From Fuerstiella sp. (lineage in GTDB: Bacteria; Planctomycetota; Planctomycetia; Planctomycetales; Planctomycetaceae): 64,000 nt of DNA. The notes under the pieces were generated by a model that had not been told where the DNA came from, ran no database searches, and was given only the letters and a program-made list of their open reading frames with translations. Below, one piece after another: positions 1 to 64,000 of this stretch (the stretch's first letter is position 1; each line of letters opens with the position of its first letter). A program made the position numbers and the translations under genes. The DNA is taken from NCBI GenBank assembly GCA_022843805.1, contig JALHMY010000014.1:1-64000 (forward strand), written 5' to 3'.

Positions 1-563
1 TCGATTCCACAGAAGGGGATTCCGGTAACCGTAAAGAATCGGTTGCGGTCATAGACTTCCGTCTTCATCCCGGTGTGCTTATTGCGTGTGATCGAGAAAT
101 TCGATTGCGGATCTCGACGGAAAAAGTACTTCAGTCCCGTTCCGCTGGGAGAAATCTCGAAGTACGTTCTCCGCAATGCCGCAAAGACCTTCCTACCGGC
201 CTCCGTGAAATCCCCGGTGAGTTTGTCAATGCAGTGGTCCACATCCACACCGATCAGGGAACCGTCGTCAGCAAGGACAATTCCGATGCCGTCAGCTTTA
301 CCTTTGAAGTACAAAGCCTGATCAAAGCTTCCCCAGGTCGATGGGTGGGTCACATCGGCAGGCTGTCCGTTATGGGGATTGACAGGAATCTTTGTTTGCC
401 TGCCATTTCTCTGCTGATACCGCCAGCAGACCCACTGGTTTCGCTGGCAGAGTTCCAGCGGGATGTTTTGCACGTTCTCCGGGGGAATCAGGCCCCGAAG
501 AATGACGGGAGGGGAGACTGCCATTCCTGGCAGCGGAGGGCAGACCAGTGACATCGTGCTCAT
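1..563 (-). CDS. Phage/plasmid-type DNA primase, N-terminal part (runs off the window)
   Basis: The minus-strand frame is open from ATG at 563 to the left edge, giving about 187 codons with no stop, so the gene is partial. The translation contains NQWVCWRYQQRNGRQTKIPV, then NPHNGQPADVTHPSTWGSFD, then VLADDGSLIGVDVDHCID. This is the usual N-terminal block of phage- and plasmid-associated primases, where a nucleotide-polymerising fold follows a [K/R]xPxxPxTG..A...PxTW element. In the family this block precedes a helicase or DUF3987-like part, which would lie outside the window. A second ATG three codons in (554) is also possible; no strong ribosome-binding site is visible. It follows the 98-residue gene by 70 bp on the same strand and, with the recombinase remnant, looks like part of an integrated element. 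The family assignment is firm to the level of primase; the exact subfamily is open. Confidence 0.72.
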   Translation of the reverse strand, partial: MSTMSLVCPPLPGMAVSPPVILRGLIPPENVQNIPLELCQRNQWVCWRYQQRNGRQTKIPVNPHNGQPADVTHPSTWGSFDQALYFKGKADGIGIVLADDGSLIGVDVDHCIDKLTGDFTEAGRKVFAALRRTYFEISPSGTGLKYFFRRDPQSNFSITRNKHTGMKTEVYDRNRFFTVTGIPFCGI

Positions 564-633
564 CGTTTCTATCTTTCAAAAAGGGGAGTGTCCGGAGAGG
601 ATGCCCCCTCCGCCAAAGCGGACGGGGGCGGCA

Positions 634-930
634 TCAAAGCAGAGGAGGAGAAGGAGGGTCAGCCGTGACGAACGGCCTCGGTGGCCGATCTGGCTGACCG
701 GCTGGCGCCCTTCTGCAGTCACGAACGAGGACATCCACCTGCTCGACGATTCGCTTGCGGACGCTTACAGGAAGATCCGGGCATTCCAGCACCAGAAGCC
801 GCAACTGATCCCAGCCGGGAGCATCTTTTTCAGAATGCACCCAATATGCACCCACGGGTAATTCAAGGTGCAGAGAATCCAGTGTTTTCTCAGGCGAAGC
901 AGAGGTATGGAGGAGTCCGTTATCCTCCAT
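634..930 (-). CDS. Small hypothetical protein coupled to the recombinase remnant
   Basis: This 98-residue frame starts at an ATG that overlaps the stop codon of the recombinase frame (ATGGAGGATAA), an arrangement typical of translational coupling. The upstream end of the recombinase supplies a GGAG-like stretch. The product has no signal peptide or membrane segment. Its central part, SVRKRIVEQVDVLVRDCRR, is plausibly helical, and its C-terminus is Arg/Pro rich. I recognise no family. Position between recombinase and primase suggests an accessory gene of the same element. The coupled start is the main argument that it is real. Confidence 0.5.
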   Translation of the reverse strand: MEDNGLLHTSASPEKTLDSLHLELPVGAYWVHSEKDAPGWDQLRLLVLECPDLPVSVRKRIVEQVDVLVRDCRRAPAGQPDRPPRPFVTADPPSPPLL

Positions 931-1432
931 TTTCTTTTGAGATGAGCCCTTCGGCGTGAACGTCGAAGGGCTTTCTTATTGTCGGGGCTAGAGTTGCGTC
1001 GACGAGGCGACAGTTCAACCAGACGATTTCACGGATCTTACGTTTTTCGGCGTAATCAGCGGTAAGCCATTTCTGGCGAAGGGTTTGTGAAAGTTCAAAC
1101 ACCTGGGATGCAAATTCGGCGTTTTCGTCTCGCGTCCGATCAGGAACCTCGGCCCGCAGCTTGATGGAAGCCAGTCGATCACGTAACTCGGTCTGCTTGC
1201 GATTGAACGCCATCTCGTCGATTTGGTCATCAATCCGGAGATTCAGAAGGCGATCCTGTTGTCCAGCGATCAGCTTCTCTTGCCGTTGTAACTCGGCCCT
1301 TTGAGCCCGAGCATCGGATTGTGCATCCTGGGTCGTTGACGCAAGTACCGTTCGGAACCAATCTCGGACTCCCGCCATCTCGCTGCCACTGAATCCGACC
1401 GCTCTCGTGCCATCGCCAAGTCTCCGTCGCAT
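920..1432 (-). pseudogene. Serine recombinase, C-terminal remnant
   Basis: The last ~125 residues of this minus-strand frame match the C-terminal coiled-coil tail of large serine recombinases common in Planctomycetes. DWFRTVLAS is followed by RAQRAELQRQEKLIAGQQDR, ELRDRLASIKL, FELSQTLRQKWLTADYAEKR and a closing TIRKPFDVHAEGL. The catalytic resolvase domain (Ser nucleophile, about 150 residues) and the zinc-ribbon part are missing. Upstream of about residue DWFRT the frame stays open as far as 1741, but the sequence no longer resembles a recombinase and it runs into the oppositely oriented C39-like gene. I therefore treat this as a 5'-truncated remnant. Without a catalytic domain it cannot act as a recombinase. 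Confidence 0.72.
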
Positions 1433-1638
1433 GTGATCTGTCACCACCGCAACATAAACCCTCTGGCAAGTATGGTTAAATCGGACGCTTACTACTTCCG
1501 ACCGTGCCGATGAACTGGATTGAGTCAGGCAGATGTGCCTATACTCCAGGTCGCGTTTGTGGAGAGTGGGGCAGCGCCCCCGATGTCGACGGCCAGCGGT
1601 GGCATCCGACGTTGAGGGAGAATCGAAAGGACTTCGCA

Positions 1639-2301
1639 GTGACGAAAACTTCCCTCGGGCAGATTGCAGTCGTGTTCGCGTCTTTGATCGTGGCAATACC
1701 CTGCATGCAACTGACCGTTCAGTCCGACGGGCATCAAGCACTCGCGCAGGAACCGTCTGCTGATCAGGGGACTCCTAAGGCAGAGCCGAATCGGACCCTC
1801 CTTCCATTGAAGGCCTTTCAGCAGACGACGTCGTATACCTGTGGTCCTGCGACGCTGGTTTCGCTGCTGCGGTTTGGGGGGCGCGATGGCGACGAAATGC
1901 AGATCGCCAAAGAGGCTCAATGCACTCCGCAGAAAGGCACCTCGCCCGCCAGCATGGTGGCCTGGCTCGAGAGCCATGATTTCGAAGTCACCTGGGGCGA
2001 GAACGGATCTCTCAAGCTGCTGCGTGAGAATCTGGACCGGGGAATTCCGACTCTTGTCGAATGGATCGATTGGGGCGGGCACTGGGTCCTGGTCGTCGGC
2101 TATGACACCCGTGGAACCGACACCGAGCGGGACGATGTGATCTATTTTGCAGATCCGGCTGACGGGGTGGACGGAATTCGAGATGGATTAACCTCATTCC
2201 ATGCCCAGCGATTCGAGAGCATGTGGTTCGATGCGTTCTTATTCGAGCGTCCCATGCACAAGATACAAATTACGGCCGTTCCGAGAAAGAAGCGGCAGTA
2301 G
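1639..2301 (+). CDS. Secreted C39-like cysteine peptidase domain protein
   Basis: The product (220 aa from GTG at 1639) begins with a basic, then hydrophobic segment (TKTSLGQIAVVFASLIVAIP) ending near ALAQE, a good Sec signal peptide. I chose GTG 1639 because AAAGGA lies about eight bases upstream and the signal peptide begins there; the frame is open further upstream to 1504. The mature part has QQTTSYTCGPATLVSLLRFGG, with the nucleophile Cys context of papain-like C39 peptidases. Further on, a His occurs in GGHWVLVVGYD, followed by a DP pair in YFADPADG. These are the Cys, His and Asp positions of the C39-like fold. In bacteriocin exporters this domain cleaves double-glycine leaders, but this stand-alone secreted form has no ABC partner here. 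The substrate is unknown. Confidence 0.75.
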   Translation: MTKTSLGQIAVVFASLIVAIPCMQLTVQSDGHQALAQEPSADQGTPKAEPNRTLLPLKAFQQTTSYTCGPATLVSLLRFGGRDGDEMQIAKEAQCTPQKGTSPASMVAWLESHDFEVTWGENGSLKLLRENLDRGIPTLVEWIDWGGHWVLVVGYDTRGTDTERDDVIYFADPADGVDGIRDGLTSFHAQRFESMWFDAFLFERPMHKIQITAVPRKKRQ

Positions 2302-2938
2302 TGCCTTGCCATACCTGAAATTCAGGGAAGCACCGGATCGTTGTGTGGGCGATGAAATATAGAGAGAATAGATGACACTTGTATAGGTTGTATGATCTCG
2401 CCAGTTGCCGGGAGCTCTCTTCATCACAGTGTCCTCAAGGAAGGAAAGGACATCTACGAAGAAAGGATTGTCAAGCCGTTGAGAGGAAGTAGAGGACAGG
2501 CATCTTATCTCGCGACTTCAACGGCTCAGGTTCCGTTAATAGGTGATGATCCTCTGACCACCGGGCCATACGTGCGGCAGGCCGTGTGTCTCTGAAAGCA
2601 GAGGTCGCTCAACTCGTGAAATCCCTGTCTGACGATAAATGAAAATGCCCTTTGCTGGACAACATTTCGGCCAAGTCCAGTCCAGAGTTTAGGTTACGGA
2701 AGAAATCAGTGATTCCGTCGCGGGTTCCCAGTTCTGGACGCCCTCGCAGAAAAGTTCTATTGGTGTCCTCTTGCCTCCACTTAATCGAATCCGATTCTCT
2801 CGCAAGGCTTTACGGCAAGCGAGGCAAGGGGACTTTGAACATTTTGCGGTTGCCATCGCATTTCTGACTGAAGGGCCCTTCTTTTCTCTCCTTCTCGACC
2901 CCGTCAGTGGGTAATATGGACCCGAAGAGGAGACAGAC
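2302..2938. other. Intergenic stretch without a supported gene
   Basis: About 640 bases follow the C39-like gene. Short open frames are present, but none has a convincing start, codon pattern or recognisable product. The only structure I can support is a 36-bp sequence at 2747-2782 that recurs at 3569-3606, so the two copies bracket the following gene pair. Confidence 0.5.
2747..2782. repeat. Direct repeat, left copy
   Basis: The stretch containing AAAGTTCTATTGGTGT and GCCTCCACT recurs at 3569-3606 with about four differences and one extra A. The copies lie on both sides of the DUF5678-like/retropepsin-like pair. This could mark the ends of a transferred segment, or be shared debris of one older element. 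Confidence 0.6.
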
Positions 2939-3151
2939 ATGCCGACAAAAAGAGTTGATCAGGGTCGTCCAACTGCGGTTCCTCCTGAATTGGGAGGAAA
3001 ATGGGTTGTCTGGAATGCCGAGCACACATGCATCGTTGCTCATGCTGAAACATTGCAGCAACTCTGGCAGGCGGCGCAGGAACAGCAGGTTGAAGATCCA
3101 GTCTTTGAAAAAATTCCCCTTTCCGACGTCCGTTTCGTGGGTACACGATGA
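2939..3151 (+). CDS. DUF5678-like small protein
   Basis: A 70-residue product starts at ATG 2939 with a strong GAGGAGA site six bases upstream. Its core, GGKWVVWNAEHTCIVAHAET, is followed by a helix (LQQLWQAAQEQQ) and PVFEKIP near the end. This resembles the DUF5678 pattern of G-K-W-V-A, a beta hairpin, a helix and a closing PVF..VP. It has no signal peptide or membrane segment. Its stop overlaps the start of the next gene (ATGA at 3148-3151), so the two are translated together. Small DUF5678-like proteins are often found just before retropepsin-like genes; the function of the pair is not known. Confidence 0.65.
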   Translation: MPTKRVDQGRPTAVPPELGGKWVVWNAEHTCIVAHAETLQQLWQAAQEQQVEDPVFEKIPLSDVRFVGTR

Positions 3152-3504
3152 AGTTTTCATACCGGGAGTATGTCAGCATTTTCCCGGGCACAAACGACTA
3201 TCGATTGATCTTGAGGCCAGTGATCACGATTCGAGTCGTTGGTCCGAATGCGGATGCTCGATGGGATGCGTTGGTTGATTCCGGCGACCGGCTCAAAATT
3301 CACTACGGTGATGTGAAGTTACACATTGAATCTGGTCGGGAAGTAATCGCGTGGAAAACGACCGTCGGATTCGTCGATTTCGGATCGGCCAGCGACGAAG
3401 TCATCATCCTGGGACACGGTGGCTGCCTGGACTTCTTCACAGCGACCTTTGATGGCGAGAAAGCTGAACTCGAACTCAAACCGAACGCACTTTTGCCATC
3501 ATGA
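3148..3504 (+). CDS. Retropepsin-like aspartic protease family protein, internally shortened
   Basis: The 118-residue product has the start and end of bacterial retropepsin-like (clan AA) proteins. DARWDALVDSG carries the D-S-G that corresponds to the catalytic D-[ST]-G. After it come ESGREVIAWKTTVGF and the closing ILGHGGCLDFFTATFDG block with the ALLPS end. Between them, relatives have about 25-30 residues running from the A-D-x-T-V-F-P strand into the flap. Here VDSG passes directly into DRLKIHYGDVKLHIE. The reading frame is intact, so this looks like an in-frame internal deletion. Proteolysis is doubtful without the flap. The start overlaps the upstream gene by ATGA. Confidence 0.7.
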   Translation: MKFSYREYVSIFPGTNDYRLILRPVITIRVVGPNADARWDALVDSGDRLKIHYGDVKLHIESGREVIAWKTTVGFVDFGSASDEVIILGHGGCLDFFTATFDGEKAELELKPNALLPS

Positions 3505-3568
3505 ACATGGTGCCAATAGTAATCGAATCATTTTGATTTTCCTGCGAGTAGAAAGAGCTGATCCCGAT

Positions 3569-3606
3569 CAGAAAAAGTTCTATTGGTGTTCTCCCGCCTC
3601 CACTCG
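3569..3606. repeat. Direct repeat, right copy
   Basis: Second copy of the sequence at 2747-2782; here it carries AAAAAGTTCTATTGGTGTTC followed by GCCTCCACTCG. It lies 65 bases after the retropepsin-like stop codon. Confidence 0.6.
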
Positions 3607-3619
3607 CTTCGCGAATAGA

Positions 3620-3686
3620 GAGTTGATGAGAGAAAGTAGAGCAGTAGAACATTTGTGTTCGGCACTCAGTTTTCTCTCATCAACTC
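3620..3686. repeat. Long inverted repeat
   Basis: GAGTTGATGAGAGAAA (3620-3635) is repeated perfectly in inverted orientation at 3671-3686, with 35 bases between the arms. An AGTAGAGCA motif inside the left side also recurs inverted just beyond the right arm. The arrangement resembles the end of a small non-autonomous element. There is no T-tract, so a terminator role is unlikely. Confidence 0.6.
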
Positions 3687-3764
3687 GGTCTGCTTTCCAT
3701 TGCTCTACTCTCGGCTTTGAGTATTGAGCAAGGCCAGTCCAAAACTTCCCCAGTTTCCGCATAG

Positions 3765-3929
3765 TCAGTGCGTTTCCGTACTGAGCAACACTGCCTGCGG
3801 GCGTTCCCAGTGATCCTGAGAACGATCTCGCTGCAGAGCGCAGTGAGAATACAGTGCTTCCAATGACGGGAAGCATTCGTCCGGCATCCTCCGAAACAAC
3901 TTCTGATTGGCGAGTGTGGTGTTGGTCAT
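3765..3929 (-). pseudogene. DUF932-type gene, N-terminal fragment
   Basis: The minus strand from ATG 3929 encodes MTNTTLANQKLFRRMPDECF followed by PSLEALYSHC, then stops at 3765. The ELFxRxPDExFxSLxxLxxHC pattern is how DUF932 (plasmid/phage-associated) proteins of this group begin; full-length members are several hundred residues. Here about 54 residues remain before a stop. It is best read as a remnant of mobile DNA. The assignment rests on a short stretch and is moderate. Confidence 0.4.
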
Positions 3930-4000
3930 AATTTGACCTTAGGTATTGAATGCCAGAAGTCCATGCATCGACCCGAAAGGCGTTAGCATTTGCGAGTACG

Positions 4001-4152
4001 TTTATTCGCCAATGCTACAGAACGAAGAATGGAAAGCGTCACGCTTATTGGGCGCTGGTAGAATCTCATCGCACGGCAACGGGCCGCGGCAGCGAGTCGT
4101 TGCCTGGCTGGGGAAGCTTGATGAAGCCGGACGACCTGGTGTTCAGCAAGCC
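4001..4152 (+). pseudogene. IS1634-type transposase, frameshifted N-terminal fragment
   Basis: One frame reads FIRQCYRTKNGKRHAYWALV then ESHRTATG, and the next frame continues with GPRQRVVAWLGKLDEAGRPG followed by VQQA. Joined, these form the N-terminus of IS1634/IS4-group transposases (CYRTKNGKRHAYWALVES, then GPRQRVVxxLGxLDE). The frame change lies near 4085. Nothing of the DDE catalytic core follows, so the fragment is dead. Confidence 0.7.
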
Positions 4153-4657
4153 TGTCCGGTAAAGGTGTATGTCCTGCTTCTGCAACTCAGAAATCTGATC
4201 GAGTCTGCGACTTGAACCGTGGCGAGTTTGAGATTCGAAGCGATTGAATTCCCTCAATGGCAGATTCTCGGTTCAACGACAAATGAAGTGCGCGTGGCAG
4301 GTGATTTGATGGTCGATTCCATTCCTTCACGGGGTACGGCAACGCGATGTACATCATGTGTCGTCGAAGCGTTTTTTTACCACAGATGACACAAGTGTTA
4401 TCGACTGAAATGGAGAAGTATTCGATCACTCATGGACGCCCGCTTGCGTGGCAAAAGCGTCCGCAACAAGGTCTACGGTAAACTCTGGATTTCTGTCACG
4501 CGCACTTCATTTGTGTTTAACCAGAATAAATATGGAATTAACGGTGTGACTGGAACATGTCCCCGGTCATTATTACTCTGGTGCTTCACAGGTGAATTTT
4601 TTCACTGGTGAATTTTTAGGCCTCATGGCAGGTTTTCTGTGAAGGTTTGCGTTGTCT

Positions 4658-6991
4658 ATGCGTTTCGTCTGTTTGACAGCAATTGTACTTTTTGGTGCCG
4701 TTCCCGCATTTGGACAGTCGATTGAGCAGCCGAATCGTGTGAACCTGCCGATCACAGATCCTGCGTTTAAAGGAAAGATCGGGGAAACGTTCCGTGATTC
4801 TGTCCCGAGCTTCCCGCAGCCTCTGAGAGCTCCCGAGGGGAGTCCGAATGTCCTGTTGATTCTTCTGGACGACGTCGGCTTCGGAATGTGTTCGACTTTT
4901 GGTGGCCCCGTAGCCACGCCACATCTCGATCAACTGGCCGACAATGGACTGAAGTACAACCGTTTCCATACAACCGCGCTTTGCAGTCCGACTCGGGGAG
5001 CACTGCTTGCGGGACGCAATCATCATTCCGTCGCGACCGGAGTCATCATTGAGATGGGAACCGGCTATCCCGGGTACACAGGAATCATCCCTAAAAGTAC
5101 TGCGCTGGTGTCAGAGACTCTGCGTGACAATGGTTACGCAACCGCGATGTTCGGCAAGTGGCACAACACGCCAGAGCCTGACATTAGTCCGGCTGGTCCG
5201 TTCGATCGATGGCCCACTGGCCTGGGATTCGACTATTTCTACGGCTTTAATCAGGGCGAGACGCATCAGTATTACCCGACCATCTACCGCAACACAACCT
5301 GGGTTCCTCAGCCGAAGTCCCCGGAGGCGGGGTATCACTTCACGGCCGACATGACTGACGAAGCCATCGCGTGGACTCGAAATATTCGTGCGGCTGATCC
5401 GAACAAGCCCTGGTTCAATTATTTCAGCACTTCCGGTATCCATGCGCCACATCATGCTCCGAAGGAATGGCGAGACAGGTTTACCGGGATGTTTGATCAC
5501 GGCTGGGATAAGCAACGTGAACTGACCCATGCGAAGCAGCTGGAAATCGGCATCATCCCCAGGTTGACCAAACTAACACCTCGTCCCGAGAGCGTTCCTT
5601 CCTGGGACAGTCAGTCGGCGGATGCACGCAAGGTGTATTGTCGACTGATGGAGAATTACGCAGCGTACATGGCCTACACCGATTATGAGGTGGGTCGACT
5701 GCTCGACAGCCTGCGAAAGTCAGGAGAACTCAACAACACGTTAGTGATGTACATTGTTGGAGACAATGGCGCGAGCGCTGAGGGGGGTCTGGAAGGCACG
5801 TTCAGTGAAATCGCCAGCTTAATGGGTGTTCAGCTGGGGTTGCAGAGTTCCATCGAACGCATTGATGAGATCGGCGGACCTTCCAGTGAGCCGCATGTTC
5901 CGGTCGGCTGGGCCTGGGCGATGAACGCACCGTTTCAGTGGACGAAACAGGTGGCTTCGCATTTCGGTGGAACTCGAAACCCCATGGTGGTTCACTGGCC
6001 GAATGGCATTAAAGCCAAAGGCGAGTTGCGTGAGCAGTTTCATCACGTTATCGACGTGGTGCCCACAATTCTGGAAGCCGCAGGAATTCCGGAGCCGACT
6101 GAGGTTAATGGGATTGTTCAGAAGCCAATCGAAGGTGTCTCTATGATGTACTCCTTCGATGATGGAAAAGCCGAGGATCGCCGCAAGACACAGTATTTCG
6201 AAATGGCGACCAATCGAGCAATCTATCACGACGGCTGGGTCGCGAGCAGCAAGTATGGTTTGCCCTGGGAAACGGCTGGCCGAGGTGATGGCTTCATGAC
6301 GGCCCCATGGGAACTCTATAATGTCAATCAGGACTTTAGCCAGGCAGTGGACTTAGCGACGCAGTTTCCGGACAAGCTTAAGGAGCTGCAGCAGACGTTT
6401 GCTGAGCAGGCGAAACTCTATGACGTGTTTCCTCTGGATCCACGTTTCTCTGAGAGAATGGATCCTTCGCTTCGTGTCTCGGGTAAACCCGTGACGAGCT
6501 GGAACTATTTTGGCAACAATGTCTGGCTGCCGGAACCGATCGGCCCGAAATTGTATCCGCGCGCTCATGCCGTGTCGGCGGATCTGGAGATTCCGAAAGG
6601 CGGAGCCGAAGGTGTTGTGACCTGTGTGGGCGCGTTTTCTTGTGGCTGGTCGCTCTATGTGAAGGACAGTAAGCCAACATTCCGTTACACATTCTTCGAT
6701 ATTGCCGATGTCACAATTCAGGGCACAGAAACTCTTCCTGAGGGGAAAGTGAAGCTTCGAACTGAGTTTGTTCCGGATGGAACGCCAGTCGGCAGCGGCA
6801 CATTAAAGATGTTTGTGAACGGAAAGGCTGCTGGCGAAGGCAAGGTGAAACGTTCAAGCTTTCGTCATGGGCTGGAGCCATTTGAAGTCGGCCGCGATTC
6901 GATCACTCCGATCGATCCCGCTTACAAGGATCGAGGGACGTTTCCGTTTACCGGGACGATCGAGAAGGTCTCCTTTGAGCTAACCCCATAA
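4658..6991 (+). CDS. Secreted type I sulfatase (arylsulfatase family)
   Basis: The product (777 aa from ATG 4658) hydrolyses sulfate esters, probably of polysaccharides, in the periplasm or outside the cell. A signal peptide (MRFVCLTAIVLFGAVPAFGQ) is followed by LLDDVGFG, whose Asp pair binds the metal. CSPTRGALLAG at residue 109 is the C-x-P-x-R motif in which Cys becomes formylglycine. FGKWHN and the metal-binding DNGASAEG follow further along. The C-terminal ~170 residues, after the sulfatase fold, form a beta-rich extension also seen in the next gene. Relatives of this group are about this length. A TTG two codons upstream (4652) is an alternative start. The next gene follows 60 bp later in the same orientation and encodes a homologue. 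Activation needs an FGE, and one is encoded at 14584-15714. Confidence 0.92.
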   Translation: MRFVCLTAIVLFGAVPAFGQSIEQPNRVNLPITDPAFKGKIGETFRDSVPSFPQPLRAPEGSPNVLLILLDDVGFGMCSTFGGPVATPHLDQLADNGLKYNRFHTTALCSPTRGALLAGRNHHSVATGVIIEMGTGYPGYTGIIPKSTALVSETLRDNGYATAMFGKWHNTPEPDISPAGPFDRWPTGLGFDYFYGFNQGETHQYYPTIYRNTTWVPQPKSPEAGYHFTADMTDEAIAWTRNIRAADPNKPWFNYFSTSGIHAPHHAPKEWRDRFTGMFDHGWDKQRELTHAKQLEIGIIPRLTKLTPRPESVPSWDSQSADARKVYCRLMENYAAYMAYTDYEVGRLLDSLRKSGELNNTLVMYIVGDNGASAEGGLEGTFSEIASLMGVQLGLQSSIERIDEIGGPSSEPHVPVGWAWAMNAPFQWTKQVASHFGGTRNPMVVHWPNGIKAKGELREQFHHVIDVVPTILEAAGIPEPTEVNGIVQKPIEGVSMMYSFDDGKAEDRRKTQYFEMATNRAIYHDGWVASSKYGLPWETAGRGDGFMTAPWELYNVNQDFSQAVDLATQFPDKLKELQQTFAEQAKLYDVFPLDPRFSERMDPSLRVSGKPVTSWNYFGNNVWLPEPIGPKLYPRAHAVSADLEIPKGGAEGVVTCVGAFSCGWSLYVKDSKPTFRYTFFDIADVTIQGTETLPEGKVKLRTEFVPDGTPVGSGTLKMFVNGKAAGEGKVKRSSFRHGLEPFEVGRDSITPIDPAYKDRGTFPFTGTIEKVSFELTP

Positions 6992-7051
6992 TCACAACCT
7001 GTCAGCCGTTCAGAAGACTCACCGTATTCACACACTTTCCGGAGTTCAGGC

Positions 7052-9382
7052 GTGAAGCCACGTTGCTTTCCAACTGTTATCGTGTTGATGCTCGCCATTA
7101 ACCTCAGTTCCATGGTTTTTGCTCAGGATGTTCTGCCACGACCTCCGCAGCCATTTAAGGGCATAGTGAACCTGCGAGCCAAAGAGTCGAAATCTGACTT
7201 TCCTCAGCCGCTTAAGGCTCCGGCCGGCGCTCCGAATGTGCTGCTGGTTCTGCTGGATGATGTGGGCTTCGGCGCGACGAGTACCTTTGGCGGTCCCTGC
7301 AATACGCCTACCTTCCAGATGCTGGCGGACAATGGCCTGAAGTTTAATCACTTCCACACCACAGCGCTCTGCAGTCCAACTCGAGCAGCTCTAATCACCG
7401 GGCGCAATCATCACTCGGTGCATACAGGAGTGATCACCGAAGCCGCCACCGGTTTCCCGGGATATGACTCAGTGATGCAGAAGGACACCGCGACCGTTGC
7501 TGAAGTGCTGAAGCAGAATGGATACGGCACTGCATGGTTTGGCAAGAATCATAACGTCCCTGACTGGCAGACCAGCCAGGCCGGACCGTTTGATCTGTGG
7601 CCAACCGGTCTTGGCTTCGATCATTTTTACGGTTTCCTTGGTGGCGACACGAGCCAATGGCGTCCGGCTGTAACCGAAGGCACGAAGCCCATCGATCCGT
7701 ACCTCAATAATCCTGATTACAACTTCGACTACGACATTGCGGATCAGGCTATCAAATGGATCAGTATGCAGAAGGCTGTTGCTCCGGACAAGCCGTTCTT
7801 CTGTTACTACGCACCAGGAGCCACTCACGCACCGCACCATCCGAAAAAGGAATGGGTTGAAAAATACAAAGGCAGGTTTGATCAGGGATGGGACAAGATT
7901 CGCGAGGAAACGTTTGCTCGCCAGAAGAAGATGGGCATCATTCCACAGGATGCGGCCCTGACACCACTCGCCCCCGGAATTCAGGCCTGGGATTCGTGTT
8001 CGCCAAACGAAAAAAAGGCGTATGCGCGTTTCATGGAAGTATACGCAGGGTTCCTGGAACAGACCGACTATAACGTGGGTCGTGTGATCGATTCAATTCG
8101 CAAACGCGGCGAGCTCGATAACACCATGGTGATTTTCATCGCCGGCGACAACGGAGCCAGCGCGGAAGGTAGTCGCCAGGGCCTGCTCAATGAAATGACC
8201 TTCTTCAATGGCGTTAAGGAAAACATCGACGACGTGCTCGCCCGAGCCGACGAAATTGGATCGTGGAAGACGTACAATCATTACCCGGTAGGTTGGGCGC
8301 ACGCAATGTGCACGCCGTTCCAGTGGACGAAACAGATTGCCAGCCACTTCGGAGGAACTCGCAATGGTATGGTGATTTCGTGGCCAAAAGGCATCGCGGC
8401 CAGGGGAGAACTGAGAACTCAATTCCATCATTGCATCGATGTTGTGCCCACGATTCTGGAAGCTTGCCAGGTCACAATGCCGTCTTCGGTGAATGGCGTT
8501 ACGCAAAAGCCAGTCGAAGGTGTGAGCATGACTTATGCGTTTGCTGACACGGATGCGAAAGATCGTCGCACAAAACAGTATTTTGAGTTGCTGGCGAATC
8601 GAGCAATATACTCAGACGGCTGGGTTGCCTGCACGACGCCGGTCGGGGCTCCGTGGGATTCGGCCGGTGCCAGGGTCGACGAAATCACTGGCTACAAGTG
8701 GGAACTTTATGACACGAACAAAGACTTCTCACAGGCGCATGATCTGGCTGCAGAGATGCCTGATAAGCTGAAGGATCTGCAACTGCTGTTTTATACCGAA
8801 GCGGCTCGCTACAACGTGCTGCCAATTGATAACAGCAAGACGGAGCGACTGGATCCGGCGATTCGACCAAGTCTGACTCGAGGTCGCAAATCGTTCAGCT
8901 TCAACGAGGGGATGATTCGAATTCCGGAAGGAGCCAGCCCGGACATCAAGAATAAGTCCTGGTCGATTAAAGCCGAAATCGAAGTCAAAGAGAATTCGTC
9001 CGGCATCATTATTACACAGGGCGGACTGTTTGGCGGCTGGGGATTGTATCTGAACCAGGGCAAGCCCGTTTTCCACTACAACTTCGTCGATGTCGCTCAC
9101 TTTAATGTTGCCGGAAAGGACTCGCTGACTCCGGGCAAACACACGATCGAAATGCAGTTTGCTTACGATGGCGGCGGAATCGGTCGAGGTGGGGTGGCGA
9201 CTGTAAGTGTTGACGGTTCGCCCGTCGCTAAAGGTCGAGTCGAACGTACAATTCCGATTCGTATTACGCTGGATGAAACGCTGGATGTTGGCGAAGACTG
9301 CGGAACGCCAGTGAATTTGACTTACGACGTGCCCTTCCGATTTGAGGGCAAGATCGAGAATGTCACGATTGAACTTCCCTGA
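7052..9382 (+). CDS. Secreted type I sulfatase, tandem paralogue
   Basis: The 776-residue product is close to the preceding sulfatase along its whole length, so the pair arose by tandem duplication. A GTG start at 7052 has GGAG eight bases upstream and opens a signal peptide (LPTVIVLMLAINLSSMVFAQ-like). Conserved parts are LLDDVGFGATSTFGG, the formylglycine motif CSPTRAALITG (Cys 107), FGKNHNVPD and AGDNGASAEG. At FGKNH the first copy has FGKWH, a change near the active-site Lys/His. The beta-rich C-terminal extension ends with EGKIENVTIELP. The two genes probably form one transcript. The substrate is not predictable from sequence; slightly different specificities are likely for a retained pair. 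Confidence 0.92.
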   Translation: MKPRCFPTVIVLMLAINLSSMVFAQDVLPRPPQPFKGIVNLRAKESKSDFPQPLKAPAGAPNVLLVLLDDVGFGATSTFGGPCNTPTFQMLADNGLKFNHFHTTALCSPTRAALITGRNHHSVHTGVITEAATGFPGYDSVMQKDTATVAEVLKQNGYGTAWFGKNHNVPDWQTSQAGPFDLWPTGLGFDHFYGFLGGDTSQWRPAVTEGTKPIDPYLNNPDYNFDYDIADQAIKWISMQKAVAPDKPFFCYYAPGATHAPHHPKKEWVEKYKGRFDQGWDKIREETFARQKKMGIIPQDAALTPLAPGIQAWDSCSPNEKKAYARFMEVYAGFLEQTDYNVGRVIDSIRKRGELDNTMVIFIAGDNGASAEGSRQGLLNEMTFFNGVKENIDDVLARADEIGSWKTYNHYPVGWAHAMCTPFQWTKQIASHFGGTRNGMVISWPKGIAARGELRTQFHHCIDVVPTILEACQVTMPSSVNGVTQKPVEGVSMTYAFADTDAKDRRTKQYFELLANRAIYSDGWVACTTPVGAPWDSAGARVDEITGYKWELYDTNKDFSQAHDLAAEMPDKLKDLQLLFYTEAARYNVLPIDNSKTERLDPAIRPSLTRGRKSFSFNEGMIRIPEGASPDIKNKSWSIKAEIEVKENSSGIIITQGGLFGGWGLYLNQGKPVFHYNFVDVAHFNVAGKDSLTPGKHTIEMQFAYDGGGIGRGGVATVSVDGSPVAKGRVERTIPIRITLDETLDVGEDCGTPVNLTYDVPFRFEGKIENVTIELP

Positions 9383-10213
9383 CCTGAACTTATAACCAGA
9401 GCAGCGTCGTCTCAGGAAAACGTTGTGTTTTCGCTTGTCAGTTCAGAATGTGTTGACGACCGATTGCTTCGGTGTATTTTCCATACACCAGGTGCAAACG
9501 CGCGGCGACTGATCAGGACATGGTGCTGTTCAGCGAAGAGCGGAGTTCCTCAACCCAACTCCCCTCAGGGCATGAACGCCGCAAGTGCGGTCACACTCCC
9601 CGATCAGTTATGTCCAGCGATCGAATAAGGCCACACAGATCCCTTCAACGGCGCAACTGTCAGGCCGGCTGCTGCTGCCAGGCAATCCGTTCACGCCAGA
9701 TACGCTCCCCTGCGTCCATAATACACCTCACCAGGAAAAGACTCAAAACTTGAAAGCACTGAGTCTCAAACTACTATCCGTGGCAGGAATGGATTCCCCG
9801 GACGCTTTCGTTTCGACAGCCGAACTGATCTGGCACGCGATCACGGAATTTCTGTACGACGTTTGGGAAGTTTTGGTGGAAACGACATCCGTCAATCTTC
9901 TGAGAAGGCTTCGATCATCTGCTGACGATCAGGTGGGCGAAGACCACGGTGTTCCGTAAATCGCCATGCAATTTCTGAAGGGAGAATCTCTGCAGGAAGG
10001 AAATGACCGCGTCCTGTACCCCGCTATCTGTTTTGGGCACTGCCAGAGACCTGGATTTTCTCTGCTATGCTCTCTTGTGTTGAATCCAGTATTGTGTTGA
10101 ACCCGAAGTCACCTTGCAGGGTACTGTCAAAAGTATTGATCGCCTGCGGCTCACCGTTCAACAAACAGTTTATTCGTCTATCTTCATCCCCCCGAGCGAA
10201 CACCACCTAAAAT
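9383..10213. other. Intergenic stretch, mostly without features
   Basis: About 830 bases lie between the tandem sulfatases and the small membrane protein. I found no RNA gene, repeat or recognisable gene fragment. One short frame with a plausible ribosome-binding site (9750-9959) is listed separately at low confidence. Confidence 0.5.
9750..9959 (+). CDS. Possible small hypothetical protein (69 aa)
   Basis: A TTG at 9750 has AGGAAAAG about ten bases upstream. It opens a 69-codon frame with a plausible amphipathic composition, including ELIWHAITEFLYDVWEVLVE. There is no recognisable family, signal peptide or neighbour support. It may be a chance frame. Confidence 0.25.
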   Translation: MKALSLKLLSVAGMDSPDAFVSTAELIWHAITEFLYDVWEVLVETTSVNLLRRLRSSADDQVGEDHGVP

Positions 10214-10702
10214 ATGACGTCTGAATCCTCCGAATCAAAGCCTGTCGACCCCGCTCCTGCCACCAGTCGAAGTGATGGCGCCGTTGTCCTGGTCACATCC
10301 ATTGCCGTTGTCACTGCAGTTTTCGGTATGTTCTTTTTCATGGGCTTCGTCAGTGCATGGCTGCAGAGAGAGGGCGATTTGATGGCTCTGTTCATTCGAG
10401 GCCTGAAGGTTGGAGCGTCTGGAACCATCGGGGTGATCTGCATCGGTCTCTCCGCAAAGAGCTGGCAGCGAATCTCGGTTCCGCCATGGCTTCCTTCCAC
10501 GGCTTCGTTTGCTGCTGGCTTCTTTGTGATGAATGGACTGGGTGAAGCTTTCGATGGTCGTTACGAATCGATTCTGCCCAAAGCGGGAGGCGGCTTTCTG
10601 AGCGGGTGTCTGGCAGGCTTCGGACTCTACTGGGTGCAGAAAAAAGGCTGGTTCAAACCTTCAGCCGTCGATTCAACACCTCGTGGTTCTGCCACGGAAT
10701 AA
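10214..10702 (+). CDS. Small integral membrane protein of unknown function
   Basis: The 162-residue product has a polar, Ser/Pro/Glu-rich N-terminus of about 22 residues, then hydrophobic segments at roughly 24-50 (VVLVTSIAVVTAVFGMFFFM), 70-85 (VGASGTIGVICIGLSA), 93-110 and 125-142 (GGFLSGCLAGFGLYWV). This suggests a three- to four-pass inner-membrane protein. The C-terminus is short and polar. I recognise no family. It stands alone between the sulfatase pair and the convergent oxidoreductase gene. The ATG at 10214 follows a short AT-rich leader without a clear ribosome-binding site. Confidence 0.65.
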   Translation: MTSESSESKPVDPAPATSRSDGAVVLVTSIAVVTAVFGMFFFMGFVSAWLQREGDLMALFIRGLKVGASGTIGVICIGLSAKSWQRISVPPWLPSTASFAAGFFVMNGLGEAFDGRYESILPKAGGGFLSGCLAGFGLYWVQKKGWFKPSAVDSTPRGSATE

Positions 10703-10756
10703 CGACAAAGCATCGGTAAAGATCCTCTGATCACACAATTCAGTCCAAACCCACCT

Positions 10757-10867
10757 GCTGCTTTGTCAAGCTTTGAATTTCGGATAGTGGACCTTGCGAA
10801 AGGTGCTGCAGCCAGGGGATCTTTAGCAGGATCCACTACCTCCAGCACGAACTCTTTATCCTGACGG
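10757..10867. repeat. Dispersed palindromic repeat, copy 1
   Basis: This ~105-bp unit recurs at 44843-44957 with roughly 85 percent identity by eye. Its core is a long imperfect palindrome: GGATAGTGGACCTTGCGAAA on the left, a central GCTGCAGCC loop, and GGATCTTTAGCAGGATCCAC on the right. The flank ACTCTTTATCCTG is shared by both copies. It lies in the space between two convergent genes. The form fits a small non-autonomous palindromic element. Confidence 0.8.
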
Positions 10868-10968
10868 ATTTATTGAAAAGGGCATATCTTCGTCAGCCAC
10901 CCGACTTTCCATGACCCTGATTCGATCCACCTGACGAACCCATCGAGCTCTCAGAGTTTTCGAGAGTA

Positions 10969-12483
10969 TCAGCGTGTCCACGAAAGCCAGGTACGAAACA
11001 GTGACTTCACAAACGGTGTCAAACGGGTACGACTGTATTGATCACCAAGTTTGCGAATCGCTTCAGCCTGAGTGGGATATGGATGAATGGTACTGCCGAT
11101 TTTCCCCAGGCCAAGGCCATGAGTCATGGCAAGCGTGATTTCGGAAATCATGTCGCCTGCATGAGGCGCAACGATCGTGGCTCCCACGATTCGGTCAGTT
11201 CCCTTCTTCACGTGAACCTTGACGAAGCCGTCGTCTGCGCCGTCCAGAATAGCTCGATCGACGTCCTGAAACTTTTGAATGTATGTATCAACCGGGATGT
11301 TCTTTTCCCGGGCCTGCTGTTCATAAAGTCCGACGTGAGCAATCTCCGGACTGGTGTAAGTGCTCCATGGAATCACGAGTGACGCGGACTTTTTACGGCC
11401 TTTGAACAGAGCGTTCTGAATAACAATCCGAGCCATAAAGTCGGCGGCGTGAGTAAACTGATAAGGCGAACAAACATCACCGGCCGCGTAGATCATTGGA
11501 TTCGTCGTCTGCAGCCTCTCATTCACATTGACACCCTTTTTGTGATACGCAACGCCGACGGATTCCAGATTCAGACCTTCAATGTTGGGCGTCCGGCCGA
11601 CCGAAACCAGGATCTGATCAACGGCTTCGTCGTAGTCCCTGCCGCAGGAATCAACACTAAGCCGAGGTCCACTGTGGTTGCGAATTTTCAGATTTTTTCC
11701 GCCACACAACAGACGCACTCCGTCTTTCATCATCGAAGCCTGCACAACATCAGCCGCATCGCGATCTTCGCGTGGAAGAATGCCGGATTCGGATTCCACA
11801 AGAAAGACGTCTGAACCGAATCGAGCGAACGCCTGAGCCATTTCGCAGCCGATCGGACCGGCTCCGATGACCGCCAGGCGTCGCGGCAATTCCGTCAGCG
11901 AGAACAGGGTTTCGTTTGTCAGGTAGTTCACCGAATCCAGGCCTGGAATCGGTGGTGCCGATGCGCGAGCACCTGTGGCGATGACTGCTCGTTTGAAGTT
12001 CAGCTTTGTGCCATCCACGTCGACTGTATCTGAGCTGACAAATCGCGCATCGCCGAAGTAGACGTCGACACCCAGTTCGCGGAATCGCCGGGCCGAATCG
12101 TTTGGACTGATACGAGCCCTCAGCCTTCGCATCCGCTGCATGGCGGCAGCAAAGTCGACGTGAACTCCTTCCGGAACGCTCACTCCGAAATCCCCGGCAC
12201 TGCGAACGGCCGCCGCGGCCCGTGCTGAACTGATCAGACCTTTAGATGGGACACATCCCACGTTCAAACAGTCGCCGCCCATAAGGCCACGTTCAATCAG
12301 TGCGACTTTCGCACCCAGCCCGGCAGCTCCAGCCGCTGTCACCAGCCCGGCTGTACCGGCTCCGATGACAACCAGGTTGTACCGGCCCGACGGAGTTGGA
12401 TTCTTCCAGTCAGCGGGATGAACCTCGGCTTCAAGCTTAAGATTGAATTCATCGGCCGGAAGCAACTGAGGAAGATGTGCCAT
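10969..12483 (-). CDS. FAD-dependent pyridine nucleotide-disulfide oxidoreductase (mercuric reductase-like)
   Basis: The 504-residue product is a flavoprotein of the class I disulfide reductase family. The FAD-binding GAGTAGL at 41-47 is followed by the redox disulfide in GGDCLNVGCVPSKG (Cys 72 and Cys 77). A NADPH-binding GAGPIGCEMAQ lies in the middle, and AAGDVC lies late. The dimer-domain motif HPYPTQAE supplies the catalytic His/Glu pair from the other subunit. It lacks the N-terminal HMA domain and the C-terminal Cys pair of true mercuric reductases, and the ~25 extra N-terminal residues before the FAD fold suit the planctomycete and cyanobacterial group annotated as mercuric reductase-like. 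The substrate is unknown. It is not obviously the E3 subunit for the E1/E2 genes 15 kb away, although the family is the same. Confidence 0.88.
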   Translation of the reverse strand: MAHLPQLLPADEFNLKLEAEVHPADWKNPTPSGRYNLVVIGAGTAGLVTAAGAAGLGAKVALIERGLMGGDCLNVGCVPSKGLISSARAAAAVRSAGDFGVSVPEGVHVDFAAAMQRMRRLRARISPNDSARRFRELGVDVYFGDARFVSSDTVDVDGTKLNFKRAVIATGARASAPPIPGLDSVNYLTNETLFSLTELPRRLAVIGAGPIGCEMAQAFARFGSDVFLVESESGILPREDRDAADVVQASMMKDGVRLLCGGKNLKIRNHSGPRLSVDSCGRDYDEAVDQILVSVGRTPNIEGLNLESVGVAYHKKGVNVNERLQTTNPMIYAAGDVCSPYQFTHAADFMARIVIQNALFKGRKKSASLVIPWSTYTSPEIAHVGLYEQQAREKNIPVDTYIQKFQDVDRAILDGADDGFVKVHVKKGTDRIVGATIVAPHAGDMISEITLAMTHGLGLGKIGSTIHPYPTQAEAIRKLGDQYSRTRLTPFVKSLFRTWLSWTR

Positions 12484-12639
12484 TGAATGCAGCTTTCTGA
12501 ATATCGCAACAACTTACAAACAAATTATGAAAGAAGCAGCCGAACGGCGCAAACGGTCCGGCCCGTCCCGGGAATTTAGCAGAACACTCACCCGAGAGTT
12601 CCAGCCCTTCCTCTAACTTGTTCATTTGTTGATGAACAG

Positions 12640-12672
12640 AAAAAATACGGGGCGTCTCTCACGAGACGCCCC
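12640..12672 (-). terminator. Rho-independent terminator of the third sulfatase gene
   Basis: On the minus strand a perfect 10-bp stem (GGGGCGTCTC / GAGACGCCCC) with a four-base loop is followed by GTATTTTTT. It sits about 65 bases after the stop codon of the sulfatase at 12736-14499 and upstream of the oxidoreductase gene, so it separates the two same-strand genes. Confidence 0.85.
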
Positions 12673-12735
12673 TCCGGAAAGCTGTGGTTTTTGACAGGCT
12701 CTCAGCCCACCCCACGCAAAGTGGCAAATGCTGGC

Positions 12736-14499
12736 CTAGTTGGCTGGAACGCCGAGCGTTTCCAGTTCATTCAACCGTTTCAGCGCCTCCGCAGCCTTGA
12801 GCGTCTGGTAGTTGATTCCAGCGGCATTAAGGCTGCTACCCTGCTGGAACGGAAATGCCGGGATCGTGACAAGGAACTTCTTAATCTCGGCCTGGACAGG
12901 CACAAACAGCCAGATATTGTCGCCGTACCAGCGAAGATACATGGCCGACTCGTGAGGCATCTTTTCGTAGGGATCTGCCTTGAGATGAACGATCAGCGGC
13001 CAGCCAGTAACGTCCCGGGTGCCGGTCGCAATATTTCCGTTTACCGAGGCGAAGTTGACTTTCCAGTCATTCCACCGCACGGCATTCAGTTCACCACCCT
13101 GTCCAAAGTATAGAATTTGCTCACGCGGACCCTTCTTAACCTCACCCTTAAAGAACGGCATAAAGTTGTATCCGTCGGCGTGGACCTTGAAGGTTTTCCC
13201 ATTTGCCTTATGGCCCTGCCTGAGCTTCTCGACAACATTCGGTTCACCTGCGGCGGCGAGCAGCGTCGGCATCCAGTCTTCCTGGGAGAAGATTGTATTG
13301 ACGAGTGTGCCGGGCTTAATCACGCCAGGCCAGCGAACAAGCATGGGCACTCGGAAGCCGCCTTCCCAGGTCGTCCCCTTTTCACCATGGAAAGGCGTGA
13401 TGCCGCCGTCAGGCCACGTAGCAGTCTCGGCCCCATTGTCGGTGCCGTAAACCAGGATCGTGTTTTCGGCCAGACCCAGATCGTCAAGCTTCTTAAGCAC
13501 CTGACCGACAAAGCCATCATGCTCCACCATGCCATCGGGATAAAGGCCGATGCCGGTGACACCCTGAGATTCTTTTTTGAGGTGCGTCCAGACGTGCATT
13601 CGGGTGCTGTTGTACCACAGGAAGAATGGCTTCTTCTCCCTTGCGTTCCGATCCACAAAATCCATAGCTTTGGCATGGACTTCTTCGTCAATCGTTTCCA
13701 TACGTTTGGAAGTCAGCGGGCCCGTGTCTTCAATGGTCTGACCACCCTTGCCATCCGACTTGCAATGGAGTACGCCGCGCGGACCATACTTCTTTTTAAA
13801 TTCCGGATCTTTTGGATAGTAATAAGTTTCCGGTTCTTCTTCCGCGTTCAGGTGGTACAGATTACCGAAGAACTCGTCAAACCCGTGCAGCGTAGGGAGG
13901 TGCTTGTCCTGATCGCCCAGATGGTTCTTACCAAACTGTCCGGTCGCGTAACCCTGCTCCTTGAGGAGGTCAGCGATAGTTGGCGTCCAGTCCGGAATTC
14001 CGTGTGTGCTTCCCGGCATACCAATGGTCAGCAATCCCGTACGGAACGGGTGCTGTCCGAGGATGAAAGAAGCTCGGCCCGCAGTACAACTCTGTTGTGA
14101 GTAGGAATCTGTGAATAACGCGCCTTCTTTAGCGATCCTGTCAATATTGGGTGTCTGGTAACCCATTATCCCGTGGTTATAAGCACTAATGTTGTGAACC
14201 CCGATATCGTCGCCCCACAGAACGATAATGTTGGGTTTCCTGCCGGCCTGTGCGGCCTGAGCGGAGACAAACTGATTGTGCCGTGCCAGCTGTGCCAGAT
14301 TGGATCGAGTGATTCCATCATTGCACGAGCCCTCACACTTTGGCTCTGATGACAATGCAGCAACGGCATTTGAAGCAGACTGGTCTGCCACGACCTCAGC
14401 CTTTAACGGCTCTCCAATCTGCACAGATGCGGTCATACGCCCCAGAACGGCACCGAGCATCACCGTCAGGAGGGATTTCAACAAAAAGCCACGATTCAT
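12736..14499 (-). CDS. Secreted sulfatase with C-x-A-x-R active site
   Basis: The 587-residue product begins with MNRGFLLKSLLTVMLGAVLG, a signal peptide or anchor. The sulfatase fold opens with LWGDDIGVHN (metal-binding Asp pair). The formylglycine site is CTAGRASFILG at residue 138. This C-T-A-G-R form differs from the C-S-P-T-R of the tandem pair, so it belongs to a different sulfatase subgroup. GQFGKNHLGD, DNGAETATWPDGG and a late HADGYNFMPFF follow. The length is typical of this group, annotated as arylsulfatase. The FGE gene lies 84 bp upstream on the same strand, so activator and enzyme are probably co-transcribed; a strong terminator ends the unit. Confidence 0.92.
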   Translation of the reverse strand: MNRGFLLKSLLTVMLGAVLGRMTASVQIGEPLKAEVVADQSASNAVAALSSEPKCEGSCNDGITRSNLAQLARHNQFVSAQAAQAGRKPNIIVLWGDDIGVHNISAYNHGIMGYQTPNIDRIAKEGALFTDSYSQQSCTAGRASFILGQHPFRTGLLTIGMPGSTHGIPDWTPTIADLLKEQGYATGQFGKNHLGDQDKHLPTLHGFDEFFGNLYHLNAEEEPETYYYPKDPEFKKKYGPRGVLHCKSDGKGGQTIEDTGPLTSKRMETIDEEVHAKAMDFVDRNAREKKPFFLWYNSTRMHVWTHLKKESQGVTGIGLYPDGMVEHDGFVGQVLKKLDDLGLAENTILVYGTDNGAETATWPDGGITPFHGEKGTTWEGGFRVPMLVRWPGVIKPGTLVNTIFSQEDWMPTLLAAAGEPNVVEKLRQGHKANGKTFKVHADGYNFMPFFKGEVKKGPREQILYFGQGGELNAVRWNDWKVNFASVNGNIATGTRDVTGWPLIVHLKADPYEKMPHESAMYLRWYGDNIWLFVPVQAEIKKFLVTIPAFPFQQGSSLNAAGINYQTLKAAEALKRLNELETLGVPAN

Positions 14500-14583
14500 T
14501 CGTTACTCCTAATAAAGTACATTACCAGTGAGCGATCAGCACATTGCTGCTCATTCTCTCGACATTCGCCTTCTCCACAGATG

Positions 14584-15714
14584 TCATGGAGATTTCACAC
14601 ATCGAAAACCCACGTGCGACATTCCCGTGTCAGGGGTAGAGCCGTGTCGGGCGCTCGGGCGGTATCTTGAACAGTAACTGTCGTTACAAAGAAACGACCC
14701 CCCGCGCTGACTACGCTGGCTTGCAAATGGACGCATTGGATCATGACTTTCCCCCGGTCCTAATGGATTGATCGTCACCTTCGTCGCTGTCCGCTGCTGG
14801 TAAAGTTCACGATCGTACCAGTCACTGCACCATTCCCAGACATTGCCAGACATATCATAAAGCCCAAATCCATTGGGAGCATAACTTCCAACGGGTGCCG
14901 TTCGCTCGAAACCATCTGCTGCAGTATTTTCATATGGAAAAGACCCGGTCCAGAGATTCGCCTGGGGCTTCGACACGCTGGGCGGATCGCTACCCCAAAC
15001 GTAGGGCTGTTTTTCCAGCCCGCCGCGAGCTGCAAACTCCCATTCGGCTTCCGTTGGCAGCCGCTTTCCGGCCCAGTTCGCGTAGGCAACAGCATCGTCC
15101 CATGATACATGAACCACCGGATGATCAGCTCGCTGGGAAATGTCGCTGCCCGGGCCTTCAGGGTGTTTCCAGCTGGCGTCTGGAGTCCATCTCCACCAGC
15201 GGCGCATGTCATTTAGCGGCACTATAGTATCTGCAGGCATGAACACAAGAGATCCAGCCACCAGCACGTCAACCGATGGAGGCGGTGTACCTTCCGGAGC
15301 GTTAGCCAGGATCTCGTCGACCGTTGGCGGTCTCTCGGCTGTGGTCACATAACCTGTCGCAGCGACAAACTCCGCAAACTGCCGATTCGTGACCTCTGTT
15401 GCATCCATCCAAAAGCTGTTCACCGAAACGCGATGGGAAGGCTTTTCATCGGGCCACGCTCCAGAGGCGTCGCTGCCCATTACAAACTCCCCGCCACGAA
15501 TCAGAACCATTCCCACGAGGGGTATTGACGTCGATTCGGATTTCGGTGCAGGCTCATTCGTGGCGTGCGGTTCGAATGAAGTGGGACTGGCTGAGTGCTG
15601 AGCCTGAGGAAATCGAAACCAAAATGCTCCGGCAAAGGCCGTAACTCCCATCAGAACTAATCCGATGGACTGCATGGAAGCAAAACGTTCAATCCCCCTC
15701 ATACCATACCTCAT
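14584..15714 (-). CDS. Formylglycine-generating enzyme (sulfatase-activating)
   Basis: This enzyme oxidises the active-site Cys of sulfatases to formylglycine. A hydrophobic segment near residues 15-33 (SIGLVLMGVTAFAGAFWF) suggests an exported or membrane-anchored form. The FGE-sulfatase domain starts at MVLIRGGEFVMGSD and includes EVTNRQFAEFV, RLPTEAEWEFAARGG and GLYDMSGNVWEWC. The decisive feature is GGSFLCNDSYCSRYRP: Cys 343 and Cys 348 match the catalytic copper-binding Cys pair of genuine FGEs, which is absent from most FGE-domain proteins. The end (GMSHVGFRCVKSP) is complete. It precedes the sulfatase at 12736-14499 and may also serve the tandem pair. I chose ATG 15714; a TTG directly before it and an ATG four codons later are alternatives. 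Confidence 0.93.
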   Translation of the reverse strand: MRYGMRGIERFASMQSIGLVLMGVTAFAGAFWFRFPQAQHSASPTSFEPHATNEPAPKSESTSIPLVGMVLIRGGEFVMGSDASGAWPDEKPSHRVSVNSFWMDATEVTNRQFAEFVAATGYVTTAERPPTVDEILANAPEGTPPPSVDVLVAGSLVFMPADTIVPLNDMRRWWRWTPDASWKHPEGPGSDISQRADHPVVHVSWDDAVAYANWAGKRLPTEAEWEFAARGGLEKQPYVWGSDPPSVSKPQANLWTGSFPYENTAADGFERTAPVGSYAPNGFGLYDMSGNVWEWCSDWYDRELYQQRTATKVTINPLGPGESHDPMRPFASQRSQRGGSFLCNDSYCSRYRPSARHGSTPDTGMSHVGFRCVKSP

Positions 15715-15840
15715 CAAAAAAGCCTGCTGACGACACCTTCTCTGTAACTTTCACCTCAGCGTACTGCCTGCTCCGGCGACTGCTGATAACGTTAAGACTG
15801 ACGACATTAGCCAACGGCTTCTGTTCCGCACACTATTCCG

Positions 15841-15890
15841 CACACTGCGGCACAGGATCGCACACTGCGGCACAGGATCGCACGGCCGTT
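15841..15890. repeat. 20-bp tandem repeat
   Basis: CACACTGCGGCACAGGATCG occurs twice in direct succession (15841-15880). Partial copies precede it (CACACTATTCCG) and follow it (CAC). No coding role is apparent. Confidence 0.8.
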
Positions 15891-16176
15891 ATGAACGCCG
15901 GCGCTTCCGACGGTTAATCCAAAAACCGTCACTCGATGAGGAACAGAATTCCTCTCTTTTGCTGAGTTATCATTGAAAGCGAGTGAGCTCGCGCGAGCGA
16001 CCATCTGTGAAGAGACATGCTCAACGACTCGCAAAGCAATGATAGCACATTGCATGCCATACCGGTGAAGAGCTGTCATCACCGTATTCAGTTATCCAGT
16101 GTCAAGTTTGCAGATCAGGCGACAAACCCTGAGCCTCAGTTCGCCGCGCAGAGCAATGACTGCTCGATGCCTGTCA

Positions 16177-16203
16177 GGCGGCCGACCATTGCGGTCGGCC
16201 GCC
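16177..16203. repeat. Perfect GC-rich hairpin
   Basis: GGCGGCCGACC (16177-16187) pairs perfectly with GGTCGGCCGCC (16193-16203) around a five-base loop. There is no T-tract after it. It lies about 120 bases before the SnoaL-like gene and could shape the leader of that transcript or be a small repeat element. Confidence 0.65.
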
Positions 16204-16319
16204 CTCCGGACTTATTATCCTTGTGATCATGCTCCAGTAACTTTTTGGATCGGAATCCAGGATCTCATTGGATCCTGCAGAACTTTACGTCAGAATGCTA
16301 TTCGAAGGAGTTTCGAAAC

Positions 16320-17279
16320 ATGTTCCGCCACCTGATAATTTTTTTGGCGTGTGCGGTTGTGGTGCCGACGGCGTCGGGACAGGATGCCGACACGACCGGC
16401 AGTACGGTCTCAGCTGATGACGCGGCTATTCGGCAGCGTATGGAGTTATACGTCGAAGCATTTAATCGACACGACGCGGATGCCGTTGGAACATTCTGGT
16501 CGCAGGACTGCGTCTCACTGGCTGAAGACAGTGGAGAACGCCTCTCCGGACGGGAGTCGCTGATCCGCCACTTCTCAAAGTTCTTTCAGGACACTCCAAC
16601 AGCGCGGCTAAGCGGCGAAATCACCGAACTCAAACTGGTTCGACCGGATGTGGCAATGATCGACGGACGAACAACGCTGTTTGTCGCTGACATCGAACCC
16701 GTCGTTTCTGTCTACTCGGCGTTACTCGTGAAGGATGGTGACCAGTGGCTGATCAACAATAGCCGTGAACGCGACACGCCACCCCAGAGCGCGCGGGGAG
16801 CACTCCGGGAACTGGAATGGATGGTCGGTGGTACCTGGCAGGACCAGTCTGAAGACACACAGGTGAGCACTACCTTTCGCTGGTCTCCCAATGAGGCGTT
16901 TTTGATCCGATCGTTCTCGGTTCAATATCCGGATGCCAGTCTGCTGGAGGGGACGCAGGTAATTGGATGGGATCCCCTGAACAGGCAGATCCGCACCTGG
17001 ACATTCAATTCGGACGGCTCCTTTGCACAGGGGACGGTCTCAAAGCATGACGACGAATGGCTGCTGAGGATGTCGCAGGTTTTGAGCGACGGTAAGCTCG
17101 CGTCGGCAACGCAGGTGATTACGCGAGTCGATTCGGACACGATGACCGTTCAGCTGATTGGCCAGACGGTTAATGGTGAACCGGTTCCTTCATCGTCCGC
17201 TGTTACTGTGCTGCGGATCAAAGAGACAGCCGAAGCAGCGGTGGATAGTGCGACCGGCGAACCAGGAGAACAACAATGA
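16320..17279 (+). CDS. Secreted SnoaL-like (SgcJ/EcaC-type) protein
   Basis: ATG 16320 has GAAGGAG about ten bases upstream and opens a signal peptide (MFRHLIIFLACAVVVPTASG), so I prefer it to the earlier start at 16245. The mature N-terminal half (about 30-150) has IRQRMELYVEAFNRHDADAV, then FWSQDCVSL, SGRESLIRHF and LLVKDGDQWLINNSRE. This is the cone-shaped SnoaL/NTF2-like fold of the SgcJ/EcaC group. The second half (about 160-300) is a beta-rich domain with LEWMVGGTWQDQS and QVIGWDPLNRQIRTWTFNSD, typical of a lipocalin-like companion. Many planctomycete paralogues share this two-part form; no reaction is known. The stop overlaps the next start by ATGA, so the two genes are coupled. Confidence 0.85.
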   Translation: MFRHLIIFLACAVVVPTASGQDADTTGSTVSADDAAIRQRMELYVEAFNRHDADAVGTFWSQDCVSLAEDSGERLSGRESLIRHFSKFFQDTPTARLSGEITELKLVRPDVAMIDGRTTLFVADIEPVVSVYSALLVKDGDQWLINNSRERDTPPQSARGALRELEWMVGGTWQDQSEDTQVSTTFRWSPNEAFLIRSFSVQYPDASLLEGTQVIGWDPLNRQIRTWTFNSDGSFAQGTVSKHDDEWLLRMSQVLSDGKLASATQVITRVDSDTMTVQLIGQTVNGEPVPSSSAVTVLRIKETAEAAVDSATGEPGEQQ

Positions 17280-19153
17280 GCCGCACTTGCTGTCTTCTGA
17301 TTTCTGCCTGCGCTGTGATGGCCTTCACAGCAGATGTCGGCTTTGCCCAGGGTCGCGGCGGTGGTGGTGCCCGCGGCGGCGGGCGAAGTGGTGGAAGCGC
17401 GCGTCCATCAGCCGGCTCAATCTCGTCCGGTGGCGGTGCTCGTCCCGGCACGCCAGGTCTGGGTGGTTCCCGCCCGAGTGCAAGCCGGCCAAATGTCGGT
17501 CAGTCACCAAACCGGCCAAACGTTCAATCACCGGGCAGACCCAACCTCGGCGGACACGCATCGCGTCCGCCGGTGAATCGGCCGAGTGGGGGTTTAACTC
17601 CTTCTACCCGACCCTCGGCACCCTCTGCAGGCAGTCTCCGGCCAAATTTGCCTTCAACGCCAGGCAACCGTCCCGGATCGGGAGGTTCAGGGATTGCGTC
17701 GCGGCCAAATGTGCGTCCCGATACCAGCGTGCCAAATCTCGGAAACCGACCGGGAATCGGAGGCTTTCCTGGCTCTGGTCCTGGAGCTGTCAATCGTCCC
17801 ATGCCAGGCAATCGCCCTGACGGAGGCAGTCGCCCGGGAATCAGCCAGCGCCCTTCTCTGCCTGATCGCCCCGGTGGGACCGTGACTCGTCCAGGTGCGG
17901 GTGATCGTCCAAACGTCGCGAACCGCCCAGGTATCAACACTCTGCCGGGCAGCACTGCACGGCCGACACCCGGCGATGTTGGCGACTTTCTGGGCATCAG
18001 TCGCCCGCTGCAACCCGGTGGTGGCGGTATCGCTTCGACGCTGCCGGCGCGACCCGGCCCTGGCAACCGTCCTGTGACCCTTCCAGGACTTGCTGATCGA
18101 CCGGGAATTGGAAACAGGCCGGGCGCTGGAAACAGACCGGGAGATCGACCTGGCGTGAGTGGCCGACCGGGTATTGGAGATCGACCGGGTATCCCGGATC
18201 GACCGGGAATCGGTAATCGACCCGGAGTCAACGATCGACCGAATCTGGCGGATCGCAATCAGTGGAACCGCAACCCGGTCATCAACAATCGACCAGCGTG
18301 GGTGAATATCAACGCTGGCGTCAATGTCAACATCCACAATCGCTGGAACAATGCCTTCGTGAATCCCGGACGCGCCGGATGGTGGAACAGACCTTCCAAT
18401 CGGGTCGCTTTCTGGACTGGATGGGGTCTTGGCGTTCGCCGGAGCTGGGGCCACTTTCATCAGCAGGCACGCTGGTTCAATGGTCCATGGTGGGGTCGTC
18501 ACCGATTCCCCGTTGGAGGCTGGCACTTTCATTTCTGGAACCACAATCATCCTGCCAGTTTCTGGTGGGGCGTGCCCACATGGGCGCGGTTAAACGCATG
18601 GTTCACATGGTCAGCACCGCCAGTGGTCTGGGCTCAGCCGGTCTTTTATGATTATGGCACTGAGGGCAACGTAACGTATGTGAACAACATGGTCTATGTG
18701 GGCGGCGAGCAGGTCGCCACGGCGGATGAATTTGCAATGAGTGCGATGGATCTGGCCACGGTCCCACCACCGCAATCCGATGAGGAGGCCGCCGAGGCTG
18801 AGTGGATGCCATTAGGTACGTTCGCTGTTTCGACAAATGAGAAGGATGTGGAACCAGGCCAGGTCGTGCAACTGGCAGTAAATAAGGCCGGTGTTATCAG
18901 CGGCACTCTTTACAACATCGAAACCGACCAGGCCCAGGCTGTCCAGGGACAGATCGACAAAGAGACGCAGCGCGTGGCGTTTCGTCTGGGAGAGAGCGAA
19001 GAGGTCGTGGCTGAGACCGGCTTATACAACCTCACACAGGAAGAAGCGCCATTGCATGTGCACTTTGGGGCAGATCGTACTGAAAATTATCTGCTGGTTC
19101 GCCTGGAATATGAGGACGACGAAGAAGACGGCTCTGAACGCACGCAGGAGTAA
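17276..19153 (+). CDS. Secreted RPG-repeat surface protein (mu-protocadherin-like)
   Basis: The 625-residue product is exported (signal peptide MSRTCCLLISACAVMAFTAD ending near GFAQ). From about residue 25 to 345 it is low-complexity Gly/Arg/Pro sequence. Irregular repeats of the type NRPGIGxRPG and DRPGIxxRPG dominate, probably extended and flexible. A Trp/His/Asn-rich central part (WNRPSNRVAFWTGWGLGVRR, HFHQQARWFNGPWWG) is followed by PVFYDYGTEGNVTYVNNMVY and a C-terminal beta-sandwich-like domain with GTLYNIETDQAQAVQGQIDK and HVHFGADRTEN. Planctomycete homologues are annotated mu-protocadherin-like or putative cell-surface protein. It is coupled to the SnoaL-like gene by ATGA. A structural role at the cell surface is an inference. 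Its repeats make long spurious frames in both strands. Confidence 0.82.
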   Translation: MSRTCCLLISACAVMAFTADVGFAQGRGGGGARGGGRSGGSARPSAGSISSGGGARPGTPGLGGSRPSASRPNVGQSPNRPNVQSPGRPNLGGHASRPPVNRPSGGLTPSTRPSAPSAGSLRPNLPSTPGNRPGSGGSGIASRPNVRPDTSVPNLGNRPGIGGFPGSGPGAVNRPMPGNRPDGGSRPGISQRPSLPDRPGGTVTRPGAGDRPNVANRPGINTLPGSTARPTPGDVGDFLGISRPLQPGGGGIASTLPARPGPGNRPVTLPGLADRPGIGNRPGAGNRPGDRPGVSGRPGIGDRPGIPDRPGIGNRPGVNDRPNLADRNQWNRNPVINNRPAWVNINAGVNVNIHNRWNNAFVNPGRAGWWNRPSNRVAFWTGWGLGVRRSWGHFHQQARWFNGPWWGRHRFPVGGWHFHFWNHNHPASFWWGVPTWARLNAWFTWSAPPVVWAQPVFYDYGTEGNVTYVNNMVYVGGEQVATADEFAMSAMDLATVPPPQSDEEAAEAEWMPLGTFAVSTNEKDVEPGQVVQLAVNKAGVISGTLYNIETDQAQAVQGQIDKETQRVAFRLGESEEVVAETGLYNLTQEEAPLHVHFGADRTENYLLVRLEYEDDEEDGSERTQE

Positions 19154-19345
19154 GGCGACCGGCAGTTGATGGGCTGGGAGGGCGAAGCTGGGAGGGCGAA
19201 GCTCCTGCTGAGCCGAAGATGGGATGGGAGGGCGAAGCTCCTGCTGAGCCGAAGATGGGCTGGGAGCCGAGAAAATCTCGGCTCGGCAGGAGCCTCGCCC
19301 TCCCGGTAAAGCGAAAAGCTCGGCAGGAGCCTCGCCCTCCCGGTA
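19151..19345. repeat. GAGGGCGAAGCTCCTG array, copy 1
   Basis: Four forward half-units of GGAGGGCGAAGCTCCTGCTG type are followed by two inverted ones (CGGCAGGAGCCTCGCCCTCC), so the block can form hairpins. Its left end, TAAGGCGACCGGCA, overlaps the stop codon of the RPG-repeat gene and resembles the end sequence TAAGGCGAGCGGCA of the other two arrays (31803-32195 and 42504-42675). A matching right end is not seen here, so this copy is shortened or degenerate. Confidence 0.8.
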
Positions 19346-19402
19346 ACAGCAAAATCTGTCTCTATGACGTAATGGACAGTAGCAGTACCCTCTGTGTCAG
19401 CA

Positions 19403-20812
19403 CTAAATCCTGACGCTGGCCCGCACGCCATAGACAAATGCGTCGTCAGCGATCGCGCCGGCTCCGGGATGGATGTACTGAACGTCCGGGGTAATGTTCA
19501 TCCACGGCGTTACCTGGAAATTGTAGAAGGCCTCGACGCCTGTGCCGTCGCGTGGGCCAAACACGGCTTGCGGAATCGGCCCGAATTTGTCACTGGCACC
19601 GACATAGTACCAGCCAACGCCGAACTGATCTCCACGTTTCCGTCCTACGGGGCTGTATCCGCCAATGCCGGTACTGAGAAAGTATGAAATGGGAGTCGGA
19701 TTCGCGTCGCTGATGGACGCACGCCCAAACAAACCGTATCCTCGCTGCTGTTTGTCTCCGAACTGTACCAGGTACTGGTCGAAGCCGTAATAAATTGTCC
19801 AGGAGTCCGGGAGTGTCGGAAAGCCGGGAACAGTTGGTTCCGGGTATACACCAGGAGGCGGCTCAGCGAACGTCAGATCGGTCAGGTCAACATGTTTCCA
19901 CATGCCACCCACATGGTGTTCACCCTTCCTGTCGAAGAAGCTGGTGTTTACCTTCACCTCGCCTCCGACAATGATTCCCTTCGAAAACAGGTCATCCAGA
20001 TTATTAAAGAAATCCTGAGTACGATCCTGAGGATCGTAAACATAGGCGCTCATCATACCCCAATCCCTGGGCATTGCCACCCCCGTCGTGAATGAGGTGT
20101 ATGGCAGGCCCAGTAAAAACGCCGGGTTCGCGATCAAAGCCTGGTTCATGAACTGATCGGTACCGTCTCCGCCTGCGAAGACATCCTGATCGGCTCCCCC
20201 AAGCACATCCTTCTTACCACCAAAAACGACCAGGTCTTCAGAAAGAGGCTGCGTGATCACGAAGTTGGTCAGGAAGAGATCGCCGGGATCGTTCGGCGCT
20301 GTTGGCTGCATCGCGCCAAAGACGGCTGGGGCAAACCCGCCGGTGTGGAGTGAAACATTTCCGTAGTGTCCATACCAGTGTTCAGCTCTGACCAGCAGGG
20401 ATCCATGAGGCAACCCGCCGAACTTTTCAAGGTCAAAGATCAGGTCGTATTCACCACGTCCGGTATACTTAAAGGTGTCTCCGGCACCAAGGACCGGTAC
20501 GGGTGGCGTGTGGATGCCACCTTCAACTCCAAATGCGTAATGTGTCGATCGACCCGCAAACGTTACACCGGATTTCTGGATTGCGGTCCGATTCCCGAAC
20601 CAATCCCCGGTCAGCGTCGGCTGCGTCCAGAGTTCGCAGGAATTCTCGAACAGTGCGGTATGGTCGCCAATCAGCTGCGGCACGTTTCCCGTCGTGGATT
20701 CGCCACAAGTTTCGGCTGCACATCCGGAGTTATTTCCATCCGCAGATACGACCGTGCAATTAAGGAATGGCACTCCGGCGAGCAATATGCTTCGAACAAA
20801 GTATCTGAGCAT
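19403..20812 (-). CDS. OprB-type carbohydrate porin
   Basis: ATG 20812 has GGAG about ten bases upstream and opens a signal peptide (MLRYFVRSILLAGVPFLNCT). The mature part has the OprB pattern: WTQPTLTGDWFGNRTAIQKS near the start, then YDLIFDLEKFGGLPHGSLLV, and repeated amphipathic strands to the end. The final strand closes with FVYGVRASVRI, whose last residue is not aromatic. OprB proteins form outer-membrane beta-barrels for sugar uptake. The length (469 aa) is normal. It faces away from the RPG-repeat gene and precedes a second porin on the same strand, so this part of the window is a cell-envelope module. Confidence 0.88.
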   Translation of the reverse strand: MLRYFVRSILLAGVPFLNCTVVSADGNNSGCAAETCGESTTGNVPQLIGDHTALFENSCELWTQPTLTGDWFGNRTAIQKSGVTFAGRSTHYAFGVEGGIHTPPVPVLGAGDTFKYTGRGEYDLIFDLEKFGGLPHGSLLVRAEHWYGHYGNVSLHTGGFAPAVFGAMQPTAPNDPGDLFLTNFVITQPLSEDLVVFGGKKDVLGGADQDVFAGGDGTDQFMNQALIANPAFLLGLPYTSFTTGVAMPRDWGMMSAYVYDPQDRTQDFFNNLDDLFSKGIIVGGEVKVNTSFFDRKGEHHVGGMWKHVDLTDLTFAEPPPGVYPEPTVPGFPTLPDSWTIYYGFDQYLVQFGDKQQRGYGLFGRASISDANPTPISYFLSTGIGGYSPVGRKRGDQFGVGWYYVGASDKFGPIPQAVFGPRDGTGVEAFYNFQVTPWMNITPDVQYIHPGAGAIADDAFVYGVRASVRI

Positions 20813-21105
20813 CCTGCTTACTCCATTAAGATTGCCATTCCCTGGTTTGCTGCACGCCAGCGGCAGGAGTTTCTGCAAATCCTGTCGACGTGCTTCCGCC
20901 TGGCAATTACTTCGACGAGTCAGCGTCTCTTATCCCAGACAATCGAGAACCTTCACAGGTGGACTGGTCACGCTAAGCCCGGTTCTTCATACCATCCGCA
21001 AAAACCACAGATGTTGTCACAGGCTGCCTGACAGCGAAGTAGTTGAGCTTCTGCCAAAATCTCCGGTCAGATAGTATCAGTCGGCATTTCCTGCCGGCTT
21101 CGATT

Positions 21106-22539
21106 TCAAAAGACGATCTGCCACTGGGCCCGCACCAGCACGCCATCGTCTCCCACGAGAACATCGCTGCCGGGACTGTTTGCCGGGCTGCCGTCAAGTA
21201 ATGTGGCATCAACAGTAAATTTGAAGTTCTGGGACTTCCGGGGATAGTATGAAAAACCGGTCGCGTAGCTGATCGTGGAACCGGGTCTTCCAGAGACGTA
21301 GGCTAACTGTGAATTCAGCTCAAACTGTTGCGGAAGGACAAAAAAACCGCCCTCCAGGTAGAATCCGTGCTGCAACCCTACATCTGGCACCGGAATGTTG
21401 GCCCTGAGATCGGTCACCGATCGCCAGAAATACTCACCGTTAGCGCTCCATCCCCGATACTTGAATGCCGCGTCAATGGCCATCAGCGTGACATCGAAAC
21501 TTTCTACTGTCGCTCCCGGAGCCATTGCCCCGGGATCGGTCAGTCGCGTCCCGTCAGTTAATCGCAGAAAGTCCGCTTCCACCGACTGCCGTCCAGGTGT
21601 TCCCACGATCGACGAGACCCATGATGAGCCAATTCGAACGGCGGGATCATTGTGGATTTCAAAGTCACTGGGTCTTGCCGGACCATAGTCACCAACAATA
21701 TCCCACCACGTCGAGCCGCCTAAAGCAAAATTATTGCCCGTTTCGGACGGTGGCAAACCCTGCGTATTAAACCCCTGTCCCAGCATCAGTTCGTAGTGGG
21801 TGTCATCTGTGGGATCGCCCATGAACCACAAACCAGTCGTGCGGCTCGGGCGAAAGAATTCATTGGAAAAAGCGCGATCTGCAAGCCGCGTGTCGAACGC
21901 TCCCAACAGCCAGTTACGACCTCCCGGAACCTTGCGCTGGCCAGCCTGGACCTGAAATGCGTCGGAAAAACGCCAGGCGCCCCAGCCGTCAATCAGGGAG
22001 ACAACAGCACCGCTGTCCGTGTTGCCGTCCATCTGCATGAAGTACGTAAACTGGGGCGTAAACGCATGTCCGGAAAAGATCAGGCGGGCTCGAGCAAGCT
22101 CGAAGTTCTGCCGGTCGTCAATGAGCCGCACGGTTCCGGCACTATCCGTCCATACGTCTTCATTTGCAGTGAACGAGACTAATCGAAACTGACTGCGAAA
22201 ATTCGCCTTGAGTTCGAACGAATCCCCGTCTTCCTTCAGCCTCAGGAACATCCCGTTATTGTAGCCCGCATCAAATGTGTGACGCGGATCAGTGGCGGAA
22301 AAAATCCTGTCCGCGATCACCATGTTCTCGCCGCTGTCAGCGTTGTCCACACCGGCAGCGGTCTCGCCACTGTCAGCCGATTCTGCCGGGATCGCTTCTG
22401 TCAGCGGGTTTCCCTCGCTCGGGACTTCGAATGCCTGTACAGCCGTGTCAGCAGTCTGGGCGCACACCGATCCGGCAGTACTCATCCAACAGAGCACAAC
22501 GAGCCATACACACGCGGATTTTGCCGATGCATACACCAC
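21106..22539 (-). CDS. OprO/OprP-type porin
   Basis: The 477-residue product has a signal peptide (VVYASAKSACVWLVVLCWMS, cleaved near VCAQ), starting at GTG 22539 with GAGGT upstream. After an acidic linker, DAGYNNGMFLRLKEDGDSFE and LKANFRSQFRLVSF begin a barrel typical of phosphate-selective porins O and P. FELARARLIFSGHAFTPQFT, YFMQMDGNT, AGQRKVPGGRNWLLG and the C-terminal VLVRAQWQIVF (aromatic last residue) fit the family. The solute is not predictable; in Planctomycetes this family is large and not limited to phosphate. It lies 290 bp upstream of the OprB-type gene and may be transcribed with it. Confidence 0.85.
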   Translation of the reverse strand: MVYASAKSACVWLVVLCWMSTAGSVCAQTADTAVQAFEVPSEGNPLTEAIPAESADSGETAAGVDNADSGENMVIADRIFSATDPRHTFDAGYNNGMFLRLKEDGDSFELKANFRSQFRLVSFTANEDVWTDSAGTVRLIDDRQNFELARARLIFSGHAFTPQFTYFMQMDGNTDSGAVVSLIDGWGAWRFSDAFQVQAGQRKVPGGRNWLLGAFDTRLADRAFSNEFFRPSRTTGLWFMGDPTDDTHYELMLGQGFNTQGLPPSETGNNFALGGSTWWDIVGDYGPARPSDFEIHNDPAVRIGSSWVSSIVGTPGRQSVEADFLRLTDGTRLTDPGAMAPGATVESFDVTLMAIDAAFKYRGWSANGEYFWRSVTDLRANIPVPDVGLQHGFYLEGGFFVLPQQFELNSQLAYVSGRPGSTISYATGFSYYPRKSQNFKFTVDATLLDGSPANSPGSDVLVGDDGVLVRAQWQIVF

Positions 22540-22998
22540 CGTCAGACCTCGAATCCGCCGTGCTTTAGTGCGATGTGGGAGTAACGGTCACCATCATCTT
22601 ATCGGTTACAGCGATTGTACCGATTAGGGAAAATCGGGGTGAGGCAGGGCGAATTTTTTGACGAAAGAACGCGGCCTTCATTGAGTGTTCGCAGGTTCGG
22701 CAGGCTCGGGATGGAGTCTCCGTGCAACGCCCGTCCATGGCGGCGTTCGTCGTCGCGACCTAACAGCGTCATTCTGGTTTCCTTAAGTCCTCAAGGATCC
22801 CTCAAATTGTGTAAACGGAATTTCTCAGGGCCTCCAAACGTCAAAATCAGACTCTTCGCAACGATTGATTGCAGGTCAGATGTCGTCAGATCGATCTTTG
22901 GATAACGGGTTATTATTTGGGGTTTTGTTTCTCGCGGGCGACTCTGGTGGCCCGTCTGCCGTCGTTGGCTTCAGATTCCACAGACAGGGGTTTCAGGG
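22540..22998. other. Divergent promoter region
   Basis: About 460 bases lie between the divergently transcribed porin and beta-barrel genes. I see no repeats, terminators or RNA genes here, and the short frames lack support. Confidence 0.5.
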
Positions 22999-24003
22999 AT
23001 GAGCCGGTTTCTTTTGTTCGCGACGAATGCTGTTCTGATACTATGTCTCGCGGATCTGAGTCTGGCGGGTTCCCCGGAATGGTTGCCCGTATCGCAGGAA
23101 TCGACGTTCTCCAGTCCGATTCGGATTTCCGAATCCGCTGAATCAAACTCACCCGATCGCCTCCTTCCGGACTATGTCTTCTCCGAATCTTCTGAAAGAA
23201 TGATTCAGATATCCTGTTCCGATTCCTCGGGACAGTGCTGTGATGGAAGGGATGCCATGGACGCTTCCATGCATACTCCCACATGGGTCCGGTTCACACC
23301 CTATGTCTGGGCGACACAGGTGAAAGGTAACATTACGGTTGATGGCCTTACCGCTCCCATGAACATTGATCTGAACGATCTCTGGGACATGGTGACAGAT
23401 GGAGAAGTCCGGGGTGGCTTTATGGGGCACCTGGGATTCGGTCGTGACAACTGGACCATATTTATCAACGGGGACATTGTGAGCATGGATCCGTCGGCTG
23501 AAATCCGCCGGGCGAATATTGAGACAGGTTTGACAATGACATTGCTTGAGCTGGGAGGAGCGATTGATCTGTTCAATGCAGACGAACGCGACCCCGCGAA
23601 TTCCCCATTGAGAGTTCAGATGCTCGGTGGAGTCCGCTATTATGCAGTTGACACTGCTGCGATTGTTTCGCTGCCAAACATCAATCCGCTGGTGCAAATT
23701 GAGAACAGTGCCAATTGGGTCGACTTGTTTGTCGGCAGCCAGATGCTTGCAAAAGTCACCCCAAATACCGACATCTTTGTTCGTGGAGATATCGGTGGCT
23801 TCGGGATCGGGACATCTTCCACTCATGCCTGGAATCTTGTTTCCGGCGTTTCGACAAATGGGATCTGCGGTTCTAAACTGTTCCTCGGGTATCGCGTATT
23901 TGATCTGGAGCAGAGCCTCAGCGGTGGCACAGGATCGCCAATGGGTTTTGGAGTCGATCAGGTGGTTCACGGACCTGTCGCCGGACTAACGTTTCAGTTC
24001 TGA
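22999..24003 (+). CDS. Predicted outer-membrane beta-barrel protein
   Basis: The product (334 aa) starts with MSRFLLFATNAVLILCLADL and a cleavage site near SLAGS. After a Ser-rich linker, VRFTPYVWATQVKGNITVDG and MNIDLNDLWDMVTDGEVRGG start a set of short alternating strands. The protein ends with VVHGPVAGLTFQF, with a terminal Phe as in outer-membrane barrels. This pattern is found in small planctomycete and proteobacterial proteins that resemble OmpW/OmpA-type barrels of about 200 residues. A ligand cannot be named. It neighbours two porins and a secreted amidohydrolase. Confidence 0.7.
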   Translation: MSRFLLFATNAVLILCLADLSLAGSPEWLPVSQESTFSSPIRISESAESNSPDRLLPDYVFSESSERMIQISCSDSSGQCCDGRDAMDASMHTPTWVRFTPYVWATQVKGNITVDGLTAPMNIDLNDLWDMVTDGEVRGGFMGHLGFGRDNWTIFINGDIVSMDPSAEIRRANIETGLTMTLLELGGAIDLFNADERDPANSPLRVQMLGGVRYYAVDTAAIVSLPNINPLVQIENSANWVDLFVGSQMLAKVTPNTDIFVRGDIGGFGIGTSSTHAWNLVSGVSTNGICGSKLFLGYRVFDLEQSLSGGTGSPMGFGVDQVVHGPVAGLTFQF

Positions 24004-24106
24004 TTCAGAGGTACAGGCTGCACCACGTCGCGTACGAATCGGGCAGGAAGGTCCCGGCGTAACGGAATGTCGCCACTCCTGAGATTGGGGGGAGAGGGCC
24101 ACGGAA

Positions 24107-25891
24107 ATGATGAATATCGATGTCCCTGTGTCATCAGAGCATCCAAAGATGGACATGTTCTTCAGTCGATTGATTCCAGTTATAGCGACCATCGCCCTGC
24201 ACCTGACATCAGTGTGTGCCGACGAGCACATGATCACGGTATTCAGAGCAAAAAAGATCTACACGATGGATCCCGGCTGGCCGGAGGCAACGACGGTTGC
24301 AGTGCAGGACGGCAGGGTCGTCAGCGTCGGCACTTTTGAAGACGTCCAGCTGTCTCTTGGAGCGCGCCCATTTATCACGGACGACTCGCTCAATAACAGG
24401 ATCCTCATGCCTGGTTTCATTGAAACGCACGGGCATCCGCTGACTGGCGCCATCGGTATGACGCGGCCGATGGTCTCCTCTCTGCCGGTTGCCCAGCCCT
24501 ACGGCCCTGATGTTCCGGGGCTGAAAACCCTTGATGAAGTCAGCAGAAAACTAAAGGAATACGTCGCGGCAGAAAAAGACCCGAAGAAGACGGTGCTGGT
24601 ATGGGGGTACGATGTCGTGGCGATGGGACGTCATCTCGACAGAGAGTTCCTCGATGCCATCTCGTCGTCCCAGCCCCTCATGGTCTGGGACATCTCGGAA
24701 CATTTTGTCTACGCAAACACGGCTGCACTGAAGGCTGCTGACGCCGCGAAGGTCGCAGCAGGGATGGACGGCGTCGGAGTTGATCAGAATGGCGAACTGA
24801 ACGGGCAGTTCAGCGGTACGCAGGCGATCAGGTTTATCCTTGTCCCGCAGATTAAGGACCTGCTGACCCCGGAGGTCGCTCTGAAGAACATGAAGTTCCT
24901 TGCTGACCTGAACCGGAGGCATGGTGTGACAACCACGTCCGAGCTTTCCCTCGGCGCGGTCAACATTGAAATTGAATTGCAGCTGCTCGATCGGTTTTTC
25001 AATGATGCCAGCGGGACTCAAAGGTGTATCATTGTGGCTGACGGAAAGTCGATCGATGCTGCAAACGACAACCCATGCGTTTTCGTGAAGAACCTTGAGC
25101 GACGAAACACGGACCGTCAGATCTTCCGCGGAGTCAGGTTTGTTGCCGATAATTCACTTTCCGGCGTCGCAATACCGTTCAGGAATTCCGGGGGCAGCGA
25201 TGGAACCGAGCATCCGTCAGCCGAAGATCCGGGAAAGGAACTCTTTCTGCAGTTGCAGCCGTGGTGGGATTTCGGGTTTCACATTCATGTTGACACAGAC
25301 GGAATGACCGCGAACAACAATACAATCGCGACCCTTTCTGCGCTACAGAAATCCAGGGCTCGATTTGACCATCGTTTCACCTGCCACAACTTTGGCATGT
25401 CAACCCAGGACCAGGTGAGAAAGCTGAAGGTACTGGGAGGTCTGGCAAGCATTAATCCGTATGACCTCCATCATCGCTCCGAACTCAACGCGCCGCTGGT
25501 CGGGGCCGAACGTGCCTATACGGCCGCTCGGTTTAAGACACTGATCGACGCAGGAATTCCTGTCTCGATGCACGCCGATACGCCCTTCGGTCCGCCAAAG
25601 CCCCTGGAATGGGTTTGGATTGCCGTCAATCGTCTCGGCCTGTCGGGCAATGTCCGCGGTCAAAACGAACGAGTAACGGCCCTGGAGGCGTTCCGCATGG
25701 TGACCATCGACGCAGCCTGGGCACTGGGTGTGGAAGACCGATTGGGCAGTATTGAGCCGGGCAAGCTGGCCGACTTTACGGTTCTGGAAGACGATCCGCT
25801 CTCGGTTCCCGTCGAGTCAATTCGCGACGTTAAGGTCTGGGGTACGGTTTTAGGAGGAAAACTCCTGCCTGCCAGCGAGATCAGGCCGTAG
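24107..25891 (+). CDS. Secreted amidohydrolase family 3 (YtcJ-like) metal-dependent hydrolase
   Basis: The 594-residue product has a hydrophobic export segment at about 22-38 (SRLIPVIATIALHLTSVCAD). Next comes VFRAKKIYTMDPGWPEATTV and AVQDGRVVSVG, the usual N-terminal beta-sandwich of amidohydrolases. LMPGFIETHGHP supplies the first metal-binding His-x-His. Further metal and catalytic positions lie in WWDFGFHIHVDTDG, RFDHRFTCHN and VSMHADTPFG. EDRLGSIEPGKLADFTVLEDD is the family's C-terminal hallmark. YtcJ-like enzymes hydrolyse amide or ester bonds; the substrate is unknown. The start has GGGGAGAG about ten bases upstream. Confidence 0.9.
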   Translation: MMNIDVPVSSEHPKMDMFFSRLIPVIATIALHLTSVCADEHMITVFRAKKIYTMDPGWPEATTVAVQDGRVVSVGTFEDVQLSLGARPFITDDSLNNRILMPGFIETHGHPLTGAIGMTRPMVSSLPVAQPYGPDVPGLKTLDEVSRKLKEYVAAEKDPKKTVLVWGYDVVAMGRHLDREFLDAISSSQPLMVWDISEHFVYANTAALKAADAAKVAAGMDGVGVDQNGELNGQFSGTQAIRFILVPQIKDLLTPEVALKNMKFLADLNRRHGVTTTSELSLGAVNIEIELQLLDRFFNDASGTQRCIIVADGKSIDAANDNPCVFVKNLERRNTDRQIFRGVRFVADNSLSGVAIPFRNSGGSDGTEHPSAEDPGKELFLQLQPWWDFGFHIHVDTDGMTANNNTIATLSALQKSRARFDHRFTCHNFGMSTQDQVRKLKVLGGLASINPYDLHHRSELNAPLVGAERAYTAARFKTLIDAGIPVSMHADTPFGPPKPLEWVWIAVNRLGLSGNVRGQNERVTALEAFRMVTIDAAWALGVEDRLGSIEPGKLADFTVLEDDPLSVPVESIRDVKVWGTVLGGKLLPASEIRP

Positions 25892-26164
25892 CGGCATTTT
25901 GCCAGCCCCGACAGATCGCTGGGGAGACGTTGAGCCTGGCCAGGCACCATGCGAGTGGCCTGTGAAAAAGAGAATCAGCAACGACCAGTTTTGGACCGTG
26001 GCTGCCGTATGACTCGTGCAGATGTGATCTGTGCTCAAAACACAGAACTCATTAAACCACTGATAGCACAGAGAACACAGATGAATCGCACGGATGTCTC
26101 ACGCGCGACGCGGGCGCATCTCAATAGGCGCTGAGCCGTTTGTTACCCACTTCCGGAACTCAGA

Positions 26165-26314
26165 TTCGGCAGAAAGATTTCTTTGGCAGAAAAATTTGGA
26201 CGGAATGGAAGAACGGTGAGACCAGGCATTGTCAGATGAACTCTCCGCCCGTCCCTCGCTCTCTTGCGATTCATTTTTCTGTCCTGAAATTTTTCTGCCC
26301 AATCCTTGTTCCGG
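26165..26314. repeat. 150-bp dispersed element, copy 1
   Basis: The unit recurs at 26763-26912 with about six differences in 150 bases and no length change. Each end carries a pair of GGCAGAAAAAT-type motifs, and those on the right are inverted relative to those on the left, so the element can fold back on itself. It has no open frame of note. Its form matches small non-autonomous elements built from paired REP-like ends. Confidence 0.88.
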
Positions 26315-26488
26315 CCTGGAACATCGCGGCAGCGCCCCGTGCCTGGGTATCTGACCATCGTGAATCGCTCCACGGTGCGGCATTTTTTAACCCGGAGGAA
26401 AGTGGATGCATTTCCCTGGATTTGTACAGTGTCATTAAAATTGCAAGTGTTCCTCCACGCCATGAGCTGTCATTGAATCGCATTTTTT

Positions 26489-26572
26489 AACCACAGATAA
26501 CACAGATGGGCACAGATAAAACTCAAATGCCGTCGCACCTGTTATCTGTGAATATCTGTGTCATCTGTGGTT
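26489..26572. repeat. ACCACAGAT palindromic repeat
   Basis: AACCACAGATAACACAGAT at the left is mirrored by ATCTGTGTCATCTGTGGTT at the right, with about 45 bases between. It lies between the two 150-bp elements. A related motif appears near 4380 and fragments appear near 26060. This type of CACAGAT hairpin is frequent in intergenic DNA of several phyla. Confidence 0.75.
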
Positions 26573-26762
26573 CAATGCATTCTGTGTTTTGACCACAGAT
26601 TTAAAACACCAGCGGAACCGCCCTGAGCTCGCAGCAGAGAATCAGTCGGTTTTTTCATCACGCACTTCGTTCGTAGTTGGTTCGCAACAGCGTGATTCGC
26701 GGTTGTCGCGAGTTTCGCAGGAATGTTGAGCCAGGTTCTGCAGTGTGGGCGAGCAGACAGTT

Positions 26763-26912
26763 TTCGGCAGAAAAACTTCTTTGGCAGAAAAATTTGGACG
26801 GAATGGAAGAACGGTGAGACCAGGCATTGTCAGATGAACTCTCCGCCCGTCCCTCGCTCTTTTGCGATTCATTTTTCTGCCCTGAAATTTTTCTGCCCAA
26901 TCCATGTTCCGG
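26763..26912. repeat. 150-bp dispersed element, copy 2
   Basis: Near-identical to 26165-26314, in the same orientation, about 450 bases downstream. The high identity implies recent copying or recombination. Confidence 0.88.
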
Positions 26913-27220
26913 TGGTATTTCCATCCGTTGGCTTCACCGGTCCGCGGATGATGCCATTGTTCCTCCACCTTTTTTGCATTGATCAGCGTTCAACTGCACG
27001 ATGTTCAGCTATTCCTGTCGTGTTTACATGTGCCCGCACTGGCGAGGGGGCATTCCAACTTGCAATACCATGCAGCCCGCTGTAGAAACTGATTGTTGCT
27101 GAAAATGATAAGTTTCGGGATGTAATGCCCAGGCGGAACAAAAAAGACGGGCTATCGGCCAGCGGTGGAAGCAAAGACGTGATGAACCGCAGGTCAGGGT
27201 ATTGAGGGTATCGAGGTTTC

Positions 27221-29221
27221 GTGCGCGGAGAACGGCCTGTGCCGATGTCTGGGACTGATTCTGTCGGCTTGTTTGAGTCCACTCAAAACCTCGCCCCACA
27301 TTTTCGCAGGGCAATTCTTATACGGGCCGTTGAAGAACGGCTGCTGGAACTGTTTTCTCAGCGTCGCCTCAATGGGACAGTGCATACCTGCCTGGGGCAG
27401 GAATGGACAGGCATTGCCGTCGCCAGCGTTCTGAAGGACGGCGACTATGTCGTCAGCAACCATCGATGTCACGGACATTTCCTGGCCCGAACCGACAATG
27501 TTGAAGGCCTGATCGCCGAGCTGATGGGCCGTCGATCGGGCGTGTGTGGTGGCCGAGGCGGCAGTCAGCATCTCTGCCAGTCCGGTTTCTTCAGCAACGG
27601 CATTCAGGGAGGAATTATGCCGGTCGCAGCCGGCATGGCACTGGCTCAGAAGCTGAACAAAACAACGAACCTGACCGTGGTCTTTATTGGTGATGGAACG
27701 CTCGGCGAAGGTGCGGTCTATGAAACGCTCAACTGCGCCGCAAAGTGGCAGTTGCCACTCTTTGTCGTTCTGGAAAATAATCGATACTCACAGAGTACCC
27801 GACAGCAGGAGACTCTGGCCGGTGACATCTGTGACCGAGCGAAGGCGTTTGGAATTTCCACATTCACCGCCGAGACATGGAATCCGGAGCGGCTGCTCAT
27901 CACGGTCGCCGATTGTCGCAATCAAATGATTGAAAGTGGTGGCCCGGTCTTCCTGCAGATCGATACAGATCGTCTCGCAGCGCATTCGAAAGGGGACGAC
28001 GATCGATCTGCGGATGAACTTGGTTCGTATCGAGACCGCGATCCAATCCATCGTTTTGTAAAACGCTTTCCGGAACTGGCAGGACAGTTCCGTGACGAAG
28101 CCCAGGTCCGCATTGATCGAGCCGTGAGTCTGGCGGAAGCAGCACTACCAGCATGCCTCGACTCAGACACAATGACGACTATTAAAGCATCTCGGGACAT
28201 TCAATGGAGAACGGAGTCTCGGGCAACGACAGATCGTTGTGTCGATCGTATTCGTTTCGCACTCGGACATGCACTGGAAACAGATGAACACGTCGTTCTT
28301 CTGGGCGAAGATATTGAATCTCCTTATGGAGGTGCGTTTAAGGTCACACAGGGACTGAGTACACGTTTTCCGGGTCGCGTTCGCAACTGTCCGATCAGTG
28401 AATCGCTGATTGTCGGGCTTGGAAACGGGCTGGCTCTGGCGGGATTTCGTCCGGTCTGCGAAATCATGTTCGGTGATTTCCTTTTGCTGGCTGCCGATCA
28501 GATTATTAATCATGCGTGCAAATTCCGTTTCATGTATAATAACCAGGTTCAGGTGCCGCTAATTGTTCGAACTCCCATGGGAGGTCGTCGAGGCTATGGC
28601 CCGACTCACAGCCAGTCCCTTGAGAAGCATTTTCTCGGTGTGCCCAATCTTCTGGTTGTCGCCATTAATCATCGGTTTGATCCGGCAGTCATCTACCAGA
28701 CTCTGCTGACATCTGATCCGGGGCCGACGCTGGTGATCGAGAACAAAGTGCTGTATGGCCAGCGAATGCCGTCAGCCATGCCGGACGGTTTTGTATGTGA
28801 GTACTCTGACGAAACACTTCCATCGGTGCGAATACGTCCGGAAGGGGTACCGGATATCACAATCGTCTGTTACGGAGAAATGCTGCGCGAAGTTGAAGAG
28901 GCGATTCTGGTTCTGTTTGATGAGCATGAGCTCATCTGCGAAGTCATTTGCCCGACTCAGTTATCCCCGCTGAATGTGTCGGCCATCGAATCGTCGTGTC
29001 GACAGTCGAAGCGGCTGCTGGTTGTGGAAGAAGGAACTGACACGTTCGGCTTCGGGTCTGAAGTTGCAGCAACCGTTGCCGAACGAATCCCGGGCATTTC
29101 AATTCGACGCCTGGCAGCTCCTGCGATTCCTGTTCCTGCCTGCGCGACACTTGAGCAGGAACTGCTGCCGAATCGCCGATCAATCGTTCAGGCCACGGTG
29201 GAGTTGTCACACCATGTCTGA
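27221..29221 (+). CDS. Fused E1-alpha/E1-beta 2-oxoacid dehydrogenase (thiamine diphosphate enzyme)
   Basis: One 666-residue chain carries both halves of a PDH/BCKDH/acetoin-dehydrogenase-type E1. Residues ~25-330 are the alpha part: RAVEERLLELFSQRR, then NGTVHTCLGQEWTGIAVASV. The thiamine diphosphate motif follows, with GDG at 157-159 and the closing NN at 186-187 (VLENNRYSQS). Residues ~340-660 are the beta part: LLGEDIESPYGGAFKVTQGL, RVRNCPISESLIVGLGNGLA, PMGGRRGYGPTHSQSLEKHF, then the C-terminal transketolase domain. E1 decarboxylates a 2-oxoacid and passes the acyl group to the lipoyl arm of E2, which is the next gene (8-bp overlap). No E3 gene is adjacent. Fusion of the halves occurs in some specialised-metabolism enzymes. 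GTG 27221 has GAGG upstream; ATG 27245 is an alternative. The block leads directly towards a PKS. Confidence 0.9.
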   Translation: MRGERPVPMSGTDSVGLFESTQNLAPHFRRAILIRAVEERLLELFSQRRLNGTVHTCLGQEWTGIAVASVLKDGDYVVSNHRCHGHFLARTDNVEGLIAELMGRRSGVCGGRGGSQHLCQSGFFSNGIQGGIMPVAAGMALAQKLNKTTNLTVVFIGDGTLGEGAVYETLNCAAKWQLPLFVVLENNRYSQSTRQQETLAGDICDRAKAFGISTFTAETWNPERLLITVADCRNQMIESGGPVFLQIDTDRLAAHSKGDDDRSADELGSYRDRDPIHRFVKRFPELAGQFRDEAQVRIDRAVSLAEAALPACLDSDTMTTIKASRDIQWRTESRATTDRCVDRIRFALGHALETDEHVVLLGEDIESPYGGAFKVTQGLSTRFPGRVRNCPISESLIVGLGNGLALAGFRPVCEIMFGDFLLLAADQIINHACKFRFMYNNQVQVPLIVRTPMGGRRGYGPTHSQSLEKHFLGVPNLLVVAINHRFDPAVIYQTLLTSDPGPTLVIENKVLYGQRMPSAMPDGFVCEYSDETLPSVRIRPEGVPDITIVCYGEMLREVEEAILVLFDEHELICEVICPTQLSPLNVSAIESSCRQSKRLLVVEEGTDTFGFGSEVAATVAERIPGISIRRLAAPAIPVPACATLEQELLPNRRSIVQATVELSHHV

Positions 29222-30599
29222 AACAATTCCCGTACGCATTCTGCAGGAAACGGTTAACGACAACGAAGTGCTCATTCAGCAATGGCGAGTCCGCGACGGA
29301 GAAATTGTTGCAGCCGGACAGATTCTGGCGGAGGTCGAAACCAGCAAGTCGGTCATTGAGATCACCAGCCCGGCAGCGGGAACAGTCGAATTGAAAGTGC
29401 AGCAGGGACGTGAAGCTGCGGTCGGAGAAATCCTTTGCCTGATTCGCACCGAGTCACTCGGCCCCGCCATCGCATCAAGTGTGGACAAGTTACCACACCA
29501 CTATGACTGCGGGACGACCAGTGGTATCGATTCTGCCGCTCTGTCCGGTCAGTCGACACGTTTCAGTCATCGTGCGCTGACCCGACTGAAGGAGCTTGGG
29601 AAGAGCCCGACAGATTTCGAGGGTCGCGGCCTTATCCGACTCAGGGACATCGAGTCTTCAGTGCACGGTGATAATCCGGAACAAGTCCGAAGCGTGGCCG
29701 CAGATTCGATTTCGGTATGTCGGAACGAAAGAACACACTCGACTTCGATCCCTGACCTGGCAGCAGCAGCGAACTGGAAGAGTGTGAACGGGGTTGAGTT
29801 TGATGCGAGCCAGCTCTCACGTTCAAAGAGACTGGAGACGAGACTGCTGTCCTGGAGTACACATCAGGCGATACGCAGTTCCGTCTCGGTCATTGTCCCA
29901 ACGCACGGACAGAATATTCTTCGTGCCGTCATCCCGGACATCAGTCAGATTGTTTCAGCTCAGATCATTTCGGTCACTGCGAGGCTGCTGCGGGAATTTC
30001 CGGCATTCAATGCCTGTTGTCTGAATGACGAAGTCCGTCATTATCGCGATATCCATATCGGATTTGCCGTCGACGCAGGCCACGGACTTCGAGTTACCGT
30101 GATTCGATCGGCCGACAAACTGAGCCTGGAACAAATTCGTGAAGCTCGGGACGAACTGATCGCCGCGTATCTGAACAACAGGCTTCAGCCCGAGCAGACG
30201 AATGGGGCAACGTTCACGATCTCCGATTTGTCGAACGGGGGTGTGAGCACATTCGATCCGCTGATCTCTGAAGGACAGTCCGCGATTCTGGGAATCGGTT
30301 CCGAATCCGGTGAGACAGGCGTTCGCAACGGCTATCCGCTGATTCTGTCATTCGATCACAGGTTAGCGGAAGGAAGAGCGGCTGCGATGTTTCTGAATCG
30401 CATTCGGGAACAGATGGTATCATTGGAACGGGAAATTCTGCAGCAGTGCTCCAGCCTTTCAGCACGACTGGAGCCCAAATGCAGTCGGTGCGGCATGACT
30501 TCGTCCACAGCAGCACAGCGTCAGCATTTCCTGACGGAAACCCTTGCGGCGGACTGGTCAAAACGCCTCGTGTGTACCATCTGTCTGCAGGGGCGGTAG
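29214..30599 (+). CDS. E2 dihydrolipoyl acyltransferase with C-terminal zinc ribbon
   Basis: The 461-residue product is the acyltransferase partner of the preceding E1. ATG 29214 overlaps the E1 stop (ATGTCTGA). Residues 1-80 are a lipoyl domain with the lipoate-accepting Lys 45 in VETSKSVIEI. Residues ~115-147 (RFSHRALTRLKELGKSPTDF) are the peripheral-subunit-binding domain that holds E1 or E3. The catalytic domain (~210-410) ends with LSFDHRLAEG, with His 382. Canonical E2 enzymes have H-x-x-x-D-G; here the Asp is Glu. After the domain, a tail holds CSRC (423, 426) and CTIC (454, 457), a four-Cys zinc ribbon unusual for E2. The changes suggest a specialised acceptor, perhaps a carrier protein rather than CoA. 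Confidence 0.88.
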   Translation: MSETIPVRILQETVNDNEVLIQQWRVRDGEIVAAGQILAEVETSKSVIEITSPAAGTVELKVQQGREAAVGEILCLIRTESLGPAIASSVDKLPHHYDCGTTSGIDSAALSGQSTRFSHRALTRLKELGKSPTDFEGRGLIRLRDIESSVHGDNPEQVRSVAADSISVCRNERTHSTSIPDLAAAANWKSVNGVEFDASQLSRSKRLETRLLSWSTHQAIRSSVSVIVPTHGQNILRAVIPDISQIVSAQIISVTARLLREFPAFNACCLNDEVRHYRDIHIGFAVDAGHGLRVTVIRSADKLSLEQIREARDELIAAYLNNRLQPEQTNGATFTISDLSNGGVSTFDPLISEGQSAILGIGSESGETGVRNGYPLILSFDHRLAEGRAAAMFLNRIREQMVSLEREILQQCSSLSARLEPKCSRCGMTSSTAAQRQHFLTETLAADWSKRLVCTICLQGR

Positions 30600-30622
30600 T
30601 CAGCGAGACAGCCAAACATCAG

Positions 30623-30681
30623 GCGACTGGGAACATGAAGCGACTGGGAACATGAAGCGACTGGGAACATGAAGCGACTGG
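30623..30681 (+). promoter_or_regulatory. Triplicated start region forming two six-codon minigenes
   Basis: A 17-bp unit (GCGACTGGGAACATGAA) occurs three times plus a partial fourth just before the hexapeptide-ACP gene. Each unit contains an ATG. The first two (30635 and 30652) read Met-Lys-Arg-Leu-Gly-Thr-stop, and each stop overlaps the next ATG (ATGA). The third ATG (30669) opens the real gene, which also begins Met-Lys-Arg-Leu. The units could act as coupled leader minigenes or be a neutral slippage expansion of the start site. Confidence 0.75.
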
Positions 30682-31706
30682 CACTCTCCGTTTTCGATTT
30701 CGCAATGGGCATGCTCTTTCTGCATACCATTCTGGTAATCTCAGTGATCACCTACTACTGGACGCTGAAGACTCTGATTGCCGCAGACAATGGAACGTTT
30801 CCCGGGAGCGTGCCCGTCTGGCTGATGCTGGCACCGCTGATTTATGTCTCCTGGCTGATCTGGTTTCTGGCACATTGCTGTCTGGAGCTGTACGTCCATC
30901 GATTCTGGCTGCGATTTCGCAAGTACCCCCGGATGAACCCACGTGACGGATTTCATCATTATTTGCTCTTCTATGCGGCCATTTTTCTTTATCTTCGAAT
31001 GCGATTTCTGTATTCACTGCCGATTGTGAACGCATTGATTACGCTGCCGATTGTGCGGCACCTTGTCTTCCGTGCGTATGCAATTGGTGATCATGTCTCG
31101 CACCAAAGTCTGGTCTGCGGAATGCTGTCAGATCCGGATCTAACGCATATTGGAGAAGGCGCGATCATCGGTGCAGGCGCTTCCGTGATTGCACACAGCA
31201 TCACGGTGAATTCGGATGGCTCACGCGTACTGGTGACAGTTCCCATCTCAATTGGTGCCCGATCGGTTGTGGGCGGAGATGCGGCCGTTCATTTTGGCGT
31301 CGTCATTGGTGTCGATGCCGTGATTGAACCAGCCAGTTATGTTCCGGCAATGACTCACATAGGCGACGGCGAAGTCTGGGGCGGTAATCCCGCTCGTTTT
31401 TTAAGGAAGCGGACTGAGCCTGGCCCCACTCCTGAAGAAGTCGATGGCGGCCAGCAGGCACTGTTGTCTCCGGATAACGAGATGGTGCTGCGATCCCTGG
31501 TGGCCTCCTCGCTTCACCGACCTGCTGATTCGATCACCGAGGATTTCTCGCGTCGCGACTCGGCGGCATGGGACTCACTTGCTCAGCTCAGCATGGCATT
31601 GAGTCTGCAGCAGAACTTCGGAATCCAGCTGTCGAGTCAGGAGAGTTTTCAGCTGTTCTCCATGTCTGACCTGCGAGACGTGCTGCGTCGTTTCGGATTT
31701 TCATGA
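30669..31706 (+). CDS. Membrane hexapeptide acyltransferase with C-terminal acyl-carrier domain
   Basis: The 345-residue product has an N-terminal membrane part: hydrophobic segments at ~8-35 (FAMGMLFLHTILVISVITYY), ~50-70 (VWLMLAPLIYVSWLIWFLAH) and ~95-125. Residues ~145-240 form left-handed beta-helix turns of the hexapeptide acyltransferase type, with IGEGAIIGAGASVIAHS, ISIGARSVVGGDAAV and VWGGNPARFLRK at the end. Residues ~265-345 form a phosphopantetheine carrier domain: SAAWDSLAQLSMALSLQQNF, whose Ser 303 is the attachment site. The fusion suggests that an acyl group carried on the protein is moved to a membrane-side acceptor, or that the carrier receives the E2 product. It lies between the E1/E2 pair and the PKS on the same strand. 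The start is the third of three repeated ATGs. Confidence 0.8.
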   Translation: MKRLALSVFDFAMGMLFLHTILVISVITYYWTLKTLIAADNGTFPGSVPVWLMLAPLIYVSWLIWFLAHCCLELYVHRFWLRFRKYPRMNPRDGFHHYLLFYAAIFLYLRMRFLYSLPIVNALITLPIVRHLVFRAYAIGDHVSHQSLVCGMLSDPDLTHIGEGAIIGAGASVIAHSITVNSDGSRVLVTVPISIGARSVVGGDAAVHFGVVIGVDAVIEPASYVPAMTHIGDGEVWGGNPARFLRKRTEPGPTPEEVDGGQQALLSPDNEMVLRSLVASSLHRPADSITEDFSRRDSAAWDSLAQLSMALSLQQNFGIQLSSQESFQLFSMSDLRDVLRRFGFS

Positions 31707-32393
31707 CCGAGCCGGGATGAATAATGGACGAATGTGCAATTCCCAAGTTTGCACAGCATCAAAGTTGGAGTTGGTCCGAGAGAGCGCCGTGTTCGCACGC
31801 GGTAAGGCGAGCGGCAAGATTGTATTTACCGGGCGGGCGAGGCTTCTGCCGAGCCGAGTTTTTCTTTACCGGGAGGGCGAGGCTCCTGCCGAGCCGAGTT
31901 TTTCTTTGCCGGGAGGGCGAGGCTCCTGCCGAGCCGAGTTTTTCTCGCTTCAGCAGTAGCTTCGCCCTCCCATGCCATCTGCGGCTCATCAGGAGCTTCG
32001 CCCTCCCATGCCATCTGCGGCTCATCAGGAGCTTCGCCCTCCCATGCCATCTGCGGCTCATCAGGAGCTTCGCCCTCCCATGCCATCTGCGGCTCAGCAG
32101 GAGCTTCGCCCTCCCCTCCCATCTGCGGCTCAGCAGGAACTTCGCCCTCCCATCTGCCGCGATGATTGGTATGTTTTCAACTGCCGCTCGCCTAACATCA
32201 AATCCGAGCCAGTTTGTTAAGTAAAACTGAAATGCCTTGTGTGGTCTCCTGTACGGAAGTAGATTGGCCGTCCCACAGGTGCAGAATGACGGGCCTTCAA
32301 TGCCGCCTCAGCAGCTGTCGGAACAGTGATCCGTGCGATGCGAAACGCACGATGTCTCGGCGGGACTTCTGGAATTGAAAGCAAACGGCAAGC
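31707..32393. other. Intergenic region with inverted-repeat-bounded array
   Basis: Nearly 690 bases between the hexapeptide-ACP gene and the PKS. More than half is the array at 31803-32195. The remaining ~200 bases before the PKS probably contain its own promoter; I see no convincing boxes and no gene. Confidence 0.5.
31803..32195. repeat. GAGGGCGAGGCTCCTG array with terminal inverted repeats, copy 2
   Basis: The left end TAAGGCGAGCGGCA and right end TGCCGCTCGCCTAA are inverted repeats with one mismatch. Inside, three forward units (GGCGAGGCTCCTGCCGAGCC type) are followed by about six inverted units (GGAGCTTCGCCCTCCCATGC type, ~35 bp period). The right flank ATTGGTATGTTTTCAACTGC recurs, slightly changed, at the end of the copy at 42504-42675. 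The ordered ends mark a discrete element, not random low complexity. Its translations produce repetitive false frames on both strands. Confidence 0.88.
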
Positions 32394-35300
32394 ATGCAAC
32401 CCATCGCAATTACCGGAATCGGCTGTCGGTTTCCGGGCGGCGGACTTGATCCGGAATCGTTTTGGAAAATGCTGGCTCTGGGTGTTGATGCCGTTACGGA
32501 AGTTCCGGCGTCGCGATGGCCCATCAGTGTCTATTTTGATCCTGAAAAGGGTCGAACTGGCAAGACGTATTCGCGATGGGGCGCTTTTCTTCCGGAGATT
32601 GACCGCTTTGACCCCGGTTTCTTTGGAATTCCTCGTTCGGAAGCCGATGCAATGGATCCTCAGCAGCGACTGCTTCTGGAAACTGCATGGGAATCCATGG
32701 AAGACGCAGGCTACGTTCCGAATCCTCGTGGTGATCGGACCGGGGTTTTTGTTGGGATCAGTACGCGCGACTACGAACTCATTCAGGGATCATGCTGTGA
32801 GCTGAATGACGTCAGCCCGTTTTCCGCCACGGGCCTGGCCAGCAGCATCGCTTCGAACCGCCTTTCCTACTGCTTCAACTTCACCGGTCCAAGTCTGAGT
32901 ATCGACACAGCCTGTTCTTCATCGCTGATGGCCGTTCATCTGGCGTGTCAGAGTCTTTGGAATGAGGAATGTGACACGGCGATTGCTGCAGGCGTCAACT
33001 GCCTGATCAGCCCCAGCAACTTTTTGGCGTTTTCCAGTATGGGGCTGTTATCTCCCGATGGCCGCTGCCGCAGCTTCGATGCTCGCGGGAACGGCTTCGT
33101 GCGTGGCGAGGGTGCCGGCTCAATGTTGCTGGAACCTCTGGAAGCCGCTTTGGCTCGCGGAGCACGCGTTTATGCGGTGATTGTCGGAACTGGAGCAAAT
33201 CAGGACGGACAAACTCCCGGCATCGCCTTTCCCAGTCGCGATTCGCAGGCAGCGCTGCTTCGTAAAGTGAGTCACGACGCTGGCGTTGCTCCACACGATC
33301 TCGTGTATATTGAAGCGCATGGAACAGGCACTGCTGCGGGCGATCCTGTGGAAACCTCGGCTCTGGGTGAAGTTTTTGGGGCCGGACGTCTTCCAGGACG
33401 TGAGCTGCTGATTGGATCAGTAAAGTCCAATATCGGACATCTGGAATCCGGAGCAGGAATTGCCGGCATCATCAAATGTGCCCTGTGTCTGAAACATGGG
33501 GCCGTACCTAAGAATCTGCATTTCGAAGTCCCCAATCCGGCGATCGACTTTGAAGGATGGCGGCTACGAGTTCCTACTCAGATGGAACGGTTTTCCGACC
33601 ATACGGCAAACGACAATGGCTGGTATGCGGGCGTTAATTCATTCGGATTCGGGGGAAGCAACGCGTTCGTGCTCCTGCGCAGCCAGCCGCAAATACAGAA
33701 GCACGGGGCTCCGAATGCACCGGCCGGCTCTTCTTCACAGCTGCAGACCTCGCAGTCCGCAGCTGTGCAAAAGGCCGAGGTCGTCAGGCCTCGGGTTCTG
33801 ACAATTTCGACGCGAGATGCGGAAGTTCTGCCGCTGGCAGCAAAAAGATTCGCGGAGTTCCTTGAGGCATCAGGCGACGGACACACATGGACTCTGGACG
33901 ATGTTGTGCATGCGGCGGCCGTGCAGAGACCGCATCATCGGTTTCGCATGTCCATTGTGGGGCGTTCTGAGCAGGAGCTTACGGAACGTCTTCTGGCGTT
34001 TTCCAGCGGTGAAGCGTCGATCGGCGTGGTCTCAGGAGAAGCTGTCACAGGTACAGGCATTGTATTCGTGTTCAGTGGCCAGGGCGCTCAATGGTATGCG
34101 ATGGGACGACGTCTCTATGAAACAGAGCCGGTCTTTCGGGAGACACTCGAGCGTTGTCACAGGGCACTGTCTGAGTGTGGGAACTGGTCGCTGCTGGACG
34201 AGTTTCTGGCCGACGAGGCTTCGTCGAGAATGATGGACACAGCGATCGCCCAGCCGTCCATCTGTGCGATCCAGATTGCTCTTGCAGCTCAGTGGGACTT
34301 CTGGGGGATACGACCTGCTGCGGTCACAGGGCACAGCGTCGGCGAAGTCGCTGCAGCCTGGTGCGCAGGGGTGTTTACTCTGGAAGAAGCCATGCGGATC
34401 ATCTTCCATCGAGGTGACACGATGTCCCGGGCTGTCGGAGACTGTGGAATGCTGGCGGCATCGCTGAGCGCCGATGACGCCCGTCAGTTCATTGAAGATT
34501 ATGATGGAGCCATCTGCGTCGGCGCCATCAACAGTCCGCAGTCCGTGACCCTCTCGGGAGAACAGGAGGCTCTGAACAGAGCTGCAACTGTACTCACAGA
34601 GAGAGGAATCTGGAACAAAGCCGTTCCGGTCAATTACGCATTTCATAGTCGGCAGATGGATCCTGTCAAAGAGCCCCTGCGAATTGCGCTTGAGGGCCTC
34701 AATCCGCGACCGGCCCAAATCCCGCTGTATTCCACCGTGACCGGACAACGCATTGAAGGTACTGAACTCGGTGCCGAATACTGGTGGCGGAATGTTCGAG
34801 AGACTGTCAGATTCGCACCCGCAATGGAGTCACTGGCGCGAGACGGATACACAACGTATGTGGAAGTTGCAGCACATCCGGTACTGTCGACGTCGATTAA
34901 GCAGTCTCTGGAAGGGCTTGAAGGACAGGACGAAATTGTCGTGCTGCCATCACTGCGTCGGCAGGATGACGATCACCTGATCATGCTGCAGTCGCTCGGA
35001 ACATTGCATTGCCTTGGATATTCGGTCCGGTGGGATCATGTCACGCCGCGAGTTTCGGATCGTTTTGTTCGCCTTCCGACATATCCGTGGAAGTACGAAC
35101 GGTTCTGGAATGAATCGCCCGACTGGAACCTGACTCGCAGCCGGGAACAGCGACATCCGCTGCTGATGCGACGGATTGCAGGGTCTGTGCCGACATGGCT
35201 GTGCCTGATCAATTTCCGTCTGCTTCCCTGGTTAAAGGATCATGCTCTTCAGGGTCGTCCGCTGTTTCCGGCGGCCGGTTATCTGGAACTGGCACTGGCC

Positions 35301-38300
35301 GCGGCAACCGAGGTTTATCCTGGTCAGTTCTGCCAGCTTCAGGACGTGGAGCTGGAACGTGCCATGTTTCTGACGGAAGGCGGACGCGGAACCGATGCAC
35401 ATGTGCGTGTGGATCCTTCCGATCATCAGTTTTCAATCCTGAAGGGAAATGACGCGGACGGCTGGGAGCGAAATGCCCGCGGTTTCGTTAAAACTCGCAG
35501 GAGTTCCGGAGCAGCGCAGTTTGTCGAACTGGATGAGATTCGCAGACGCTGTCGAACGGAACTGAATGCAGATGCGTTTTACGCGAAAACCCGACAATGC
35601 AGTTTTCAGTACGGTCCGGCATTTCAGGGAATTCAGCATGTCTGGCGCCGCGACGGCGAAGCCCTGGCGAGGATCACTCAGCACCCCGCACTGCAGACAG
35701 AAACGGCCGGGTACTTTATGCATCCAGCTCTGCTGGATGCCTGTATTCAGCTGGCATTTGTCGTCATGAAGGAAGACGATCCAGAGGCACCATCGGGCAT
35801 GTTTCTGCCGAACAGCGTACATCGGCTGCAGTCGTTTTCACCTCTGCCAAATCAGTTTCTCGCACATGCCGAACTGGTCAGGCAGGGGCGGTCGACGCTG
35901 GTTGTCAATATTCGCGCGGTTGCGGAAGACGGGCAGCTTCTGGCGAGGCTGGATGGTGTTCGCTTTCGACCAATGGAAGGATCAGATGACGAGAATTTCT
36001 CGAACTGGTTCTATCAGTCAAACTGGATTAAGAAACCCCGGCCTGAGGCGGCCCGAAATAATTTGAGCAATCTCCCGATGGCTGCTCTTCCGTCAGTTTC
36101 ACAGCTGGCCATCGAACTGCAGGCCGGGGCTGTGATGAGACGTCAGCGCATGCAGTTGCCGCGGCTGGTACAGGAAAGTCGGCGGGAAATTCGCCAGCTC
36201 CAGGCCGTCTGCGCGCTCGATGCTCTGCAGGAACTGGGATGGTATCCCAGCATGGGCGACGAGTTCTCCACGGACCTGCTTTCGCAGCAGCTGGGAATTG
36301 CGGATGAGAGTCAGCTTATTCTGGATCGCTGTCTGCAGGCAATGCGTGAACAGAACTGGCTGAACTATGAGTCTTCTGCCGGAAACTGGCAGGTTGTCGC
36401 GCTCGCGGACCCCGGACTGTCTGTTTCGGGACTCTGGCGGGCACTGGCCGATCGCTACCCTTCACTGCTGAGTGAGTTGATACTGCTGAAGCACTGGAGC
36501 GAGAATCTCGGACGGCGGCTAACCGGCGAGCCGGATACAGCTCGTTCCGAGGAGTTAATTCGGCTGCACGAGCAGGCGAGATTCCATGCGGTCCACTGGA
36601 CACCTTCCCATCTTGTGATTCGGCAGGCCGTTGCCACGATTTCCGCCGGACTGCCTGAAGGCCGGCGTCTTCGAATTCTGGAGGTGGGATCCGGCAATAG
36701 TGGCCTGTCATCGCACGTGACTTCTCTGCTGACTCCGGAACTGGCGGATTATATCCTGACGGACCATCGTTCAGATCTTTCCTCCGGCATTGAAGACCGC
36801 ATTCGCCAGTACGGATTCGGTGACTACCGTGTTCTCGACCTGAATGCAGATCCCGAAGCTCAGGGATTCGAATGCGGTCAGTTTGATGTCGTGATCGGTC
36901 AGGATCCGTTTTTCAGTGCAGATACCATCGGAATCGTACTGGAGCGAACAGCAAAGCTTCTTGCTCCAGGCGGGATGCTGATCTTTTCGTCATGGGATCC
37001 CGACGCATGGATGGCCGAGGTTGACGATTTGATCACAGATTCTGGCGATCGTTCTCAGCCGACTGGCATAGGTCGACCGTCGCGATCCGGCTGGCAGCAG
37101 GCGCTTCAGGATTCAGGTTTTGCCGAGGTTGAATGCGTCTCTGACATTGAAGTCGCCGAGGAGATCGGTCGAACGGTCTATCTGGCTCAGAAAAGCGGAG
37201 TACCGTCTTCCGGGCAAACGTTTGGAGAACCGTCGGTTGAACAGGACGTACGGATTCCGCCGAACGCCGACGTTCGTCGATGGCTGATTCTGGAAGACAA
37301 TCCGGGGGTAGGAAACCGGGTTGCCGATCTGCTGCAAAAGGCGGGCCATACCGTTTCCGTCGCGAACGTTGCAGGTGACTTTGAGCAACTGGAATCACTC
37401 GTATCGCCTGAAGTTCAGGGGATTATTCATTTATGGAGCCTGAATGCTCCTGCCATGACCGACGATCTCTCGATCGAATCGCTAAAACAGTCACAGCGGA
37501 CAGGCGCTCAGTCGATGCTGCGGCTGGTGCAGGCTATTGCCAGCCGGGCGGAAGGCGGTAAAAGCCCTCGCATCTGGCTGGTGACTCGCGCTGCTCAGCC
37601 GATTGGACTCCAGGGTTCCGCCGTTTCCCTCGCTCAGACGCCCCTGCTGGGTCTGGGACGAGTTTTGATGAACGAACAGCCTGATCTGAAATGCCGAATG
37701 GTGGACCTGGCCCCAGGTGCGACGATCGATGACGACGTGACAGGGCTGCTGGGAGAACTGTTCACCGAGGATCGTGACGAGCAGGTCGCGTTACGGGGTC
37801 CGCTGAGGTACGTGGAACGGGTCGAAAGAATGTCCGGCCTGGATTCACCGGATCCCGGTGATCGCGGGATGCCGGATCAGTATCCATGCCAGCTGAAGAT
37901 CGGTCGACCGGGAATGATCGATCAGCTTCGACTGCGGCCGATTGAACGACGTGAGCCCGGGCCGGATGAGGTTGAGGTGGCCGTTTGCGCGGCGGGACTG
38001 AATTTTCGCGACGTAATGAAATGCCTGGGTGTCTATCCGGGTGATGCGCCCGATGCGAATTCCCTCGGTGACGAGTTCAGCGGAGTCGTTCTTCGCATCG
38101 GCAGCAATGTACACGAACATCAGGTCGGCGATCGCGTTTTTGGCGTCTGTCTCGGCGCCATGGCAACGCATATCACGGTGCACTCCAGCGTGTGCCTGCC
38201 ATTGCCGGCTGAAATGACCTTTGAAGAGGCAGCCACGATCCCCGTGGTGTATCTGACAGCATACCATGCCCTGCATCAGCTGGCGCATGCGACCGCCGGA

Positions 38301-40016
38301 GAGCGTATTCTGATTCATTCGGCCGCAGGCGGAGTGGGACTTGCGGCCGTGCGACTGGCCCTGAAAGCCGGGCTCGAGGTCTGCGGCACTGCGGGCTCGC
38401 CAATGAAACGACAGCTGTTGCGAAGCCTCGGCGTCTCTCACGTGCTGAACTCCCGGACGCTTGAGTTTGCCGATGAAATTCTCGCTCTGACAAACAATGA
38501 AGGCATCGATATCGTATTGAATTCGCTGGCAGGCGAAGCGATTCCCCGGAGCCTTGAACTGCTGAGACTGCACGGGCGATTCCTGGAAATCGGCAAGCGG
38601 GATATCTACAGCGGAAGCACAATCAGTCTGAAACCTTTCCAGAACAGCCTGTCGTGGCACGCCATCGATATGGCAAGAGCTCTGGTTCCGCCTTATGCTG
38701 GTCCGCTGCTGAACGACATCCTCGGACTGATAAAATCCCAAACAGTTGTTCCGCTCCCCGCTTTGTCGTTTCCGTTAGGCGAAGCAGCTCGGGCCTTCCG
38801 CCACATGGCTCAGGGAAAACACATCGGTAAAATTGTCCTGAGTGTTGATCAGTCGCCCGTTTCGCGGCGAAACGCTTACAGAGCCTCTCGTGCCAGTTAC
38901 CGCAGTGACGCAACCTGGCTGATTACGGGCGGCTTACGCGGACTGGGGCTGTTTCTGGCCGAACATCTGGCCAGCCGCGGTGCGAGGCATCTTGTGCTGA
39001 CCAGCCAGAGTGGTCCTGAGTCTGACGAATCGCAGGCTGGGCTGGCACGACTTCAGGCAGCGGGAGTCAGGGTCATGGCACGGAAATCCGATGTCACCAG
39101 CGAACAGGAACTGGCCACACTTCTGGAAGAGATCACTCAGAATCTGCCGCCGCTTGTCGGTGTCATCCATGCTGCCACTGTATATGCCGATGGTCTTTTG
39201 AGGGAAATGGATCAGGCAACCTATGAAAAGCCGATGGGACCGAAGGCCTGGGGCGCGTGGAACCTGCATCAGCAGACACGGCATTGCTCTCTCGAACTGT
39301 TCGTCATGATTTCCTCAGTCAGTGCCGTAATTGGAAACGCAGGCCAGGCGAACTACGTGGCCGCCAACCTGTTTCTTGATCACCTGGCACACTATCGCCG
39401 CAGTCAGGGATTGCCTGCACTGTCCCTGCAGCTTGACCGGATACAGGACGTCGGACATGTGGCCAGAAACGAAGAGCTTGCGAACTACTTCTCACGGCTT
39501 CGCTGGTGGGGTATTAGTCCGGCGCAGGCTGCTGAGGGTCTTGATCGCCTGCTGGAGAATCGGCCTGCGGTGGGGCTGATCAGTTCCTTCAAATGGATGA
39601 AAGGTTCTTCGGGAATTGGAGCCCAGCTGGGGTCTCCGCGATTCGAGCAGCTTGTACGCGACGAGTCGTCGGCAGCGGATGAAGGCAATCTGGAAATTCG
39701 TCGACGACTGGACATGGCAGCACCGGAAGAGAAGGCTGGTATCGTAAAAGATTTTCTGGTGCGTGAAATCGCTGATGTCCTTCGAGTATCAGCACGACGC
39801 CTTTCCCAGACCCGTCCGCTCAAGGAAATCGGTCTGGACTCACTGATGGCTGTGGAACTGATGTCGCGAATTGACTCAAAACTGGGGATGTCTCTGCCAG
39901 TCAGACATCTTTCCGCGGATGCAACCGTATTGACTTTGACCGATGCAGCGCTGTCGCAGATGGGCGTCACGGTAAAACCGAATTCCGAACGAAAGGGTGA
40001 AGTTCGTGACCAGTGA
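32394..40016 (+). CDS. Reducing type I polyketide synthase, KS-AT-DH-MT-ER-KR-ACP
   Basis: The 2540-residue single module extends an acyl chain with malonyl-type units and can fully reduce the beta-carbon. KS (1-430) has the triad Cys 174 (DTACSSS), His 309 (HGTGT) and His 349 (NIGH). AT (~545-850) has Ser 648 in GHSVGE and AFH at 749-751, the malonyl-type pattern. DH (~930-1190) has His 950 (HALQGRPLFP) and Asp 1115 (LLDACIQ). A methyltransferase-like part follows (EVGSG at 1430). ER (~1810-2130) has HSAAGGVG at 1975. KR has GGLRGLG at 2179 with Ser 2308 and Tyr 2321. The ACP Ser is 2483 (GLDSLMAVEL). No thioesterase or release domain is present. The order is that of highly reducing iterative PKSs. 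Start ATG 32394 begins directly at the KS motif; the ribosome-binding site is weak. Confidence 0.95.
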   Translation: MQPIAITGIGCRFPGGGLDPESFWKMLALGVDAVTEVPASRWPISVYFDPEKGRTGKTYSRWGAFLPEIDRFDPGFFGIPRSEADAMDPQQRLLLETAWESMEDAGYVPNPRGDRTGVFVGISTRDYELIQGSCCELNDVSPFSATGLASSIASNRLSYCFNFTGPSLSIDTACSSSLMAVHLACQSLWNEECDTAIAAGVNCLISPSNFLAFSSMGLLSPDGRCRSFDARGNGFVRGEGAGSMLLEPLEAALARGARVYAVIVGTGANQDGQTPGIAFPSRDSQAALLRKVSHDAGVAPHDLVYIEAHGTGTAAGDPVETSALGEVFGAGRLPGRELLIGSVKSNIGHLESGAGIAGIIKCALCLKHGAVPKNLHFEVPNPAIDFEGWRLRVPTQMERFSDHTANDNGWYAGVNSFGFGGSNAFVLLRSQPQIQKHGAPNAPAGSSSQLQTSQSAAVQKAEVVRPRVLTISTRDAEVLPLAAKRFAEFLEASGDGHTWTLDDVVHAAAVQRPHHRFRMSIVGRSEQELTERLLAFSSGEASIGVVSGEAVTGTGIVFVFSGQGAQWYAMGRRLYETEPVFRETLERCHRALSECGNWSLLDEFLADEASSRMMDTAIAQPSICAIQIALAAQWDFWGIRPAAVTGHSVGEVAAAWCAGVFTLEEAMRIIFHRGDTMSRAVGDCGMLAASLSADDARQFIEDYDGAICVGAINSPQSVTLSGEQEALNRAATVLTERGIWNKAVPVNYAFHSRQMDPVKEPLRIALEGLNPRPAQIPLYSTVTGQRIEGTELGAEYWWRNVRETVRFAPAMESLARDGYTTYVEVAAHPVLSTSIKQSLEGLEGQDEIVVLPSLRRQDDDHLIMLQSLGTLHCLGYSVRWDHVTPRVSDRFVRLPTYPWKYERFWNESPDWNLTRSREQRHPLLMRRIAGSVPTWLCLINFRLLPWLKDHALQGRPLFPAAGYLELALAAATEVYPGQFCQLQDVELERAMFLTEGGRGTDAHVRVDPSDHQFSILKGNDADGWERNARGFVKTRRSSGAAQFVELDEIRRRCRTELNADAFYAKTRQCSFQYGPAFQGIQHVWRRDGEALARITQHPALQTETAGYFMHPALLDACIQLAFVVMKEDDPEAPSGMFLPNSVHRLQSFSPLPNQFLAHAELVRQGRSTLVVNIRAVAEDGQLLARLDGVRFRPMEGSDDENFSNWFYQSNWIKKPRPEAARNNLSNLPMAALPSVSQLAIELQAGAVMRRQRMQLPRLVQESRREIRQLQAVCALDALQELGWYPSMGDEFSTDLLSQQLGIADESQLILDRCLQAMREQNWLNYESSAGNWQVVALADPGLSVSGLWRALADRYPSLLSELILLKHWSENLGRRLTGEPDTARSEELIRLHEQARFHAVHWTPSHLVIRQAVATISAGLPEGRRLRILEVGSGNSGLSSHVTSLLTPELADYILTDHRSDLSSGIEDRIRQYGFGDYRVLDLNADPEAQGFECGQFDVVIGQDPFFSADTIGIVLERTAKLLAPGGMLIFSSWDPDAWMAEVDDLITDSGDRSQPTGIGRPSRSGWQQALQDSGFAEVECVSDIEVAEEIGRTVYLAQKSGVPSSGQTFGEPSVEQDVRIPPNADVRRWLILEDNPGVGNRVADLLQKAGHTVSVANVAGDFEQLESLVSPEVQGIIHLWSLNAPAMTDDLSIESLKQSQRTGAQSMLRLVQAIASRAEGGKSPRIWLVTRAAQPIGLQGSAVSLAQTPLLGLGRVLMNEQPDLKCRMVDLAPGATIDDDVTGLLGELFTEDRDEQVALRGPLRYVERVERMSGLDSPDPGDRGMPDQYPCQLKIGRPGMIDQLRLRPIERREPGPDEVEVAVCAAGLNFRDVMKCLGVYPGDAPDANSLGDEFSGVVLRIGSNVHEHQVGDRVFGVCLGAMATHITVHSSVCLPLPAEMTFEEAATIPVVYLTAYHALHQLAHATAGERILIHSAAGGVGLAAVRLALKAGLEVCGTAGSPMKRQLLRSLGVSHVLNSRTLEFADEILALTNNEGIDIVLNSLAGEAIPRSLELLRLHGRFLEIGKRDIYSGSTISLKPFQNSLSWHAIDMARALVPPYAGPLLNDILGLIKSQTVVPLPALSFPLGEAARAFRHMAQGKHIGKIVLSVDQSPVSRRNAYRASRASYRSDATWLITGGLRGLGLFLAEHLASRGARHLVLTSQSGPESDESQAGLARLQAAGVRVMARKSDVTSEQELATLLEEITQNLPPLVGVIHAATVYADGLLREMDQATYEKPMGPKAWGAWNLHQQTRHCSLELFVMISSVSAVIGNAGQANYVAANLFLDHLAHYRRSQGLPALSLQLDRIQDVGHVARNEELANYFSRLRWWGISPAQAAEGLDRLLENRPAVGLISSFKWMKGSSGIGAQLGSPRFEQLVRDESSAADEGNLEIRRRLDMAAPEEKAGIVKDFLVREIADVLRVSARRLSQTRPLKEIGLDSLMAVELMSRIDSKLGMSLPVRHLSADATVLTLTDAALSQMGVTVKPNSERKGEVRDQ

Positions 40017-41493
40017 TGAAGTTCCTATGGACGCCGCATCGGTCCGCTCGCTCCTGGGTTTTCGACGGCCCGTTCCGCTGACTCTGGCAGAAATGTGTCG
40101 AACTCTGCGCGTGCTGTTCTTTCCTGGCACCCGACTAACCCCGCGGCTGGAGGTCTTTGGAGAAAAACTGCGAGCCGCCTTCCGGAAACTTGGCGTGCGC
40201 GAAGTACTGCTGCAGGACGCTCTGAATTCCTCCGGCCATCTCGTGGAAGGAATTGTGCCGCTGTTTCTGGGCGAACCGCAGCTGGATGTTGCAATGCTGG
40301 AACAGCTTCCGCTTCAGAATTTGTATTCCAGCCAGATGGTCGGGATATTTGACCGCAGAAGTCCGGTTGACGAAAACAGCGGGCTGCAGGAACGGCTGGA
40401 TTCCATCGTCGAGGTACTGACAGGACATCTTGTTACGCTGTGTCTGTTTGTCACGGACGAACACTGGTGCATGTGTACAATGAACGGGGCCGTTGCAAAT
40501 TACAGCAACGGCGATTCGATTTGCGATGACGTCGAACATGCTCTGATTCCAAAGCTTGCGGCACGAGTGATGCCGCCGCGGGTCTCAGACATCACTTGTC
40601 GATATGAAGGTCTCGATGCCCTGAGTCCCGAGTATTGCGGAGTTGTGTCCGATTTTTCCGACAGCCTTCGTAACTGGGCCGAGACCGGTCTGATTGCAGC
40701 TCATACATCTCTCAGTCGACTGCAGTTTCGCAGTGCACTTCACCGCATGCTCGTGACCTCATATCTCGACGATCGCAGCGGGATGAGCTACGGCTTTTTG
40801 TCATGGCAGCTGCCTGCAGCCTGTGCACCGGCAATACCGATTGAAGACTTCGACGGAGCATGGGGAAGCAGCCCGATTGCAGAACGAAGTCAGTGCAAAT
40901 GGGTGAGAGTTCAGGTCGCCGGGCGGGAATTTGCCGTGCCGGTTCCCGAGGTTTCGGTTCTTTGTACTCGATCGGGATGCCGCAAAGACCAGATGGATCC
41001 GGCGCGAGATCTGGTGCGGCTGACGTTGTCGAATGGCAGGGTGCTGATGGATACTCCGCAGGGTATCACTCGGGCGGAGGATTGCCGCCCATCGTACGAC
41101 ACGTTCACGATACTCGGCATTGCTATGGGAAATTGTCTGGCGGCGAGCATTCTGAATCTTCTTCAGCCCGATTCCCGATTTTCCCGTACCCTGTCGACCG
41201 CGGGCCTTTCGCTTTCCCACTGGCACGGTTCGCTGTCTGCGAACAGCGTACCGCCCGGTTATATTCAGCATGGAACCGAGAATCCTGGCGTCTGCTGCTC
41301 AACTCCCCAGTCGGCAATCTACGCGCTGACCGGAAAGCTAACGGCTCTCAGCGAAGCCCTGAAGTCCGGTACGGAATTCCTCGGCGACGTACACATCGAA
41401 CCCCATCATGGCACCAATCTCTGCGGTGTCCTGTCACTGACGGAAAGCTCCCGTGTTGTGCAGAGCAACCTGATCCGGAATGGCCGGCATTGA
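40006..41493 (+). CDS. Unknown protein translationally coupled to the PKS
   Basis: The ~495-residue product starts inside the last codons of the PKS. GTG 40006 has GAAAGG seven bases upstream; GTG 39997 is an in-frame alternative. The overlap implies that it is made together with the PKS. It has no signal peptide, membrane segment or family motif that I can recognise. Visible points are many Cys residues, LCLFVTDEHWCMCTMNGAVA, a proline-rich SWQLPAACAPAIPIEDFDGA segment near 270, and a C-terminal HIEPHHGTNLCGVLSLT. A role in chain release or transfer is a guess from position, since the PKS lacks a thioesterase; no nucleophile motif such as G-x-S-x-G is seen. The downstream gene is separated by 356 bases. 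Confidence 0.75.
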   Translation: MTSDEVPMDAASVRSLLGFRRPVPLTLAEMCRTLRVLFFPGTRLTPRLEVFGEKLRAAFRKLGVREVLLQDALNSSGHLVEGIVPLFLGEPQLDVAMLEQLPLQNLYSSQMVGIFDRRSPVDENSGLQERLDSIVEVLTGHLVTLCLFVTDEHWCMCTMNGAVANYSNGDSICDDVEHALIPKLAARVMPPRVSDITCRYEGLDALSPEYCGVVSDFSDSLRNWAETGLIAAHTSLSRLQFRSALHRMLVTSYLDDRSGMSYGFLSWQLPAACAPAIPIEDFDGAWGSSPIAERSQCKWVRVQVAGREFAVPVPEVSVLCTRSGCRKDQMDPARDLVRLTLSNGRVLMDTPQGITRAEDCRPSYDTFTILGIAMGNCLAASILNLLQPDSRFSRTLSTAGLSLSHWHGSLSANSVPPGYIQHGTENPGVCCSTPQSAIYALTGKLTALSEALKSGTEFLGDVHIEPHHGTNLCGVLSLTESSRVVQSNLIRNGRH

Positions 41494-41711
41494 TGGGTGC
41501 CCGGGGGAAGGGTGAGATCCACGGCCCGGGTTCGGCGCCATTCTGAGGATTGAATCGGAAAGGAATTTTCCGCATCATGTATGATGCGGCAGGTTAAGAC
41601 GGTCAAAGATGCCGTTGTGGATAATTCGTTCGTGGCCCGGTCGCGTCGGATCTGTCTTTTGTGAACAAAGTACTTTCGCTTAAAGTATCCCCAGCCGCGA
41701 TAGCGGATTAT

Positions 41712-41761
41712 TTGAACCCAATGCGTTGAACCCAATGCGTTGAACCCAATGCGTTGAACCC
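41712..41761. repeat. 14-bp tandem repeat
   Basis: TTGAACCCAATGCG occurs three times in succession and a fourth time as TTGAACCC at the start of the following palindrome. The unit corresponds to the left arm of that palindrome, so it probably arose by slippage there. Confidence 0.85.
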
Positions 41762-41830
41762 GAGCCGCCGTCCTCTGTTTATGGTGTTGTAGCGTCGTTT
41801 GCGGCGTCCGGGTTAACGCTGTCGTTCGCC
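41751..41830. repeat. attC-like imperfect palindrome
   Basis: The left arm GCGTTGAACCCG...GCCGCC mirrors the right arm GCGGCG..CCGGGTTAACGC, with a T-rich spacer of about 45 bases between. The right side ends CGTTCGCC 20 bases before the ATG of the next gene. Integron attC sites have this build (two imperfect arms around a variable loop and a closing GTTRRRY). The closing box here, GTTCGCC, departs from that consensus, so the call is tentative. Confidence 0.4.
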
Positions 41831-41849
41831 TTGAAATCAGAGAAGTGAA

Positions 41850-42308
41850 ATGACACCGCTATTCAAGAAGCTCAATCTCGGCGGTAGCGATACAATACTT
41901 GTCCTCAACTCCCCCGAATCCTTCGAGGCTGAACTGACTCAACTCGAAGGAGTAAAGGTGGTCCGTAAAGCCACACCGAATTTGAAGATACCATTTACAA
42001 TTGGTTTTGCAGCAACCCAGTCCGAATGCGATCTTGTCTCGTCAACGGCCGCGAATACGACGGAGGGCGATTCGATTGTTTGGATTGCGTACCCCAAAGG
42101 CACGTCGAAGAAGTACAAGTGCGATTTCAATCGAGACACTGGCTGGAGGGTTCTTGGTGAGGCAGGCTTCGAGCCGGTTCGTCAGGTTGCAATTGATGAA
42201 GACTGGTCGGCGCTTCGCTTCCGAAGAACGAAATACATAAAATCGCTAACTCGAAGTAGTAACATGGCTCTATCGTCAGAAGGCAAGCGCCGAACCAAAT
42301 CGGGATAG
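41850..42308 (+). CDS. DUF3052-like small protein
   Basis: The 152-residue product begins TPLFKKLNLGGSDTILVLNS and has LEGVKVVRKATPN, then VWIAYPKGTSKKYKCDFNRD and VRQVAIDEDWSALRFRR. This matches a widespread family of ~140-residue proteins (TPLxxKLGI...VxNAP at the start, VAWPKK..., then VCAIDExWSGLRFV at the end), annotated as DUF3052. No enzymatic function is known. The C-terminal ~18 residues extend beyond the family end. GGCTCTATC inside this tail and GATAGAGCC over the stop are an inverted repeat. It lies 20 bases after the attC-like palindrome, a cassette-like position. AGAGAAG upstream serves as ribosome-binding site. Confidence 0.7.
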   Translation: MTPLFKKLNLGGSDTILVLNSPESFEAELTQLEGVKVVRKATPNLKIPFTIGFAATQSECDLVSSTAANTTEGDSIVWIAYPKGTSKKYKCDFNRDTGWRVLGEAGFEPVRQVAIDEDWSALRFRRTKYIKSLTRSSNMALSSEGKRRTKSG

Positions 42309-42718
42309 AGCCTGTATGCCACCCTTCAAAAATCCGGCGACGTTGTCGCAGCCGATACGCCCAGGTCGAGTTATGGCTTCCGGCTGCTCGCTCGTCACCA
42401 GTGTCCGGGAGTTTACAGCATCAATTAATTGTACAGACAATCATTCGTCAATATGACTGACTTTGCCTTCAGGGCTGCATGTGGCAAAGACCATGAAACT
42501 GATTTAGGCGAGCGGCAAAATCATATTCACCGGGAGGGCGAGGCTCCTGCCGAGCCTTTCTCGGCTCCCGTTTTCGGCTCAGCAGGAGCTTCGCCCTCCC
42601 ATCTTCGGCTCAGCAGGAGCTTCGCCCTCCCAACTGCCGCGCTGATTGGTATGTCTTTAACTGCCGCTCGCCTTAGAGCCCCCTATCCGTCATGCTGACC
42701 GGATGTTGAAAGAATCGG
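42309..42718. other. Intergenic region with array copy 3
   Basis: About 410 bases between the DUF3052-like gene and the convergent phosphoesterase gene. The array element at 42504-42675 occupies the right half; I see nothing in the left ~190 bases. Confidence 0.5.
42504..42675. repeat. GAGGGCGAGGCTCCTG array with terminal inverted repeats, copy 3
   Basis: The ends are TTAGGCGAGCGGCA at the left and TGCCGCTCGCCTTA at the right, the same inverted ends as the copy at 31803-32195. One forward unit and two inverted units lie inside. The right flank ATTGGTATGTCTTTAACTGC matches that of copy 2. This is the shortest complete copy in the window and best defines the element. Confidence 0.88.
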
Positions 42719-44653
42719 CTATTTCAATCTCAGCTCAATCGGATCAGACACACTCTCGCTGGCCGGTTTTTCACCTTTCATTACCGTCGATTCGGGTTGA
42801 TCAGCACCTGCTTTGACCGTGAAGTGACCTTCGGAGTACACCGGAGGCCGAAAGGACGCACCCGCCGATCGAACGGTGTACAGCACCTCGCCCGTTTCTT
42901 CATGAATCACCTGGAAGACCGCTGACTCTGCGTCCTGCAGCCGAACTTCCCGCAACCAGCCAACAGGTCTGCGACCGTCATTCTTCGCCATTTGAACCGT
43001 GATCGGCCACCCGGGAAACTGAGCGGTATCGCCGTCACTGACGTTCGAAAATCGTGGCCAGCACTCCAGCGTGATGTTGCGACTGCTCCTGTTGAAGCGA
43101 GCAACACCGTAACCATCAGCCCGTTTTGTTTCCTGTTTCGGATCTGCGGGGTTAGCGTATGCCAGCATCGTGATCAGATTGCCGAGTCCATCTTCGAATT
43201 CACCTGTCCACGGAAGCGGACTGTCGGGAACAGGACTGGGACCTGCCTGCTCGTTTTCCGGATGCCACCAGCGTCCGTAGATTGTGTTGACGATCGCGGG
43301 ACTCGTGAATGCATAAGGGCCATCGTTGTACGCATCGATTCCATGTTTCACAACAACTGCCAGATGCTGATCGCCACATAGGTGCAGCGCCCATGCTTTG
43401 CGGATTTCGCGAAGAGCAGCACGTCTGCCGGTTTGTGGCCAGCCGTTACAGTCAAGATCGGCCAGAAGTCGGTCATTTCGCCCGCCATGCATGTGAACTG
43501 CACCACAGAACGCAGTCTGCGAAAGCACGCATTTCATCTGCGCTCCCGTCCAGTCTTCAGACCAGTGCTGCAGAAAGCGGATCTGCCGATCGCCCAGCAG
43601 CTGAAGTCCCGGAACGTCGATTGAGTCTCGATCGTACTTCGGATCAGTAATGTGATCCGGACGCGGCCCGAGCTGCGGAATCGTTCCTTCCGGACCCGTC
43701 TTGAACTTGCGATCCTCAAGGATGGCAAAGTCGATCCCGCCAACACGCAGCCGAGTAAAATAGACACCAATACCCTGTCCCACAGGAGCCGGATCGAACG
43801 GATCCGGAAGATGCCACGTCTGACACCGCTCAACCATTTTCACATATTCGGCCGGATAGTAATAACCACCGTCGGAACCGGTTGTTCTGAGTGCCTTCTT
43901 CCCACTGGCTCCCCACAGATTCGGATGCCCAACATCGTGATCATCGGGAATCGTCACCACCGGTCGGTCTTTTAATACCTCGCGGAACTGGATGCCCCAT
44001 TCAAGCCAGCCAAACGTATGCTGACTATGGTGATATGACTGATCTCCGGCAAAAAACAGCAGATCCGGATCCTGCTTTTTCAGATTTTCGATGATGGTCT
44101 CCCGCGGACCGGGAGTGCGGCTGGAATTGCACGAGAGCGACGCAACGAAAATCGACGCTTTATCAATCGGATCTCTGCGAACGGTGCCTTCAAACGATGA
44201 CTGATCTGCAAGGCGAACTCGATAGGCAACCGTCTTCGTGTTATCCCATTGTTCAATTCGAAAGTGAGCACTCCATCCGGGGTACAGTACATCGGCGACC
44301 GCAGCCTGCTTCCACTGATCACCTTCCCGAAACTCGAGCGTTACCTGACGAGGTTCCTCAGGAAGTAACGGATACAGCTGAGCCGACAGCTTCAGAACGC
44401 CATGGTCGTGAGTGTAAAGCGCAAATGCAACGACCTGATCGCGTGGCACAAGCAGTCGAGGCGGCTGAGGCTTGCCTTTATCCGGACCGCGTTCCACCGC
44501 AGATGGTTTCCACCATTCGCCAGTGGCATCTGAGTCCAGACGCGGCCAGTCACTGCCAAATGGCCGGGGAACCGGTTGCTCAGCGAAAACTTCGCTGCCA
44601 GCGATGATGACAGCGAACAGCAGTCCATGAATGAGGACGGAATATCGGTTCAT
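42719..44653 (-). CDS. PhoD-like secreted metallophosphoesterase
   Basis: The 644-residue product has a signal peptide (MNRYSVLIHGLLFAVIIAGS, cleaved near VFAEQ). An N-terminal beta-sandwich (~80-165, FRIEQWDNTKTVAYRVRLAD) precedes the metallophosphatase core. Core motifs are ASLSCNSSRTPGPR, DPDLLFFAGDQSYHHS, VVTIPDDHDVGHPNLWG, MKCVLSQTAFCGAVHMHGG, and AWALHLCGDQHLAVVVKHG with the late metal-binding Asp/His. PhoD enzymes release phosphate from diesters and monoesters with Fe/Ca; the Cys after the ASLS strand matches PhoD-type metal ligation. A 120-residue beta-rich end follows. It is longer than Bacillus PhoD (about 580) and typical of planctomycete homologues. It stands alone. Confidence 0.85.
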   Translation of the reverse strand: MNRYSVLIHGLLFAVIIAGSEVFAEQPVPRPFGSDWPRLDSDATGEWWKPSAVERGPDKGKPQPPRLLVPRDQVVAFALYTHDHGVLKLSAQLYPLLPEEPRQVTLEFREGDQWKQAAVADVLYPGWSAHFRIEQWDNTKTVAYRVRLADQSSFEGTVRRDPIDKASIFVASLSCNSSRTPGPRETIIENLKKQDPDLLFFAGDQSYHHSQHTFGWLEWGIQFREVLKDRPVVTIPDDHDVGHPNLWGASGKKALRTTGSDGGYYYPAEYVKMVERCQTWHLPDPFDPAPVGQGIGVYFTRLRVGGIDFAILEDRKFKTGPEGTIPQLGPRPDHITDPKYDRDSIDVPGLQLLGDRQIRFLQHWSEDWTGAQMKCVLSQTAFCGAVHMHGGRNDRLLADLDCNGWPQTGRRAALREIRKAWALHLCGDQHLAVVVKHGIDAYNDGPYAFTSPAIVNTIYGRWWHPENEQAGPSPVPDSPLPWTGEFEDGLGNLITMLAYANPADPKQETKRADGYGVARFNRSSRNITLECWPRFSNVSDGDTAQFPGWPITVQMAKNDGRRPVGWLREVRLQDAESAVFQVIHEETGEVLYTVRSAGASFRPPVYSEGHFTVKAGADQPESTVMKGEKPASESVSDPIELRLK

Positions 44654-44842
44654 AAAGACTCTTCACAGTTGCAGTCGGAGAAGACCTGGCATGGAAAGAT
44701 TGAACTGCGCGATACAAGTCGAACAGAAGCGACTGGGAGAGGGCAGAGCATCGTTGATGCGATCATAATTTATGCAGGAGTTTGATTCCAGGACGTGGAA
44801 TCCCGCACGACACACACTGTCCGCGATATGCCCGAAAAATGG

Positions 44843-44957
44843 CTACTGCTTTGTGATGCATTGAATTTCAGGTAGTGGACCTTGCTAAAGGTCCTGCAGC
44901 CCGGGGATCTTTAGCAAGATCCACTACCTCCAACCTGGACTCTTTATCCTGGCGGAG
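44843..44957. repeat. Dispersed palindromic repeat, copy 2
   Basis: Second copy of the unit at 10757-10867 in the same orientation. Here the arms are nearly perfect: GGTAGTGGACCTTGCTAAAG at the left and CTTTAGCAAGATCCACTACC at the right, around a GTCCTGCAGCCCGGGGAT centre. This copy is better preserved and shows the palindrome best. Confidence 0.85.
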
Positions 44958-45061
44958 CGCTACTGTGATTTCCGAATAACTTCCTCTGCCACAACTGGCA
45001 CTGAAAAATCTCTGAAACCGGAATCTGGATATAAACATCCACTTTATGTTGCACAAAACCG

Positions 45062-45087
45062 AAAACAGGAGTTACATATCCTGTTTT
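45062..45087 (+). promoter_or_regulatory. Candidate operator for the hybrid-cluster protein gene
   Basis: AAAACAGGA and TCCTGTTTT form a perfect inverted repeat separated by eight bases, 56 bases before the TTG start. Spacing and position suit a dimeric regulator. It is not the TTGTGA..TCACAA site of CRP/FNR-type HcpR, nor a recognisable NsrR site, so the regulator is unknown. Confidence 0.5.
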
Positions 45088-45142
45088 GCTGTGGAATTTC
45101 GTTTTGTGCCGTAAGAATCGGATATTCAGAGGAGAAGGCCAC

Positions 45143-46429
45143 TTGTTTTGCAATCAATGTGAACAGACTCAAAATGGAACTGGCTGCACGGACGTCGGAG
45201 TCTGCGGAAAGGACGAAGATGTTCAGTCTTTGCAGGAAATTCTTCTGTACGGACTCAAAGGGATGGCCGCCTATGCGAATCATGCTCGCCGACTGGGGAA
45301 AGTCGATGACAACGTGAGTGCCTTCATTGAAGAAGGTCTTTTTTCCACAATGACGAACGTCAACTTTGACATTCCCACGCTTCTGGAACTGGTTCTGGAA
45401 TGTGGTCGTCAGAATGTTCGCGTGATGCAGATGCTTGATGAGGGGCACTGTGAAAAGTTTGGTACGCCGGTACCAACAACCGTTTATGAAGGAACAAAGG
45501 CCGGACCAGGTATTCTTGTCACAGGGCACGACCTGCTGGACCTGTCGGACCTGCTGGAACAGTCGGCAGGACTGGGCGTCAACGTTTACACGCATGGCGA
45601 GATGCTGCCGGCTCACAGTTATCCGAAGCTGAAGGCTCATGCTCATCTGGCCGGTCACTATGGCGGTCCGTGGCAGAATCAGTACTGGGAGTTTCCCTCC
45701 TTCACCGGCCCGATCGTCGCCACAACAAACTGCATTCTGATCCCGCCGGATTCCTACAAAGAGCGTCTGTTTACCACACGCGTCACCGCCGTTCCCGGAG
45801 GCCGTCGGCTTAAGACCAATGACTTCTCGGACGTCATTAAAGCAGCAAAGCAGCTTGCTCCATTGCCTGAGCGAAAAGTGCGGGAGTCGACCATCGGATT
45901 CCATCACAGTGTGATTCTTGGAATTGCAGACAAGGTCGTTCAGGCGGTCAAATCCGGTGAAATCAAACGGTTCTACCTGATTGGCGGATGCGATGGTGCT
46001 GAGATGGGGCGCAACTACTACAGCAAACTCGCCCAACAGACCCCGGATGAATCCGTGATTCTCACGCTGGGCTGTGGCAAATATCGAATTCGAAATCACG
46101 AGTACGGAACGGTCGCCGGCCTTCCCCGACTGCTTGACATGGGGCAGTGCAACGACGCATACGGAGCCGTGCAGGTTGCACTGGGACTTGCAAAAGCGTT
46201 CGATTGCAGTGTCAACGATCTGCCATTGTCGATTGTTCTTTCATGGTTTGAGCAGAAGGCGGTGGCCGTCCTTCTGAGTCTGCTGGCTCTGGGTGTGAAG
46301 GGAATACGTCTTGGCCCGGTTGCCCCGGCTTTTGTTACTCCCAACGTATTCAGAATCCTTCAGGACACCTTCGATCTGAAGCTGACTGAATCTGAACCAC
46401 CGGCGGAACTTGTTCAGCTCAGCGTCTGA
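45143..46429 (+). CDS. hcp: Hybrid-cluster protein, short class III-like form
   Basis: This Fe-S protein reduces NO or hydroxylamine-type species. I place the start at TTG 45143, where GGAG lies eight bases upstream and the product begins (M)FCNQCEQTQNGTGCTDVGVC, the N-terminal C-x2-C-x8-C-x5-C cluster site. Hybrid-cluster ligands appear in TGHDLLDLSDLLEQ, YTHGEMLPAHSYP, TTNCI, IGGCDGAEMGRNYYSKLA and TLGCGKYR. The 428-residue product is about 110 shorter than class I enzymes. Directly after LQEILLYGLKG comes AAYANHARRLG, so one three-helix bundle of the N-terminal region is missing, as in class III Hcp of archaea and some thermophiles. The protoglobin gene follows 74 bp later, which supports a nitrosative-stress role. 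Confidence 0.92.
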   Translation: MFCNQCEQTQNGTGCTDVGVCGKDEDVQSLQEILLYGLKGMAAYANHARRLGKVDDNVSAFIEEGLFSTMTNVNFDIPTLLELVLECGRQNVRVMQMLDEGHCEKFGTPVPTTVYEGTKAGPGILVTGHDLLDLSDLLEQSAGLGVNVYTHGEMLPAHSYPKLKAHAHLAGHYGGPWQNQYWEFPSFTGPIVATTNCILIPPDSYKERLFTTRVTAVPGGRRLKTNDFSDVIKAAKQLAPLPERKVRESTIGFHHSVILGIADKVVQAVKSGEIKRFYLIGGCDGAEMGRNYYSKLAQQTPDESVILTLGCGKYRIRNHEYGTVAGLPRLLDMGQCNDAYGAVQVALGLAKAFDCSVNDLPLSIVLSWFEQKAVAVLLSLLALGVKGIRLGPVAPAFVTPNVFRILQDTFDLKLTESEPPAELVQLSV

Positions 46430-46462
46430 CACAGAACTCCGCGGGCCCTGTACTTTTTATCG

Positions 46463-46492
46463 ATTCGTTTGGGACGCCAATTCGTTTGGGAC
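46463..46492 (+). promoter_or_regulatory. Direct repeat before the protoglobin gene
   Basis: ATTCGTTTGGGAC occurs twice with a 17-base period (46463-46475 and 46480-46492), and ATTCG starts a third time just before the ATG. It could be a binding site or slippage product; the gene has no clear ribosome-binding site here. Confidence 0.35.
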
Positions 46493-46503
46493 ATTGATTC
46501 GCC

Positions 46504-47097
46504 ATGCAGACAGACATGCAGACAGTTGACGAGAATCGACTGGAAACTGACCCGGTCTATCGCTTCCGATTTGTTGCCGACTTCATTGGCTTTACAAAGG
46601 AAGATGCTGCCGCACTTCAGTCTGCAGCCATGTTCCTCGGCCCGATGATTCCGGAACTCGTTGACAAAACGTATCAGAAGCTGCTGGGGCGCGACTGCAC
46701 GGCCCGTCACTTCCTGCCTCGTCAGGCAGGATTTGACGGGCCGGTCCCTGCGGATCTGAAATCACTCTCGGCCAGTCACCCTCAAATTCAGTTTCGGAAG
46801 GAACATCTCGCCAGATACCTGAACACCGTACTCGGGCGAACGTGTGACGAGAAACTCGTCCAGTACCTCGACATGGTCGGAAAAATTCACACGCCCGCTG
46901 CCGGAAATCACGAAATCGACGTTCCTCTTGTGCAGATGAATGCACTCATGGGCTTTCTGTCGGACATTCTGCTTGAATCCCTCCTTGTCATCCCGGTCGA
47001 TGAAGGCTCAAGGCATAACATGATTCGAGCTTTCAGCAAGTTCCTGTGGATCCAGAACGACTTCATCACTCGCCACTATAGCAGTGTGCTCAAATAA
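46504..47097 (+). CDS. Protoglobin
   Basis: The 197-residue product is a single-domain haem protein of the globin-coupled-sensor lineage, without a signalling domain. FRFVADFIGFTKEDAAALQS opens the fold with its pre-A extension. Then follow FLGPMIPELVDKTYQKLLG, FRKEHLARYLNTVLG, YLDMVGKIHTP with the proximal haem ligand His 129, and VPLVQMNALMGFLSDILLES. The last helix is LWIQNDFITRHYSS. Protoglobins bind O2, CO and NO. Placement behind the hybrid-cluster gene suggests NO handling. The length is typical (about 195). An in-frame ATG four codons later is an alternative start. Confidence 0.9.
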   Translation: MQTDMQTVDENRLETDPVYRFRFVADFIGFTKEDAAALQSAAMFLGPMIPELVDKTYQKLLGRDCTARHFLPRQAGFDGPVPADLKSLSASHPQIQFRKEHLARYLNTVLGRTCDEKLVQYLDMVGKIHTPAAGNHEIDVPLVQMNALMGFLSDILLESLLVIPVDEGSRHNMIRAFSKFLWIQNDFITRHYSSVLK

Positions 47098-47271
47098 GCG
47101 GTCAGCCCCAACTGTTCCGTCGGTCCGGCAGCCGCTGATCCAGGTGATTTCTCATATGGCATGGCGGGCAGGTTGTGCAATTACACAGTGGATACAAAGA
47201 TTGCCACCATTCCAATCCCTTTCGCAGGTTGTCTGAGATGCACGTACCTTTTCAATAATGCAGAATTCTCC

Positions 47272-47964
47272 ATGTCATCAGTGCCCACAATAAAGCATTC
47301 GGGACTCCCTCAGCGTCTGTTCACCTTTATCAAACTGGCAGCGCTCATTGCGGCAATCGGAGCCGTCATTTACTGGCTTCGCTTTTCGCCAGTCACGGTT
47401 GCGGCCGTCGAAGTCCTCGAAGGTCCGATCGTGGCAGAGGTCATGGGAACCGGAACTTTGGAAGCGAAGCAGAAGGCAATTATCAGCCCGAAGATTTCAG
47501 GGCGACTGCATGACGTTCGATTCGACCAGGGCGATACTGTTCAGGAAGGCGACATACTTTTTCAGCTGGATGACTCGGAGCTCAGGCAACAGGTCGAAAT
47601 GGCCAAAGTCGGTGTCGCCGCGGCGAAGGCGGGGTTGAATCGATTCGAAGCTGATCAGAGCCAGGCTCAGGCCGTATTCAAACAGGCACAACAGAATCAT
47701 GAACGAGTCGCCGCGTTAATCAAGTCTAACGCAGCGAGTGCAACGGACATGGACAAGGCACGTGAACAGATGGATGTTGCTCTTGCCGGGGTCGCCCGTG
47801 CTGATGCCGCACTGCTGGAGGCCAGACAACAGGAACTCGTCGCCGAAAGCACGCTGGCGTTTCATCAGGCCAGGCTGGCGGATACCGTCGTCGCGGCACC
47901 GTTTGACGGACTGATTGTCCGGCGTTTTCGTGATCCCGGGGCAATTTCGGTCGATTCATTCTGA
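47272..47964 (+). pseudogene. Periplasmic adaptor (HlyD/DevB-type), truncated
   Basis: The product begins at ATG 47272 with a short cytoplasmic part and a membrane anchor (LFTFIKLAALIAAIGAVIYW). It continues with MGTGTLEAKQKAIISPKISG, the lipoyl half-motif, and long coiled-coil hairpin helices. The second half-motif begins at VVAAPFDGLIVRRFRDPGA and breaks off after 230 residues at a TGA. Full adaptors have about 370-400 residues, so the beta-barrel and membrane-proximal domains are missing. The sequence following the break is permease-like and in another frame, so a deletion joined this gene to its neighbour. Confidence 0.82.
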
Positions 47965-47981
47965 CCGTCCTGGGCATCGGT

Positions 47982-48653
47982 ATGCTGCTGATGATTGTCA
48001 TGGGGATGGCCGGGATCTATCGCGGACTGCTCGAAGACGCGACGCTGCTGATCAATCGCATCGACGCAGACCTGTGGATCGTCCAGAAAGACACGCGAGG
48101 TCCTTTCGCCGAAGTGTCACGTGTGCCAAAATCGCTGGTCTATCGGATTCAAGCCGTCCCCGGGATTCAGTCTTCCCGCGAATTCGTGTACCACACGATT
48201 CAGCGTCAGCACATTGGGTTTGTGTTTCAGAAATCGAACCTGATCCCCTTCCTAAGTGCAATTGAGAACGTGCAGATTGCCATGGAACTGAACGGAATGA
48301 CCAGCCGGGCAGCTCGCGCTCGAGCGGCCGAACTTCTGAACGAACTGGGAGTGGGAGACCGTCTGGATCACAGCACAGCAATGCTTTCCGGCGGCCAGCA
48401 GCAGCGAGTTGCCGTGGCCCGAGCCCTCGCGAATCATCCCAGCGTACTGCTCGCTGACGAACCCACTGCGGCTCTGGACAGCCATCGAGGCCGACAGGTG
48501 ATGGAACTCTTCCGCAACGTCGCCCGCGAACACGGCGCCGGTGTCATTGTCGTGACTCATGATCAGCGAACGCTGGAAGTGTTCGACACGATTTACGAGA
48601 TGGAGGACGGCCGAATCCATGTGAAGGATGCGGTGGTTCAGGGAAGCCATTGA
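47982..48653 (+). pseudogene. Deletion fusion of an ABC permease N-terminus to an ABC ATPase C-terminus
   Basis: The first ~75 residues are the N-terminus of a DevC/FtsX-type permease: MLLMIVMGMAGIYRGLLEDA, ADLWIVQKDTRGPFAEVSRV, REFVYHTIQR. In the same frame, homology to it starts earlier, at about 47937 (GNFGRFILTVLGIG). At QHIGFVFQ the chain changes to the middle of an ABC ATPase: NLIPFLSAIENV, the signature LSGGQQQRVAVARAL, Walker B VLLADEP, the D-loop and VVTHD. The Walker A loop, the rest of the permease and the ATPase start are absent. ATP binding is therefore impossible in the normal way. With the truncated adaptor, this is a collapsed adaptor-permease-ATPase operon. Confidence 0.85.
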
Positions 48654-49325
48654 CAGATTCACCGAGTGAATTGTCGTTCCCGCGTCTCAGGAAGGCGATG
48701 AATTCACACAACTCACAAAGTCTTGTGAGATTCGCGATCAGATCCTGCATCAGATTCTGGCGTAACTCGAAAAGCAACACGGCTGGCAATCGTCTGCCTG
48801 ATAAAACTGCTCACAACGAAGGAGCTCCGTCAATTGCCGGCGAGGTTCCCGGGAACCAGCCAGTCGTGCGGTTGGCAATTTGAACCAATGCCAGCATCAC
48901 TGGTACTTCCACGAGGACTCCGACAACCGTGGCGAGAACAACAGGCGATGCAGCGCCAAATAACGTGATGGCGACGGCAACGGCCAGTTCAAAGAAGTTC
49001 GAAGCACCAATCATTCCTGCCGGAGCGGCGACGTCGTGTCGAAGCTTCAGCTTCCAGGATGCAAGGTACGCGATGAAAAAGATTAAGAACGTCTGAATGA
49101 TCAACGGGATGGCGATCAGCACGATATGCAACGGGTTGTTCAGAATCACCTCCCCCTGAAATGAGAAGATCAGGACGAGGGTCAGTAACAGGCCGACAAT
49201 GGTTGCGTTATTGAACTTCGTAATAAACGTGTTGTTAAAATAGTCTTCGCCATTGCGTCTGATGACGGCTGTTCGCGTCAGGATGCCACCCGCCAGTGGA
49301 ATCACGACAAACAGAAATACTGATA

Positions 49326-50431
49326 TGGCCCGTCCCATAAAAAATGTCCCATTCGCGTTGCTGGAAAATCGCTGCGCGTGATATTTTTCGGGTATGAGCG
49401 ATGGAACGCATCTTACAGCAGCTGTTCGTGAACGCGCTGCACAGGCAGTAATTGACGGCATGGGTATCTTAACCGTGGCTGCGGCGTATGGCGTTGACCG
49501 GAAAACAGTGTCACGCTGGGTTTCGAAGTTTTCTGGCTCCGGTCGAGCAGCTCTTCATCGGAAAGCTGGAAGTGGTAGGCCTCGCAAGCTCGACGAGTTG
49601 ACTGAGGACGAACTCTCTACGATTGTTTTGAAAGGTGCGATTGCGTTTGGGTTCGAGACGGATCTTTGGACCGTCAGTCGCCTGCGTCGAGTCATTCAGG
49701 ACGAGTTTCGGATTCAACTTTCGAAGAATACGATTTGGCGACGTCTCCGCGATGCAGGTTTGACGTATCAAAAGCCCGAACGAGAATATTACGAAATTGA
49801 CGAGGCTGCACGAAAGAAATGGATTCGCTACGAAGTGCCAAAAATCCAGCGAGCGGTCCGAAAACACCGTGCAATCCTGTATTTTCAGGACGAATCGAAT
49901 ATTTCCCTCACCGCGTTCCTGGGGAAAACCTGGGCACCGTGTGGCCAAACGCCAAAGGTGAACGTCACTGGAAAGCGGGCTGGCGTTGCGGCAACTTCAG
50001 CGATCAGCAATCGTGGGCAGTTGCTTTTCCGGCTTCTGGACAGACGGATTGCTTCCCAGGAAGTTATCGAGTTTCTTGACCAAATGCTTCGTCATCACCC
50101 GAATCGCCACCTCGTGGTTGTCATGGATCAGGCACCGCCGCATACCTCGAACAAGACAAAAGCGTGGATTGCACGTCAGTCCCGACTTCATGTATTTCAC
50201 TTACCGAAATACTCGCCAGACTGGAATCCCGATGAGAAAGTCTGGAATCACCTCAAGCACCAGGAACTGGCAGCTCATCAAGCGAAGAGCAAGGAAGAAT
50301 TGAAGCTACTGGCGCGACTAAAACTGCAGTCCATGGCAAAACGTCCCGAACTTATGCGTGGCATATTCTTTAGGTGTTGTGTTGCGGAACTGTTCAATTC
50401 GTGAATGGGACATTTTTTTCCGAACGGGCCA
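49326..50431 (+). mobile_element. IS630-family insertion sequence, complete
   Basis: The 1106-bp element has imperfect terminal inverted repeats of about 32 bp. Both begin TGGCCCGT and share AAAAATGTCCCATTC inside. It is flanked by TA on both sides (49324-49325 and 50432-50433), the target duplication expected of IS630/Tc1-mariner elements. It encodes one intact transposase and sits inside acr3. The intact ends, frame and host-gene halves indicate recent insertion. Confidence 0.95.
49394..50404 (+). CDS. IS630-family transposase
   Basis: The 336-residue product has an N-terminal helix-turn-helix region (AAAYGVDRKTVSRWVSKFSG, then ALHRKAGSGRPRKL). The catalytic DDE core follows: ILYFQDESNIS (first Asp), LVVVMDQAPPHTSNKT (second Asp) and YSPDWNPDEKVWNHLKHQ (Glu). 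The typical D-D-(about 34)-E/D spacing of IS630 is visible. The frame is complete and should be active. It runs opposite to the interrupted acr3 gene. Confidence 0.95.
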   Translation: MSDGTHLTAAVRERAAQAVIDGMGILTVAAAYGVDRKTVSRWVSKFSGSGRAALHRKAGSGRPRKLDELTEDELSTIVLKGAIAFGFETDLWTVSRLRRVIQDEFRIQLSKNTIWRRLRDAGLTYQKPEREYYEIDEAARKKWIRYEVPKIQRAVRKHRAILYFQDESNISLTAFLGKTWAPCGQTPKVNVTGKRAGVAATSAISNRGQLLFRLLDRRIASQEVIEFLDQMLRHHPNRHLVVVMDQAPPHTSNKTKAWIARQSRLHVFHLPKYSPDWNPDEKVWNHLKHQELAAHQAKSKEELKLLARLKLQSMAKRPELMRGIFFRCCVAELFNS

Positions 50432-50997
50432 TAACAGCAGTGTGTTCCAGGGAATGCTGACACCGCCAACCCCCAGCAGCAGAGCGACGATTGGGGTAAA
50501 TGCAACAAGAATGATCAGGTCGTTGGTGGCAACCTGAACGACGGTGTAGGCAGCATTGCCCCGTGTCAAATGGCTCCACACAAACACCATGGCCGTACAG
50601 GGAGCAGCTCCCAGAAGGATTGCACCCGCCAGGTAGTCCTTTGCAAGATCATGAGGAATCAGAGTTTTGAATACCACAAAGAAAAAGAACGCGGCGATTC
50701 CAAACATGGTGAAAGGCTTAATCAGCCAGTTGACAACCCAGGTGACGAACAGCCCTTTCGGATTTCTTCCCACGTCCCGGATGCTGGCGAAATCCACCTT
50801 CATCATCATCGGATAAATCATCAGCCAGACAAGAATGGCAATGGGAATCGAGACCTGTGCATACTCAAATCGCCCAAGAAACCTGGGAATGCCTGGCAGG
50901 AATTTCCCGATGAGCACTCCCGCGACCATACAAAGAGCGACCCACCAGGTGAGGTTCTTTTCGAAGAAACTGATGTCCGGACGTATTTCCGTTCTCA

Positions 50998-51363
50998 CTA
51001 CGATCTTCTCCCGATTCTGGTTTTGCCTGGATTCTTCGTTTTTCGCTCGGGAACGTCAAAACTGCGTGCGAGGGCCTGAAATGTGTCAGACAGATGCCGG
51101 TACCGAACTTCGTAAAAGACGGTTCGGCCTTCCTTCGAGGATGTCAGCAGCCCAGCCCTCTCGAGAATTCCCAGATGTCTTGACACTACAGAAAAGTCCA
51201 CTGAACAGCATTCCGTCAACTCTGTGACCGAACAGGGTCGGCGGCATTTCGTAAGGCACGACAGAAGCCTAAGCCGCGTCGCATCAGACATTGCTTTAAA
51301 AAACTCCGCGTCGAACAGTGAATCAACGCGCCCACACGCTCTGGCAGCTTCCAGTGGAGTCAT
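50998..51363 (-). CDS. arsR: ArsR-family arsenic-responsive repressor
   Basis: The 121-residue winged-helix protein represses the arsR-acr3 operon until arsenite binds. FFKAMSDATRLRLLSCLTKC is the typical ArsR opening. SVTELTECCSVDFSVVSRHL is the recognition helix region, followed by the wing (LLTSSKEGRTVFYEVRY). Possible arsenite ligands are Cys 36, 40, 44, 52 and 53; the classic ELCVCDL motif is absent, so the sensing site differs from the plasmid R773 type. The tail is basic. The stop overlaps the GTG of acr3. Because acr3 is disrupted, the repressor may now act mainly on itself or on other arsenic genes nearby. Confidence 0.88.
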   Translation of the reverse strand: MTPLEAARACGRVDSLFDAEFFKAMSDATRLRLLSCLTKCRRPCSVTELTECCSVDFSVVSRHLGILERAGLLTSSKEGRTVFYEVRYRHLSDTFQALARSFDVPERKTKNPGKTRIGRRS

Positions 51364-51514
51364 ACCGTTTTCCTTTGCATAGTTGCGTCACCATGCAATT
51401 ATATCCGGTAAAGAAGAACGTCGTCAAATCAGACGTTTTGTGTGCGCCGGCTTTCCAGGATCCGGTTTTCCCACCTGCTCTGAGTCAGGACCTGGAAAAC
51501 AATAAGTTACCGCC

Positions 51515-51587
51515 ATAGTCGCCTTTCGCTCCGCGAAAGAGCACTCTTTTGCGGAGCAAAAGGCGACATTTATTGTCTGACAGCGCC
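51515..51587. repeat. 73-bp hairpin repeat, copy 1
   Basis: GTCGCCTTTCGCTCCGCGAA (extended to 24 bases) pairs with the inverted CTCTTTTGCGGAGCAAAAGG arm with two mismatches and a two-base loop. The trailing TTATTGTCTGACAGCGCC is shared with the copy at 59250-59322. Each copy lies just beyond the 3' end of a minus-strand gene. Confidence 0.88.
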
Positions 51588-51618
51588 TTACGTCATTTGA
51601 CGACCAAATCCTGACGGG

Positions 51619-52026
51619 TTATGGCGCAGACTGCGGGGCAATCGTCGACTGTTCGGGCAACTCCGTATCGCTGACTTCGGCTGAGAACTGGTGGTTTGGC
51701 CTGTACGGTGTTCGGCCCATCCAGGCTTGAGGCTGTATGTGCTGCAGCCAGTCCTTTACGGTTGGAATCCAGCCGAGATCATCTTTGACGTGCTGTTCGG
51801 CCACAAATCTCACAGGAATCACTTTTCCATCACTGTTAGTCAGCGTCTTTCCGTGAATGGCTTCGCAAAGAAAAATGCCCTCGCTGTGATGCCGTAACGC
51901 TCGATGACGAAAGTCCGCAAGGTGCGCCTTGCTTTCGTCAAACCAGTCGTGAATGGCAAGATAATCGTTCGGGCAGCCACCAAACAACTTCGCTGACCGT
52001 TCCGCATGGTGCCATGGATGAGCCAT
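51619..52026 (-). CDS. DUF6915 family protein
   Basis: The 135-residue product begins MAHPWHHAERSAKLFGGCPN, then DYLAIHDWFDESKAHLADFR, HRALRHHSEGIFLCEAIHGK and VRFVAEQHVKDDLGWIPTVK. This His/Asp-rich pattern matches DUF6915, a widespread family of about 110-140 residues with no known function; the conserved HPWHHA and RHRALRHHxEGIFLCE could bind metal. Its ATG overlaps the stop of the preceding gene (TGATG), so the two are coupled. The last ~25 residues are variable. Confidence 0.8.
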   Translation of the reverse strand: MAHPWHHAERSAKLFGGCPNDYLAIHDWFDESKAHLADFRHRALRHHSEGIFLCEAIHGKTLTNSDGKVIPVRFVAEQHVKDDLGWIPTVKDWLQHIQPQAWMGRTPYRPNHQFSAEVSDTELPEQSTIAPQSAP

Positions 52027-52799
52027 CAGTTTTGCTCCCTGGAGTCATCTTCAGAGTGAGCGGGAAAACGAATGTTGCCACCCGCCACCGGCGTCGCCTG
52101 CGGATCATCTGTGATTGTACATGCACCCAGGTCGGCGATGAACGATCCGTACATCTGATATGGCCCGGCCCCAAAACCGGAACCAAGCAACAGCGAGCCC
52201 CACTCTTCTGCCAGCGATTCCAGGACTTCTTCGATGTGCTGGACATCCGTACGAGCATTCCCGGACGACTCATACAATAATTTCGCTTCACGCAGTACCG
52301 GTACCAGCCCGGACGCTGCCAGTCGCGAGGCGAGTTGAGCTTTGTCGAGAACACTGTCGGCCGTTCTCAGCGAATGAAACCACGCAAATCCTTCGTCGTT
52401 GCCACCATCATAGGCACATGTTACTTCAAGTCCGCCGATCCTTCTGATCGCTGGAATGACGACAAAGAACAGGTTCTTTTGCCGCTCCTGCTGTCTGGCC
52501 GATCGCCCCGAAACTGAGCTCATGGCGTCCGAAATGCTGATCATCGTGCGACCAGCTTTTGTCGTGCCGACGATCGCACGAAAAAACCGACTGAACAGTC
52601 CGCGTTTGGGAGCCGCCGGACGCTGGTCGATCGATATCGACAGCAGCTGTTGCGGAACTTCAAACCGGACGGGACTGGCAGCGCCTCCGAATTCTTCGGG
52701 CTTCAGATACTGATACTCTTCCGGCGCAGGCTCCGGCCAGTAATCATCACCCCGATCTTCAGGCCACTCGATGTTCTCAAAATCGTATATGAAGGGCAT
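52026..52799 (-). CDS. Hypothetical protein coupled to DUF6915
   Basis: From ATG 52799 the product (257 aa) begins MPFIYDFENIEWPEDRGDDY, which is acidic and Trp/Tyr/Pro rich. A linker contains RGLFSRFFRAIVGTTKAGRT. The C-terminal half is compact (LFFVVIPAIRRIGGLEVTCA, YDGGNDEGFAWFHSLRTADS) and helical (LDKAQLASRLAASGLVPVLR). ATG 52832 is an alternative start. I recognise no family. Overlap with the DUF6915 gene suggests shared function. There is no export signal. Confidence 0.7.
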   Translation of the reverse strand: MPFIYDFENIEWPEDRGDDYWPEPAPEEYQYLKPEEFGGAASPVRFEVPQQLLSISIDQRPAAPKRGLFSRFFRAIVGTTKAGRTMISISDAMSSVSGRSARQQERQKNLFFVVIPAIRRIGGLEVTCAYDGGNDEGFAWFHSLRTADSVLDKAQLASRLAASGLVPVLREAKLLYESSGNARTDVQHIEEVLESLAEEWGSLLLGSGFGAGPYQMYGSFIADLGACTITDDPQATPVAGGNIRFPAHSEDDSREQN

Positions 52800-52987
52800 G
52801 AGGACTTCCCGGTGGACGGAAACAGGAACCATCGGGGAAGTGTCGGAAAGAAAACAGACTTGTCAAATGAGCCCAAAGCAGGAGCATTGGCATGCAGATC
52901 TGCCTGAACTGACCCCTGTTACGGGAACTCTCTTCACGAGGGCTGTAAATTTCACGAACGCGGGTCACGCAGGTATCGCCAGGGGTC

Positions 52988-55900
52988 TTACTTCCAGGCA
53001 ACCGACTGCGGTTTGGGGACGCCGATGAATACAATGTGACGGCCCGTATTGTCCCAGATTGCGCCATCTTTAGCAGGTTCCGCAGAGTGACCCGGAATCG
53101 GAGTGAGCTCGTCTGCTTCAATGTCGTACTGGTGTAACAGGCCAGCTCGGGACATCAGAATATGGCGTCCATCAGGATGCCAGCTGAAGTTCGCCGACAC
53201 TCCGTCTGCAGCAAGCACTCGGAATTCAGTTTCCGATCCATCAACCGACACAAGGGCCACTTTCGGTCCGTCGGTACAACGTCCATAAAATACGATTCGC
53301 CGACCATCAGATGACCATGCCATGTTCCACATGATCTGCTGGAACTCCGTTGCGTGTTGATTCGTCAGCAGCAGTTTTGTTTTCTTCGTGTTAACGTCGA
53401 TCAGCGTCAGGTTCGCTCCGAAATCACCTTCCGGAGTACGATTCTGCGATCCGAACACAATCCATCGACCATCCGGAGACCACTGACAGCCCCAGCCATC
53501 ACCGGAAAGGACTTCACGCTGTGTTCCGTCGACGTTCATCAGCGTCGTTCCGTGGCCAGCCCAGGTAAATGCAATGCGTTTCCCATCCGGGGAAAAAGTC
53601 GGGATGATTCCCGGTCCAAGATCCTTCAGGTTGCTGCCGTCGCTGTTCATGATAAAAATTCGGGATGTGTTTGCGTTTCCCGTCCACGCATCAAAGGCAA
53701 TCCGCAGGCCGTCCGGCGACCATTCCGGTGATCCGTGCCATACAAACTCGGGCGACGGCTGTGTCAGTTGTCTCAACTCTGTTCCGTCCGCCCTGATCGC
53801 AAACACCACTGGTTTGGGCTGATCATCAGGTCCAGGCAAACGCATCAGTCGCTCGGCGTACACCTCCAGCTTTGTCCAGTTCACCTGTGCCCGGCCTCGA
53901 TTGTGCGCGATCGTGCGGATGTCCAGTGTTGCCGGGATCATGCGACAATTGTCCCACGTATGTTCCCCAATCATGCGAAAGGCCGTGGAATCATGATTCG
54001 CAAACAGCGTGGTGACGGTATCACCTCGACGAACAATTCGAAAGGTGCCATCAACAGCTTCCGTCGTCAGTTCATCACCCTCGGATCGGCCATTTCCATC
54101 GGGCGTGGGAGTCACAAAGGTGGAATACACACGCTGCACCAGCGGACCACCTTTGCGGCGAATGAGCTCCACATGTTTGTCGCCGATGAAAAGACCAAGC
54201 CCGGCAGCAGAATAGAGGTCTGGCATTTGCAGGTCATCGAAATGCAGCTTCACATCGAAATCCCCATGCATTTCAACGACAGGCTGTATCACAGAATACG
54301 CCCAGCTGTCATCGTGAGAAACCTCTGAATGAATGACTCCGTCTGGAGTGGCATTCGGCTCCTGCTTGCCTGCTGGCCGCCGAAAGTAGCGATCCGGGAG
54401 TCCCGCCTGCGCAAAATCATGATGAAATCGCGCCTGCAGTTGTGTTAAGCGGCCATCGAATTCCGCATACCGTGGGTCAGCGGATATTTGTTCGGAGACT
54501 GCCGGAACGGTCTTCGGCCAGTTGCCCTCAAGTACGACATTCCGAACTCGAATGGTGGAATCAGCATATCTGAAAAGTCCAAACGTGCGACAATTCATCG
54601 CTTCAGCACGCCATTCACAAATCCGCTCGCCGTTTAGTTCGAGCGTAACAAAGTCTGCCCTGATGGAGATTCTGATTCGATTCCAGTCTCCGGAACGGAG
54701 CGGCAACGGATGTCCATCCGGAAGCTGAGGTGAGACCTCAAACGAATTGTCCGGACTGAGTTCCGTGACGTCGTATCGACCGTCCGTCACTCGATGCAGT
54801 GCGACTCCGCCGGACTGAATCAGAAACGCCACCCGATCAAGGGCCGGATGGGCGACCGCTGTTTTCGAATCATAGAAGAACTCGTAGGTGACCGCATCGT
54901 CTTCCATCAGCGGCCGCTGATAAGTGAGCAGGCTTTCTGCCAGTACATTCCGGTGCGTCTCACTGGCATTTGCAACAATCTGTCCGGTACTCTCCGGATC
55001 TGCTACCCACTGCCAGACTCCGTCATTGCCACCAATGGACTCATCGTAATAAGACACCCAGCCACGCAGATCCGGAAGGGCAGAAAGCGTGACCTTATCA
55101 GGAACCTCTGGGTGTCCCGTGATTCGAACGTCGCGAACTCGCGCAGAGCTGATCGCTCCGCTGTGAAAACCGATCCAGGGATCATAGTGTTCCGGCAATA
55201 CTTCGGAATGCACGGTTCGACCATCAATGGAGATCGTCATCGTACCGTCGCGAACTACGGCTCGATATCGAATCCACGGATTCGAGATTCCCCAGTGCGG
55301 CTGAATGGCCGTCACAGTCGTTCCGCTGCTGAATGTTCCCAGGATCATTCCCTGCCCTGCCGCCGACATTCCGATAACGCGCCCGGCAACGGCAAGCTGA
55401 GTGACAGCGGGAAGGTAAAGATCGGCCTCAACTTCATATGTGCCTCGAAGCGGACTGCGATACAACAGGAAATCCATGTCATGGCCGCTGATGTGATGCA
55501 GTTCACGACCGATCGATGTCCAGCGAGCATCCGGAAATCCCGTGCCGCGAGTTTTCGAAATACGCCGACCAGCAGATAACCAGACGGTCTCAAAAAGTCC
55601 TTCCGGTAACGCTTCTTTCCTGTCCTGGAAACTGTTCCCGGCCGCGCGGGCTGATGCTTTCCGGTCCAGTGCAATGAGATGTGCCTGCCACAACTCTCTG
55701 CCGGTCACACTGCCAGGCTGTGCACCACGTACTGTGATCGACGTCAGAAGGTCAGCGACCAGATTGTCCGCGTCGTAATGATGTACCGTGCGATAAAGAG
55801 CGAGCATTTCCGGCCACATATTGTCGATCGTCATCACCGCGGATCTCTCGGAAGCCCGAAACAAGTCGTCTGCAGCGTTTTGTGCCGATGGCTGGTCGCC

Positions 55901-56503
55901 CAGTTCAAGGCTAACCAGCAGACGCAGCGAAGCGATCGCTTTAATCCGGGATTCATCAGCAGTGTGGGGCAGTGAGGCGACGCGATCGCGCACCTGCTGA
56001 AGTCGCCCAGCTTCTTTCGCCGCGTCCAGCAAATCGTAAACCGGGGACACCAGGCCGGAGTCTCCTGTCATGTTGATTCCGGCCGGTCCTCTATCCAGCT
56101 GTGCCAGGTCGTTCGGAACAAATTCGCCCCGTAGTTCAATCGCACCGCCACTCGATGTCGGGAAAATGGTGCTCATCAGAAACTCAAATCGCTTCGTCAG
56201 CGGCATCGCTGCAGCTCGCTGCCGAATCACACTTACATTCTCTGCAATAATCGACTCGTCAAAAATCGCCCGAAGTGCCGTCGCCTTCGCAACAGAGTCA
56301 TCCGCATCAACTGCACTGATGAAGAATCCTGTTATAAAGGCACAAAGAATCAGCATGTCGGAAATTCTATTCAAAGTACAACAACGGACACTGCCCGATC
56401 GAAATATCGTTGAACCACTGTCACTCAGTTTGCTGACCATTCGAGTCCTCCTTCCTGTCCGATCTGAGGCTTCAAATTCGTTTTCCAGTTCACTGAGTGC
56501 CAT
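52988..56503 (-). CDS. Large secreted DUF1583 / WD40-like propeller protein
   Basis: The 1171-residue product belongs to a planctomycete-specific class. An export segment at ~50-67 (MLILCAFITGFFISAVDA) suggests the functional start may be M50 (56356). Helical N-terminal repeats (~70-280) precede two DUF1583-like beta-sandwich regions (~330-700). These contain FLLYRSPLRGTYEVEADLYL, WVSYYDESIGGNDGVWQWVA and GDWNRIRISIRADFVTLELN. Residues ~880-1165 are TolB/PD40-type propeller blades: HGSPEWSPDGLRIAFDAWTG, FSPDGKRIAFTW, CQWSPDGRWIVFGSQN, AWSSDGRRIVFYG and SWHPDGRHILMSRAG. The function is unknown; surface or matrix binding is likely. It follows arsS by 20 bp on the same strand. Confidence 0.85.
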   Translation of the reverse strand: MALSELENEFEASDRTGRRTRMVSKLSDSGSTIFRSGSVRCCTLNRISDMLILCAFITGFFISAVDADDSVAKATALRAIFDESIIAENVSVIRQRAAAMPLTKRFEFLMSTIFPTSSGGAIELRGEFVPNDLAQLDRGPAGINMTGDSGLVSPVYDLLDAAKEAGRLQQVRDRVASLPHTADESRIKAIASLRLLVSLELGDQPSAQNAADDLFRASERSAVMTIDNMWPEMLALYRTVHHYDADNLVADLLTSITVRGAQPGSVTGRELWQAHLIALDRKASARAAGNSFQDRKEALPEGLFETVWLSAGRRISKTRGTGFPDARWTSIGRELHHISGHDMDFLLYRSPLRGTYEVEADLYLPAVTQLAVAGRVIGMSAAGQGMILGTFSSGTTVTAIQPHWGISNPWIRYRAVVRDGTMTISIDGRTVHSEVLPEHYDPWIGFHSGAISSARVRDVRITGHPEVPDKVTLSALPDLRGWVSYYDESIGGNDGVWQWVADPESTGQIVANASETHRNVLAESLLTYQRPLMEDDAVTYEFFYDSKTAVAHPALDRVAFLIQSGGVALHRVTDGRYDVTELSPDNSFEVSPQLPDGHPLPLRSGDWNRIRISIRADFVTLELNGERICEWRAEAMNCRTFGLFRYADSTIRVRNVVLEGNWPKTVPAVSEQISADPRYAEFDGRLTQLQARFHHDFAQAGLPDRYFRRPAGKQEPNATPDGVIHSEVSHDDSWAYSVIQPVVEMHGDFDVKLHFDDLQMPDLYSAAGLGLFIGDKHVELIRRKGGPLVQRVYSTFVTPTPDGNGRSEGDELTTEAVDGTFRIVRRGDTVTTLFANHDSTAFRMIGEHTWDNCRMIPATLDIRTIAHNRGRAQVNWTKLEVYAERLMRLPGPDDQPKPVVFAIRADGTELRQLTQPSPEFVWHGSPEWSPDGLRIAFDAWTGNANTSRIFIMNSDGSNLKDLGPGIIPTFSPDGKRIAFTWAGHGTTLMNVDGTQREVLSGDGWGCQWSPDGRWIVFGSQNRTPEGDFGANLTLIDVNTKKTKLLLTNQHATEFQQIMWNMAWSSDGRRIVFYGRCTDGPKVALVSVDGSETEFRVLAADGVSANFSWHPDGRHILMSRAGLLHQYDIEADELTPIPGHSAEPAKDGAIWDNTGRHIVFIGVPKPQSVAWK

Positions 56504-56523
56504 CAGGCCAGCTCACTGCACAT

Positions 56524-57585
56524 TCAGCAGCGATCTGCCTTCAGTAACGCTCCGCCACAGCTCGATCCGGCACCGGCCGTGCAGCCGAAGCAATGACGAC
56601 CAACAGCGATCGATCGATTCATCAGGTCTTTCGTGGAGATATGACTGATGTGAGTTCGCGCTTCGTTTGCCATCGGCAGATCCAGCATCTGATTGAAGTC
56701 GCAGTCGAACAGATATCCCTGCCAGTCCACCGAGATCGTCGAACGGCACATCAGACCGTCAACAGCGTCTCGATTGAATGAATTCACCAGCAGCGACATG
56801 TATTCCTCGTAACGGCCACTCGTGATCAGATCATCAAGAAATCGGCTGATCGGCATGTTGGTGATCGTGTACAACTGGTTGAACTCAATACTGTACCGTT
56901 GCCGCAGCTGATCCCGATAACTTTGTTCCAGCTTTTGCTGATTCGGAGGAAGAGACGGCCCGACCGGGTTATAAACCAGCGATAACGTCAGCTGACCTCC
57001 GTTTACACCATAGCCCAGACCGTTCAGCAGTTTCAGAGCTTCGATGGATTTACGAAACACTCCATCCCCTCGCTGCGAATCACAGTTCTCTTCCAGATAA
57101 CATGGCAGGGAAGCAACGATTTCCACCTGATGATCAGCAAGAAACCGGGGAAGGTGAGTGTACCCCGGAGCTGACAGAATGGTGAGATTGCAGCGATCGA
57201 TCACATGGCGATTCAGCCTTCGGACTTCCGTGACGAACCACTCGAAGTGCGGATTCATCTCAGGTGCCCCACCCGTGATGTCGATTGTCTGCACATCCGA
57301 TTCGCGGATGATTCGCAGACAGTGTTCGAAATCTTCTCGGCTCATCAGTTCGCGACGATCCGGACCCGCATCCACATGGCAGTGTCGGCACGTCTGATTG
57401 CACAGTTTGCCGACGTTCACCTGCAGCGTCTGCAGTGTGCCTCGCCGCAAATCAGATAATCCGCTGTTTGCGAGCACAGCCTGGAACTGCGGCAGGCTCG
57501 TATTGCGGCGGTCTTCCAGAATCTCGCGCTGTCGCTCAACATCGGCTAATGGGTTGCCCTGACGAAGCAGAGAGAGTACTGACAT
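56524..57585 (-). CDS. arsS: Arsenosugar biosynthesis radical SAM protein ArsS
   Basis: The product adds the 5'-deoxyadenosyl group to methylated arsenic during arsenosugar formation. The radical SAM motif is C-x3-C-x2-C in NVGKLCNQTCRHCHVDAGP. The family block TIDITGGAPEMNPHFEWFV follows, then LPCYLEENCDSQRGDGVF, the substrate region NQLYTITNMPISRFL, and VDWQGYLFDCDFNQMLDLP. The C-terminal GRHCFGCTAGAGSSCGGAL holds the extra cluster Cys residues. The length (353 aa from ATG 57585) matches the family. The gene follows arsM on the same strand, as in known arsM-arsS operons. Some ArsS are selenoproteins; here no in-frame TGA is used. Confidence 0.92.
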   Translation of the reverse strand: MSVLSLLRQGNPLADVERQREILEDRRNTSLPQFQAVLANSGLSDLRRGTLQTLQVNVGKLCNQTCRHCHVDAGPDRRELMSREDFEHCLRIIRESDVQTIDITGGAPEMNPHFEWFVTEVRRLNRHVIDRCNLTILSAPGYTHLPRFLADHQVEIVASLPCYLEENCDSQRGDGVFRKSIEALKLLNGLGYGVNGGQLTLSLVYNPVGPSLPPNQQKLEQSYRDQLRQRYSIEFNQLYTITNMPISRFLDDLITSGRYEEYMSLLVNSFNRDAVDGLMCRSTISVDWQGYLFDCDFNQMLDLPMANEARTHISHISTKDLMNRSIAVGRHCFGCTAGAGSSCGGALLKADRC

Positions 57586-57753
57586 GCTGGTCTTTCTGTC
57601 TCGAAAACAAATGATCATTCGCCCACGGGCTTGCCCCGTGGGTTTACAGCGCCTTTGCGCCAGGAAACCCGTTCGGTCTCAATAACCAGACCACCTGGCA
57701 TCCATAGCGGCGGCCCTCGTGCCAGAGACACGAGCAACACTGATTAAGAACTG

Positions 57754-58932
57754 CTAACAACATGGTTCATCCGGACCGCAGCAGGCGTTACCTGATTCAG
57801 AGGTTACCGAATACTCTGCCCCTTTAGTCTCTCGGGGATCACGCAGCTTCGCCCGTTTGCAGTCAAATATCGCGGCGGCATCGAGCGGAATCTGTTCCAG
57901 TGGCTCGATGGGCTCAAAAGTCCCTTCATACGGAGCCTGTTGCAGTAACCGATAGGTCTTGTCACACACTGCCATTCGCTGACCGCGGACAAATACATGG
58001 CCGTCGTCATCTTCCACTCGCCGAAACGGGCCTTTATAAACGAGCGCCTGATTGCGTTCGAGGCACGGTCCCTGTTTACCCTTCCATGCAATGACGGTCA
58101 TCGACCGAAATTCGATTCCCTCAATCGTCTGCCACGGCTCTGGCTGACGCTTTGCAATCGAAATGCCGTGAAAACCGGCATTCGCAAAGGCTTCAGTGAA
58201 CAGATCCTCCCGGAAGGCTCCCGAAAGACAGCCAGACCAGAGATGGCCATCCTTCTGCATGTGATCGGGAACGGCTTCGTCGCTCACAATATCACTGATC
58301 ACGGCCCGGCCACCGCGTTTGAGCACTCGAAAGATCTCACCGAACAACTGCTGGCGATCCTGTTGTCGAACGAGATTCAAAACGCAGTTCGACACTACAC
58401 AATCCATCGAATCGCTTTCGATCAGAGGCTGTTCTGTTCGCAACTGCTCTTCCAGATGTCGACCCGCAAGCCATGCTGCAGAGCTGTTGACGGGATGCTG
58501 CGTGAGCCGGTCGTTCAGCAGCTCAAGGTCCAGCCGCAGATCCTGAATCATGCCATAACGAAAATCAACGTTGGAGTAGCCAATGCTGCGAGCGACTTCC
58601 TGGCGGTATTTGCGAGCCAGCGCCAGCATCTCTGTATTGCAGTCGACTCCCGTCACGCGACCATCCGGACCGACTAACTGAGCCATGATGTAGCACAGCT
58701 TGCCTGCCCCCGATCCCAGGTCCAGCACCGCGTCTCCCTCTTTGACGTAAACGCTGGGGTCGCCACAACCATAGTCCTTGTCGATGATTTCCTGCGGAAT
58801 GGCTTTCAGGTACTGCCCAATATACTGAACCGGGCAGCACAACGCCGGTTCAACCTTCTGAGAAGCTGCCGCATATCGCTCATACACCGAAGCTTCTGCT
58901 GACCCGGCGAGCGTTGAAAGGGAATCCTGCAC
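57754..58932 (-). CDS. arsM: Arsenite S-adenosylmethionine methyltransferase (ArsM-like)
   Basis: The 392-residue enzyme transfers methyl groups from SAM to arsenite. DAVLDLGSGAGKLCYIMAQL binds SAM. Conserved Cys residues occur where arsenite ligands are expected: ALCCPVQY, VDCNTEM, VSNCVLNL and HLWSGCLSGAF. The C-terminal third (~270-375) is a separate domain (TVIAWKGKQGPCLERNQALV, YKGPFRRVEDDDG) seen in arsenosugar-cluster ArsM. The tail ends NACCGPDEPCC, a Cys-rich metal-binding end. arsS follows 168 bp downstream. Together they make methylated arsenic and arsenosugar precursors, a route that does not depend on the broken acr3. Confidence 0.9.
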   Translation of the reverse strand: MQDSLSTLAGSAEASVYERYAAASQKVEPALCCPVQYIGQYLKAIPQEIIDKDYGCGDPSVYVKEGDAVLDLGSGAGKLCYIMAQLVGPDGRVTGVDCNTEMLALARKYRQEVARSIGYSNVDFRYGMIQDLRLDLELLNDRLTQHPVNSSAAWLAGRHLEEQLRTEQPLIESDSMDCVVSNCVLNLVRQQDRQQLFGEIFRVLKRGGRAVISDIVSDEAVPDHMQKDGHLWSGCLSGAFREDLFTEAFANAGFHGISIAKRQPEPWQTIEGIEFRSMTVIAWKGKQGPCLERNQALVYKGPFRRVEDDDGHVFVRGQRMAVCDKTYRLLQQAPYEGTFEPIEPLEQIPLDAAAIFDCKRAKLRDPRETKGAEYSVTSESGNACCGPDEPCC

Positions 58933-59206
58933 TTTTCACTTCCTTGAGCAAACGGCAAACTTTCCGGAATCACACGAACAATGTCGACTCGGTTCATGCT
59001 GAGTCGGCATCAGTGTAGTCCTATTGTTCCCGCAACTCGATTTCAACTCTGTATTGAACCTCTGCAAATCTCCGGAAAAGATTGTAAAGCGGGCGGTGAA
59101 CAAAAGAACTTCGCTGGTGAAGGAAAAACAACTGCTTCAGTCAATTCCCGGATAAGTGTGACGGTATTCGCATAGTCATTCGCATCGTCGCCCACGGACT
59201 AAGCGC

Positions 59207-59241
59207 AAAAAAAAGCCGCTGAGCAACCTGTGCTCAGCGGC
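59207..59241 (-). terminator. Rho-independent terminator of the T6SS-type Hcp gene
   Basis: On the minus strand, GCCGCTGAGCA pairs perfectly with TGCTCAGCGGC around a five-base loop, followed by eight T residues. It lies about 100 bases after the Hcp stop codon, beyond the hairpin repeat. Confidence 0.9.
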
Positions 59242-59249
59242 TTTCATAT

Positions 59250-59322
59250 CATAGTCGCCTTTCGCTCCGCGAAAGAGCGTTCTTTTGCGGAGCAAAAGGC
59301 GACACTTCTTGTTTGACAGCGT
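59250..59322. repeat. 73-bp hairpin repeat, copy 2
   Basis: Second copy of the repeat at 51515-51587, same orientation, with GCGT instead of GCAC at the loop. It lies between the Hcp stop codon and the terminator, so it is transcribed as part of the 3' untranslated region. Confidence 0.88.
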
Positions 59323-59344
59323 CTATATGACAACCGTCTTTGGA

Positions 59345-59830
59345 TCAGCTTCGACCTTCGGCCGGGTTGTACTTGGCAGGCACGTTGCCCTTCTTGTCGC
59401 CGGTCTTCGGGTCAATCGTGATGTAATTCCATTCGGCCTTGGTGTAACCCATCGTCACGCTTTCAGACGGTAGCGGGCTGCCCGAGGAATTCGCGAAGAT
59501 CGAGTAGCTGCTGACAATCACGTCGGACAGCTTGTAGGTCAGGTAAGGCTCCTGCTTGTTCTTGACGGTCGTGCAGAAGTGGATTTCCACGTCTTTGAAG
59601 AACGTCCCGTTCGCACAGGCTTCCTGAAGTTTGGTCGATGACTTGTCCAGCTGGCGAGTCACGGAAACGTCGCCCAGCGATGTTTCGCCCTTCGTACGCT
59701 GCTGGTCCTTGGCTCCCTGCGGAACTGACCGGAAAATCGGTGAACTCATTGATTCAATCAGAATCCAGTCCTTGTGATCCTGGTCAGTTGCTTCGCCTTT
59801 GATATCGCCCAGTTTCATGAATGCTGGCAT
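59345..59830 (-). CDS. Hcp1-type type VI secretion tube protein (orphan)
   Basis: The 161-residue product matches the Hcp1 family: MPAFMKLGDIKGEATDQDHK, then DWILIESMSSPIFR. QQRTKGETSLGDVSVTRQLD matches the typical G-x-x-x-x-x-D-[IV]-x-[IV]-x-[KR]-x-x-D block, and YLTYKLSDVIVSSYSIFANS and SVTMGYTKAEWNYITID follow. Hcp forms hexameric rings that stack as the T6SS inner tube. No other T6SS genes lie in this window, and Planctomycetes often carry isolated Hcp-like genes of unknown role. It has its own strong terminator and GAAGGA upstream of the ATG, so it is a single-gene unit. It is unrelated to the hybrid-cluster protein also called Hcp. Confidence 0.88.
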   Translation of the reverse strand: MPAFMKLGDIKGEATDQDHKDWILIESMSSPIFRSVPQGAKDQQRTKGETSLGDVSVTRQLDKSSTKLQEACANGTFFKDVEIHFCTTVKNKQEPYLTYKLSDVIVSSYSIFANSSGSPLPSESVTMGYTKAEWNYITIDPKTGDKKGNVPAKYNPAEGRS

Positions 59831-60282
59831 CGTCGTGGTCCTTCTCTAAACTGTGATGTGTATGTCAGCGGATCCTCTGGCTGATACATCTGCCAGCACG
59901 TCTTTCCGCACCGTTTTCCCTGACTTTGTGTCCGGTGTACCTCACCGGCTTACAACACTATCTTCTGTACTTTTCCCCGACGGTTGCGGGAATTCGGGAA
60001 AAAATTTGTCGACGGGAAAAAACAGGGCTGGGACCATATAAAAACAGCCCGATTAAAGAGGCCCGGCAACGTGAACCGGCTGGCTGGAAGCCCTCTCCAC
60101 AGGACAATTCCACGGCAATCGCCGATTCATTCATGTCACTGCTTTGGCAATCCTGATCCGGAATCCTGTCTAAATCACGCTCCGCCATTCGACGAACTCG
60201 CGGCGCGGCGGATGGGAACAATCGTCTGTCCGGCTCCCCCAAAGATTCCAGTCTTTACTTTACCAAGTAATTGAGGTGCACA
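59831..60282. other. Divergent intergenic region
   Basis: About 450 bases between the divergent Hcp and DUF1579 genes. I see no gene, terminator or repeat; it presumably contains both promoters. Confidence 0.5.
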
Positions 60283-60840
60283 ATGAAAATTAAACTTCCT
60301 GCGTTAATGATCCTTAGCTGCTGTCTGTTCCCCATCAGCGTCCCTGCGCAAGACCCCCAGGCGATGCCGGAGCCGACAAAAGAACATCAGTGGCTGAAAC
60401 AATTCCAGGGAGAATGGACAACCCAGCAAAAAGGAGACCTGGGCCCTGGCCAGCCTCCCATGGCTTGTTCCGGAACCATCACTTCGCGCATGGTGGGTGG
60501 GTTTTGGGTTGTCAACGAAATGAAGGGCGACATCATGGGAGTCCCGATGACTGGCCTGCAGACCATTGGCTACGATGTCAGCAAAAAGAAGTATGTGGGT
60601 ACGTGGGTCGATTCGATGACATCGTTCATCTGGCATTACGAGGGAAACGTGGATGAAACCGGAAAAATTCTGACGCTGGAAGCCGACGGCCCAAACTTCA
60701 TGGCAGAAGGCAAACTCACAAAGTTCCGGGATATCTATGAGTTTAAACCAACGGGGGAGATCGCCATCTATTCCAAAATGCTGGGAGAAGATGGCAAGTG
60801 GGTGACCTTCATGACGGGCGTTGCAAAGAAGAAGAAATAG
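60283..60840 (+). CDS. Secreted DUF1579 family protein
   Basis: The 185-residue product has a signal peptide (MKIKLPALMILSCCLFPISV, cleaved near VPAQD). EHQWLKQFQGEWTTQQKGDL is the DUF1579 opening. Then GTITSRMVGGFWVVNEMKGD, LQTIGYDVSKKKYVGTWVDS and EIAIYSKMLGEDGKWVTFMT follow a lipocalin-like beta-barrel pattern. The family has no established function and is common in Planctomycetes. ATG 60283 (with GAGGTG upstream) is preferred to the TTG at 60271. It has no operon partner; a GC-rich repeat begins 23 bases after the stop. Confidence 0.88.
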   Translation: MKIKLPALMILSCCLFPISVPAQDPQAMPEPTKEHQWLKQFQGEWTTQQKGDLGPGQPPMACSGTITSRMVGGFWVVNEMKGDIMGVPMTGLQTIGYDVSKKKYVGTWVDSMTSFIWHYEGNVDETGKILTLEADGPNFMAEGKLTKFRDIYEFKPTGEIAIYSKMLGEDGKWVTFMTGVAKKKK

Positions 60841-60863
60841 AGTTCGGTTTGACAACGAAACTC

Positions 60864-60953
60864 CCTCGGCCTTCGGCCGACCCCTCCCACTACGCTTCGC
60901 TGCGCGGGAGGGGAGGGTTTTAAAACCTCCTCCCCCGGCGAAGCCGGGGGAGG
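60864..60953. repeat. GC-rich hairpin repeat, copy 1
   Basis: CGGCCTTCGGCCG, then CCCTCCCAC..CGCTTCGC..GGGAGGGG, then CCTCCCCCGGCGAAGCCGGG: three successive hairpins in 90 bases. The unit recurs at 61044-61139. TTTTAAAA separates the second and third hairpins. This is a frequent type of planctomycete intergenic repeat. Confidence 0.82.
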
Positions 60954-61043
60954 TCGATCGAGCGATAGCAAGATCGGGAGGGGGCCGGTGAACGGAGGGT
61001 TGCGGGTGTTGTTGGACCGGCGTTCTGTGCCACCCGCGGCGGG

Positions 61044-61139
61044 CCCTCCCCCGGCCTGACGGCCGACCCCTCCCACTTCGCTTCGCTGTGCGGGAGGGGA
61101 GGTTATTTAAACCTCCTCCCCCCAGAAAAGCTGGGGGAG
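61044..61139. repeat. GC-rich hairpin repeat, copy 2
   Basis: Same order of hairpins as 60864-60953, including GGCCGACCCCTCCCACTTCG and a TTATTTAA spacer. The last hairpin is CTCCCCCCAGAAAAGCTGGG. The copies are direct repeats about 180 bases apart. Confidence 0.82.
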
Positions 61140-61155
61140 CGAAACGGGTCGCCGA

Positions 61156-61314
61156 ATTTCCCTGCGGGACAATCAGGGAATCACTCACCACGTTGCGCGT
61201 GACGAAATCGAAGAAAGAACGAGGCTTCAGATTTCAGCCATGCCGGAAGGCCTTGCGGGCAGCCTGACTCCTCAGGAGTTAGCCAGTCTGGTTGCCTATT
61301 TGCAGTCGTTGTAA
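61156..61314 (+). pseudogene. Cytochrome-c-like (PVC haem-domain) C-terminal remnant
   Basis: In one frame the sequence reads RDNQGITHHVARDEIEERTR then LQISAMPEGLAGSLTPQELA, then SLVAYLQSL and stop. This is the C-terminal end of c-type cytochrome domains attached to planctomycete membrane-bound dehydrogenases, where the Met of MPEGL is the sixth haem ligand and LTxQELxDLxAYLxSL closes the domain. The CxxCH part and everything before it are absent; repeat DNA adjoins directly. It is a remnant of a deleted gene. Confidence 0.68.
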
Positions 61315-61393
61315 AGAGAAAATTCATTGACAACAACTGTATACACACAGCGAATGCATACAAAGGTGCGACGCAGATGTTAGATTGCAGTCT

Positions 61394-61957
61394 ATGCCAA
61401 CAGATGTGCCGGACAGCCAGCTTCTTCTGGATCGCGATTCAAACGCGTGGGACGAATTGTATCGCGCGGTCTGCCGACGAACTTATCGTCTGCTCCACAC
61501 TGTAACTGGCGCGAAAAAGTCTGTTCTCGAAGAACTGAATCAGGAGGTCTGGCTGTCCGCAATCAGTTCCATTGAACGCTTCGATGCGACTCGAGGCACG
61601 CCTCAGGATTGGGTTCTCGGCATTGCTCGATTTAAGGGGCTGACTTATCTGAGAAAACAGTATACCAGTCGACTTGTTTTCGCTGGCAGCAGCAGTGAAC
61701 TGCCGCAGCTCGCGGCGGCACCGGCCGAAACTTCAGATCGAGAAGAGCGTCTCATGTTATTGCGGGCAGCAATCGCTTCTCTGCCCGAGAACTGGCAGTA
61801 TCTGCTCCGGCAGAAGTACGAAGCGGGACTGAGTGTTAAAGAGATGTCTGAACTGGCCGGCATCACTGTCAAAACCGTCGAATCAAAACTCGCACGAGCC
61901 CGGCAGCGACTGCGAGATCTGTACCGTAACATTCTTCGGGAGATGCCTGAGTTATGA
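61394..61957 (+). CDS. ECF-type RNA polymerase sigma factor
   Basis: The 187-residue product (ATG 61394; TTG 61385 also in frame) has both conserved regions of ECF sigma factors. Region 2 (~10-85) contains WDELYRAVCRRTYRLLHTVT, LEELNQEVWLSAISSIERFD and GTPQDWVLGIARFKGLTYLR, matching -10 element contacts. Region 4 (~120-180) contains LPENWQYLLRQKYEAGLSVK, EMSELAGITVKTVESKLARA and RQRLRDLYRN, the helix-turn-helix for the -35 element. Between them is a short Ala/Ser-rich linker. The stop overlaps the start of the next gene (ATGA), which encodes the likely anti-sigma protein. The target promoters are unknown. Confidence 0.92.
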   Translation: MPTDVPDSQLLLDRDSNAWDELYRAVCRRTYRLLHTVTGAKKSVLEELNQEVWLSAISSIERFDATRGTPQDWVLGIARFKGLTYLRKQYTSRLVFAGSSSELPQLAAAPAETSDREERLMLLRAAIASLPENWQYLLRQKYEAGLSVKEMSELAGITVKTVESKLARARQRLRDLYRNILREMPEL

Positions 61958-63708
61958 ACGATGCGAATGAATTCTCCGACGAAGAACTTGCAGAAGCGTT
62001 CCGGCTCAGCAGCGCGGAAGAAACTCCTTCAGAGTCACATATTGAATCCCTGCGATCGCAGCTGCTGGCACAAACTTCCTCTTCAGGACGGGTATTGTCA
62101 GTGGAGAGGCTATCCGCTCGGGCGTTCGCAGTCTGCGGGTTGCCAGCACAGGAAACCACGACGGGACCATCGGATGTCCAGATCAATGGCTCAGCTCAGC
62201 GTGCGTTTGGGATTACGGGAAAGCTGGCTCTGTTCGCGGCAATGACCGCTCTGATTGTTGTGGCGGTCATGCCATTCTCCGTAAACGCAGCGGCCAGCCT
62301 GACAACGGCGCTTAGAGCCACTCGCATGCAGTTGTGGATTCATGCGAAAACTGTGATTGAGCACGAAGGTGAACTGACCACGTCAGAGTCATGGTGTTCG
62401 CCACTGCATCGCATTGCCGCGTTTCGATCGCCCCAGCATCTGCACTTTGTCAACTATCAGAGCGGGATTCAGTCGAGCAGTTCCATTGAGCGGAATATCA
62501 TTTATCACTGGCGTGCCAATCCACGAACGGAGGAATTCGGCCGAACTTTTGTTCTTGCTTTGCTCAGCGAAGACAATCTGCAGTCTGCACTTCCCATGCA
62601 TACGATCAGTCGGATTCAGAAAAGCGACATCCAGGTCAGTGGTCGTCCCGGAATACAGTATTCGTTTGCGCTTGAATCGAAGGATCAGCCCTCTGTTCGC
62701 CAGAAGGTTGTTGTTCAGGTCGATCGAAGTACACGACAGATCGTCGCATGGGATGAGGATCACTCGGGTGGCATGCGTGTAAAGACCGTGTTTGACTACC
62801 CGGAATCCGGGCCACGCGATATTTATGAACTCGGTGCCGCCAGAAATGCCGAAGTCGTCGATCGTGTTGCCAGCAGTGACATCGTCAGAATGGCCGAAAA
62901 GTTTGGACAGCAGGTTCTGAATTTCGGCGACTACGAAGCCATCGTCATTGACCAGCTGCAATCGAAGGACGGAAGTGACATCGGTGCACCGCTCTATCGT
63001 CGATTTCGTCGGGATGGTGTCCGGTTTCAGGTTGATTTGCTGAAAGGCAGTCAGCCGAATATTGAAGTCCCGCCTGATGCCGAGTTTTCGTGGTGGCAGT
63101 CGAATCAATCGCTGTTCCAATCGACGCCCCTCGCGCTGTGTGATGGCAAATCCTGCACAATTTACCCCTCAGAAGATGCTCGACTGGCTATTGCCGATGA
63201 ACTGCTTCCGCTCTCCGGGACAGAATCTGTTGTCCCCATCATCGTCGCGGAAAACCAGACGGGTTCGATAACGATTCCCGTATGGCCGTCTGTCTGGCCG
63301 GAGTATGCATGTCGTCCAATGATCATCACGAGCGATCCCACGGTTCGCTTTGAAATTGATCCCGCCGGAAGTGATGGACCAGCAGACACGCTTCGGCTGC
63401 GAGTGCTGAAACCTGACAGTCCATTCTCTGTGGAGCCCGCCAACTACTGGCTGGACCCTGATCATGATTACTGTGTGGTGAAATCGCTGATGTCAAAACC
63501 CGATTTCGACATGTTGGCCGGCAGTCCCCGGGAAAGAAAAATTCTCTTCGAATTTTCGGACTTTGTGCAATCACCCACCGGTATTCAGTATGCAAGAAAA
63601 AGGGTCAGCTCCGATTTGGGTACCCAGCAGCGACGACTGACACGATTCATCCTCAATACCAGCGTCTCCGGCTCGGCTCCCATGAATCCGTCTCCCCGGG
63701 AACACTGA
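61954..63708 (+). CDS. Membrane-bound anti-sigma-like protein with large periplasmic domain
   Basis: The 584-residue product starts with an acidic cytoplasmic region (~1-85, DANEFSDEELAEAFRLSSAE). One membrane segment at ~90-112 (LALFAAMTALIVVAVMPFSV) follows, then a ~470-residue outer domain. The middle (MQLWIHAKTVIEHEGELTTS, VVVQVDRSTRQIVAWDEDHS, TVFDYPESGPRDIYELGA) resembles the LolA/outer-membrane lipoprotein-sorting type fold often found in planctomycete anti-sigma proteins. The ATGA coupling to the sigma gene and the single-span topology are the reasons for the anti-sigma call; no zinc-binding HxxxCxxC is seen at the N-terminus. It probably senses an envelope signal and holds the sigma factor. 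Confidence 0.78.
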   Translation: MNDANEFSDEELAEAFRLSSAEETPSESHIESLRSQLLAQTSSSGRVLSVERLSARAFAVCGLPAQETTTGPSDVQINGSAQRAFGITGKLALFAAMTALIVVAVMPFSVNAAASLTTALRATRMQLWIHAKTVIEHEGELTTSESWCSPLHRIAAFRSPQHLHFVNYQSGIQSSSSIERNIIYHWRANPRTEEFGRTFVLALLSEDNLQSALPMHTISRIQKSDIQVSGRPGIQYSFALESKDQPSVRQKVVVQVDRSTRQIVAWDEDHSGGMRVKTVFDYPESGPRDIYELGAARNAEVVDRVASSDIVRMAEKFGQQVLNFGDYEAIVIDQLQSKDGSDIGAPLYRRFRRDGVRFQVDLLKGSQPNIEVPPDAEFSWWQSNQSLFQSTPLALCDGKSCTIYPSEDARLAIADELLPLSGTESVVPIIVAENQTGSITIPVWPSVWPEYACRPMIITSDPTVRFEIDPAGSDGPADTLRLRVLKPDSPFSVEPANYWLDPDHDYCVVKSLMSKPDFDMLAGSPRERKILFEFSDFVQSPTGIQYARKRVSSDLGTQQRRLTRFILNTSVSGSAPMNPSPREH

Positions 63709-63741
63709 CATCGGGCGTAATTGTCGACTTATGGCATGCGA

Positions 63742-63788
63742 GCTCGTACTCGTACTCAGCACCGCGGTACTCGTACTCGTACTCGATC
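63742..63788. repeat. TACTCG hexamer repeat
   Basis: Runs of TCGTAC units (GCTCGTACTCGTACTC, then GGTACTCGTACTCGTACTCG) lie on either side of AGCACCGC. This simple repeat is common between planctomycete genes and has no known function. Confidence 0.8.
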
Positions 63789-64000
63789 ACCACCAAAGCG
63801 ACCAATATTCATGATGAATCAGAACACGCCCCCTCCCCGAACGACCTCGAAGAGTCAATTCCTGTTGCCAAATTTATGTTGCCATCGACTTCAAAGATCC
63901 CGAACGCAATCGATCGTCGTTCTTCCGGCTCTTTGTGTCTTCGCGCCTCTGCGTAAAATCCTTCAGTCACACAAAGACGCCAGGAAAACGGTCCTCGTCG
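63789..64000. other. Right edge, no supported gene
   Basis: No coding sequence is apparent after the anti-sigma gene. Near the edge, TTTGTGTCTTCGCGCCTCTG and, further on, CACAAAGACGCCAGGAAAAC form a loose inverted pair typical of intergenic repeats. Confidence 0.45.

Follow-up and report, generated by a model that had tools for sequence, protein, structure and literature searches.

The window analysed here, a stretch of 64,000 nucleotides from a Fuerstiella sp. contig (JALHMY010000014.1), contains a block that an earlier note had read as five plus-strand genes. Open reading frames (ORFs) and Pfam domains confirmed all five: an E1, an E2, a hexapeptide acyltransferase-carrier protein, a polyketide synthase (PKS), and an orphan gene. 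The features are as follows.

27221-29221, plus strand: E1, a fused alpha-beta ThDP enzyme of 666 aa with a GTG start (Pfam E1_dh, Transket_pyr and Transketolase_C in one chain)
29214-30599, plus strand: E2, a lipoyl domain and 2-oxoacid dehydrogenase acyltransferase core, 461 aa, ATG at 29214 (Pfam Biotin_lipoyl, 2-oxoacid_dh)
29346-29348, plus strand: expected lipoyl lysine, K45 of the E2 (ETSK), from alignment, position counted by hand
30474-30599, plus strand: Cys-rich C-terminal tail of the E2 (CxxC ... CxxC), from alignment, borders counted by hand
30669-31706, plus strand: hexapeptide acyltransferase with C-terminal carrier domain, 345 aa (weak hexapeptide acetyltransferase matches; PP-binding)
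31825-32153, no strand: tandem repeats in the gap that follows the E1/E2/acyltransferase trio and precedes the PKS (repeat analysis)
32394-40016, plus strand: reducing type I PKS, KS-AT-DH-MT-ER-KR-ACP, 2540 aa (Pfam, motifs)
39997-41493, plus strand: orphan gene coupled to the PKS, 498 aa (ORF)

The E1 and E2 reading frames overlap by 8 nt and the PKS and orphan genes by 20 nt. The acyltransferase and PKS are separated by 687 bp (31706-32394), and a single operon is uncertain because this gap holds tandem repeats whose core has 264 exact copies genome-wide. Related copies lie at 19190-19341 and 42532-42631, with arrays flanking the PKS and orphan gene on both sides. An ORF at 31724-32224 was rejected as a gene, as it is repeat sequence. 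No viral contigs were found.

The window E1 retains the HS loop and THSQ histidine of 2-oxoacid E1s and carries the residues K469, H470, G473, and G162, which are typical of the clade of ten in which it sits. This clade received an SH-aLRT of 100 in a tree with 34 other E1s, and a second tree of 35 rows supported it at 100/100. Its members are the window E1, RenH of the renieramycin cluster, three actinobacterial sequences (NBC_01136, Streptomyces cattleyicolor, and Nonomuraea), and G072, G057, G173, G333, and G440; the genome's own other fused E1, on contig C4, falls outside. RenH was also the top match among 743 plasmid records (four of them records of that plasmid), at 46.6% over 97%. The tie to the studied enzymes NapB, NapD, QncN, and QncL runs through RenH and gene layout. 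RenH and the three actinobacterial cassettes, with which the window E1 groups apart from housekeeping E1s, thus stand in for studied members. The E1 scored below the NCBIfam cut-offs for both PDH E1 alpha (204.5 bits, cut-off 393.9) and PDH E1 beta (178.9 bits, cut-off 321), possibly because the chain is fused, which would by itself be enough.

Both trees support the earlier proposal in this part, as the pair sits with natural-product pairs and not with housekeeping PDH or BCKDH. The result that the earlier note said would overturn it, an E1 among housekeeping enzymes with an E3 nearby, did not appear: the E1 lies outside them and the block contains no lipoamide dehydrogenase (E3) gene. Several other E1 groups were set aside. 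Those at 33-36% (G167, G100, and kin) have separate E1 halves and read as acetoin-dehydrogenase-like, and in a group at ~40% (12 stretches, L080-L091) no E2 of the window type lies nearby. By eye, a lipoyl protein of another kind adjoins the E1 of G273, which belongs to the ~40% group. A Chloroflexi contig, L043, carries an E1 alpha piece (59%) in frame with a nucleotide-sugar-enzyme-like part and may be a chimaera; no beta half could be located, and it was omitted from the trees for that reason.

The E2 carries the lipoyl motif ETSK and the core motif DHRLAEG in alignment. Its catalytic part spans 29961-30419, and the Pfam core match begins at profile position 64 of 232. ETSK is present in eight aligned clade E2s, with ENAK instead in G173, and the Cys-rich tail recurs in G057 and G072. 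Canonical housekeeping E2s carry DHRxxDG, in which N for D also occurs; the window motif departs from this, and G057, in the same clade, has DHRIGDG. Three further full-length E2s lie elsewhere in the genome (C4, C87, and C147), along with fragments on C10 and C106. The earlier note had also remarked that no E3 gene is adjacent, which is correct, and had called this expected if the acyl group does not arise by net oxidation through lipoamide dehydrogenase. That argument is weak because transfer from ThDP to lipoamide is an oxidative step with a ketose donor as well, and the lipoyl arm must then be re-oxidised. Two E3 genes above the cut-off, on other contigs, could be shared, and a weaker relative lies at 11050-12381 on the minus strand.

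At the end of the 345-aa protein, scanned alone, the carrier domain gave a weak PP-binding match (22.0 bits against a cut-off of 20.8) that the whole-protein Pfam scan had missed. Its serine, in WDSL, is present in 7/7 aligned sequences, and the hexapeptide domain has a conserved His in alignment. Across the clade, a carrier recognised by Pfam lies beside E1/E2 in six of the ten members (the window, G072, G333, NBC_01136, S. cattleyicolor, and Nonomuraea). Our own carrier model found none in 26 control stretches around other E1s (388,755 bases).

The neighbourhoods themselves vary. G072, from another genus of the same family, repeats the order E1-E2-hexapeptide/carrier, with no PKS in the 9.8 kb stretch examined; near its pair lie a gene with a GNAT domain and another that by eye resembles an O-antigen ligase. 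In NBC_01136, an ACP (89 aa), E1 alpha (311 aa), E1 beta (334 aa), and E2 (359 aa) are consecutive within an annotated NRPS/PKS region, a layout matching the plan of SclQ1-4 from scleric acid. S. cattleyicolor has PKS-KASIII-ACP-E1alpha-E1beta-E2 with another PKS 2.7 kb on (PKS assignments by eye), and these two settings indicate that such loaders do occur with PKSs. The renH and renI genes overlap, RenI being an E2; no free carrier adjoins this pair, and carriers were found only within RenE, RenF, and RenK. In G173, the E2 frame ends after 146 aa and no carrier was recognised across 19.9 kb. In G057, a PPTase domain follows the E2, the intervening 92 aa, at first taken for a carrier, fit none of the carrier models, and a bacterial sugar transferase lies near the pair. 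The G440 contig ends after the E1, and no carrier was recognised there.

Within the same order, seven genomes have the hexapeptide/carrier protein, and in four of these it is fused to FkbH. FkbH is a glyceryl loader, handling a three-carbon unit by different chemistry, and the fusions suggest that the same acceptor is served by a second short-hydroxyacyl loader. No FkbH domain was among the Pfam and NCBIfam matches listed for the block proteins (for the PKS, the best 25 of 128 NCBIfam families).

The PKS has, in Pfam order, KS, AT, DH, methyltransferase, ER, KR, and ACP domains. Motifs were present for all but the methyltransferase, where the search pattern was unmatched and LEVGSGNSG stands at the corresponding place. 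Neither a thioesterase nor a loading module appeared in the PKS Pfam result. Relatives align over nearly the full length, Deinococcus sp. KNUC1210 ranking first (36.3% over 98%), and no E1/E2 was found among the annotated genes of three relative-PKS neighbourhoods. PKS settings were seen for the window and two actinobacteria, and among related genomes the PKS was seen only in that of the window.

The orphan protein matched no Pfam or NCBIfam family. On a Nostoc plasmid, its one remote relative found follows PKS genes, and no E1/E2 was seen there. A two-row profile matched 9/392 phylum genomes, its own included, but the other eight were set aside: their matches were confined to roughly the first 60 positions of the model, where the Nostoc sequence has its docking domain. 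A single-sequence AlphaFold model (pLDDT 33) was too low in confidence for fold comparison. The orphan protein occurs in one of 170 order genomes, its own, and the conserved five-gene synteny proposed as a check was not borne out.

The genes, domains, E1 clade, recurring neighbourhood, and carrier serine can be read from the sequence itself. On this basis, we propose, with a probability of roughly 0.6, that the E1/E2 pair is a dedicated generator of short hydroxyacyl groups, of the naphthyridinomycin, quinocarcin, scleric acid, and renieramycin type, serving the acyltransferase-carrier protein. A ketose phosphate or other 2-keto donor would give up two carbons to ThDP on the E1, and the E2 lipoyl arm would receive this unit as an acyl thioester, probably glycolyl. 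The E2 core would then transfer the acyl group onto the phosphopantetheine borne by the C-terminal carrier domain of the hexapeptide acyltransferase, with a shared housekeeping E3 re-oxidising the lipoyl arm. Finally, the hexapeptide domain might acylate a hydroxyl or an amine, a step we consider an even bet, and that acceptor could tentatively be the reducing-PKS product.

The earlier note had the pair supplying an acyl unit either to the acyltransferase's carrier domain or to the PKS. Given the natural-product grouping of the E1/E2 and the carrier in 6/10 clade members, loading of the acyltransferase's own carrier is the best reading and likely to be correct; a conserved link to the PKS was not supported, the G072 trio having no PKS in its 9.8 kb stretch.

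One alternative is that two unrelated cassettes adjoin, the E1-E2-acyltransferase set serving an envelope glycan and the PKS and orphan gene forming a separate pathway. This is conceivable, though we lean against it. Polysaccharide-type genes near the pair in G057 and G072 favour it, as do the position behind PKS genes of the only orphan relative found and the repeat arrays bracketing PKS and orphan, though these repeats are common genome-wide. However, no glycan genes were recognised among the scanned window neighbours, and all genes lie on one strand. The shared strand of trio and PKS would also suit a starter route, in which E1/E2 load the carrier, the KS takes a short hydroxyacyl starter, and the hexapeptide domain has a structural role or a later one. 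The pairing of such loaders with PKSs in S. cattleyicolor and NBC_01136 and the missing loading module agree with this. Still, we think it rather unlikely, since G072 has the trio with no PKS in its 9.8 kb stretch, 687 bp with a genome-wide repeat separate the halves here, and this route would leave no need for a hexapeptide domain that retains a conserved His.

Instead, a 2-oxoacid might be the source of an ordinary acyl group on the carrier, either acetyl or branched, in keeping with the fold and motifs of 2-oxoacid E1s. We consider this improbable in view of the clade with RenH-type E1s and the four clade-typical residues, although these do not prove the substrate. A two-carbon branch on a sugar, as proposed for AviB1/AviB2 and Pau11/Pau12, which are also PDH-like E1 pairs in biosynthesis, is very improbable: in the accessible part of the source, those are described as E1 pairs, whereas here there is an E2 too and, in most clade members, a carrier (PMC4425429). 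A spare housekeeping PDH or BCKDH belongs to the same superfamily but is scarcely credible, given the genome's other fused E1 outside the clade, its three other full-length E2s, the block without E3, and the sub-threshold PDH scores.

The dedicated-generator reading would bring a pathway described for a handful of antibiotic clusters into Planctomycetota, into glycan-like settings, and beside a reducing PKS, and the gene set suggests an undescribed way to decorate or start a molecule. No published description of this set turned up in the one open library of papers searched, passages of PMC12078418 included. More speculatively, the carrier-fused hexapeptide acyltransferase of this bacterial group may accept exchangeable loaders, FkbH for glyceryl (C3) or a Ren/Nap-type E1/E2 for glycolyl (C2), here glycolylating or starting a reduced polyketide. 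If true, short-hydroxyacyl decoration would gain a new class beyond the tetrahydroisoquinoline antibiotics, and the apparent swap of E1/E2 and FkbH on one carrier-acyltransferase scaffold would make the cell's choice of a short acyl group directly testable. The fused E1 and separate E2 would also be simple parts for producing glycolyl-carrier proteins.

Among known systems, SclQ1-4 (76, 305, 338, and 386 aa) and QncN/QncL/QncM are described, in the text available, as placing a glycolyl unit on an ACP; as in the window, ThDP E1 halves, a lipoyl E2, and a carrier are encoded together, and residual scleric acid product remained after sclQ1-4 deletion (PMC6335953). By these descriptions, the window differs in its fused E1 halves, its carrier fused to a hexapeptide acyltransferase, a PKS in place of an NRPS, and no PPTase among scanned neighbours. 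For NapB/NapC/NapD and dnacin DinU/DinT/DinS, the available text proposes that an ACP receives a two-carbon unit derived from a pentulose phosphate (PMC7570522). NapD/DinS, at 754 aa, read from protein lengths as E1 beta plus E2, unlike the separate E2 of the window, and the KASIII NapE/DinQ has no counterpart among scanned window proteins. As far as described, Scl and Din carriers are free-standing, whereas that of the window is fused. Pfam found no NRPS domain in the block, which we take as a difference of acceptor because S. cattleyicolor has a PKS setting. Bacterial iterative reducing type I PKSs align nearly full length with the window PKS, and the three of their neighbourhoods examined have no annotated E1/E2. 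The four FkbH systems, from genomes of the order to which the window belongs, have FkbH joined to the window-type hexapeptide/carrier, unlike the window block with no listed FkbH. RenH/RenI differ from the window in their NRPS cluster and the lack of a free carrier beside the pair, but share its fused E1 (46.6% identity) and neighbouring unfused E2, and we take them to be two-carbon carrier loaders of the Nap/Qnc/Scl/Ren type.

The five genes claimed by the earlier note were confirmed at their positions in the window, which covers bases 1-64000 of contig C14 in a genome of 9.2 Mb and 172 contigs:

27221-29221, plus strand: E1
29214-30599, plus strand: E2
30669-31706, plus strand: hexapeptide acyltransferase/carrier protein
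32394-40016, plus strand: polyketide synthase (PKS)
39997-41493, plus strand: orphan protein

The E1 and E2 frames share 8 nt, 69 bp separate E2 from the acyltransferase, and the PKS overlaps the orphan gene by 20 nt. Because the 687-bp gap between acyltransferase and PKS contains tandem repeats whose core is dispersed through the genome, the block may comprise two transcription units, E1-E2-acyltransferase and PKS-orphan. The core, GCAGGAGCTTCGCCCTCCC, has 264 exact copies genome-wide vs. 0 for the reversed control, and forms these intergenic arrays in the window:

31825-32153: repeat array
19190-19341: repeat array
42532-42631: repeat array

Upstream of E1, a 150-nt direct repeat occurs in two copies, 97% alike (26165-26314 and 26763-26912). 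The window also encodes a protein of the Prismane/CO dehydrogenase family (45086-46429) and a DUF1581/DUF1583 protein; such proteins are typical of Planctomycetota, which agrees with the word 'planctomycete' in the earlier note.

The domain scan shows the window E1 to be a fused alpha-beta ThDP enzyme; like RenH of the renieramycin cluster, it falls below the NCBIfam cut-offs for PDH E1. Some E1 match was found in 164 of the 170 genomes of the order, and a close one in only three, including its own (G057, 62%; G072, 58%; next best, 36%); no close E1 was present in the three genomes from the same genus, of which one is just 66% complete. A phylum sample of 392 genomes added three further E1s at 49% or more (G333, 56%; G440, 50%; G173, 49%). 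Among 743 records in a plasmid search, RenH ranked first (46.6% over 97%), followed by two Streptomyces records, S. cattleyicolor and Nonomuraea, at 41-44%. In a tree of 44 E1s, in which the G072 row is partial, ten sequences (the window, these five genomes, RenH, NBC_01136, S. cattleyicolor and Nonomuraea) grouped together with an SH-aLRT of 100, leaving the other 34 outside, the genome's own second E1 (contig C4) among them. A careful tree of 35 E1s, again with G072 partial, gave the same split with support of 100/100. Clade-typical residues include K469, H470 and G473, directly after the THSQ histidine, and G162 within the ThDP motif; our guess is that these serve a phosphorylated donor. 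On a Chloroflexi contig (stretch L043, 1-1884), an E1 alpha piece is fused in frame to a part that by eye resembles a nucleotide-sugar enzyme, possibly a chimaera.

In the window E2, the domain scan identified a lipoyl domain together with a 2-oxoacid dehydrogenase core; residues 116-148 look subunit-binding-like by eye, and a Pfam scan of them gave no match. The lipoyl motif is ETSK in all eight aligned clade E2s and E[TG]DK in the genome's three other E2s (3/3); G173, outside the alignment, has ENAK. A CxxC...CxxC tail ends three E2s, those of the window (30474-30599), G057 (stretch L044) and G072 (L046), and was not seen in the other eight aligned rows, of which the G333 row had been shortened beforehand.

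A carrier was recognised beside E1/E2 in six of the ten clade members. G072 repeats the window's order, with the hexapeptide/carrier gene after E1 and E2, the E2 carrying one in-frame stop in the assembly; farther on, the opposite strand holds a GNAT-domain gene and, by eye, an O-antigen-ligase-like gene. After E1 in G333 (stretch L077, 10185-13468), the E2 frame runs into a Pfam-recognised carrier-sulfotransferase-thioesterase frame, which may be a fusion or an overlap; we take its sulfotransferase-thioesterase part to be reminiscent of curacin-type PKS ends. The order is ACP-E1alpha-E1beta-E2 inside an NRPS/PKS region in NBC_01136, PKS-KASIII-ACP-E1alpha-E1beta-E2 in S. cattleyicolor, with a second PKS 2.7 kb on (both PKSs by eye), and a reductase-like gene (by eye), ACP, E1alpha, E1beta and E2 in Nonomuraea. 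In G057, the gene after the pair encodes a protein with a 4'-phosphopantetheinyl transferase at its end, and next comes, by eye, a broken hexapeptide gene; a candidate carrier there was not recognised by carrier models. Sugar transferase, ketosynthase, AMP-ligase and SDR genes lie within the same 20 kb. No carrier was recognised beside the RenH pair, carriers being found only within RenE, RenF and RenK; none was found in the 19.9-kb G173 stretch, where the E2 frame ends after 146 aa, or beside the G440 E1, after which the contig ends.

For a control, a carrier model was made from ten sequences, of which nine came from clade loci. It matched 7 of the 10 clade stretches (Ren plasmid counted), partly by construction, which does not apply to the Pfam carrier calls. 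Outside the clade it had no match in 26 stretches flanking other E1s, 388,755 bases in all, which cover 24 of the tree's 34 outgroup rows and two more. This result and the clear E1 family support the earlier proposal that E1/E2 loads a carrier.

The window acyltransferase begins with a region that looks hydrophobic by eye and also contains a hexapeptide domain; its C-terminal carrier domain scored 22.0 bits for PP-binding (cut-off 20.8, C-terminal part scanned alone). At an E-value of 1e-10 or lower, such proteins occur in 7 of the 170 order genomes; at 1e-20, the only one of the 392 genomes sampled from the phylum to have it is its own. The carrier serine (WDSL) and a hexapeptide-domain histidine are conserved in 7/7, and the G083 protein is truncated by a contig end. 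In four order genomes, the protein is fused to FkbH, beyond the curated cut-off in all four:

L110, L111, L112, L113: FkbH-hexapeptide/carrier fusions (genomes G105, G110, G056, G147)

A condensation/WS-DGAT-like acyltransferase gene lies near the G105 fusion, and G056 has a gene resembling it by eye. FkbH forms a glyceryl-carrier from a glycolytic intermediate. Because FkbH fusions and E1/E2 neighbours share the hexapeptide/carrier protein, two different short-hydroxyacyl makers seem to feed a single acceptor. Among the hints that E1/E2 loads the acyltransferase's own carrier, this sharing, which was not part of the earlier note, is the strongest.

The PKS carries KS, AT, DH, methyltransferase, ER, KR and ACP domains by domain scan, with motifs present for every domain but the methyltransferase, which the search pattern missed. 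PKSs similar over the full length are widespread, the best-ranked match being from Deinococcus (36.3% over 98%); E1/E2 was absent from the annotation of three neighbourhoods of such PKSs that were inspected. The orphan protein had no Pfam or NCBIfam match at 0.001 and a best PDB hit at E 2.1. Its single remote relative (22% over 75%, E 2e-13), on a Nostoc plasmid, shares the motifs SYGF, PSYD, HxHG and EPxHGTN, begins with a TubC docking domain and lies behind two PKS genes (by eye); from this place behind PKS genes and the docking domain, it follows that the orphan is most likely a PKS partner.

In the described systems, the two-carbon unit is considered to come from a ketose phosphate and to finish as a glycolyl group on an ACP (PMC6335953, PMC7570522). 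By analogy, the window E1 would form a ThDP adduct, whose unit would pass as a thioester to the E2 lipoyl arm and from there, by way of the E2 core, to the carrier. The lipoyl arm would then be re-oxidised through the genome's E3 genes. The earlier argument from the absence of an adjacent E3 fails here, as the lipoyl arm needs re-oxidation and the genome has two E3 genes. A lipoamide-dehydrogenase-like flavoprotein lies in the window (10969-12483, minus strand; 366 bits, cut-off 408.8). At the final step, the hexapeptide domain may pass the group on, or the PKS may use it; the PKS link drawn in the earlier note is possible but unproven. The trio of E1, E2 and hexapeptide/carrier protein in G072, where no PKS was seen, favours the former; the PKS settings of actinobacterial relatives keep a PKS starter route alive.
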